The translations under genes were made by a program, and so were the position numbers. This document shows positions 1 to 35,671 of a stretch of DNA of 35,671 bases, piece by piece (the stretch's first letter is position 1; every line of letters begins with the position of its first letter). This DNA is from Clostridium sp. (GTDB lineage: Bacteria; Bacillota; Clostridia; Lachnospirales; Lachnospiraceae), in the NCBI GenBank assembly GCA_031275405.1, contig JAISOV010000038.1, forward strand, positions 1 through 35,671, given 5' to 3'. Under the pieces are notes generated by a model, which saw only the letters and a list, made by a program, of their open reading frames with translations, did not search any database and was not told where the DNA came from.

Positions 1-132
1 TTACCGATACCTCCGCCAGTAATGAAGATTTTAACGGCTTCTGTGTTTGTATCCGGCTGCGTATCAGCCGCCGCGGGGGTCGCGGGGAAAGCGCGGGCCG
101 TATGGAAAAAGCGGAAAAAGGGCGGGAAATAA
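1..132 (+). CDS. possible C-terminal fragment of a membrane-anchored protein (edge of window)
   Basis: The first frame is open from the window edge to a TAA at 130-132. Its end reads as about 20 hydrophobic residues (ILTASVFVSGCVSAAAGVAG) followed by a basic tail with KKRKK. This is the shape of a C-terminal membrane anchor of an exported protein. No LPxTG-like motif is visible in the short stretch available, and the complementary strand is also open here, so coding on either strand is uncertain. From 133 to 320 I see no gene. Confidence 0.22.
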   Translation, partial: LPIPPPVMKILTASVFVSGCVSAAAGVAGKARAVWKKRKKGGK

Positions 133-320
133 GGGCTGCTTCCAGACGATATGCAGGGAAGCAGGAAGCAGGAGCGGAGGAACCGTTACCGGTTGTGCGG
201 GGAACCGGCGCGGCGAGTCCTGGGAGGCGTATTCCCGGCACTTTTCCCAGAGAGTTTTTTCAAAAAACATCAGAAATTACAAGTTTTCTGTGGACAATTT
301 CCAGCGGATATGTGATAGTG

Positions 321-404
321 TAAGAAGCAAAGGCGGCTTCTTGCAATCAAATGCGGCGCATAGGACGCGCCTTTTATCAGAAGCTGCGGAGCCGCTGCCG
401 ATCA
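321..404. repeat. edge repeat family, copy 1 (hairpin-rich)
   Basis: This segment matches 35562-35645 at the other end of the window on the same strand, with scattered substitutions. It contains three short hairpins: AAGAAGC/GCTTCTT, GGCGC/GCGCC followed by TTTT, and a GAAGC/GC-rich arm. The GGCGC-loop-GCGCC-TTTT part looks like a short intrinsic terminator. An ATG at 351 that opens the following reading frame lies inside this repeat and is therefore unlikely to be the real start of that gene. Confidence 0.6.
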
Positions 405-437
405 GCCAACGGCAGCCCTATCACAAAGGAGGACAAT

Positions 438-1497
438 ATACGTAAAACAACACGATGGATCTGCCTGGCAGCCACTTTGCTGTTCAGCACAGGTTCGGCA
501 ACTGCCAGCGCTGCGGGACAAGACGTTGCGGAAGCCGCCAAGACCACGGCAGGAACTTTGCTTGCGGAGTTTTCATTCTCAGCAGAAGAAACCGAGGATC
601 TGATACTGGGTTATCAGAATCTCAAGACTGCGGTCGCGAATAACCTGCAGCCGGTCATCGACGAAGCCGCCAGCGACACGGAACGCGCATTCTGGTCACA
701 GGCCGTGGAGGCCATAGCGGATTTCCAGATAGAAGAATATCTGCTGCAGGCTGCGGACGGAGGGAGCGTCCTTCGTATGCCGCTTCCTTACTATACCATC
801 CAGCACAGGAGAGACCACAGTGACCACTGACGCCGCCGGATCCTTCCATGCGGATCTACCGGAGGCGGACGTGGATTCCGGGACGCCGCCGGATCTGTCC
901 ATCTCCTATGACGGACGCGAGCTCCTGACGGTAGCCCGGACTCCGGCCGGCTCAGGCACAGCGGATTCCGCAGACGGAAGACGCGAGCATATCGCAGCGT
1001 CGGAGGAAGGATATGAAATCGTCATAGAGCGGACGTACCAGGATCTGACCGCCGCCATAGAGGGGATGGGGCAGGCCATGGCGGAGGCGCAGTCGGAATA
1101 CAGGCCAAGTTACTTCGGCATCCCGGCCTCGCAGCTGCCAGCAGAGTGCATACCAGGCAAAACATATTTTTATACAGCGGACGGAATCGTCGGGTGCAAC
1201 AAATGCGATGATACCTTCCTGACGTCGTCGGGACTTGGACTGGCGACCGGTTCGGACTGCGCCGATTCCATCCTGTTAGGCATAGCCTACAGCCTGGATC
1301 CGTTTGGACCGTCTTCCGCTTATTACAGGAGCGGGTACTGTGTGGCCGAGGCCATGGGGGATGATACTCATACACAGAACGTGTACTGCAACGGCAGCTA
1401 CAAGAGCGACGGCCATTACAACCGCTCGTGGTTCCCCGGTATCAACCACACGGAAAGGTTCCATCTCCATGACGGGAGCGGCACCGTCTATTCCTGA
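438..1497 (+). pseudogene. decayed gene for a secreted protein of unknown function
   Basis: A good ribosome site (AAAGGAGG, 425-432) is followed five bases later by ATA at 438, where an ATG would be expected. From there the frame reads RKTTRWICLAATLLFSTGSA, a convincing signal peptide, with likely cleavage after an ASA. The frame ends at 830. The protein-like sequence continues from about 800 in the next frame (T-G-E-T-T-V-T-T-D-A-A across the junction) to a TGA at 1495-1497. The second part is Cys-containing (GCNKCDD, GSDC, YCV, YCN) and rich in Gly, Ser and Tyr. Two independent lesions (lost start codon, frame change) suggest decay, unless AUA is used or the assembly has errors. The family is not recognised. 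The only in-frame ATG upstream (351) has no ribosome site and lies in a repeat. Confidence 0.55.
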
Positions 1498-1530
1498 CAT
1501 GGCATTTCAGCCGGAAGGAGCGTGGACGGA

Positions 1531-1941
1531 ATGGGGCATAGGCTTCCCAAGAGGGTCTCGATTGTATTGATTGTACTTGCTGTATTTGGTCAGACCATGG
1601 CCGTATCCGCCGTGTTCTACGCGGGAAGATATTCCACGGATCTGGGCCTGCGCTACTATCCCGACAAAGGCGGAATCCATTGGGGCGAGGCCATATATGT
1701 GGTAGACTGGGAGGAGACGCTCCGTAACGCCGATCTCCTAAACAGAAATTTCTTCCCCGTAAACGCCTTCACCGAGATAGGCGACTTTATCAGCTGGATA
1801 GACGGCTTGTGGCTCGACAGGGCTTTCAAAATCAAGGAGGTCCCGGAACAGTGCTGGATCAGGGTATATGTGCGCGATAATGGGGAATGGCTTCTATACC
1901 GGCGGCGGGGCATTCTCGGGGACTTCCCCAGCGTGGAATAA
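1531..1941 (+). CDS. small membrane-anchored or secreted protein of unknown function
   Basis: A 136-residue product starting at ATG 1531, ten bases after GGAAGGAG (1513-1520). A GTG at 1522 sits too close to that site. Residues about 8-28 (VSIVLIVLAVFGQTMAVSAV) form a signal peptide or single membrane helix after a basic N-terminus (HRLPKR). The rest has aromatic-rich stretches (GLRYYPDKGGIHWGEAIY, ISWIDGLWLD) and ends near a basic YRRRG. No known domain is recognised. It lies between a decayed secreted-protein gene and an S8 protease on the same strand, so the three may be remains of one exported system. That link is inferred from position only. Confidence 0.55.
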   Translation: MGHRLPKRVSIVLIVLAVFGQTMAVSAVFYAGRYSTDLGLRYYPDKGGIHWGEAIYVVDWEETLRNADLLNRNFFPVNAFTEIGDFISWIDGLWLDRAFKIKEVPEQCWIRVYVRDNGEWLLYRRRGILGDFPSVE

Positions 1942-2015
1942 GGACATTCCGGGGCGTCCGTATCGGGTGCCACCCGGCTGACGCAGGGAACCGCCGCAGA
2001 CAAAGGAAACCGGAT

Positions 2016-2810
2016 GTGATCGCTATGAAAATCCAGAAACATGGGACGGCAAAAAGGCTGTCCAAAAAATCCAGGGAGCCACATACTTGCTTATGCCGAC
2101 GCCTGCCGCTTTTTGCCCTCTTGCTGGCCGCGCCGCTTTCCCTGTGCCTCGCCGGTGATCCATCCGCCGAAACGCCTAAGGCTACCGGCGACTTTGATCA
2201 TTCGCTTACCGTAACCGCAGCCTTGTCCTGGATGGATACCGGGGGCGTCGTTTCTTCCCCAAGCGCGGCGGCAAGGGTCGGCGTCGCCGTGCTTGACACG
2301 GGAGTGTACCCTCATAGCGATCTGACCAAGCCAACATCCCGGATCCTAAAATTCGTTGATTTCGTCAATCACTATGCCCTGCCCTATGACGACAACGGAC
2401 ACGGCACTGCCGTATCGGGGATCATTGCGGGAAGCGGTTACATCGACAGCGGAAAGCGCGGCATATGCGACAATGTTGACCTGATCTGCATAAAGGTTCT
2501 GGATTACAGGGGAGAATGCAGCATTTCTAAGCTGGCAGAGGGTCTGCAATGGGTTGTCGATCATAAAGAACTCTACAATATCAGAATCGTCAACATCTCG
2601 GCTGGAATTCCTTTTGATGAGGTGTCCGACTACAGCAAGATAGCCGAAATCGCTGAAAAAGCTCAAAAAAACGGACTGTTGATTGTGGCCTCCTCCGGGA
2701 ACAAAGTCCGCGGCCAGAATGTTCGGTATTTTCCTGCTGACATTAACGGCGTGCTGTCTGTCGGAGGAACGGACGGAATGTCCGACAGCGCAGAGTGTTT
2801 TTTCCGGTAA
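2016..2810 (+). pseudogene. truncated S8 (subtilisin-like) serine protease lacking the catalytic Ser region
   Basis: The likely start is GTG 2016, eight bases after AAAGGA; ATG 2025 is the alternative. A basic region and hydrophobic stretch (LPLFALLLAAPLSLCLAG) form a signal peptide. The subtilase Asp motif VAVLDTGVYPHSDL and His motif NGHGTAVSGIIAG are intact, as is the oxyanion region (VASSGN). The frame then stops after ECFFR at 2810, before the GTS-x-A segment with the nucleophilic Ser, and I see no GTS motif in the following bases. The product of about 264 residues would therefore be inactive. Family proteases usually extend another 60-100 residues beyond this point. Probably a deletion product. 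Confidence 0.75.
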
Positions 2811-2980
2811 TCGACAAGGATGTGGCGCTGAATACGATGGCGCTAAACTATGTGGCTGCCAGTGACGTGTCCGTCAAAGAAACAGAAAAGTTAAATTCCA
2901 GGTACAGAAGCCAAATCAAAACCGAACAGGTAAGTACTATGAATACGGATGATTTTGTGGCAGTCATTCCATCCTTCTGA
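2795..2980 (+). CDS. short open frame after the truncated protease, uncertain
   Basis: This frame overlaps the end of the protease fragment. It reads about 61 residues (DKDVALNTMALNYVAASDVS, then KTEQVSTMNTDDFVAVIPSF) to TGA 2978-2980. It does not look like the missing subtilase C-terminus. It could be the 3' end of another gene joined by the same deletion that truncated the protease. There is no clear ribosome site. Function unknown. Confidence 0.25.
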   Translation: MFFPVIDKDVALNTMALNYVAASDVSVKETEKLNSRYRSQIKTEQVSTMNTDDFVAVIPSF

Positions 2981-3008
2981 CAGGAAGAGGACGGCCGACA
3001 TGGACAGG

Positions 3009-3036
3009 GCGGCCGTTGCGTACGGCGGCCTTTTTG
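3009..3036 (+). terminator. possible intrinsic terminator
   Basis: A GC-rich imperfect stem-loop (GGCCGT-TGCGT-ACGGC core) runs into GGCC and TTTTT. It lies after the last protease-region frame and before the promoter of the next gene. The stem is short and imperfect, so this is tentative. Confidence 0.35.
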
Positions 3037-3076
3037 AAATGAATCTTAGAAATTATTGGAAAATTTGCCCGATGTC

Positions 3077-3106
3077 TTGACTGCGGCGGGCGATCGGGGC
3101 TATGAT
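3077..3106 (+). promoter_or_regulatory. sigma-A type promoter of the Rpn-like gene
   Basis: TTGACT (3077-3082), an 18-base spacer, then TATGAT (3101-3106), about 50 bases before the ATG at 3156. Both hexamers differ from consensus by one position. Confidence 0.6.
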
Positions 3107-3155
3107 AATGATATGAAGTTTTGCCTGCGCGGCTGCGGGGCGACCGGAGGTGCTG

Positions 3156-4031
3156 ATGAAACACAGGCTGCTGTCCGCCACGATGGACTACATTTTCAAG
3201 CTGATATTCGGCGATGAGAAGCACGCCGACGTCCTTGCGGCGTTCCTGATGGCGGTGCTGGGACTCCCGACGGAGGAGTTTGACTCGCTCCAGATTCTGA
3301 ACCCGTTTCTGGAAAGGGAAGCCGAAGACGACAAACTAGGGATTCTGGACGTAAAGCTGAAGCTCAGGAACGGCAAGGTCATCGACATCGAGATCCAGGT
3401 GAAGCCTCTCCCCAGCCTGGAAGGCCGCGTCGTGTTTTACATCGGCAGGATGGTCACGGAACAGATCGCGTCCGGCGACGGCTACGAGGTCATCAAGCCG
3501 GTGGTGACAATATTGATCGCCGACTTCATCCACTACCAAGACGACGCCGCATACCATCATAAATTTGAACTTTACGACTGCGGGAATGACGTTTTATTCA
3601 GCGATCTTATCGGCGTCCACGTCCTTGAGCTACCGAAGCTTCCCGATGCGGACGACGACACGGATCTCTGGGAGTGGCTGAGGTTCCTGAAATCTGACGA
3701 CGAGGAGGAACTGCATATGTTAGCGCAGAGAAATCCCGCCCTGGAAAGGGCGGTCGGAATCCGGTTGGAACTGTCGCAGGACGAGAAGGTGCGGATGATA
3801 GCCGAGGCCCGTGAAAAGGCCCGCCGCGATGAAGCCGACCGGATCGCGGGAGCCAGGAACGAAGGCATCCGGTTAGGCAGGGACGAAGGCATCCGGTTAG
3901 GCAGGGACGAAGGTAGCCTGGCCGGCAGATTAGAAATCGCACGCCGTATGGCCAGCCGGGGCCGTCCCCTTGCCGAGATTATGGAAGATACCGGCCTGAC
4001 CGCTGAAGAAGTGAGCGGATTAGAGGTGTAG
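3156..4031 (+). CDS. Rpn / PD-(D/E)XK nuclease family transposase-like protein
   Basis: About 291 residues. Start ATG 3156 lies five bases after GGAGG (3146-3150). The N-terminus (MDYIFKLIFGD) is the hallmark of the Rpn/PDDEXK_2 'transposase-like' family. The nuclease core is visible as GILDVKLKLRNGK followed by DIEIQVK, giving Asp and Glu-x-Gln/Lys metal-site residues. The C-terminal third is charged and coiled-coil-like, with a repeated EGIRLGRD segment (codons at 3861-3914), as is typical of this family. These proteins promote RecA-independent recombination or are toxins with small internal products; which applies here is not visible. It has its own promoter at 3077. A 122-bp piece of this gene (3716-3837) is duplicated just after it. 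Confidence 0.85.
   Translation: MKHRLLSATMDYIFKLIFGDEKHADVLAAFLMAVLGLPTEEFDSLQILNPFLEREAEDDKLGILDVKLKLRNGKVIDIEIQVKPLPSLEGRVVFYIGRMVTEQIASGDGYEVIKPVVTILIADFIHYQDDAAYHHKFELYDCGNDVLFSDLIGVHVLELPKLPDADDDTDLWEWLRFLKSDDEEELHMLAQRNPALERAVGIRLELSQDEKVRMIAEAREKARRDEADRIAGARNEGIRLGRDEGIRLGRDEGSLAGRLEIARRMASRGRPLAEIMEDTGLTAEEVSGLEV
3716..3837 (+). repeat. 122-bp direct repeat, copy 1 (inside the Rpn-like gene)
   Basis: This stretch recurs at 4033-4154 with a single T/C difference by my reading. The copies are separated by the 3' end of the gene. Confidence 0.85.
3861..3914 (+). repeat. 24-bp tandem repeat within the Rpn-like gene
   Basis: Two identical 24-bp units (3861-3884 and 3885-3908), then the start of a third, encode EGIRLGRD twice. 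Unit-number change would keep frame and only change the length of the C-terminal helix. Confidence 0.85.
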
Positions 4032-4032
4032 C

Positions 4033-4154
4033 TATGTTAGCGCAGAGAAATCCCGCCCCGGAAAGGGCGGTCGGAATCCGGTTGGAACTGTCGCAGGACG
4101 AGAAGGTGCGGATGATAGCCGAGGCCCGTGAAAAGGCCCGCCGCGATGAAGCCG
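4033..4154 (+). repeat. 122-bp direct repeat, copy 2
   Basis: A near-identical duplicate of 3716-3837, starting two bases after the Rpn-like gene's stop codon. It then diverges sharply at 4155. Confidence 0.85.
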
Positions 4155-4255
4155 CCGTGACCTGCGCCGCCTTTCCGTCCGTCCGCTTCACGGCTTCGGC
4201 GCGTACCGTTTGCCCACGGCAATCGGCAACTCTCGCCGTTAAAAAACGAATCTGA
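4034..4255 (+). pseudogene. fragment of a second Rpn-like gene
   Basis: The duplicated 122 bp encode LAQRNPAPERAVGIRLELSQ and the following helix. They are joined to unrelated sequence (after RRDEAAV) that reads on without family similarity to TGA 4253-4255. It has no nuclease core. It is a remnant of a tandem Rpn-type copy or of a recombination event and is probably not functional. Confidence 0.6.
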
Positions 4256-4275
4256 TTTTGGTGGAGGATTTACTT

Positions 4276-4920
4276 ATGAAACTCTTTTTGGCGTCCTTTT
4301 TTTCAGGAGTTGCCGGTGCGTTCCCGGCGTTTGCCCGTAACGAGCACACCGGGAAGAAAGTCGTTTTTATTCCCACCGCAAGCCTTACCGAAAAGGTAAC
4401 TTTCTATGTCGGAACAGACAAAAAGGCATTGGAAAAACTCGGCATGTCTGTTGAGGAACTTGAGATTTCCGCCGCGCCGAAAGATGAAATCGCAAGTGAA
4501 ATCTCCGGCGCGGATTATGTGTTTGTATCCGGCGGAAACACCTTTTTCCTGTTACAGGAGCTAAGGCGAACGGGAACCGACAAACTGATTGTTGAGCATA
4601 TTCAAAAAGGGAAACTGTACATCGGCGCTTCCGCAGGCTCAATGATACTCTCAAAAAACATTGAGTACGCTAAGCATATGGATAATCCCGGCGACGCGCC
4701 AAACCTGAACGATGATTTCACGGCGTTGTCGGTTGTGGATTTTAGCGTTGTTCCTCATTGCGTGAATGTACCGTTCAAGAAAGCCGCCGAGAAAATCATT
4801 GCCGCTTATTCTGATACGCTTGATTTGCGGCCAATCAGCAACAGCCAGGCAATAACCGTGAACGGCGATGTTGTGGAAACCGTCGCCGTCGAAGCCAAGA
4901 AACGAGCAAAGAAAAAATAA
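4276..4920 (+). CDS. peptidase S51 (dipeptidase E-like) family protein
   Basis: About 214 residues. Start ATG 4276 lies eight bases after GGAGG. The sequence begins MKLFLASFFSGV. It carries KVVFIPTAS and FVSGGNTFFLLQEL, the glutamine-amidotransferase-like fold seen in PepE. The nucleophile elbow is GASAGSMIL with Ser as the predicted nucleophile, and VVPHC supplies the His region. Family members cleave Asp-X dipeptides or related substrates; the substrate is not predictable here. This gene and its neighbour (4951-5604) look more AT-rich than the polysaccharide locus, and they sit between an Rpn-like gene and a recombinase fragment. Recent acquisition is therefore likely. Confidence 0.85.
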   Translation: MKLFLASFFSGVAGAFPAFARNEHTGKKVVFIPTASLTEKVTFYVGTDKKALEKLGMSVEELEISAAPKDEIASEISGADYVFVSGGNTFFLLQELRRTGTDKLIVEHIQKGKLYIGASAGSMILSKNIEYAKHMDNPGDAPNLNDDFTALSVVDFSVVPHCVNVPFKKAAEKIIAAYSDTLDLRPISNSQAITVNGDVVETVAVEAKKRAKKK

Positions 4921-4950
4921 TCACAAACGCAAAGAACGGGGGGAATTTCA

Positions 4951-5604
4951 ATGTTGCGTGACGCAGAACAAACGATAGGCAACATGATTGACAAGCAGGG
5001 CGTTTCTTTCATCAGTTCGGTAGACGACGACGGATTCCCAAATTCAAAAGCGATGTTGCTTAACGATTGGTTGATTGAGGTCAAGGCAAAATTAAAGCGC
5101 GGCAACAAAGTATTATTTAAGGTAGACAATCCGCTTTTTACCGACCTTATCGCCGCTATCGATCGGACGAACCATAAAGCCATGGTTTTATGGGCGTTTG
5201 AGTTTGCCGAGGGTGCGGTAAACACTCTGAAAGAGAGATACCCGAACGAACTACGCCCGCGAATCGCGCTTGATACGAGCCGTGATTGGGCGGCGGGCAG
5301 AGTGAAAATGCACGAAACCCAACGGGCGATTTTGAATTGCCACGCTGTGGCGAAAGAGATTGCTTCGCCGGAGGATATTGCGTTGTGTCACGCGATAGGT
5401 CAAGCCTGCGGCGTTGTTCACGCAAACGGTCACGGTATGGGTTTTCCTGTTTACGAACTCACCGCGCTCGTACATAGGAACGGCGTGGAGAACTGCGCCG
5501 CAGCGATTGAAAACCGCATTGCGCATTACACCGAGCGCGCTCTTTATTGGCGCGAACACTTTGGCGATTATTTAGGAGACTGGGCAGACTTTATGCTCAA
5601 ATAA
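4951..5604 (+). CDS. chimera: N-terminus of a PNPOx-like protein joined to an Imm5-type immunity protein
   Basis: 217 residues; ATG 4951 follows GGGGGGAA. Residues 1 to about 36 (LRDAEQTIGNMIDKQGVSFI, then DDDGFPNSKAM) match the first strand-helix part of pyridoxamine 5'-phosphate oxidase-like flavin proteins and then stop abruptly. From about residue 37 the sequence reads like Imm5-type putative immunity proteins (KAMVLWAFEFAEGAV, RYPNELRPR, CHAVAKEI, ALCHAIGQACGVVHANGHGM, GFPVYELTAL). The junction looks like an in-frame deletion fusion. No toxin gene is next to it. Immunity function is inferred from the family only. Confidence 0.7.
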   Translation: MLRDAEQTIGNMIDKQGVSFISSVDDDGFPNSKAMLLNDWLIEVKAKLKRGNKVLFKVDNPLFTDLIAAIDRTNHKAMVLWAFEFAEGAVNTLKERYPNELRPRIALDTSRDWAAGRVKMHETQRAILNCHAVAKEIASPEDIALCHAIGQACGVVHANGHGMGFPVYELTALVHRNGVENCAAAIENRIAHYTERALYWREHFGDYLGDWADFMLK

Positions 5605-5633
5605 TGCTTAACAAATTCCGGTTTGCCAAGCAA

Positions 5634-5663
5634 AAGCGGATACCTCGTTTGAAGTATCCGCTT
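5634..5663. terminator. stem-loop between convergent genes, possible bidirectional terminator
   Basis: A perfect 10-bp stem (AAGCGGATAC / GTATCCGCTT) with a 10-base loop sits between the stops of the 4951 gene and the recombinase fragment. There is no long T run on either side, so termination strength is uncertain. Confidence 0.5.
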
Positions 5664-5668
5664 CGCTG

Positions 5669-6325
5669 TTACTGGTTCGCCGCCATCGGCAAGGCGGCGT
5701 TTTGTTGTTCCGCTCTCTGCGGCTCTTTTTTCGGCTTGCTGTAGTAGCCGCTTGCTTTTCTTTTGAGATACCTCAACCGATTGCGCTCCCGCTCTTTTTC
5801 CGCGCGCTCCTGTTCCGCCAGTTCCTCCGGCGTGGGTTCCCGTTCAGCGTCGGGCAATTCAAACTCGCCGATAAAATTCAGGTGTATCTCTACCCTTTGG
5901 GACGAGGTTTTCACATACCGCTCATCCTTCGCGTGGAGAACGATTTTTTCAACAAACTCGCGTATCATAACGGGGGGGATTTCCTCAAAGTCGGTGTAGC
6001 GTTCAGACAGTTTCATAAACCGTTCGGCGCGGCTGTTGTCGTCCTCATATTTTTCCACCGCCGATCGGATTTCCGCAATCTCCGTTTCAAGCGTTTCCTG
6101 TTCCTCCCCGTAGGTTTTGAGCAGGGATTCATAACGCTTTTCCGGCAGCCGTCCGAGGGCGTTGTCCTCATAGATTTTATTCAAAAGCCGCTCCGGTTCG
6201 CCGTGGCGGGTTCTGCAAGCCGCAAGCTGTTTCTTCTGCGCTTTGATTTCATCGGTCTGCTGTGCGGCAAGCAGTTCCCGCACTGATTTTTCCATTGCGG
6301 CTTTGTCGATTTTGGCATAAATGGA
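5669..6325 (-). pseudogene. 3' fragment of a large serine recombinase
   Basis: About 218 codons remain. They contain the coiled-coil region (ETEIAEIRSAVEKYEDDNSR), the MIREFVEKIVLHAKDERYVK segment and the QRVEIHLNFIGEF strand. The basic tail carries ERNRLRYLKRKASGYYSK. This matches the C-terminal part (DUF4368-type tail) of Tn4451/TnpX-like large serine recombinases. The N-terminal catalytic domain with the active Ser, the recombinase domain and the zinc ribbon are absent; upstream the frame meets TGA near 6326. It is the remnant of an integrative mobile element and would explain the foreign genes at 4.2-5.6 kb. Confidence 0.8.
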
Positions 6326-6340
6326 TCAAACGCAGATTCT

Positions 6341-6742
6341 TCACGTCCTTACATGCTTTCCTCTCTTTCTGACAGCCCTGATCATACGTCGTACGGGTAG
6401 AGGTATCCGGCTCCTGATAAATCCCTTTCCTTTCATCCAGATGCTTATCTGAAACGCGGGCGCGGCGAAGATGTCCGCTTCGTCATCCCGGATCCGTGCG
6501 TAAATCGTATCCCGCCCTATTGGTCTCCTGGTCGGGGCGCGCAGGTTATAGTTCTCGTACCCGGCGTTGTCCAAAGTGCTTGCTATCGCGTCAAACCTCG
6601 ACTTGGCCATTTCCCACAGCTTTGCGCCTTTTTTCGTGTTGACCAGCACGACCGAGACGCCGCGCCAAAACGCCCTTGCCTTTTGGCGCTCCCATACCAG
6701 CTTCTCGTTGATCGGCGCGTAGTCAACTGGCAGAGGCGAGGG
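6341..6742 (-). pseudogene. fragment of an unrecognised gene
   Basis: The frame is open from about 6742 to 6341. It reads VDYAPINEKLVWERQKARAF, then GVSVVLVNTKKGAKLWEMAK and DAIASTLDNAGYENYNLR. There is no start codon with a ribosome site; GTG 6649 is only the first in-frame start. It looks like an internal part of a larger protein that lost both ends, next to the recombinase remnant. I do not recognise the family. Positions 6743-6879 hold no gene I can support. Confidence 0.35.
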
Positions 6743-6879
6743 TCATTCATGTAGGAGAACCCAAGCGATCAGGAAGGAAGTGCCGGTATCCCTTACAGAA
6801 AATCCTCTGCCAGGAAAATATCATATCATTTTCACGCTTGGTTCCTTGTCAAAGAAAAGCGCCAAGCGAGCGCGGGAGG

Positions 6880-7856
6880 TCATCTGAAATATTTCTTTTC
6901 CTTTCTTTTGCGGTGAAAACAGCGGTAACGCCGGTACAAAAAAGGGCAGCACAGGATCGCGAGCGCTTTTATGCTGAAACGCCGTGGAAAATACCGCCGG
7001 ATGAGCCGCCAGGCGAGCCTTTTGTTTTTTGCCGCCAGACTTCGGTCCGCCGGGAAGCGTTCCGCCCATACGATAGCAGGAGCAAGGCAGCACAGCGTCA
7101 GTCGATCCGTCAGCGGCAATAAAGACGGATATTTCTTTCCTAGCGCCGAATACGCGCCAGCCATTCTGTCCGCGCTGCCCAGGAAGTCCGTCATATTGTT
7201 GACGGCGCTGGAAATCCGCTGCCTCCGGTGGTAAAGCCTGTCTTCCAGGAAGAAAATCCGCTCACATTTTTCCAGAAAGCTGCTTAGGAACACCATGTCT
7301 TCCCCCAGCCGCATGGATTCGTCAAACCGTAAATCCGCAAGAGTGCCGCGCTTATAGCAGACGCTGAACACGCCTATGCGTCCGACCAGGAACAGCAGGC
7401 GCTGCGCTTCTTCTGGATCCATTTTTTTTATTTGATCCAGGAAGGGGATGTTCTTGTCTTGTCTTGTCTTGTCTTATACTCGTCCTGAATGCGGCATATC
7501 ACCGCATCCGCGTCATGGCCAAGCGCCGTCTTCAGGAGCGTACTGATAAAATCCGCGTCGATCCAGTCGTCCGAGTCCATAAAACAGACATATTCTCCGG
7601 CGCACTGCTCAAGACCAAAGTTCCTCGCCGCCGACACGCCGGAATGAGGCTGTCTGTAAAGGCGGAAACGAGGATCCCTGCCGGCAAAATCCGCACAGAT
7701 CTCCGCGCTTCCGTCAGCCGAGCCGTCGTCCACCAGAAGAACCTCCAGATTCTCATGACTCTGTACCGCTGCGCTGTCCAGGCACTGCCGCAGATCGTTT
7801 TCGGTGTTATAGACCGGGATGACCAGGCTGACTAGCGGCTGGATTTTTTCTTCCAT
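6880..7856 (-). CDS. family-2 glycosyltransferase, split by a pentanucleotide repeat (frame OFF)
   Basis: The true start is ATG 7856, six bases after AAGGAGG. The GT-A domain is clear: VSLVIPVYNTENDLRQCLDS, VLLVDDGSADGS, SAARNFGLEQ and the DxD-like FMDSDDW. At codon ~130 the gene enters an AAGAC repeat (7452-7475) and stops at 7428. The C-terminal half continues in the next frame (KNIPFLDQIKKMDPEEAQRL, VGRIGVFSVCYKRG, SMRLGEDMVF, LYHRRQR) to 6880. The two halves make one normal protein of about 324 residues if one 5-bp unit is lost or two are gained. In this assembly only a ~142-residue truncated product is made. It is the last gene of the polysaccharide operon. Confidence 0.88.
7452..7475 (-). 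repeat. pentanucleotide tandem repeat (AAGAC, about 4.8 units)
   Basis: On the plus strand TCTTG occurs four times followed by TCTT. It sits inside the glycosyltransferase coding sequence exactly where its frame breaks. One unit less (or two more) restores the frame by direct translation. Confidence 0.93.
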
Positions 7857-7863
7857 AGTGATC

Positions 7864-7933
7864 CTCCTTCCAAAGTCTGGAAAATTTATGCGTAACACCA
7901 AGCTTTGGCTGAAAGAATGCCCTTCTTTCAGCC
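7864..7933 (-). repeat. hairpin element upstream of a ribosome site, copy 1
   Basis: On the minus strand it has a perfect 11-bp stem (GGCTGAAAGAA / TTCTTTCAGCC) and then AGACTTTGGAAGGAGG, the ribosome site of the 7856 gene. The same arrangement and the AGACTTTGGAAGGAG block occur before dxr (28703-28770). The element overlaps the stop codon of the flippase gene. Confidence 0.65.
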
Positions 7934-9316
7934 CTTCCTCCTCTTTCTGAAATAGATCACGCAGGCGCTGCCGTAGAGCGCGGCGCCTGCGCCGACCTGA
8001 ACCAGTATCATCACCATCGTCTGCGGCAGGCATTTCCCTAATGCCGCCACTGCGGCAAACATCGCAAGCCCAAAAACAAAAAACGCTCTGTTGCCCCAGA
8101 CGGTTTGCAGGATTTCTGTCTTTTCTTGGCAACACACGACCAAGATCAGCAGAATACCGGCATTGGTAAGCGCCGTGGCGGCCACCGCGCCCATTGCCCC
8201 ATAGCGCGGAATCAGCCAGGCGTTCAGCCCTATGTTCCAGACGATGCCTAAGATCCCCGTCCGCCACAGAAGTTTTTCGCGCCCGACCGGCAGGATGTAA
8301 CCGGTCTGCAGGATCATGATAAAAGCAAAGATCAAAATATTCACCGAAAGCCCGGAAAGCAGCGCGCCGCTCTCCGTAAAATCCGCCCCCCAGAAAAGCG
8401 GGGCGAAACGCCTGGCGATGGCCATCGTCCCCAGGCAGGCCGGCACGGCAAAGAGGACAGTGAGTTCACACAGACTGGCAAGTTTTTTCTTCAGTTCATC
8501 CGCGCCGCTTTCTTTCTGCGCCAGCGCCGACATCCTAGGCATGAAAACCCACACGAATCCGGATAGGATCTGCTGTGAGACCAGCCCTTTTTCCGCCGTG
8601 GCATACAGCCCCACCTCGCGCTCCGAGTACATGAGGTTCAGCATGATCTTGTCCGCGTAATGGAAGATGCTCTGCATCAGGAAAGGCACGAAAATCAGGA
8701 AAGCCGGAACCGCGTGGGAAAATGCGTCCCTGACCGGGATTTTTATAAAACTTGCCCGGCCTTTCATGCCCGCAAACAGCGCAAGGTTGCCCGCCAGCGG
8801 AGAAAGCGCCATGATCAGCGCATATTTCCACAGGTCATTTTCATCTTTCACGATCACGAAGACGAAAACGCAGGTCAGCAGCTTCAGCGCGATGCCCCGA
8901 ACCGAAGGCAGCTTAAATTGTTCCAGCCCATAGTAAAACCAGGAACTGTCGCAGCCCGTGGCAAGCAGCGCGATCCCGAACAGCCACACAAGGTTCCGGT
9001 ATCTCGCCGAAAAAAAGGCGAAAGCCGCGTAAGCCGCAACGGCAACCAGCAGATACAGGAATTTCAGGCTGAACACTTCCGAAAACACGCGGTCCAATTT
9101 CTCGCGGTCGCCGCTGCACCTGGCAGTCAGCCTGTTCCCATACAGCCCCAGGCCCAGATCAGCCGCAAGCGCGAAATAACCCTCTATGGCAAAAACATAC
9201 GCATAGATCCCGAGCCTGTCCGCGCCCAGAGTGCGCGTAAGGTATGGGGAAACGATGACGGGCGTAAGCATGGACACCACGGAAAGCAGCGTCTGCCAGG
9301 CGATCTTGCTTTTCAT
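7928..9316 (-). CDS. wzx: Wzx-type polysaccharide flippase
   Basis: 462 residues of mostly hydrophobic sequence, giving roughly 12-14 membrane segments. It matches the polysaccharide biosynthesis (MATE/MOP) flippase family: the start KIAWQTLLSVVSMLTPVIVS, SPYLTRTLGADRLGIYAY, the DLGLGLYGNRL loop and the YADKIMLNLMYSEREVGLYA motif typical of O-antigen/teichoic flippases. It would flip lipid-linked repeat units across the membrane for Wzy polymerisation. Its ATG overlaps the TGA of the preceding gene (ATGA), indicating translational coupling. Confidence 0.92.
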   Translation of the reverse strand: MKSKIAWQTLLSVVSMLTPVIVSPYLTRTLGADRLGIYAYVFAIEGYFALAADLGLGLYGNRLTARCSGDREKLDRVFSEVFSLKFLYLLVAVAAYAAFAFFSARYRNLVWLFGIALLATGCDSSWFYYGLEQFKLPSVRGIALKLLTCVFVFVIVKDENDLWKYALIMALSPLAGNLALFAGMKGRASFIKIPVRDAFSHAVPAFLIFVPFLMQSIFHYADKIMLNLMYSEREVGLYATAEKGLVSQQILSGFVWVFMPRMSALAQKESGADELKKKLASLCELTVLFAVPACLGTMAIARRFAPLFWGADFTESGALLSGLSVNILIFAFIMILQTGYILPVGREKLLWRTGILGIVWNIGLNAWLIPRYGAMGAVAATALTNAGILLILVVCCQEKTEILQTVWGNRAFFVFGLAMFAAVAALGKCLPQTMVMILVQVGAGAALYGSACVIYFRKRRKG

Positions 9317-10353
9317 TCCTTCTCCACCCCGGCTTTCTTCAGCACACGCTCCACGTACTGATCCGCGAATTCATACACGGCACGGTGGGTTTTTGAGTAC
9401 GCGGCGCTTTCGGGACGCTGGGAGAAGATCTTTTCCAGAACCTGCAAAGACACGTACCCGACCCCATAAGCTTTGATCCTGCGGCTGTTCACCGCGCCGG
9501 GAAGGAACGCGGCGAAGCTGCGGAGCTTCCGCAGCAGCACGTGTTCCTGCCCGCGGGTCAGATTCCCGGAGCCTGCCGGAGCCTCGTCCGGTATGCGGTA
9601 TTCGTCCAGTATTTTTTTGTAGAACGTGTCCGCGCCGTTTTTGGTAAGCGGCAGGGCGATCCTCCATGTACATTTGTGCAGATAGCTCCCACTTGTCATC
9701 TCACGCCACCCTTCCTCGGAAGAAGCAGAAGCCAGACGCGCTTGCAGCCTCAGGCACGCGCCCGGCTGATAGGAGCAGATTTTCTCGCTGCCCCAGAGGC
9801 CCAGCCGCAGCATGGCTCTTCTCAAAAGGAGATCCGTTACTAAATATGCAACCGCGTCGTGTTCCGAGTCCCAGTACGCCTCGAGATCTGCAAGGACTTC
9901 TGCGAACAGCTCGTTTCCGGCTTGGCCCGACATAAAAAAGATGGCATACCGGTTCACCAGAGCGCCCCCCCCGCTTCCGTCCGGTTCCTTCCGCCCGGCT
10001 ACGTCCCTCCGCCGTGTGTATTCCAAGGTAAAAAACTCCCTCTCCCACAGGCTGTCCGGCAGATCGGCAGAAAAAAAACAGGTGGCGTCCGCCCACACCC
10101 CGCCATATGTATGCAGAAGCGCAAAGCGGATATAGTCCGCATAATGCTGAACGGACATCAGGCCCTCTTCCAACCTGGCGCGGATGATCCGGGGGACGTC
10201 TATCCAGTCGCCGACGCTCCCGCCATCCAGCACCACGAGGCGTCGGCCGGAAACATGCGCCCTCATGGAGGCAAGACACGCTTTTACGAGCGGCGGCGCG
10301 TTTTCCTCTCCCTGCCGCCAGAATGTAAACAGGTACTGCGGTCTAGCTTTCAT
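9313..10353 (-). CDS. capsular polysaccharide synthesis protein (GT32-like glycosyltransferase)
   Basis: About 346 residues. ATG 10353 lies eight bases after AAGGAG. It starts ARPQYLFTFWRQGEENAPPL. It contains YADYIRFALLHTYGGVWADA, with the WxDA/DxD-type sugar-nucleotide site of the capsular synthesis/DXD-sugar family, then CFFSADLP. A G8 tract (9965-9972) encodes the SGGGAL loop about 128 codons in; at eight the frame is intact. It acts in the cytoplasm on the lipid-linked repeat unit; the sugar is not predictable. It overlaps wzx by 4 bases. Confidence 0.82.
   Translation of the reverse strand: MKARPQYLFTFWRQGEENAPPLVKACLASMRAHVSGRRLVVLDGGSVGDWIDVPRIIRARLEEGLMSVQHYADYIRFALLHTYGGVWADATCFFSADLPDSLWEREFFTLEYTRRRDVAGRKEPDGSGGGALVNRYAIFFMSGQAGNELFAEVLADLEAYWDSEHDAVAYLVTDLLLRRAMLRLGLWGSEKICSYQPGACLRLQARLASASSEEGWREMTSGSYLHKCTWRIALPLTKNGADTFYKKILDEYRIPDEAPAGSGNLTRGQEHVLLRKLRSFAAFLPGAVNSRRIKAYGVGYVSLQVLEKIFSQRPESAAYSKTHRAVYEFADQYVERVLKKAGVEKE
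9965..9972 (-). repeat. G8 homopolymer in coding sequence (frame ON)
   Basis: Eight C on the plus strand, read as GGG GGG GG. A gain or loss of one would truncate the capsular synthesis protein at about one third of its length. Confidence 0.85.
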
Positions 10354-10388
10354 CCCAATGTCTCCTTCCGCAGAAACAGTCCGTCGCC

Positions 10389-11384
10389 CTACTTTTGCCG
10401 CCGGATATTCCGCGACCAAAATAGCAGAATCTCAAAATAAGTTTTCACGTTTTTTGTATATCGCAGCGCAGCTGCCCAGTCGCTCCGCATGATTTCCCCG
10501 CAGGTCTCCAGCGCCTGCCGGAATTCGTCCTGTCTGGCAAGCGCCCGTATCCGGTGGCTCAGACGAAACGCCAGCGTAAAAGCGAACACCCTGTAGTACT
10601 TCCTGTACGCGGCGGCCCTGGGCGAGCCTTCCAGGATCTCTCTGTCCAGCTGAAGCTGCACGAGTTCCGCGTCCACGTGCTTTCCGGTGAAATGCTTCCG
10701 GTCTGTTACCGAATCGTCCCGGATGGTGTAATGATACCGGAAATAGCTGCTCACAACCACTTTCTCCGCGCGAAGCAGGGCTTCAAACGAATACACGCCG
10801 TCGTCGGACAAAGGAACCGGCCGAAACCGCATGTCCCGGACGAGCGCCCACCGAAAAGATTTCCGCACATATCCGCTGATCTTCCGCATGGAACAGAAAT
10901 AAGCCATTGCTTTCGGGCCGGGAAACAGCCTTTCGCCCGGGCGATCCCATCGCCCTTTCCGATCCACGCAGACAATGTCCGCGCCGTATCTTTCATGGCA
11001 GCGCACGAAATACGCCAGATAGTCCGGCTCCACATAGTCATCGCTGTCCACGAAAGTGACGTACCCCCCCCCACTTCCATTTTCTGACAAGTAATCCAGG
11101 GCAACGTTTCTTGATGGCGCCGGGCCGCAGTTCTTGCGGTTTTCCAGGAGCTTTATACGGCTGTCTTTTTGCCCGTATTCTCTCGCAATGCCAGGAGAGC
11201 CGTCTGTGGAAGCGTCGTCCACCAGATAGAGCGAGAAATTCGGGTATGTCTGCGCCAATAAGGAAGCCACACAGTGCCTTAAAGTTCCTTCCGCGTTATA
11301 TACCGGAACCACGACGGAGATAAGCGGCCCTTTTTTGCCCCCAGACAAACCGGACGCGTCTGCCATATGCTTCATATGCTTCAC
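10389..11384 (-). CDS. family-2 glycosyltransferase
   Basis: The best start is GTG 11384, seven bases after GGGAGGA. It lies inside the 3' end of the wzy gene (89-bp overlap). After a short VKHMKHMADASG lead comes the GT-A domain: ISVVVPVYNAEGTLRHCVAS, LYLVDDASTDGS, APSRNVALDYL, and the DxD-like FVDSDDYVEPDYLAYF. A G9 tract (11064-11072) encodes SGGGYV just before that acid motif. At nine the gene is in frame. Length (about 331) is normal for the family. Acceptor and donor are not predictable. Confidence 0.9.
   Translation of the reverse strand: MKHMKHMADASGLSGGKKGPLISVVVPVYNAEGTLRHCVASLLAQTYPNFSLYLVDDASTDGSPGIAREYGQKDSRIKLLENRKNCGPAPSRNVALDYLSENGSGGGYVTFVDSDDYVEPDYLAYFVRCHERYGADIVCVDRKGRWDRPGERLFPGPKAMAYFCSMRKISGYVRKSFRWALVRDMRFRPVPLSDDGVYSFEALLRAEKVVVSSYFRYHYTIRDDSVTDRKHFTGKHVDAELVQLQLDREILEGSPRAAAYRKYYRVFAFTLAFRLSHRIRALARQDEFRQALETCGEIMRSDWAAALRYTKNVKTYFEILLFWSRNIRRQK
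11064..11072 (-). repeat. G9 homopolymer in coding sequence (frame ON)
   Basis: Nine C on the plus strand, about 104 codons into a glycosyltransferase and just upstream of its DSDD motif. Any one-base change would remove the catalytic site from the product. Confidence 0.88.
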
Positions 11385-12564
11385 GGACTGATCCTCCCTT
11401 CCTCGGTCGCTGGCTTGCCAGCAGGAAATAAAACACGAGCCAAAAATAGGTAATGTCATACCAGTGTGACGTGATCATCTGCCCGAACAGGAAAACCACG
11501 GCGCAGAAGCCATAGAAGCTCCTTCTTGCCAGATTCGACAGAAGCCACACCACGGCGGCAAGCCCTACCCAGGAACACTCCATCAGGATCTGGATCATGT
11601 CCATTTCCATCCCTGTGATGGAATAGCCGCCCGTAGAAAACACGTTGTTCCTGATGGAACTGATTCCAAGAGTACCAAGTCCCCGCAGGGAATATCCCGC
11701 TTCCCGCAGCAGGCGCATTCTCCAGGAACGCCCCATCGTAAAGCCGTCCACGCTCTGCCCTGCAAGCCCGGTCAGAAGATCCTGAAACGCGCCCATGCAC
11801 AGGCTGTAATAGAAAGCCACCAGCCCCAGTACCGCGGCGCGAAGCACCCAGATCCATCTGCCTTTGACCCGCAGGTCGGCGAAGCGCGGCATACCCGCGG
11901 CCAGCAGAACCGGAGTGAACAGCACCGCCAGCCTTTTGAAAGCAAGCAGATTAAAAAGAACGGCTACGGCCAGGTCAGCTCTGCTTTTCCGGTTGTAGCA
12001 GAAATACAGGAGAAAAGAGATCGCCATCGGAGAGAACATGTCCGATTCAAAAGGGGACTGTGAATGCAGCCAGTCAATGGAAAAAAGCGCCTGCCTATTC
12101 ACGCTCAGCACCGGGAACACCTTGCAGAACAGATAGACGAGGAACCCGGCATAGAGAAAGACGCGCAGGCTGCTTAAGATTTCACGTTCCTCCAGGGACC
12201 GCGCAACCAGGTACGCCGCCAGAACCGGAAGAATGAATTTCAGCAGGGCGGCGGAGGTGATCAAAAGATTTCCGCCGTTTTTCATCCCCAGATACAGAGA
12301 GCAGAGAGCCAGTATGGCGACCAGTTTCCGCACGGAACGGAACTCGGAATCCAGTTTCCCCCGGTTCCCGGAGCCGCCGCGGTTTTTCCAGACCGCCATC
12401 GCGCAGACCGCGGTCAGCAGGACGAGCGCGGCGTTCTTCAGAACCTTTATATCAGAGCGTGCTTCAAAGAACCTCAGTTCACCGGTCATCGCGTCGGCGA
12501 CCTGAAGAAGGAAGCAGAGGTTCAGGATGACAAGCAGCCATCTACCGTTTGCGTTTCTGGTCAT
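11296..12564 (-). CDS. wzy: Wzy-like polysaccharide polymerase
   Basis: 422 residues. ATG 12564 lies seven bases after GGGAG and overlaps the end of the upstream GT4 gene by 23 bases. It has about ten hydrophobic segments (WLLVILNLCFLLQVADAM, AALVLLTAVCAMAVW, KLVAILALCSLYLGM, later FYGFCAVVFLFGQMITSHWY) and a long extracytoplasmic loop near GQSVDGFTMGRSWRMRLL, as in O-antigen ligase/polymerase proteins. Sequence identity among Wzy proteins is low, so the call rests on topology and position. The last 30 residues are hydrophilic and overlap the next gene. Confidence 0.78.
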   Translation of the reverse strand: MTRNANGRWLLVILNLCFLLQVADAMTGELRFFEARSDIKVLKNAALVLLTAVCAMAVWKNRGGSGNRGKLDSEFRSVRKLVAILALCSLYLGMKNGGNLLITSAALLKFILPVLAAYLVARSLEEREILSSLRVFLYAGFLVYLFCKVFPVLSVNRQALFSIDWLHSQSPFESDMFSPMAISFLLYFCYNRKSRADLAVAVLFNLLAFKRLAVLFTPVLLAAGMPRFADLRVKGRWIWVLRAAVLGLVAFYYSLCMGAFQDLLTGLAGQSVDGFTMGRSWRMRLLREAGYSLRGLGTLGISSIRNNVFSTGGYSITGMEMDMIQILMECSWVGLAAVVWLLSNLARRSFYGFCAVVFLFGQMITSHWYDITYFWLVFYFLLASQRPRKGGSVREAYEAYGRRVRFVWGQKRAAYLRRGSGI

Positions 12565-13678
12565 GTTCCATCTCCCTATAGAGCCTTTTTAATTTCAGGG
12601 CCGCGCCTCCCGCGTCATAGCCTTTGGCGGCAAGCGCCCCGACAGCCGCCCCGCTTCGGGAGGCCCGGTCCCTGTCCGGCAGGACCTGAAAGTCCGCTAT
12701 TTCCCTCGCCCAGTCCTTTACCCGCAGAGGAAGATAGGTTACGGTTACGGTTACGGTTACGGTTACGGTTTCCACGGCACTGTGCGCCAGGCACATCAGC
12801 CCCGCCGCCTGCGCCTCCAGCAGGGCGGTGCAGAAACCTTCAAACCGTGACGGAAGCGCGAAAAGATCAAAGGCCTGTAAATACTCCGCCGCGTCGCCCA
12901 CGCCCAGGAACCGCACCCTGTCTTCCACGCCGAGATCCCTGGCGCGTTCCCGGAAGCTCCGCGTCATATCGCCTTGACCGAGAAGCCACACTTCAAAATC
13001 CGCTTCCTTTGGGAGCGCGGCGGCAAGGTCTATCAGGAAGCCCTGGTTTTTCTGAAAAGACTGATGCCCCACATGACCGATGACGAGCGTGGAATCAGCC
13101 GCTTCGTGGCGTTCGCGCACGGACTTTCGCATGCCGGGGCAGAACCGGAACCTGTCCAGATCGATACAGTTGGGCAGCACGGAAAAACGGCGCCCGCCGT
13201 TCAGCCACTCCCCCGCCCCCCTCGAACAGGCAAAAGCGTCCGTAAGCAGACGCAGGTAGGCGGCGCGCAGAATCCCCCTGGCGATTTTGCGGGCGATGTT
13301 TGACCTGTTCCCTCCCACCGCCATGATATTATGGGAATGGGCCACGCGCACCGGGATTTTGGCGACCCGCGCAGCAGCCAGCTCCAGCGCCATGGTCTCG
13401 CTGCTGCCGTGGATGTGTACGAGGCAGTAGTTCCCGCTCTTCATAATCCAGTAGATGTCGGTCATGTAAGCCCAGAACTGCTTCCTCCGGGAGCTGACGT
13501 CCAGGATGTGGCAGCCGGACTGCCGCAGGACTGCCGGCAAAGGCGACGGGCGGGCGTCATCGTTTATGACGTCCACCGACCATTCGGCATCCGCAAATCC
13601 ATCCATATACCGGCAGATGTGCGTTCCGATACCGCCAAGTCCAAGGCCGTGGATGGGTATGATCAACAGTTTCCGCAA
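12542..13678 (-). CDS. family-4 glycosyltransferase with a hexanucleotide-encoded Thr-Val repeat
   Basis: 378 residues. TTG 13678 lies seven bases after GGAAAGGAG. The GT-B fold is visible: the donor/acceptor start LLIIPIHGLGLGGIGTHICR, PVRVAHSHNIM, VLPNCIDLDRF, VIGHVGHQSFQKNQGFLIDL, and the C-terminal SRFEGFCTALLEAQAAGLM with the conserved Glu pair. After that motif (HSAVE) the protein runs into five to six Thr-Val pairs encoded by a GGTTAC repeat (12737-12770), where family members have a variable loop. It transfers an unknown sugar to the growing repeat unit. Confidence 0.9.
   Translation of the reverse strand: MRKLLIIPIHGLGLGGIGTHICRYMDGFADAEWSVDVINDDARPSPLPAVLRQSGCHILDVSSRRKQFWAYMTDIYWIMKSGNYCLVHIHGSSETMALELAAARVAKIPVRVAHSHNIMAVGGNRSNIARKIARGILRAAYLRLLTDAFACSRGAGEWLNGGRRFSVLPNCIDLDRFRFCPGMRKSVRERHEAADSTLVIGHVGHQSFQKNQGFLIDLAAALPKEADFEVWLLGQGDMTRSFRERARDLGVEDRVRFLGVGDAAEYLQAFDLFALPSRFEGFCTALLEAQAAGLMCLAHSAVETVTVTVTVTVTYLPLRVKDWAREIADFQVLPDRDRASRSGAAVGALAAKGYDAGGAALKLKRLYREMEHDQKRKR
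12737..12770 (-). repeat. hexanucleotide tandem repeat (GGTTAC, 5.7 units)
   Basis: Five GGTTAC units plus GGTT on the plus strand. They are read on the minus strand as alternating Val and Thr codons. Unit changes keep the frame and alter only the length of the Thr-Val run next to the nucleotide-sugar site. Confidence 0.93.
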
Positions 13679-13741
13679 AGATCCGCTCCTTTCCTGCCTG
13701 TTTCAAGGCCTATCCCATCAAAAAACATGTCGGCGACACAG

Positions 13742-14677
13742 TCACCGTCCGTCAAACGCGCTGGGGATCTCATAGCTGCCCGCCGCTTTCGCCATTCTCC
13801 GGCCGTCTTTCACGCCGGAAAGGATGGCTTTCAGAATCCTGGCCTTTTCGCGGCCTCTCAGAAAAGAAGCGAAATTGAAAAGCAGGAAAAAGCTCAGGTA
13901 TCCTCTGCAATCATAGCTTTCGTAGCCGATACCGCCATATCGCTTGTGCCTTTTGTTCAAGTAAAGCATGTTACGGTTCGTATAATAAACCCTCATCGGG
14001 ACGACCGTCTTCCGATAACACAGCCGGCCGAGCAGGGGAGAACGGAAAAGATCCGCTAAGGATCCAATCAGCTTTCCGCCAACTTTACGCGGTTCGACTA
14101 TTCCGGACTCATGCCCCATCAGCACGCTGTCAACGCGAAGCAGCCTGTACCCCGCATATCGCACGCGTTTCGAGAAATCATGGTCCACAAGGTCTATAAA
14201 CAGGTCTTCGTCATATTTTCCCGCGTGTTCCCACGCCGATACCCGCGTACAGGAACCGCTTGTCACCGCGTAATTCAGCTCGCTCGTGCCTTCTTTCCCG
14301 TGAAACTTCCTGTATCCCCGCCTTTTATCCCAGAGAACCGGACAAAGTATTCCGTTTTTTTCATCGGCGGTATGCTTTGTGTATTCCTCCGCCATATTCG
14401 GCGCAAAGGAAAAATCCTGGTCGAAAGCGACCACCCACTCATACCCGTCCCGTGCTGCCGTCTCCATCACGCGATTCAGCGCGAACGCGATTCCGTGGTT
14501 TTCACCGGTACCCGCATAGGCGCAGCCCAGCCTGCGGAATTCCGCCGACTTTTCCTGTGGAATACCTCCGGGCGTGTTATCAAACAGATATACTTTTGAG
14601 AACACTTTTACAGCCCCTGTGATATTCTCACGCAGCTTTTCGCAGTCCGGGCAATAAAGAATGATCCCGGCACACAA
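13742..14677 (-). CDS. family-2 glycosyltransferase (rhamnosyltransferase-like), best start out of frame through (GACA)7
   Basis: The catalytic part begins CAGIILYCPDCEKLRENITG and contains FDNTPGG, the VVAFDQDFSF acid motif, TSGSC, FIDLVDHDFSKRVRYAGYRL and the HESG segment. These are typical of GT2 rhamnosyltransferase-like enzymes (about 312 residues). In the assembled frame the only start is TTG 14677, with no ribosome site. A well placed start exists just upstream: GGAGGAG (14732-14738), eight bases, then GTG 14723, GTT, ATA and the GACA repeat. That start is in frame only when the repeat number is a multiple of three (6 or 9). With seven units it ends after about 20 further codons. The gene is therefore probably OFF here. 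Confidence 0.85.
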   Translation of the reverse strand: MCAGIILYCPDCEKLRENITGAVKVFSKVYLFDNTPGGIPQEKSAEFRRLGCAYAGTGENHGIAFALNRVMETAARDGYEWVVAFDQDFSFAPNMAEEYTKHTADEKNGILCPVLWDKRRGYRKFHGKEGTSELNYAVTSGSCTRVSAWEHAGKYDEDLFIDLVDHDFSKRVRYAGYRLLRVDSVLMGHESGIVEPRKVGGKLIGSLADLFRSPLLGRLCYRKTVVPMRVYYTNRNMLYLNKRHKRYGGIGYESYDCRGYLSFFLLFNFASFLRGREKARILKAILSGVKDGRRMAKAAGSYEIPSAFDGR

Positions 14678-14682
14678 AGAGG

Positions 14683-15692
<1,010 letters not shown>

Positions 15693-15696
<4 letters not shown>

Positions 15697-16700
15697 TTGC
15701 CCACCCCATATTTTTTTCTTCTTGCCTCCAGCATTTTCACGATCAGATCCGGACAGACCATCATCACCAGCGCCCGGATTTTCTGCCCGGCGCTTACCGG
15801 AGCCAGAAACGCAGAAAATGCCTGCCCTTTTGTTACTTTTTTCGATAACCTGTACAGCTGGGGCGCCTTGTCCTTTGCTTTTGCCAAAGCGATGTAATCA
15901 TAGACGTCGCTGTGCGTGCGCCAGCTGGCGAACCGCCATGCCCTCATGACCTCCGGCGGGCAGCCCTTCAGTTTCCCCTCGATCAGCTTCAATGCCCGGA
16001 GCGCGGACTCCCAGTTTGCCATCCTGAAAACGGTCGTCCCTGAGTTCAGGTTGTCCCTGCGGTAGAAGTACACCCTTTGATCCGAACAGACGACTTTTGA
16101 GGATTTCAAAAAGCAATCGATATTGAAGCAGAATCCCTCGCCGTTATACAGACCCGGATCAAAGCGCAAGCGATGCCGCTCTAACAGGCTTCTCCGAAAC
16201 AGTTTCGCCCATGGCCCGATAGGCAGCCGGTAGCACAGAATGGCTTTTACCGCGTCAGGCCCGCTCATCACTGTTTCGTGCCGACAGCGCTTGCTCCGGC
16301 GGTCAAATGTGGAATACGCCCCGGCGGACACGGAGATGTCGGCGCTGTGCCGCTCCAGGAGAGTCACGTGATGTTCCACACAGTCAGGCAGCAGGGTATC
16401 GTCTCCGTCAACGAACAGGACATACTCGCCCGCCGAGGCATCGACGGCGTTGTTCCTGGCCGCGGAAACGCCCAGGTTTTCCTGGTGGACGACTTTGATC
16501 CGCGGATCAGCCTGTGCCAGATCATCGCAGATCCTGCCCGAACCGTCCGCAGACCCGTCGTCGATCAAAACGATCTCCAGGTTTCCGTAGGTCTGCTTCC
16601 TCACGCTGTCCACGCACTGCCTGAGGAATTTCTCTTGATTGTAGACGGGTACGATCACGGACACGCAGGCCCCTTCCCGGGTCTGTTTCTCCCCCCCCAC
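15693..16700 (-). CDS. family-2 glycosyltransferase, best start out of frame through a G8 tract
   Basis: GT-A domain: CVSVIVPVYNQEKFLRQCVD, VLIDDGSADGS, SAARNNAVDA, FVDGDDTLLPDCVE, then the PWAKLFRRSLLE and YFYRRDN segments common in capsule GT2 enzymes; about 335 residues. The assembled frame starts at GTG 16700 without a spaced ribosome site. The obvious start is ATG 16705, eight bases after AAAGGGAG. With eight G this ATG gives only a 16-residue peptide. With nine G it reads MEWGGEKQTREG into the enzyme. The gene is therefore probably OFF or weak in this assembly. Its 5' end overlaps the pyruvyl transferase frame. Confidence 0.88.
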
Positions 16701-17814
16701 TCCATTCTAAAATCTCCCTTTCTTCGCGGCTGGACTCTTCCCATGTTTCGACCGCCTCTCTCAGAAAATCCCACGCCGCTTTCTGATCCTCCGGTAATTT
16801 TTCTTCCAATACGGAATAATCGGTCTTATGGCTGAAAATTTCTGAAACCTGGGCGGAGGCACACAATCGATCTTCCAGCGCATATCTGCTAAGCAAGTCC
16901 CCCACTTTCTCCTCATTGCCCGCCTGGCCCGGCAAAGCTTTTCTTGCATACGCGGCAAATTCTTTCCGGAAGACCATGGAAAAAACACAGCCGTGGAACG
17001 TATCCGTGACCACGGCAAGCGCTTGCGCAAAAATACGCGGCGCTTCTTCCACAGAGACGGGAAGGAATCTTCCGATCCGCTGCGCGCCTCCGATCGTGAT
17101 GATGTCCCCCCCCAGGGCTTGCGCAAACTCACAGATCCCGCGACACTCGTCCTCGGAAAATCTTCCCGCATAACCATACAGCAGGCAGTAAGGCTCCCGG
17201 GGGACGCCCGACGGGCAGGCATATCCGCTCCAGTCGGCGCACAGCACCGGATCCGGCAGCACCGGCGGACTCTGGCCAAGCAGCTCCCGCACGATCTGAG
17301 CCGAATTTTCGTCTCTGACGGAGAGCCGGTCAAAAGAACTCAGGCAGTCCGAAATCGCTTCCGATAGGTTATTTCCCCTTAGTTTCCGCAGGGTGGTCTG
17401 GCCGAACGAAGCGGCAAAGCTTATCTTCCGGTTCGCTGTGGCGTTCATGCCAAAATAATCCTCCCTGCTCGCGGCTATCTTGTTTTCCTGGGTCACGTTG
17501 AATACTTCATCCGATCCGACGATCAGCAAATCCGGCTGTCTGCCGGTTTCTTTGAATTCTCCGGAATATTTCCGGAGAAAGGTAGCCTTAAACAGCAGGA
17601 ACCTGATTTTATCGCGCAAGGAAAACGGGGAAAAGGCAACCTGCCAAAAGCGCTTGACTTTTCTCGCGCGTCCCTCGCTTGGGACGCTGTATGACAGATA
17701 GCTGACTTGAGTCCCCAGGCGCTCCATCATCCGGCCAAGACAGCGCGCCTGCCAATAGGAACCGTAATTGGCGAGCCGGCACATGGTAAGTATGCCAACG
17801 TTCATCTTTGCCAT
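16522..17814 (-). CDS. polysaccharide pyruvyl transferase family protein
   Basis: The start NVGILTMCRLANYGSYWQA, the PDLLIVGSDEVFNV motif and FGQTTL match the family. So do VRDENSAQIV, VLPDPVL, and the late VTDTFHGCVFSMVF segment. The family adds ketal-pyruvate to sugars of surface polymers. ATG 17814 overlaps the end of pssE by 13 bases (coupled). Two G8 tracts occur. One (17106-17113) is internal and in frame (ALGGDII). The other (16691-16698) is at the natural C-terminus: at eight G the frame runs about 60 residues past the domain, antiparallel in sense to the GT2 frame; at nine it stops within 16 residues; at seven it would fuse to the next glycosyltransferase. Confidence 0.85.
   Translation of the reverse strand: MAKMNVGILTMCRLANYGSYWQARCLGRMMERLGTQVSYLSYSVPSEGRARKVKRFWQVAFSPFSLRDKIRFLLFKATFLRKYSGEFKETGRQPDLLIVGSDEVFNVTQENKIAASREDYFGMNATANRKISFAASFGQTTLRKLRGNNLSEAISDCLSSFDRLSVRDENSAQIVRELLGQSPPVLPDPVLCADWSGYACPSGVPREPYCLLYGYAGRFSEDECRGICEFAQALGGDIITIGGAQRIGRFLPVSVEEAPRIFAQALAVVTDTFHGCVFSMVFRKEFAAYARKALPGQAGNEEKVGDLLSRYALEDRLCASAQVSEIFSHKTDYSVLEEKLPEDQKAAWDFLREAVETWEESSREEREILEWSGGGETDPGRGLRVRDRTRLQSREIPQAVRGQREEADLRKPGDRFDRRRVCGRFGQDLR
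16691..16698 (-). repeat. G8 homopolymer at a gene junction
   Basis: Eight C on the plus strand. The tract is simultaneously the 3' end of the pyruvyl transferase and codons 3-5 of the ATG 16705 start of the next glycosyltransferase. Confidence 0.92.
17106..17113 (-). repeat. G8 homopolymer in coding sequence (frame ON)
   Basis: Eight C on the plus strand within the pyruvyl transferase. The enzyme is in frame at this length. Confidence 0.85.
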
Positions 17815-18305
17815 AACCCATTCACCAATTCTTCAAAACGCCGGACGAATTTTTCATTATTCCAAGCCATGCCCGTTTCTCCCCTCTTTTTTTCAGCTGC
17901 CAGCTCTTTGTAATGATCGAGCGTCCAGGCCAGCCTCTCGGTATCCTCCACCACAATGATATTTCCTTTCTGTTCCTCCACCAGCCGCGCAAACTTCACC
18001 TGGTGGTCATTGACGTGTTCGCCAAACCGCGCCTGCCTTGGCACGACGACAGGGATTTTCCCCGCACGGAGCGCTTCCAGAAAGGAAGCCGGCCCGCCAT
18101 GGGTGATGATCCTATCGGCGCGCTCCATCAGCTCCATCAGCTCACTGTATGGCATAAACCGCGCATAGCGACAATTCTTCGGCTCATAACCGGAATATCC
18201 TGTCTGGATCAGCACATCCTCGCGCTTCCCTGCGTTCCATCCGTCCACCGCGCGGATCAGCCGGTCAAATTGCTGTTCATGAGTTCCTATCGTCACCAAC
18301 ACCAT
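17802..18305 (-). CDS. pssE: PssE-type glycosyltransferase subunit (catalytic, Alg13-like)
   Basis: 167 residues, the usual PssE length. ATG 18305 lies seven bases after AAAGGG. The frame stays open upstream to 18482, but that stretch lacks family sequence. Motifs: MVLVTIGTHEQQFDRLIRAV, the ITHGGPASFLEALRAGK sugar-nucleotide loop, and VVPRQARFGEHVNDHQVKFA. PssE pairs with membrane-bound PssD to form a two-part transferase, usually adding the second sugar to the lipid carrier. Here pssD lies directly upstream. The 155-base gap to pssD is long for such a pair and holds no recognisable gene. Confidence 0.9.
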   Translation of the reverse strand: MVLVTIGTHEQQFDRLIRAVDGWNAGKREDVLIQTGYSGYEPKNCRYARFMPYSELMELMERADRIITHGGPASFLEALRAGKIPVVVPRQARFGEHVNDHQVKFARLVEEQKGNIIVVEDTERLAWTLDHYKELAAEKKRGETGMAWNNEKFVRRFEELVNGLWQR

Positions 18306-18460
18306 CCCGATTCCCTTTCCGGCCGTTCCAGCTGAACGGAAGCTCCCCCTCTGCCGCAAAATCCGGCCGGCAGCGCCATATTTTTCCTGAACTTCCGGCC
18401 CGCGCCTGTCTTGAACTGGTTTCCGCGCCGCCCCGGATCTGTCCCGCGCCAGCCGCGCCG

Positions 18461-19063
18461 CTAAAAGATAGAACCCAGACAAACCGCCCGCTTATATTTC
18501 CGCGCCGCCTCTTCCCACTGGACGATGAACAGATCGGCAAGCCTGTAAACCAGCTTCCCGGTCAGCGTCAGACCATCGACGCGGTCAAATACCTCAACGA
18601 AGACAAGCTTTTTCCCCATGAGCTTTCCAAGCACGAAGAACGGAACCGCGACAGCCGCGCCTGTGGAAATGAGGATGTCCGGCTTCTCTTTGTATAGGAT
18701 CCTGGCCGCCACGGCAAAATTACGAAAAAGATTCCTGATGTTGCGGTTCGTGGGAAAACGGCAGGGAAACATCTTTTCGCCTTCTAACAGTCCCCTGGCA
18801 TCCTCTTTGTCGAACGTGACCCAAAAGCGGTCGCGTTTCTCCCAGTATCCTTTTAACAGCAGCAGGTGCAGCAGGTGCCCGCCGGAAGAAGACAGGAGAC
18901 AGATTCTGGGAGAGACAGATTCTGGGATACCATGAATCCGCTTTGCGGACTCCATGGTTCGCGTGCGCTCGCCCAACGGTTGCCCTGCAACCGTTTTGGC
19001 TGCTTCGCAGCCGCTTGGCTCGCTGCCTACGCGTATGGCACCATCATTTTTATGTCGCCGCAT
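18461..19063 (-). CDS. pssD: PssD-type glycosyltransferase subunit (membrane anchor, Alg14-like)
   Basis: The family part begins ICLLSSSGGHLLHLLLLKGY (from about 18904). It continues with KPDILISTGAAVAVPFFVLG, KLVFVEVFDRVDGLTLTGKL, FIVQWEEA and the ending AVCLGSIF, all typical of PssD. Most homologues start right at this motif. Here the frame extends 53 residues upstream to ATG 19063 through a structured repeat (18924-19047) and a 16-bp duplication. In-frame candidates are ATG 19063 (GGAGG 14 bases away) and ATG 18955 (no ribosome site), so the start is uncertain. The repeat insertion seems to have separated the gene from its original ribosome site or given it a new N-terminus. Confidence 0.85.
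   Translation of the reverse strand: MRRHKNDGAIRVGSEPSGCEAAKTVAGQPLGERTRTMESAKRIHGIPESVSPRICLLSSSGGHLLHLLLLKGYWEKRDRFWVTFDKEDARGLLEGEKMFPCRFPTNRNIRNLFRNFAVAARILYKEKPDILISTGAAVAVPFFVLGKLMGKKLVFVEVFDRVDGLTLTGKLVYRLADLFIVQWEEAARKYKRAVCLGSIF
18895..18926 (-). repeat. 16-bp tandem duplication at the start of pssD
   Basis: Two adjacent 16-bp units (minus strand CCCAGAATCTGTCTC plus T or C) encode PESVSPRICL. Sixteen is not a multiple of three, so unit number decides which upstream start is in frame. ATG at 18933 would join the enzyme frame with three units. Confidence 0.75.
18924..19047 (-). repeat. multi-hairpin repeat family, copy A
   Basis: Read on the minus strand: a GTGCCAT-like end, GCGTAGGC, hairpin 1 (GGCTGC-GAA-GCAGCC), hairpin 2 (AACGGTTGC-AGG-GCAACCGTT), and hairpin 3 (ACCATG and TCCGC arms around AAA). 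It ends at GGTAT. It matches copies B, C and D in order and orientation. Its sequence is translated in the pssD frame. Confidence 0.82.
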
Positions 19064-19142
19064 TTTGCTTTTCCGCTCCTCCCATCGCTAGAAAACGGTA
19101 CCAGACCGCTCTGAACGTCTCGCATTTTTCATCGGCTTCCAT
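19050..19142 (-). CDS. small open frame upstream of pssD
   Basis: A 30-codon frame (EADEKCETFRAVWYRFLAMG, then GAEKQNAAT). ATG 19142 lies seven bases after AAAGG. It stops right where repeat copy A begins and overlaps the first bases of the extended pssD frame. It may be a leader that couples translation to pssD, or the remaining N-terminus of a gene cut by the repeat. The family is not recognised. Confidence 0.3.
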   Translation of the reverse strand: MEADEKCETFRAVWYRFLAMGGAEKQNAAT

Positions 19143-19318
19143 GTCCGAACCTTTCTGCCCATGAGCCATACCTCATGGAGGATCCGCCTTTTTCTTCCTG
19201 CCGAAAGACCGGCTTACAGCTGACCATCCAAAAATTCGGCGTTTCCCCGCTCAGGGACCTTAGGATTTCCGTCCCGCCGCCTGACGGCCTCCCTCTGTCC
19301 GGCGCTTTCCGCCTTCCT

Positions 19319-20062
19319 TTAATAGGCATCGCAGCGCAGGAGACAGAGGAGCGTCCTGCACAGGATCCTGAAATCCGTCCCTATGCTCATTTCCTCTATG
19401 TATCTCAGATCCAGTTCCATCCATTCGTTAAACGGCATCCCGCCCCTGCCGCTGCACTGCCAGTAGCAGGTCAGTCCCGGCCTGACGCTGAGCCTCTGTC
19501 TCTGCCGGGGCGTACACTGCGCGGTTTCATAGGTGACTAAGGGCCTCGGGCCTACCAGGGACATCTCCCCTTTCAGGACATTCACGAGCTGCGGCAGCTC
19601 GTCGATCCTTGTCCTGCGCAGGAATTTCCCCACCTGTGTCCGCCTCGGGTCGTTCCTCATCTTGAACGCGGGGCCGTCCAGCTCGTTCTTCTCCAGAAGG
19701 GACTGGCGCATTTTTTCCGCATCCCTGCACATGCTCCGGAACTTATACATACGGAACACCCTGCCGTGCAGCCCGTTCCTTTCCTGCCTGTATAGGACCG
19801 GGAAGCCGTCTTCCATTGCGACCGCAAGCGCCGCCGCCAGAAACACCGGCGACAGGGCCGCCAGCCCCAGGAGCGAGGCGGCTATGTCGAACGCCCTCTT
19901 CACGAAGCGGTAAACAGGCAGCCGGCGGCCCAGCCCAGGGTACGGCCGGCCAACGTCCCGCAGAGCGGGCATAGGAGAACCTTCCGTCCCGCAGCCCTCC
20001 ATGACGTATCCCTCTATTCCGTATCCTTCCATGACCCCCCCCCCCGTTCCACATTCTTCCAT
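19319..20062 (-). CDS. priming sugar transferase (undecaprenyl-phosphate sugar-1-phosphate transferase), poly-G tract near its start
   Basis: The conserved polyprenol-phosphate hexosyl-1-phosphate transferase domain is complete: VKRAFDIAASLLGLAALSPV (membrane segment), VLYRQERNGLHGRVFRMYKF with RSM, KFLRRTRIDELPQLVNVLKG, EMSLVGPRP, and RPGLTCYWQCSGR. It starts repeat-unit assembly. The N-terminus (MEECGTGGGVMEGYGIEGYV) is low-complexity and contains an 11-G tract (20035-20045). Possible starts in the current frame are ATG 20062 and GTG 20071. The best placed start is ATG 20067, six bases after GGGAAGGA, and it is out of frame at 11 G (stop after about 17 codons) but in frame at 9 or 12. An internal ATG after the tract could give residual expression. 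Confidence 0.9.
   Translation of the reverse strand: MEECGTGGGVMEGYGIEGYVMEGCGTEGSPMPALRDVGRPYPGLGRRLPVYRFVKRAFDIAASLLGLAALSPVFLAAALAVAMEDGFPVLYRQERNGLHGRVFRMYKFRSMCRDAEKMRQSLLEKNELDGPAFKMRNDPRRTQVGKFLRRTRIDELPQLVNVLKGEMSLVGPRPLVTYETAQCTPRQRQRLSVRPGLTCYWQCSGRGGMPFNEWMELDLRYIEEMSIGTDFRILCRTLLCLLRCDAY
20035..20045 (-). repeat. G11 homopolymer near the start of the priming transferase
   Basis: Eleven C on the plus strand, the longest homopolymer I see in the window, within the first dozen codons of the first sugar-transfer gene. Confidence 0.92.
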
Positions 20063-20130
20063 TTCATGCACCGTCCTTCCCGCTTCCGGCCTTTTCCACC
20101 TGCCGCTGTCTTTTTTTAGGCCCTCCCGCC

Positions 20131-20811
20131 TTAGCTTCCATCATAGCTGCCGTAGTAGCCGCCGTAGTAGCCGTACTCCCTGCCTGACAGGCTGGCCCTG
20201 TTCAGTACGCAGCCCAGGCTCCTGCAGCCAGCCGCTGACAGCTGTTCCTTCACTCTTCTGGCAAGGCGGTAGCTGACAGCACCGCACTGTACCACAAACA
20301 GCGCGCCGTCGCAGCATCTGGACACCACTGCGGCATCGATGACGCTCCCGAGCGGGGGCGTGTCCACGACGACCATGTCGAAGACTTTCCTGGCTTCCTC
20401 CATCATCCGCCGGAACTTCCCGCTGCCGAGCAGCTCACTGGGGTTGGGCGGCACAGGCCCTGCAAAGATCAGGTAAAGGTTCTGGATGTCGGTGGCGCAC
20501 AGGGCTTCACTGAATGCCGCTTTGCCCGCCAGGTGGTTCGTCAGCCCGTATCTGACTTTTCCTCTTTTATGCCTGGACCGCATGGCGGACTTCCGCAGGT
20601 CCGCATCGACCAGCAGGGTTTTCCTTCCGTTCTGCGCAAAGGATCTTGCAAGTCCGAAAGAGACGCTGCTTTTCCCTTCGCCCGGGATACAGCTTGTGAC
20701 GCAGACTGCCTTAAGTTCTTCCCCCGAGAACTCTATATTCGTCCTGAGTGTCTTATACGCTTCTTCTGTCCTGAAATCCTGTTCTTCCTTTTTTATTTCA
20801 ATGTCCTGCAT
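20131..20811 (-). CDS. cpsD: CpsD/EpsB-type bacterial tyrosine kinase
   Basis: About 226 residues. ATG 20811 lies six to seven bases after GGGAG. It has EEAYKTLRTNIEFS, Walker A SCIPGEGKSSVSFGLA, Walker A' LLVDADLRKS, Walker B VVVDTPPLGSVIDA, and a C-terminal tyrosine cluster (YGYYGGYYGSYDGS) that is the autophosphorylation site. It works with the membrane partner CpsC (next gene upstream, 14-bp overlap) and is dephosphorylated by CpsB to control chain length and export. Confidence 0.94.
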   Translation of the reverse strand: MQDIEIKKEEQDFRTEEAYKTLRTNIEFSGEELKAVCVTSCIPGEGKSSVSFGLARSFAQNGRKTLLVDADLRKSAMRSRHKRGKVRYGLTNHLAGKAAFSEALCATDIQNLYLIFAGPVPPNPSELLGSGKFRRMMEEARKVFDMVVVDTPPLGSVIDAAVVSRCCDGALFVVQCGAVSYRLARRVKEQLSAAGCRSLGCVLNRASLSGREYGYYGGYYGSYDGS

Positions 20812-21691
20812 GGCTTTCTCCCGTTCCCTCATGCCTTAAAATGCCGGCCGGCTGCGTTTCCGGGATTGCTTCCTCAGATCCTTGCGCCTGGCTTTTCTCC
20901 GGCTCCTGCCAGTTCCATAGGGCGGCCCTGAGTATTTTATCCGTCCGTCCGTCTTTTCTCTCTGCTCTTTTCTTCCTGCTCTTTTCCTTGTCAGCCGGGC
21001 GGCTGTCCGGCACCAGCGCCAGCGTACCCATTCCCAGGTATCTCTCCACATCCTCCGCCGACTTGATGGTGTCGTCCAGGAGGAAACGTACCACGACCAT
21101 GCCGACGCTGAACAGGAAACCGGCCAGTGCGCCGGCGGCTGTCCAAAGGGGAACGGACGGCTCCGCCGGTTCCAGCGGGAGACTGGCCTCGTCCACCACA
21201 TTGACCGCCTCCACGTCCGTCACGGACCGGATGTGTTCAGCCGCCATATCCCTGATCTTGTCCGCAAGATCCCGTGCCAGCGCCGGGTCTTGATCGGATA
21301 TCGTAATGTTGATGATCCGGGTATCCGGCTCGTTCGTTACCGCCATCCTCTTTACGAAGCTTCCGTAGCCCTCTTCCATGCCAAAAAAACCGATGACCTG
21401 TTCCACCACATGCCTGCTCGTGATCAGCTTCTCATAATCCTTTGCAAGCTGTGCCGCAAGCTGCGTGTCGCTGTAAGTCAGCATACTGTCTGTTCCCTTG
21501 TCCAGTATGATATAAATGCTTGTGGTCGATTCATATTCCGGTGCTATCAGGAACGCGCTGGCCGCGAAGGCCGCGGCTCCCGTGAAGGCCGTGAAAAAAC
21601 AGATAGCCCGTACTTTTAACAAGAGCAGCCTGAACAAGCCCTGTAAATCGATTTCTATGGCATCACTGCCGCCGTTCCCGCTTCCCTCCAT
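20798..21691 (-). CDS. cpsC: CpsC/Wzz-type chain-length regulator
   Basis: About 297 residues. ATG 21691 follows AAAGGGAC. IEIDLQGLFRLLLLKVRAIC leads into membrane helix 1 (FTAFTGAAAFAASAFLIA). YESTTSIYI follows, and helix 2 is VPLWTAAGALAGFLFSVGMV after the Pro-rich EPAEPSVP. The part between lies outside the membrane. The cytoplasmic tail (KEKSRKKRAERKDG) is unusually long and charged for this family. It activates the CpsD kinase and sets polymer length. Confidence 0.92.
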   Translation of the reverse strand: MEGSGNGGSDAIEIDLQGLFRLLLLKVRAICFFTAFTGAAAFAASAFLIAPEYESTTSIYIILDKGTDSMLTYSDTQLAAQLAKDYEKLITSRHVVEQVIGFFGMEEGYGSFVKRMAVTNEPDTRIINITISDQDPALARDLADKIRDMAAEHIRSVTDVEAVNVVDEASLPLEPAEPSVPLWTAAGALAGFLFSVGMVVVRFLLDDTIKSAEDVERYLGMGTLALVPDSRPADKEKSRKKRAERKDGRTDKILRAALWNWQEPEKSQAQGSEEAIPETQPAGILRHEGTGESHAGH

Positions 21692-21728
21692 AATGTCCCT
21701 TTCCGTCTGCTGCCGGATACGGAACCTT

Positions 21729-22544
21729 TCATCCGATCCCGAAATCCCTTCCCGCGTTTCCGTACAGGAGCGCAGCCGCGTAGTCTCCTCCATGCTTTTT
21801 ATGCAGAAGCTCCCTGCATCTGCGGATGGCCGGCGTCCTTCCGCTGCTCTTATGGGCGTCGGTGGCGATATAGTCCGCCAGCCCTTCCTTCAGGATCCGA
21901 GCCGTGAACAGCCCTGCTTTTCTTCCGGACTCCCCGGTCACGGAGCCTGCGTTGACCTGTATCCGGACGCCCATGCTTTTCAGTTCCGCTGCATTCTTCC
22001 TGTCCGCCAGCATACACCCGTATCTCTCCGCATGGGCAAGCACCGGACGGTACCCCATAGCCATGATCCCGTCCAGCGCGTTCCTGATGTATAGAAATCG
22101 GTCGCCCGGCAGGAATTCCACTAAGACAAAGGGACTCCCGTTCATCGTAAGGATCCGGCCGCCGTCCAGCGCTTCCTCCATCCCGCTGTGGAACAGCACT
22201 TCATTTCCGGCGTACAGAGCCGTGCCGATCCCTCTTTCCGAAGCGGTCTCCTTTACCTGCGCCAGGCAGCTGCGGATGGCCTGCGGGCCTGCGTGAGGTC
22301 TGCCCGGTCGGTAATGCGGCGTCGCGACTATATGTGTGATGCCTTCCGCTTCCGCTATGGAAAGCATCTGCATGGACTCCTCCATGCTTCCCGGGCCGTC
22401 ATCCAGCCCTGGCAGTATATGGCAGTGCATGTCGATGATACCCGCAGGGGCTGCCTGCCCCCGTTCCCTGCCTCTTCTCCAGATCTTTCCGGTTCCTCCT
22501 TTCGTAGAGTGCGCCCCTTGACGAAACGGGGGCCTGGCGCCCAC
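21729..22544 (-). CDS. cpsB: CpsB/CapC-type tyrosine-protein phosphatase (PHP family), first gene of the polysaccharide operon
   Basis: The PHP metal motifs are present: DMHCHILPGLDDG, THIVATPHY, PVLAHAERYGCML, and YIATDAHKSSGRTP. It dephosphorylates the CpsD kinase. The native-like start would be just before IIDMHCH, but no ATG, GTG or TTG is there with a ribosome site. The frame stays open upstream through inverted repeat IR1 (RQGAHSTKG) to a GTG at 22544, which lies in a strong hairpin. If the 22497-24145 segment is flipped, the frame joins ATG 24074 of the switch exon instead, giving MFSETPYGMQDGLALRQGAH and so on. In this assembly the gene is therefore cut off from its proper start and promoter. 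Confidence 0.9.
   Translation of the reverse strand: MGARPPFRQGAHSTKGGTGKIWRRGRERGQAAPAGIIDMHCHILPGLDDGPGSMEESMQMLSIAEAEGITHIVATPHYRPGRPHAGPQAIRSCLAQVKETASERGIGTALYAGNEVLFHSGMEEALDGGRILTMNGSPFVLVEFLPGDRFLYIRNALDGIMAMGYRPVLAHAERYGCMLADRKNAAELKSMGVRIQVNAGSVTGESGRKAGLFTARILKEGLADYIATDAHKSSGRTPAIRRCRELLHKKHGGDYAAALLYGNAGRDFGIG
22497..22525 (+). repeat. inverted repeat IR1 of the invertible segment (29 bp)
   Basis: Identical, as reverse complement, to 24117-24145 over 29 bases; both sides diverge beyond this. It begins TCCTTTCGTAGAG and ends CCTTGACGAA. It lies inside the open frame of cpsB, where it encodes RQGAHSTKG. Confidence 0.97.
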
Positions 22545-22558
22545 GGCGGCACGGCCCC
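22529..22558 (-). terminator. strong hairpin between recombinase gene and IR1
   Basis: GGGGCC (22529-22534) pairs with GGCCCC (22553-22558) and the inner bases nearly pair too (TGCCGCC/GGCGCCA on the minus strand). There is only a weak T stretch. It would limit read-through from the recombinase gene into cpsB in the present orientation. It also covers the GTG 22544 start. Confidence 0.5.
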
Positions 22559-22586
22559 TCCGGTTTCTTGACCAGGATCCTGACGG

Positions 22587-23714
22587 CTAAAAGCCTGCCG
22601 CCGCAAGCTTCTGCATGTTCTCCCGCTTCAGGTCGAAGGAGGGATGGACATACCGCCCGAGCGTGATCTTTACATCGGCGTGTCCAAGTATCTCGCTGAG
22701 GCTTTTCAGTTCAAAGCCCAGCTCTACGCAGCGTGTGGAAAACGTGTGCCTGAGGGCATGGAAATTCGCGTCAGCTATGCCGGCCTGCCTCATATAGGAC
22801 TTGAACCGGTTCTGCATTGTCCGCGGCTCCGCAAAGGTATCCCGTTCTCCCGTCAGGACGAAGGCTTCCGGATCCACGCGGAAACTTTCCGCCAGCGGCA
22901 GCAGAAAACCGGGAACCGGGATCTTCCGGATGGAACATCTGCTCTTGGGGGAGGTGGTCGTGACTTTGGTCTTCCTGCCGCCGGCGTCCGCTGCCTGGAT
23001 CCGCTGCATGGTGCTTCTGACACGGAGCGTCCCGGCGGCAATATCAAGATCCTCCCACCGCAGGGCACACAGCTCGCCGATACGGATGCCCGTGTAAAGG
23101 CTGAGCAGCACTCCGAATTTTGGGGGGTCGGTACCGGCAAGTAAAAAATCTTTCAGCCGCTTCTGCTCCTGCCTGGTAAGAACACGCATATCTTTCTCGT
23201 CACCCTTGATCCGTATGCGGTCGAAATCACAGCTGCCGGAAACCTCTGCATAGGCAAAAACGCTCTTTATGACCGTCATAATATCGCGGACAGTCTTAGG
23301 CGACAAGCCGCCCTGCCGATCCAGGCGGCCGCAGGCCAGCAGGGCGGCTGCGTAGCTTTCCATCATCTCATGGTCTATCCTGCCGATAGGATAGCTGCCT
23401 AAGCGGGGCAGGATGTGTGTACTGATCAGATTCCGGTAGCGTACATAAGTTGATTCTTTGACGCGCAGCCGGGTGCTGTCCAGCCAGTACGCCGCGGCAT
23501 CGCCGAACGACTGGTCGGCCTTTTTCTTCCTGCCTGCGGGAAACGGCTGCGATACCGCCGCTTCCCGCACTTTCTTCTTCACCTCTGCGTAGGTGCCTGC
23601 ATAGACGGAGCGGTGCTTCGCTTTCCCGTCTGGGCCGTAAGAAGCGATATAGCGCCCCTCCCACCGCCCGTCCTTGCGTCTGTAGATGTTCTCTCCTGTC
23701 CGTGCCATTTTCAT
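22587..23714 (-). CDS. tyrosine recombinase (phage integrase family), likely the invertase of the switch
   Basis: 375 residues. ATG 23714 follows AGGAAAGGGA. The N-terminus has an arm-type DNA-binding region (NIYRRKDGRWEGRYIASYGP, DGKAKHRSVYAGTYAEVKKK). It is followed by a SAM-like core-binding domain (YVRYRNLISTHILPRLGSYP). The catalytic domain has Arg in LYTGIRIGELCALRW, His-x-x-Arg in FHALRHTFSTRC, His in ILGHADVKIT and the Tyr nucleophile in LGRYVHP; all are present. It lies wholly inside the segment bounded by the 29-bp inverted repeats, so it moves with the DNA it is predicted to invert. Confidence 0.93.
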   Translation of the reverse strand: MKMARTGENIYRRKDGRWEGRYIASYGPDGKAKHRSVYAGTYAEVKKKVREAAVSQPFPAGRKKKADQSFGDAAAYWLDSTRLRVKESTYVRYRNLISTHILPRLGSYPIGRIDHEMMESYAAALLACGRLDRQGGLSPKTVRDIMTVIKSVFAYAEVSGSCDFDRIRIKGDEKDMRVLTRQEQKRLKDFLLAGTDPPKFGVLLSLYTGIRIGELCALRWEDLDIAAGTLRVRSTMQRIQAADAGGRKTKVTTTSPKSRCSIRKIPVPGFLLPLAESFRVDPEAFVLTGERDTFAEPRTMQNRFKSYMRQAGIADANFHALRHTFSTRCVELGFELKSLSEILGHADVKITLGRYVHPSFDLKRENMQKLAAAGF

Positions 23715-23854
23715 AAGTCCCTTTCCTGTTGTAGGGGTGACGGTTTCTTTGACGGCGAATGGATCCTTGCCCGCTGAAGCTTCCCCGGTTTTATCCTCAC
23801 ATGGCCAGCCGCAAAAAAACCGGGGGGTCCTGAATTTTTTTCAGAAGCGGATTC

Positions 23855-23971
23855 ATGGTACCACAGTTTGCTTCGCAAACCGTGGTTCGCGTACATTCGC
23901 TTAACGGTTGCCCTGCAACCGTTTTGGCCGCTTCGCGGCGCTTGGCTCATTGTTTACGCGTATGGTACCAT
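23855..23971 (-). repeat. multi-hairpin repeat family, copy B
   Basis: 117 bp with ATGGTACCA-type sequence at both ends. Minus-strand order: ATGGTACCAT, hairpin 1 (GCCGC-GAA-GCGGC), hairpin 2 (AACGGTTGC-AGG-GCAACCGTT), hairpin 3 (ACCACGGTTTGC-GAA-GCAAACTGTGGT). It lies about 140 bases upstream of the recombinase start, inside the invertible segment. Stem sequences differ from copy A but pairing is kept. Confidence 0.87.
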
Positions 23972-24022
23972 GGGAACATAAGGTATCGCCAGCAGATTTT
24001 TGGGGACTGCATAAAAAAATGC

Positions 24023-24054
24023 TTGCATTTCTCCCAGAATTGGAGTATTATAAT
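24023..24054 (+). promoter_or_regulatory. promoter inside the invertible segment, pointing right (operon OFF)
   Basis: TTGCAT (24023-24028), 17 bases, TATTAT (24046-24051); an overlapping TATAAT is at 24049-24054. GAGG (24063-24066) and ATG 24074 follow at once. It is the only good promoter pointing out of the segment. Inversion would direct it into cpsB. Confidence 0.75.
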
Positions 24055-24073
24055 AAATCAGTGAGGCGACCGT

Positions 24074-24226
24074 ATGTTTTCAGAAACGCCTTACGGTATG
24101 CAGGACGGACTGGCCCTTCGTCAAGGGGCGCACTCTACGAAAGGACGGAAGGGCTGCGCTTTTTTTGTGAAACGCCGAAATTCTAAATTCCGCTATGGCT
24201 CCCCGCCACTTCAAAAAGCTGATTGA
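24074..24226 (+). CDS. switchable start exon; 50-residue peptide in the present orientation
   Basis: ATG 24074 lies seven bases after GAGG. It reads MFSETPYGMQDGLALRQGAH, then STKG, through IR2 (24117-24145). In the present orientation it continues as RKGCAFFVKRRNSKFRYGSP to TGA 24224-24226. In the inverted orientation the same exon, up to the last base of the repeat, continues in frame as GTGKIWRRGRERGQ into cpsB. The frame match across both junctions was checked codon by codon. The peptide has no known family; its main role is probably to supply a start. Confidence 0.7.
   Translation: MFSETPYGMQDGLALRQGAHSTKGRKGCAFFVKRRNSKFRYGSPPLQKAD
24117..24145 (-). repeat. inverted repeat IR2 of the invertible segment (29 bp)
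   Basis: Reverse complement of IR1 (22497-22525) without mismatch. It begins TTCGTCAAGGGGCG on the plus strand. Confidence 0.97.
24128..24166 (+). terminator. possible terminator just outside IR2
   Basis: GCGCA (24128-24132) can pair with TGCGC (24155-24159), followed by seven T (24160-24166). The stem is short. It would stop transcripts from the switch promoter in the present (OFF) orientation. Confidence 0.4.
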
Positions 24227-24247
24227 AAAGCATTGACAAAATCAGAA

Positions 24248-24361
24248 TCATGTATGAAAACAAGTACATAGTAAAAGCACAGCAAGAAGTGCAAAAAAGG
24301 ATCGCAGGAAAAACAGTAGATACTGCGATGAACCTTAGGGCAAGATTTTCGTTTTTGGATT
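24248..24361 (+). CDS. small open frame between the switch and the kinase module
   Basis: 37 codons (YENKYIVKAQQEVQKRIAGK, then TVDTAMNLRARFSFLD). It has no clear ribosome site and its stop overlaps the next promoter. It could be the end of a lost gene. Function unknown. Confidence 0.2.
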
Positions 24362-24388
24362 GACAGAACAGGACTTCCCTGCTATGAT
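24360..24388 (+). promoter_or_regulatory. near-consensus promoter of the phosphatase/kinase genes
   Basis: TTGACA (24360-24365), a 17-base spacer, TATGAT (24383-24388). It is the best sigma-A type promoter in the window. It reads toward the phosphatase gene at 24647. Confidence 0.75.
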
Positions 24389-24646
24389 GAGAAAAGCGGC
24401 TCATACATAGCTTTCGGTTCCATTGAAATCCGGTCGGAGACATCTGGCTGACAAGAAGCGCAGCCGGTTATATTCCAGACATTCCATGATATTCCACTAT
24501 GATACCCAGTTGTCCAATCCATCCGGCTGTTTTATGGATCCGGCCATTTCATCTACGGGCCATTTCATCCGCCCAGCTGTCTGGCCCATCCGGTCATTTG
24601 GCTGTATCCAATCATTCCACCGGCAAAGGAGGCGGAAAGAATTTTT
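24389..24646 (+). promoter_or_regulatory. long leader with degenerate repeats
   Basis: About 250 bases without a supported gene. They contain several imperfect copies of a CCATCCGG / GGCCATTTCAT-like word (24520-24620) and end in AAAGGAGG (24625-24632). No known riboswitch was recognised; a folding leader is possible. Confidence 0.3.
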
Positions 24647-25537
24647 TTGAAAATATTATCGGGATATGTATGGGAAGGAGAAGACAAGGCTTCCGCAGCG
24701 GAGAAAGAAAACGCGGCGGCAGAAGCCTGGCATTCTCCGGAAGCGGTCGTCCTGCAGCAGATCAGGCAGGGCAAGGAACAGCTTCTGTTTGCCTGTGTAT
24801 GCGAGGGCAAAGGCGAAAACGCGGTCAGCGGAGCTTTCTGTAGTTACCTGTCAGAGCAACTGGTCGAATGGTTTTATCAGAGGGGGTTGCATTGGTACCA
24901 GCTGCATGACCGGCTCAAACCATGGCACGGATCTGGAAGCTCATGGATCCGAGAAAGTACGGATACACGTATGAAAAGGGAACTGAAACACCGGATCGGC
25001 AGGATCCTAGGGGAATTATCTGACTACAGCGCAAAAACAGGAGACAGGGCGGACGTCAGCATGGCGGGTATGCTGGTGGCAGGGAAGCGGTTCTGGCTGG
25101 CACAGACGGGCGACGCCCGGGCGTATCTGATCAACAGCAGATTCCAAAGGCCGCATATCCGGCGGATAAGCGACGGAGATGCCCTTCCGGACAGCCCGAG
25201 GATTTCTCAGGATGTCCCCGCAGAAATTTCTCAGGATGTATCCATGGAAAGCCTTAAGGACGTCCCCGCCCCCGCAGGTACACTTACGGATGTCCCTGCC
25301 GAGGTATCCGTGGTCAGCGGCCGCTTACAGCCCGGAATCGGCGTCCTGCTATGTACCCAAGGCTTCTGCTCCCCTCTTCCGGAAACGGAAATCAGCCAGA
25401 GCCTGGCAGTGCCGGAGATCACGGCAGAGTCACAGTTAAGCAGGCGTTTAAGGGAGCTGCACCGGGAAAGCCGCCAAAGAACGAGACAAGGAGGAGGGAG
25501 CGCGGTCTACTTTATCCTGACTGCGCAGCAGCCATGA
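24647..25537 (+). CDS. degenerate PP2C-like protein
   Basis: 296 residues. TTG 24647 follows GGAAAG by seven bases and AAAGGAGG by 14. The PP2C pattern is visible: FACVCEGKGENAVSGAF where active enzymes have a D-G-x-G-G motif, DVSMAGMLVAGKRFWLAQTG, and the GDARAYLI motif. The first metal Asp is Glu and the second Gly is Glu, so phosphatase activity may be lost or changed. An insert with repeated DVPAE / SQDVS words lies between the sheet strands. Its stop overlaps the kinase start (ATGA), so the two form one unit. Confidence 0.68.
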   Translation: MKILSGYVWEGEDKASAAEKENAAAEAWHSPEAVVLQQIRQGKEQLLFACVCEGKGENAVSGAFCSYLSEQLVEWFYQRGLHWYQLHDRLKPWHGSGSSWIRESTDTRMKRELKHRIGRILGELSDYSAKTGDRADVSMAGMLVAGKRFWLAQTGDARAYLINSRFQRPHIRRISDGDALPDSPRISQDVPAEISQDVSMESLKDVPAPAGTLTDVPAEVSVVSGRLQPGIGVLLCTQGFCSPLPETEISQSLAVPEITAESQLSRRLRELHRESRQRTRQGGGSAVYFILTAQQP

Positions 25538-26418
25538 CCGCCCGGTATGAAAGATTTTACGAGAAATTATTTCCGCTAGGACAGGGAACGGACACGGAAG
25601 TTTACTGTGTGCGCCAAAAGTATCCCCATGGAACAGGTTCTTTTCCCCTGACGGAAAGGACTTATGCCTGCAAAACGAGCGGACAGATCAAACGTCTGGA
25701 AAGGGAAGCCCGGTTCCTGCAGGCGGCAAGGCATCCGTTATTCCCGAAATGGCATGATTATTGGGAAGCAGGCGGAAAAGGTTATCTGGTCATGGAATAC
25801 ATTTCCGGTTCCACTTTAGAGAAGCTGCTAAAACAGCGCGGAAGCTTCCCGCAGAAAAAGGCCCTGTGTATCGCGCTAGAACTGGCGGCAGGGCTTGCTT
25901 CCCTTCATGGAAGGACGCCGCCGCTGCTGTACCTGGATCTGAAACCTGCCAATATCCTGATCCAGGATACCGGAAAAGTACGGCTGGTGGATTTCGGAAC
26001 CGTCTGCCTGCTGTCCGGGAGGGCGGAAGCTGCGGGAACACCGGGTTACGCGGCGCCGGAAGTGCTGCGGACAGAAGCTTTCAGCGAACGGACGGACGTA
26101 TATTCCTTGGGCAAGGTACTGCACTATATGCTGACCGGGAAAGACCCCTGTCTGCCGCCTTATGAGGCCGCGCCGATCCGCGTCTATGACCGGAAGCTAT
26201 GGCGAGGCCCCGAACAGACCGTGTGCGCAGCTCTTCAGGAGGATGCGGCCGCGCGCGTTCCCGATATGCGGGAATTCATGCGGCAGCTGGCGGTTTATGT
26301 CACGGGAACGCCGAAGCAGATTTTCTGCCGGGAGCTTTCCTTGCATTTCCAGAAGCCGGAAGCGCGAAAAGCCCTTCTATACGAAAAAAATATCTATAAA
26401 AGCACCTACTTTCCCTAA
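25534..26418 (+). CDS. Hanks-type Ser/Thr protein kinase, no sensor domain
   Basis: 294 residues; ATG 25534 overlaps the previous stop. The kinase domain has FPLGQGTDTEVYCV (Gly loop), YACKTS (Lys), YLVMEYISGSTLEKLLKQRG, LYLDLKPANILI (catalytic Asp kept, although HRD reads LYLD), VDFGTV, GTPGYAAPEVL, and DVYSLGKVLHYMLTG. There is no membrane helix or PASTA repeats, so it is cytosolic. Targets are unknown. Its position beside a capsule switch with a tyrosine kinase system suggests, but does not show, a link to surface control. It converges with rseP (stops overlap). Confidence 0.9.
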   Translation: MTARYERFYEKLFPLGQGTDTEVYCVRQKYPHGTGSFPLTERTYACKTSGQIKRLEREARFLQAARHPLFPKWHDYWEAGGKGYLVMEYISGSTLEKLLKQRGSFPQKKALCIALELAAGLASLHGRTPPLLYLDLKPANILIQDTGKVRLVDFGTVCLLSGRAEAAGTPGYAAPEVLRTEAFSERTDVYSLGKVLHYMLTGKDPCLPPYEAAPIRVYDRKLWRGPEQTVCAALQEDAAARVPDMREFMRQLAVYVTGTPKQIFCRELSLHFQKPEARKALLYEKNIYKSTYFP

Positions 26419-27470
26419 GCCCGGAAGATATTCATCAGATCATTGAGAACCAGATACGCCATCAGCGCCATAAAGAACACCAGCCCGATAAAATGTACCC
26501 TCCCTTCCCTTTCCGGCGGGATCGGCTTCCCTCTGACCGCTTCCACCAGCAGGAATACCAGTCGGCCTCCGTCCAGCGCCGGAACGGGAAGCAGATTCAG
26601 GATCCCCAGGTTCACCGACAAAAGAAGCGTGATATTCAGCATACTGACCGCCACGGTCTCCCAGCCGTACTGCCTGGCGGTGGCATAAGTCTTTCCCACG
26701 ATGTTGACGGCAATGCCCACAGGCCCTGACACATCTTCCCTTCCCACGCGCCCTTGGAGCAGCATCCACAAGCTCTTATAGGTCGCCTTGACGCTGTAGC
26801 GCATTTCATACCAGGCGTATCGGAAGCTTCCGAACCTCTTGGATTCGGCAAAATCCGTACTGTAGGCAATCCCCAGCATATATTTGCCTTGTTCCTCATC
26901 CCACTGGGGCGTCAGCTTGGTTTCATACTTTTCACCGTTTCTTTCATAACGGATAGCCACTTCTTTTCCATCGTTCATCCGGGAAAACAGCAGGATTTCA
27001 TCGTACAGATAGATCCTTTCCCCATTGATGGACAGGATTCGGTCGCCGGGCCGCAGTCCGGCTTCCATGGCCGCTCCGCCTTCCGTCAGCTGGGAAGCGA
27101 CCGGCTCCCAGCTGGGAACGATGTTGACGATCACCACGGCAATCAGATAGGCTAACAGGAAATTGAAGATCGGCCCTGCCAGCACAGTGGAAATCCTTCT
27201 CCAGACCCCGGCATCCAGGAAAGAGCCGGAACTTCTTTCCCCCTCCTTGAGTGTCCGCCCGTCTTCCCCCTCAAACATACAGGCTCCGCCTATGGGCAGC
27301 AGTTTGACGGAATATTTTGTATCCCGTTTCTTCAAAGACACGATCGTAGGGCCCATGCCTACCGAGAACTCCACCACATGAATCCCGTTCAGCTTTGCCA
27401 GCAGGAAATGCCCGAACTCATGAGAAAGAACCACCACCCCAAAAATAAGAATAAATAAAATAATCGTCAC
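26415..27470 (-). CDS. rseP: RIP site-2 metalloprotease RseP
   Basis: About 351 residues. GTG 27470 lies six bases after GAGG; a longer frame to 27524 lacks family sequence. Zinc motif VVLSHEFGHFLLAKLNGIHV in helix 1, PIGGACMFEGED, a PDZ domain around EAGLRPGDRILSINGERIY, and the second active-site part LGILNLLPVPALDGGR. It cleaves membrane-bound substrates such as anti-sigma factors and signal-peptide remnants. It is the last gene of the pyrH-frr-uppS-cdsA-dxr-rseP cluster. Confidence 0.95.
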   Translation of the reverse strand: MTIILFILIFGVVVLSHEFGHFLLAKLNGIHVVEFSVGMGPTIVSLKKRDTKYSVKLLPIGGACMFEGEDGRTLKEGERSSGSFLDAGVWRRISTVLAGPIFNFLLAYLIAVVIVNIVPSWEPVASQLTEGGAAMEAGLRPGDRILSINGERIYLYDEILLFSRMNDGKEVAIRYERNGEKYETKLTPQWDEEQGKYMLGIAYSTDFAESKRFGSFRYAWYEMRYSVKATYKSLWMLLQGRVGREDVSGPVGIAVNIVGKTYATARQYGWETVAVSMLNITLLLSVNLGILNLLPVPALDGGRLVFLLVEAVRGKPIPPEREGRVHFIGLVFFMALMAYLVLNDLMNIFRA

Positions 27471-27524
27471 GCCAGCACCTCGCTCATCTGTTTCATAGAT
27501 TTTTCTTCCGCTCTGTCCCCGCAC

Positions 27525-28688
27525 TTATTTTCCATCCTGTCCCTGCACTTCCCTTCCGATATATTCCTGTACTTCCGCTTCCGCCTGTAAGATCTCATCC
27601 ACGTCCGGGTCTTCTATCACTTTATGCCGCCGCATGGCAGCTTCTATCAGTTCCCCGATCTGTAAATAGGAAATCCGGCGGCCCAGAAACAGCTCCACCG
27701 CTTTCTCATTGGCGGCATTGTACGCCGTAGGCATACTCCCCCCCCGCCGCGCCGCTTCATAAGCCAGCGCCAGTCCCCGGAACGTCTCCATGTCCGGCCT
27801 TTCAAAAGTCATCTGCCTAAGAGAAAAAAAATCCAGGCGCTCCCCCCTAAGCGGTTTCCTGTCCGGATAAAACAGGGCATACTGGATCGGAAGCTTCATA
27901 TCCGGGACTCCCAGCTGAGCCATGACCGCCCCATCCACAAACTCTACCATAGAATGGATCACGCTCTGGGGATGCACCACCACCTGGATCTGGGAAAGGT
28001 TCACGCCGAACAGCCATTTTGCTTCGATCACTTCCAGGCCTTTATTGACCAAAGTAGACGAATCGATGGTGATTTTCCTCCCCATCGCCCAGCTCGGATG
28101 CCTGAGGGCGGCTTCCACATCTATGTTTTTCAGCTCTTCCCGCGTCTTCCCCCGGAAAGGCCCTCCCGAGGCAGTCAGCCATATTTTAGCGATTTTGCCC
28201 GCAGGTTCTCCGTTCAAAGACTGGAAAACCGCGCTATGCTCACTGTCCACCGGCAGGACAGATACCCTTCGTTCTTTCGCCAGGGGCATGATCAAATGTC
28301 CGGCAGCCACCAGGGTTTCTTTGTTGGCAAGCGCAATATCCTTTCCGGCGCGGATCGCCTCCATCGTGGGTCTGATACCGATCATTCCCACAATCGCCGC
28401 CACTAATACCTGGCACTGCCCCATCACGGCAATTTCCAGCAGTCCTTCCATGCCCGCGACGACTTTTACCGGCAGATCCCGCACACGGCGACGCAGATCC
28501 GCCGCCGCTTCTTCATCCCACATTGCGGCCGCCAGCGGCTCAAACTCCCGGATCTGTGTTTCCATCTCCAGCACGCTGCTTCCCGCCGCCAAGGCCGCCA
28601 CTTTCAGCTCCGGATTCTGCCTGACGACTTCCAGGGTCTGCTTCCCGATGGAACCCGTGGAACCCAGAACCGCTATCGCCTTCCCCAT
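27525..28688 (-). CDS. dxr: 1-deoxy-D-xylulose 5-phosphate reductoisomerase
   Basis: About 387 residues. It starts GKAIAVLGSTGSIGKQTLEV (NADPH site), then ALANKETLVAAG, PVDSEHSAVFQSL, TASGGPFRG, HPSWAMGRKITIDSSTLVNK with GLEVIEA (metal and substrate site), and PTAYNAANEKAVELFLGR. It makes MEP in the non-mevalonate isoprenoid pathway, which feeds the uppS reaction in the same cluster. ATG 28688 fits the family; ATG 28700 is one base after the GGAAGGAG site, so the exact start is open. A hairpin repeat supplies this ribosome site. Confidence 0.95.
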   Translation of the reverse strand: MGKAIAVLGSTGSIGKQTLEVVRQNPELKVAALAAGSSVLEMETQIREFEPLAAAMWDEEAAADLRRRVRDLPVKVVAGMEGLLEIAVMGQCQVLVAAIVGMIGIRPTMEAIRAGKDIALANKETLVAAGHLIMPLAKERRVSVLPVDSEHSAVFQSLNGEPAGKIAKIWLTASGGPFRGKTREELKNIDVEAALRHPSWAMGRKITIDSSTLVNKGLEVIEAKWLFGVNLSQIQVVVHPQSVIHSMVEFVDGAVMAQLGVPDMKLPIQYALFYPDRKPLRGERLDFFSLRQMTFERPDMETFRGLALAYEAARRGGSMPTAYNAANEKAVELFLGRRISYLQIGELIEAAMRRHKVIEDPDVDEILQAEAEVQEYIGREVQGQDGK

Positions 28689-28702
28689 TTTGATAACCAT
28701 GC

Positions 28703-28770
28703 TCCTTCCAAAGTCTGAAAGCTTTGCGCGTAGCGCAAAGCTCCGGCGGAAAGAATGACATCTTTCCGTC
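28703..28770 (-). repeat. hairpin element upstream of a ribosome site, copy 2
   Basis: Minus strand: CGGAAAGA-TGTCAT-TCTTTCCG stem-loop, then AGCTTTGCGC-TAC-GCGCAAAGCT (perfect 10-bp stem), then AGACTTTGGAAGGAGC before dxr. It matches 7864-7933. The first stem differs from copy 1 in paired positions on both arms, so pairing is conserved. Confidence 0.65.
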
Positions 28771-28850
28771 TCCCATCCGCCTGTGAAAGGAGCGCGGGCC
28801 ATACGCGGTTTTCGCAGGCGTCTTCTTCACGCTTTCCTCTCGCCAAGCAG

Positions 28851-29705
28851 TCAGCGAATCAGCAGCGCCGTCAGAAAATAAATCACCGGCGCGGTCACGA
28901 TCATGCTGTCGAACCGATCCATGATCCCCCCATGCCCGGGGATCAGGCTGCCGTAATCCTTGATATTGTGGTTACGCTTAATACCCGAGGCCGCCAGATC
29001 TCCCACCTGGCTCATCACTGCGGACGCTCCGCAGATAAAGGCGATCAGCCCCGCGACCGTCTGGTCGGGGAACAGTCTTTCCACCCAGAAAAAACCGTAC
29101 AGGCCGCCGATCAGCGCCGCCCCCGCCACGCCGCCGATACAGCCCTCTAAAGACTTCTTGGGACTAAGCCGTGGGAAGATTCTTTTCTTTCCGATCAGCA
29201 TTCCTACCGCATAGGCACAGGTGTCGCTGCCCCAGGAACTAATCAGGATCAGCCAGACGATGTGCGCCCCTTGTGTCTCTGCCCGGGTGAGATATACGAA
29301 AGACAGCATCACCGGGGCGTATAGAAACGAAAAAAAGGACGCCGCCACCTGCCCGGCGTGGTATTTCGGAAAGGTAAACACATACACGAACATACTGGCC
29401 AGGAAGACTCCCACCACGCATACCCACCGTAAGATTTCCGAACCGGAAAAGAAGACTGCGGCATAATAGGCAAAAATCCCGGCAAAGCCTACCGCTTCCA
29501 AACCATGAATCCGGAGGAACGACTTTCCGGAACCGCCGGAACGGCTTTCTTTCTCCGGCTTCGCCCGGAAAGCCGCCAGAAGCTCCCGGTAGGCAATGAG
29601 CGAGATTGCCAGCAGAAGCAAGGCAAGCACGGAACCACCGATTCCCAAAGACAGTATCGCTATTACCACCAGCACAATTCCGCTTGCCAACCTAGTCCAA
29701 AACAT
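28851..29705 (-). CDS. cdsA: phosphatidate cytidylyltransferase
   Basis: 284 residues with about eight membrane helices. The signature is complete: SGIKRNHNIKDYGSLIPGHG followed by GIMDRFDS. It makes CDP-diacylglycerol for phospholipid synthesis. Its start overlaps the end of uppS by 14 bases. Confidence 0.96.
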   Translation of the reverse strand: MFWTRLASGIVLVVIAILSLGIGGSVLALLLLAISLIAYRELLAAFRAKPEKESRSGGSGKSFLRIHGLEAVGFAGIFAYYAAVFFSGSEILRWVCVVGVFLASMFVYVFTFPKYHAGQVAASFFSFLYAPVMLSFVYLTRAETQGAHIVWLILISSWGSDTCAYAVGMLIGKKRIFPRLSPKKSLEGCIGGVAGAALIGGLYGFFWVERLFPDQTVAGLIAFICGASAVMSQVGDLAASGIKRNHNIKDYGSLIPGHGGIMDRFDSMIVTAPVIYFLTALLIR

Positions 29706-30501
29706 CCAATCTGTCCTCCTGCCAGGAGCGATCTCCCTCCATGGAAGGATCCTCCTCCGTGGAAGAGCCTCCCTCCACGATTAGCCCATATCTTCGGTCC
29801 CTATGATTATATGCCTCCACGGCTTGAACCAATTCTTCTTTGGTGAAATCCGGCCAAGGTACCTGGGTTACATAAAATTCCGTATATGCCAGCTGCCACA
29901 GCAGGAAATTGGATATTCTCTGGTCGCCGCAGGTGCGGATCAGCAGATCCGGCTCCGGCAGACCCTGGGTATCCAGATACTCCGCCACACAGGACTCATC
30001 AATATCCTCCGCGTCCAGCCGCCCTCCGGCCACCTCTTTGCTGATACGCCGCACCGCCCGGACGATCTCATCCCGTCCGCCGTAATTCAAGGCAATCTGG
30101 AAATGCAGCCCGTCATTCTCCTTGGTGGCTTCCTCCAGTTCCTCGATCCGCCTGCGTATATCCGCATCCAATCCGGATTTTTCGCCCAGTACCCGGACGC
30201 ACATCCGGTTTTTCGCCGCCGTTTTCAGGCAGGTTTTCATATAATTACGGAGAAGCTTCATCAAAGCGTCCACTTCCTCTTTCGGACGGTTCCAGTTCTC
30301 CGTGGAAAAGGCATAGACCGTCAGATACTGGATGCCCATCCGGTAAGCTTCTTCACAGATGATTTCCACCGTCTTGGCTCCCCGGACATGACCGTAATTA
30401 CGCGGCCTGCCTTTCGCTTTCGCCCAGCGCCCGTTTCCGTCCAGAATGATCGCCACGTGCCTAGGTACTCTATGGAACGATTTTCCATTTACTCCACTCA
30501 T
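29692..30501 (-). CDS. uppS: isoprenyl transferase (undecaprenyl diphosphate synthase)
   Basis: About 269 residues. ATG 30501 lies six bases after GGGAG. Motifs: RHVAIILDGNGRWAKAKGRP (catalytic Asp), YLTVYAFSTENWNRPKEEV, NYGGRDEIV, and LIRTCGDQRISNFLLWQLAY followed by TEFYVTQVPWPDF. The usual RTSGE is RTCGD here. The C-terminus has an extra repetitive acidic tail (GSSTEEDPSMEGDRSWQEDR). It makes the C55 carrier lipid used by peptidoglycan and by the polysaccharide operon. Confidence 0.95.
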   Translation of the reverse strand: MSGVNGKSFHRVPRHVAIILDGNGRWAKAKGRPRNYGHVRGAKTVEIICEEAYRMGIQYLTVYAFSTENWNRPKEEVDALMKLLRNYMKTCLKTAAKNRMCVRVLGEKSGLDADIRRRIEELEEATKENDGLHFQIALNYGGRDEIVRAVRRISKEVAGGRLDAEDIDESCVAEYLDTQGLPEPDLLIRTCGDQRISNFLLWQLAYTEFYVTQVPWPDFTKEELVQAVEAYNHRDRRYGLIVEGGSSTEEDPSMEGDRSWQEDRLDVLD

Positions 30502-30566
30502 GAACGCTCCCTTATCCCCGTCCATTACTGTCCGGCAAGACAGCCGACCACCTTCCACAGGATGGC

Positions 30567-30637
30567 TGATCCCATTCCGCAAGGACAGCTAGCCACATTC
30601 CGCAATGGCCAGCTGATCCCATTCCGCAAGGACAGCC
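30567..30637. repeat. three tandem 23-24 bp degenerate repeats upstream of uppS
   Basis: The word CTGATCCCATTCCGCAAGGA occurs at 30567 and again about 46 bases later, with a diverged copy (AGCCACATTCCGCAATGG) between. Non-coding, between frr and uppS. Confidence 0.6.
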
Positions 30638-30709
30638 GAATGGCAGTTTGACGCATGGCATTCTCGCAATGTTCGGGGAACTTCCCCTGCTGCCCTGTAA
30701 TATGGAAAG

Positions 30710-30760
30710 TTTCGTATCTCGAAAAACAATTTTTTAGAGGTACTTCTTACAGATACGAAA
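30710..30760. other. long-range stem-loop between frr and uppS
   Basis: TTTCGTATCT (30710-30719) is complementary to AGATACGAAA (30751-30760) over 10 bp, with a ~31-base AT-rich loop. It could be a terminator, processing site or regulator binding site. No T run follows. Confidence 0.4.
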
Positions 30761-30803
30761 TCGACCCTGCGGAATATTCCCGCTTAGCAGGATCACCTCT
30801 ATC

Positions 30804-31355
30804 CTACACCGTCATGATTTCTTTGGTCTTACTCTCCTGCAGGCTGTCCGCTTCTTTCGCATACTTGTCCGTCAGCTTCTGGGTACTGTCCTCCAGCTGT
30901 TTGATCTCATCTTCGGACACATCCTTTTTCGCAAGCTTCTTAAAAGCTTCGTTGGCATCCCGGCGAATATTGCGGATTGCCACCTTTGCTTCTTCGCATT
31001 TCCTGCGCACTTCTTTTACCAGATCTTTCCTTCTTTCTTCCGTCAGCTCCGGAAAAACCAGCCGTATCACGGAACCGTCATTGGAGGGATGGATCCCCAG
31101 ATCCGAAGTCTGGATCGCTTTTTCGATCTCACGGATCAAAGACCTGTCCCAAGGGGAAATCTGGATGATACGCGCTTCCGGAACCGTGACGTTCCCGACC
31201 TGCTGTATCGGCGTAGGCGACCCGTAATAATTCACCCTCAGCTTATCCAGCACATGGGGATTGGCGCGCCCGGCGCGGATAGAGGCATAATCCGTCTCCA
31301 GATGTTCTATTGTCTTCTTCATTTTTTCCTCATACTGCTTCACTCTTTCGTCCAT
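30804..31355 (-). CDS. frr: ribosome recycling factor
   Basis: 183 residues. ATG 31355 (MDERVKQYEEK) is favoured over ATG 31367. It has TIEHLETDYASIRAGRANPH, YYGSPTPIQQVGNVTVPEAR, SPWDRSLIREIEKAI and the LTEERRKDLVKEVRRKCEEA helix. It splits post-termination ribosomes with EF-G. Confidence 0.97.
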   Translation of the reverse strand: MDERVKQYEEKMKKTIEHLETDYASIRAGRANPHVLDKLRVNYYGSPTPIQQVGNVTVPEARIIQISPWDRSLIREIEKAIQTSDLGIHPSNDGSVIRLVFPELTEERRKDLVKEVRRKCEEAKVAIRNIRRDANEAFKKLAKKDVSEDEIKQLEDSTQKLTDKYAKEADSLQESKTKEIMTV

Positions 31356-31554
31356 CTTCCTAACCATCCTTTCTTACAGACTGCTTCCTCCATTTTCAGG
31401 GATCGGACGGCACTTCCGGCCGACCTTGTTTCGCATTTCCAGACACCATACCTAGGAAAAATGGCTCGGCTGCGGCTCTTGCAGCTCCCGCAGCCATTAC
31501 GGCTCCCGCGGCTTTCACAGCTCCCACGGCCCTTTCCTACCTTAGTAATTCTGC
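31356..31554. other. spacer with repeated GGGAGCTG/GGGAGCCG words
   Basis: About 200 bases between pyrH and frr. On the minus strand the words GGGAGCTG, CGGGAGCCG, CGGGAGCTG and AGAGCCGCAGCCG follow each other (31460-31545), giving several alternative GC hairpins. No gene is seen. Confidence 0.4.
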
Positions 31555-32250
31555 TCACACTATGACCTTCGTTCCATGAAAGTTCCCTTTCACCGTATCG
31601 ACAATGCTGTTTTCCTCATTCAGCCCAAACACCCACATGGGCATTTTATGGTCGCGGGCCAAAACGGAAGCCGTCATGTCCACCGCCTGGAGTTTCCGGT
31701 CGATGACCTCCGAGATCGTCACCTGGTCATACTTGCGGGCCGCCGGGTTCTTGAGCGGATCATCGTCATAAATACCGTCGATAGATTTTGCCAACAGGAT
31801 GACGTCCGCCCCCACTTCCACCGCCCGCAGCACCGTTCCGGTGTCCGTGGAAAAATAAGGATGTCCTGTGCCGCCCGCAAAAAATACCACTTTGCCGCTC
31901 TCAAAAGATTCATCGGCCCTGTCCTTAGAAAACAGTTCTGTAAAGGAGCCACAGACAAAAGGGGTGAAGACTCCCGTTCTCATACCCACGCTCCGGAAAA
32001 TCTCCGACACATAAATGCAGTTCATCACTGTCGCCAGCATTCCGATCTGATCCGCCTTGGTACGATCCAGATTTTGACTGGCGCGCCCCCGCCAGAAGTT
32101 GCCGCCGCCGATCACTATGCCGACCTGCAGTCCTTCCTCCGTCAGCACTTTTATCTGCAGCGCCACTTTCCGCACGGTACCCTCATCAAAACCTGTTTTC
32201 TTGTTCCCCGCTAGAGCCTCACCGCTTAACTTCAATAAGATCCTGCGCAT
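31555..32250 (-). CDS. pyrH: UMP kinase
   Basis: 231 residues. RRILLKLSGEALAGNKKTGF, VGIVIGGGNFWRGR, QIGMLATVMNCIYV, FFAGGTGHPYFSTDTGTVLR, GVYDDDP-like GIYDDDPLKNPAA, and DMTASVLARDHKMPMWVFGL are all typical. It phosphorylates UMP to UDP, which also feeds UDP-sugar supply. First gene of the conserved pyrH-frr pair. Confidence 0.97.
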   Translation of the reverse strand: MRRILLKLSGEALAGNKKTGFDEGTVRKVALQIKVLTEEGLQVGIVIGGGNFWRGRASQNLDRTKADQIGMLATVMNCIYVSEIFRSVGMRTGVFTPFVCGSFTELFSKDRADESFESGKVVFFAGGTGHPYFSTDTGTVLRAVEVGADVILLAKSIDGIYDDDPLKNPAARKYDQVTISEVIDRKLQAVDMTASVLARDHKMPMWVFGLNEENSIVDTVKGNFHGTKVIV

Positions 32251-32274
32251 ACCCCGCCCCCCGTGTTCGCCTGT

Positions 32275-33744
32275 TTATCGTATTTTCGCTACTTTGATGT
32301 CCGGCTTATAATCTTCAAAGAAAGAAGTGGGGCTTACATCCGCATAGGCCTGGGAACACATACCTTCGATCACGGCACCGTTATTGATCTGAACGGACTT
32401 GGATTTGATATTGCCCATGACGATCGCTGAAGTGTCCAGGATAACCGGGCCTTTCACATCAATATCACCCTTTACCGCCCCCGCGATCACCGCGCTCTTT
32501 GCCGTAATGTTGCCGATGATCACGGAACTCGCGCCGATTTTCACGGAACCTTCGCTGTCGATTTCCCCATTGATCTTGGCGCTGTCCGCATAAATTTCCG
32601 CCGCTTTAGAATTTCCGGTAATGTGTCCGGTAACATTCAGTTTTCCCAAAATATCAATATTCCCATTGATGACGCCGATCACATCCATAGAGCCATGAGA
32701 TACCACGTCTCCATTAATGGTCATCCCGGAGGTAATCACCGCTGTTTCATCCACTGCATTCCTGTTTGTAACTGTTTCCATATCCTCTTCTTCCTTTTTG
32801 CTTTCTAAGTTTCTGGTTGCCTCTCCTTCATCTTCCCATGGATTTTTTCGTAAACTTCCTTCTCTTTCGTTCACCTCTCCCTCGCTTTGCGCCGCAGTTT
32901 CTGCTTCCCGCCGATCTTTCTTGGGCCAGCGCGCCGACTGGCGGTACTCCGACAAGTGGTCTTGCGACCGGCGGTATTCCGGCATATGTTCCTCCGGCCG
33001 ACCCTCCTTCCAAAAAGCCCCGCCTATGTCTTGTGCCGCCATACCCTCTCCCGCCGCAGAAGCGGCAGCCACGCCTTCCCCTATCGCAGAGGCCGCGATG
33101 TTTTCTTCCGCGATACTATGCATCCGCTTTGCGGACTCCTGGTTCTCATGCATTCGCTCAATGGTTTCCTTGCAGCCGTTTTGGCTGATTTCGCGGTCGC
33201 TTGGGTCATCGCTCACGCGCATGGTATCATCATATTTACGATATGCTTCCTGTTCCTGTGCTTCGCTGCTGGCTATGACACTCTCCAGCATACTGTTCAA
33301 ATCCACGGAACCCGCGTCCTCTGCGGAACCTGCGGCTTCCACGAAATTTGCGGCTTCTACAGAGCCTGCTCCTTCCACGGAACCTGCTCCTTCCGGCCCT
33401 TGTGTCATGTGTTCATACGTTCCGATCACGGATCTTTCCTCCGGGACCCGGATCGGATCGATCCTATCGAGCATTTCTTCCAGTGTTTCCGTCTGTCTCT
33501 GTGCCGCTCCCCACGTATCCGGCCCTTCCCTATAGCCATTCGGTTCCATGGAATCCGCAGGTTCCATGGAATCCGCAGGTTCCATGGAAGACTGTGAATC
33601 ATTCGGGCGCTTCCAGTCGTTCAAACGCTTCGGATCCAGGAACCTCCTCTTTTCCGGCTGCCGCTCGCCCGCAGCCGTTTCCCCAGGCATCAGCTCAGTG
33701 ACCGCCTGCGATAAATCTTCTTTCAAATCCGAGAAAAACCCCAT
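32275..33744 (-). CDS. bactofilin-domain protein with long repetitive N-terminus
   Basis: 489 residues, about three times a usual bactofilin. Only the last ~170 residues form the bactofilin beta-helix (ITSGMTINGDVVSHGSMDVI, GVINGNIDILGKLNVTGHIT, then IIGNITAKSAVIAGAVKGDI). The N-terminal ~320 residues are low-complexity and acidic, with SMEPAD repeats, GAGSVEAA-type repeats and EYRRSQDHLSEYRQS. They also include a ~40-residue stretch (MRVSDDPSDREISQNGCKET and on) encoded by structured repeat copy C. Bactofilins form filaments at the membrane that place cell-wall enzymes; the next gene upstream is a deacetylase. Confidence 0.88.
   Translation of the reverse strand: MGFFSDLKEDLSQAVTELMPGETAAGERQPEKRRFLDPKRLNDWKRPNDSQSSMEPADSMEPADSMEPNGYREGPDTWGAAQRQTETLEEMLDRIDPIRVPEERSVIGTYEHMTQGPEGAGSVEGAGSVEAANFVEAAGSAEDAGSVDLNSMLESVIASSEAQEQEAYRKYDDTMRVSDDPSDREISQNGCKETIERMHENQESAKRMHSIAEENIAASAIGEGVAAASAAGEGMAAQDIGGAFWKEGRPEEHMPEYRRSQDHLSEYRQSARWPKKDRREAETAAQSEGEVNEREGSLRKNPWEDEGEATRNLESKKEEEDMETVTNRNAVDETAVITSGMTINGDVVSHGSMDVIGVINGNIDILGKLNVTGHITGNSKAAEIYADSAKINGEIDSEGSVKIGASSVIIGNITAKSAVIAGAVKGDIDVKGPVILDTSAIVMGNIKSKSVQINNGAVIEGMCSQAYADVSPTSFFEDYKPDIKVAKIR
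33114..33233 (-). repeat. multi-hairpin repeat family, copy C, inside the bactofilin gene
   Basis: It aligns with copies A and B over about 115 bp in the same orientation and is read in the same frame as copy A in pssD (RVGSEPSG against RVSDDPSD; MESAKRIHG against QESAKRMHS). Its hairpins are partly eroded, as expected if coding now constrains it. Confidence 0.78.
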
Positions 33745-33750
33745 GTCAAA

Positions 33751-34884
33751 CTATCCCTCCATTCTCCCGCTGTCCTTTTTTTGAATATGCCGTACCGGCT
33801 CCGTGTCCTGCGTGATCGGCAGTATCACGGTATCCTCCATTGCCAGGATCTTCTCGATGATGATCGGAAGCGCTTCTACCGTAGTACGCTTCACGACCGA
33901 GTCATGCATCAAGATGACGGCAGTGTCATATATTTCAATGTTTTTCGTGCAGTTCTCTACGATCGTATAGGTGTCAAGGCGGCTGCTCATCGCATCCCCG
34001 GAAGAAATATTCCAGTCATAGTATTCCACGCCCTGGGTTTCCAGAAATCCGGCAAATTCCATCATGTCTACTCTGCTCACCGTATTGGAGCTTCCCCCCG
34101 GAAAGCGGTAACAGGTACTTTTCACCCCCGTCAGCCAATACAGGTATGCTTGCAGTTTCTGGAAATCCTGTGCAAAATCCTCTACGGAACGGTAAATGTC
34201 CGCGTAAATATGGCTGTAAGAATGCATTCCCAAGGTATGCCCGCGATTTACGATCTCCTGTATCGACGCCTTGGACTGTTCGTCCTCCTTTCCTAGCACG
34301 AAAAAAGTTGCTTTCACTTCATAACGATCCAGAATATCCAAAATATCCATGGTGTAACCGCTAGGACCATCGTCAAAAGTAAGATAGACTTTACGGAGTG
34401 TTTCCTGGGCTTCTTCCCCGGAAACCGTCCGCCCGGTATCTTGTCCGGCGCCTTCCGCAGACGTTGCCTGTCCGGTATCCTGTCCGGTGTTTTCCGCAGA
34501 CGTTGCCTGTCCGGTGTTTTCCGCAGAGATCGTCTTACCGCCGCTTTCCGCGAAGGTCTCCGACTTGGTATTTTCCGGACTGCCCTTCCTGCGTTCGCCA
34601 GCTTCGCCGGAAAAATATTCTTCGTCAACGGTTCGGCTGTCCGGATCCGCCAGGCTCTGCGCCGCTTCTCCCCGCAACGTTTCTTCCAACAGACCCGCGA
34701 CCTCTTCCAAGCGTCCGGATACTCGTCCCACTTGCTTTTCCAAGACACGGACTTTCCAGAACAATATCACACAGAAGAAAACCGGCATGAGCATGAACGC
34801 AGCCGTTGCCAGAACAATCAGCTTTTTCAGGATCCGTACTCGTCTTCTGCGGGATACCTGCCCCGAACTATTTTCTTCCGACAT
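33751..34884 (-). CDS. polysaccharide deacetylase (NodB domain), membrane-anchored
   Basis: About 377 residues. ATG 34884 has AAAGGA 12 bases upstream; ATG 34932 lies in repeat copy D. A basic start (SRRRRVRILKK) and helix (LIVLATAAFMLMPVFFCVIL) anchor it. A coiled coil (VRVLEKQVGRVSGRLEEVAG) and a repetitive linker (SAENTGQATSAENTGQDTGQ) follow. The NodB domain has KVYLTFDDGPSGYTMDILDI, GMHSYSHIYADIY (His pair), STCYRFPGGSSNTVSRVDMM and ILMHDSVVKRTTVEALP. It probably deacetylates peptidoglycan or another wall glycan outside the membrane. Confidence 0.9.
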   Translation of the reverse strand: MSEENSSGQVSRRRRVRILKKLIVLATAAFMLMPVFFCVILFWKVRVLEKQVGRVSGRLEEVAGLLEETLRGEAAQSLADPDSRTVDEEYFSGEAGERRKGSPENTKSETFAESGGKTISAENTGQATSAENTGQDTGQATSAEGAGQDTGRTVSGEEAQETLRKVYLTFDDGPSGYTMDILDILDRYEVKATFFVLGKEDEQSKASIQEIVNRGHTLGMHSYSHIYADIYRSVEDFAQDFQKLQAYLYWLTGVKSTCYRFPGGSSNTVSRVDMMEFAGFLETQGVEYYDWNISSGDAMSSRLDTYTIVENCTKNIEIYDTAVILMHDSVVKRTTVEALPIIIEKILAMEDTVILPITQDTEPVRHIQKKDSGRMEG

Positions 34885-34905
34885 TGCACGTTTCGTTCCT
34901 TTCAC

Positions 34906-35118
34906 GGATACTATACCATGATGGTTTCCCAATCACGACCCTTCCGGAGAATGTATACGATTCGCGGAGCGCAATCATGTTTCGCAAGCTCATACCGCGA
35001 TTTCCGGAGCAAATCGTAAGCCCGCGTATGCCCGCCAGTGCGGGCTCCGCGCAGCTGATTTGCGGCGCTTGGCGAAAGGTTGCGAAGCAACCTTTTCCGC
35101 TTACACGTAGTATACCAT
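34906..35118 (-). repeat. multi-hairpin repeat family, copy D (longer, diverged)
   Basis: It has the same end words as the other copies (GATACTATACCATGATGG on the left, TTACACGTAGTATACCAT on the right) and GAA-loop hairpins (AAGGTTGC-GAA-GCAACCTT, GCCCGC-CAGT-GCGGGC, GATTT/AAATC). At about 213 bp it is longer than copies A-C. It lies at the 5' end of the deacetylase gene. Confidence 0.55.
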
Positions 35119-35558
35119 ATCCCATAATCTTGGGAAAGAGAAAAGTGGAAAGTTTCCCCGGCAATTTTCGGACGCGATTTTTGTAAGGTAATTTTCCCCT
35201 GGATTTCCTTGCGCCGCGGGTCACTGCCTTGCAGGCAAGTTACCGTTTGCAGAAATATCCTGCGAAGCAATTTGCCCATATAATATATGGGAATATGCGG
35301 TACTTGCTCAAAATTACGAAGACAGCGCGCCGGGTTGCGCATACCATATTGATCCAGAACAGCAAATGGCAGCTTGTGCGCATATCGTTCCATTCAGCTG
35401 CTTTCGCCGAATGGAGCCAGCTACTCTTTCGGGATGGAACCAGCCGCTTTCGCCGGATGTGATCGGCAGTCCTGGCTGGGCGGTAACGCAGGTAACTTTT
35501 GCTTATGTCCTAAGTCATCTTCCCGCTTGCTTTTCATCAGTCAACGCGATATAATCAT
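35119..35558. other. non-coding stretch with further hairpins
   Basis: No gene supported. At 35215-35350 there is another inverted-repeat-rich block (CTTGCAGGCAAG, CCATATAATATATGG, ending GCGCATACCATA) that may be a decayed copy of the same repeat family. Confidence 0.3.
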
Positions 35559-35671
35559 ATTACAAGAAGCAAGACCGGCTTCTTGTAATCGAATACGGCG
35601 CATAAGACGCGCCTTTTATCAGAAGCCGCTCCGCAGCTTCCGATAAATCATATTACAAGAAGCAAGGACGG
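35559..35671. repeat. edge repeat family, copy 2 and start of copy 3
   Basis: 35562-35645 matches 321-404. It has a perfect stem ATTACAAGAAGC / GCTTCTTGTAAT, then GGCGC/GCGCC-TTTT, then TATCAGAAGC/GCTTCCGATA. From 35647 the first arm begins again (ATCATATTACAAGAAGCAA), so a tandem array may continue beyond the window. Confidence 0.65.

Follow-up and report, generated by a model that had tools for sequence, protein, structure and literature searches.

Does the segment at positions 22497 to 24145, which stands at the head of a predicted polysaccharide operon, act as a promoter switch that carries its own recombinase? We addressed this question in a window of 35,671 nucleotides, the whole stretch of Clostridium sp. 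DNA analysed here (contig JAISOV010000038.1), by combining the annotation of the segment with a comparison of related loci. The features of the window are as follows:

6880..22421, minus strand: predicted polysaccharide operon, drawn from open reading frames, with families for the first four genes only and the rest assigned by eye
21729..22421, minus strand: cpsB (CpsB/CapC family), first gene of the operon, counted from the ATG of MHCH
22500..22526, plus strand: recombination site beside cpsB, TTTCGTAGAG-TGCGCCC-CTTGACGAAA, within the repeat arm 22497-22525 plus 1 nt
22587..23714, minus strand: tyrosine recombinase of 375 aa (PF00589 and PF14659), reading frame intact
23840..23985, no strand assigned: hairpin-rich repeat inside the cassette, with many partial copies genome-wide
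24023..24051, plus strand: promoter-like TTGCAT-17-TATTAT, 8/12 hexamer matches, pointing away from cpsB
24063..24076, plus strand: GAGG (24063-24066) and ATG (24074-24076), which a flip would put in frame with cpsB
24116..24142, plus strand: recombination site at the far end, CTTCGTCAAG-GGGCGCA-CTCTACGAAA, within the repeat arm 24117-24145 plus 1 nt

A sequence-only reading of this DNA had described a 29-bp perfect inverted repeat enclosing a tyrosine recombinase and a promoter, next to an operon of about 15 kb headed by cpsB. The inverted-repeat search recovered the repeat exactly where it had been placed (22497-22525 and 24117-24145), with 29-nt arms that are 100% complementary and spaced 1591 nt apart, and this is the longest perfect inverted pair within 21500-25500. 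In the 2.98-Mb assembly (84% complete), the two arms are the only matches to the 29-mer with up to three mismatches, and the reversed 29-mer, used as a control, gave 0 matches. By our own estimate, the chance of a 29-bp perfect pair in 4 kb is about 1e-11, and a chance repeat was rejected as the main reading of the segment. The window therefore displays inverted repeats bounding a segment, the arrangement expected of an inverton, and the spacer of the far-end site is that of the cpsB-side site, inverted.

A single gene lies between the two arms, and its description as a tyrosine recombinase proved correct: the gene is intact, on the minus strand, and its product matches PF00589 (Phage_integrase, E 1.1e-22) as well as PF14659. 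The residues R211, K248, H319, R322, H345 and Y355, which we take to be the catalytic positions of a tyrosine recombinase, are all present and are invariant across five proteins; the PF00589 domain together with this R-K-H-R-H-Y set places the protein among the tyrosine recombinases and outside the Hin-type serine invertases. A protein search of the genome (E up to 0.001) returned no second copy. The structure model built from five sequences (mean pLDDT 75, pTM 0.52, with a poor C-terminus) predicts a three-strand domain at the N-terminus; the structures most similar in fold to the model are those of the Tn1549 integrase, in agreement with the sequence search.

To the left, the operon runs on the minus strand for about 15.5 kb by open reading frames, close to the length first read, and begins with cpsB (PF19567, E 9e-84), cpsC, cpsD and a sugar transferase, as identified by family matches; the other first genes align to their families over most of their length. 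The right flank contains an open reading frame whose phosphatase match is weak (E 7.5e-4, well short of the cut-off) and a protein kinase gene; a fixed TTGACA-17-TATGAT lies on the strand of both, at 24360-24388. Within the cassette, the repeat at 23840..23985 has at least 44 matches in the genome including itself (40 of 57 candidates scored). The Rfam search of the window gave no hit at gathering thresholds. The only terminator-like site in the terminator scan falls within the recombinase gene, whereas shuffled sequence had more such sites, and a candidate right-flank terminator at 24115-24172 was unsupported (z -1.23).

We propose that the segment 22497-24145 is very probably a self-contained invertible promoter cassette heading the polysaccharide operon. 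The recombinase would flip the whole segment between the two inverted sites; with the promoter directed away from cpsB, as at present, the operon is presumed OFF, and with the promoter directed into the polysaccharide operon it would be ON. From the sequence, we infer that the recombinase acts on these sites and that the segment flips in this organism, and likewise that the promoter is active and the operon currently silent.

A family of cassettes with paired spacers

For the comparison, the window and 65 relatives were oriented by their recombinase; the relatives comprised five loci from a first search (the distant L009 being excluded) and the best 60 of 103 listed places besides that of the window. 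A palindromic site was searched for in each flank using the arms alone. The resulting family site has a 10-bp arm, a 7-bp spacer and a 10-bp arm (27 bp), with the consensus arm TTTCGTAGAG. In 38 of the 66 loci, the left and right spacers match 7/7 in the inverted register, a level of agreement found in 0.5% of comparisons between loci: both sites of such a locus carry one and the same spacer, which varies from locus to locus. When loci were picked by arm scores alone (both above 9), 37 of 39 showed 7/7 spacer identity; across these 39, differences amounted to 108/780 positions in the arms and 11/273 in the spacers, the latter all in L057 and L081. A further 20 places were picked by hand, bringing the fetched total to 80 of 103, and 11 of them are clean cassettes. 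No clean flanking site pair was found in 28 of the 66 loci and in 9 of the 20 later ones. A freer inverted-repeat scan was also run, with a control of 200 mismatched-locus pairs in which the best score was 19. The window itself belongs to the family, having two inverted sites with identical spacers around its recombinase. In three loci (L047, L071 and L095), the site pair is found next to the recombinase, the starts of the two sites being separated by 390, 251 and 216 bp, respectively. The enclosed recombinase, singled out in the sequence-only reading, is the usual layout of the family and not peculiar to this locus.

At least two genomes harbour more than one cassette. Genome G114 has four (L060, L067, L068 and L069) with near-identical arms and four different spacers, and G366 likewise has four cassettes with four different spacers (L049, L128, L135 and L138). 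The closer copies by DNA are L060/L067 (87%), L068/L069 (85%) and L128/L138 (75%). Spacer differences between unrelated loci are expected by chance; since close copies within one genome also have different spacers, insulation between sister cassettes is suggested. The idea that private spacers insulate cassettes from one another is offered here as a suggestion drawn from these comparisons.

The cassettes stand beside many different genes, often predicted surface genes; among these neighbours are polysaccharide loci, Tad-type and other pilus genes, adhesin-like proteins, TnpB-like proteins, a ThiF-type operon and a transporter. In a quick tree of 72 recombinases, that of the window falls within a nine-member set with a support of 98. 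All nine are filed as cassettes, L099 and L100 with one site only, and their neighbours comprise cps genes, an ABC transporter (L007), a ThiF-type operon (L004), HerA-like proteins (L005 and L006) and a LytTR regulator (L039), among others.

Orientation relative to shared flanks

An invertible segment should not lie in one fixed orientation in all its relatives, and within the family opposite orientations were indeed found. Among pairs of clean cassettes with shared flanks scoring at least 150 bits, 24 have the same orientation, 17 are opposite and 0 are inconsistent. With the same threshold and all 93 loci, clean or not, 45 pairs are the same, 36 opposite and 8 inconsistent with a simple flip (89 pairs); the pairs are not independent, as many have members in common. 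In the opposite pairs, DNA comparison shows the recombinase in the same direction and the homologous flank on the other side and reversed.

The 17 opposite pairs form four groups. One has TnpB-like targets and sets L084 and L135 against L048, L049, L051, L092, L134 and L142, where not all combinations pass; the others are L060/L067, L045/L080, and L146 against L088, L128 and L138. Positions 2-5740 of L084 align with 12852-7159 of L092, and the alignment ends at the inner edges of both sites. Within a single genome (G114), the two NusG-led loci L060 and L067 align over 7003-8959 and 5661-3816, respectively, beginning at most 8 bases from the sites. Two further alignments end inside the site, L044 5265-5823 with L102 6748-6194 and L005 6719-7799 with L099 2529-1449, L102 and L099 being without a recognisable left site. 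A further opposite group sets L083, which has no clean sites, against L085 and L090. These opposite orientations at shared flanks, together with the break of homology at the site, indicate that inversion took place in the family; as the pairs have diverged (DNA identity across these flanks is about 58-81%), separate insertions could account for part of them.

A crude ON/OFF count from neighbouring open reading frames gave 23 loci reading right, 6 left, 10 both and 3 neither (42 loci), and this count is unreliable because antisense reading frames mis-sort the window itself; we therefore relied on the shared-flank pairs. On the tree, the seven rows scored ON require seven changes, where ON and OFF were judged by eye from the adjacent genes and ten cassette rows did not enter the count. 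The search within the window's genus covered one genome, the window's own, and among the fetched loci the closest recombinase shares 56% identity with that of the window. Scans of viral contigs yielded related cassettes, but not the two orientations of a near-identical locus; the sequences of L101 and L102 are identical. Taken as a whole, the comparison strongly supports the reading of the segment as a self-contained switch, since its architecture recurs in dozens of loci, with spacer identity, an outward promoter and opposite orientations.

The outward promoter, the start of cpsB and alternative readings

The promoter-like sequence at the far end of the segment is as first read. The hexamers are present (TTGCAT at 24023-24028 and TATTAT at 24046-24051, with a 17-nt gap) and point right, away from cpsB, but the sequence is weak: its score of 8/12 is no better than the 8.5 average of shuffled cassette ends, and it is absent from the consensus-scan list. 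In the family, the best outward sigma-70-like promoter lying up to 130 bp from the site scores 10.6/12 on average over 37 cassettes, compared with 8.5 in shuffled sequence, 7.9 at the other end of the cassette and 8.2 beyond the cassette. The window is among the lowest of the 37, two loci having a score of 8. Its weak promoter-like sequence gains weight from its position, where stronger outward promoters are found in most related cassettes.

A flip would also place a Shine-Dalgarno sequence and an ATG of the cassette ahead of cpsB and in its frame. The stretch from the site to the conserved PAGIIDMHCH region of cpsB has no in-frame ATG, GTG or TTG; outside the cassette, the first such codon is the MHCH ATG, which has no Shine-Dalgarno sequence. 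The gene call in the protein collection, P0001 (233 aa), begins at this MHCH. Among 120 listed cpsB homologues, 117 have residues ahead of the DxHxH motif, the exceptions being P0001 itself and P0074, both called from MHCH, and P0098, which begins later. The nearest homologue (63%) reads MRKNRIPAGIIDMHCH, so that the PAGIID part is normally translated. Use of the ATG at 24074 as the cpsB start after a flip is what we infer from this arrangement, and it is plausible that the flip supplies both Shine-Dalgarno sequence and ATG to cpsB, making the cassette a translational switch as well. Shine-Dalgarno-preceded ATGs occur five times in the cassette ends of 37 loci, and only that of the window is open through the site; an in-frame cassette start was found in 0 of the 36 other loci, and the targets of most other loci have their own start codon near the site. 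A single in-frame ATG among these loci could be due to chance; the window also has an ATC in frame, 10 nt after AAAGGAGG, as a possible alternative, rare start.

A broader reading, which we put forward tentatively and as possible rather than probable, is that of a large family of portable, self-flipping promoter cassettes in gut Clostridia whose members have their own recombinase, have been duplicated before unrelated operons and are insulated by their spacers, the window adding a ribosome-binding site and a start codon. In such a family member, the recombination site of the window would be translated into CpsB, and the OFF state would block transcription and translation alike.

Among the rival explanations, it is fairly unlikely that the cassette once switched the operon and is now locked or decayed, the operon being silent or read from elsewhere. 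The low promoter score would fit such decay, as would the entry of the repeat into the cassette and the want of an ATG, GTG or TTG outside the cassette before MHCH; against it, the 29-bp sites are still perfect, the recombinase retains its frame and catalytic positions, and the family matches of the other first operon genes cover most of each gene. Quite unlikely is the reverse assignment, in which the present orientation is ON, the recombinase's own promoter reads through into cpsB and a flip turns the operon off. The recombinase does now read toward cpsB and, by the crude count, is co-oriented with the adjacent gene in many relatives, but the family's stronger promoter points outward at the other end (the outward promoter is better than the inward one in 21 loci and tied in 2, for 23 of 38 loci), and cpsB is without a good start codon in the present orientation.

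The segment might instead be a remnant of an integrated mobile element, with a Tn916/Tn1549-like integrase between its ends and no role in switching, which we consider very unlikely. The nearest solved relatives of the recombinase, by sequence and by predicted fold, are indeed Tn1549 integrases (about 22% identity over the fold alignment), and related recombinases are present in gut phage and IMG/VR contigs. The Tn1549 integrase, however, moves a transposon and does not flip a promoter, and the window segment has no transfer genes: one gene lies between inverted ends, which sets it outside the Tn916/Tn1549-like integrative elements. Direct repeats are expected at the ends of integrated elements; here the two ends are inverted copies that share one asymmetric spacer, an outward promoter is seen repeatedly at one end across the family, and homology breaks at the site with opposite orientations, so that the remnant was rejected as the main reading.

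Known systems and distribution

An invertible promoter cassette of this kind has parallels in layout. The passages of PMC5903667 drawn on here note that a recombinase occasionally lies within the invertible segment, with Hin as an example. The Hin/hix flagellar switch of Salmonella has recombinase gene and promoter inside the segment, the arrangement proposed for the window; Hin is a serine recombinase, unlike the window's tyrosine recombinase of another family, and the window's target is a polysaccharide operon. The same passages describe an 844-bp invertible segment of Providencia stuartii that adjoins a fimbriae locus and encloses a recombinase reading frame, a likeness of layout to the window; it differs in its 14-bp imperfect repeats and belongs to another phylum. 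They also report that Mpi inverts polysaccharide regions in Bacteroides fragilis. Mpi is one serine-type master recombinase that acts on at least 13 regions. DNA inversion at polysaccharide promoters is common to the Mpi system and the proposed switch, whereas the family of the window has a tyrosine recombinase inside each segment. According to PMC11892184, inverton group 139 comprises 33 invertons, 32 of them from Clostridia, is linked to tyrosine-type invertase group 35 and is seen in both orientations in reads. It resembles in arrangement the short layout of L047, L071 and L095, and its quoted examples, of about 200-250 bp with the invertase nearby, are unlike the enclosed recombinase of the window. 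General background came from parts of PMC8748976 and PMC11868660. No description of the cassette family was found in titles, abstract starts and passages of the open-access papers searched, and the papers listed by a text search for the site motif were all unrelated by title.

If the proposed switch is real, the capsule-type polysaccharide of this organism would be phase variable and would need no recombinase from elsewhere, and cassettes of this type would represent a common route to surface heterogeneity in Clostridia. As self-contained units with distinct spacers, they could be tried as orthogonal genetic switches.

Relatives from the plasmid and phage searches are all below 60% identity. 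Of the 397 genomes sampled from the same family, 80, the window's included, carry a homologous recombinase (E up to 1e-60), and one cluster of homologues, named from Agathobacter rectalis, spans 871 contigs.

TnpB-like genes beside the cassettes

At four of the loci fetched for their related recombinases, a gene for a TnpB/Cas12f-like protein (PF07282) adjoins the cassette, the predicted invertible segment that carries the recombinase gene:
L048, 7255-8604
L049, 4513-5838
L084, 4323-5663
L092, 7227-8597

In the alignment of these proteins, the acidic RuvC residues are apparently missing from all four at the presumed motif positions, while zinc-finger cysteines are kept. As judged from sequence, each protein looks like a nuclease-dead, TldR-like regulator placed under an invertible promoter.

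Other neighbours and multiple cassettes

Tad/type II secretion-type genes adjoin cassettes or cassette-like recombinases in L083, L085 and L090, including nearby T2SSE (L085) and TadZ-like (L090) genes, and DNA comparison of the oriented loci revealed opposite orientations among the three. In L044, an rRNA adenine methyltransferase gene (7663-8400; PF00398) starts about 450 bp past the cassette, on the recombinase-downstream side.

Two sampled genomes each carry four cassettes with four distinct 7-bp site spacers: G114 (L060, L067, L068, L069) and G366 (L049, L128, L135, L138).

Repeat and -10 region in the window cassette

Two features lie within the window cassette:
23840-23985, hairpin-rich repeat
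24046-24055, TATTATAATA, covering the -10 region of the outward promoter-like sequence

Across the genome, 44 sequences match this repeat in full or in part, itself counted, and one of them sits in the predicted polysaccharide operon (18952-19044). Because TATTATAATA is its own reverse complement, this -10 region could belong to two opposed promoters, one reading outward and the other reading toward the recombinase.
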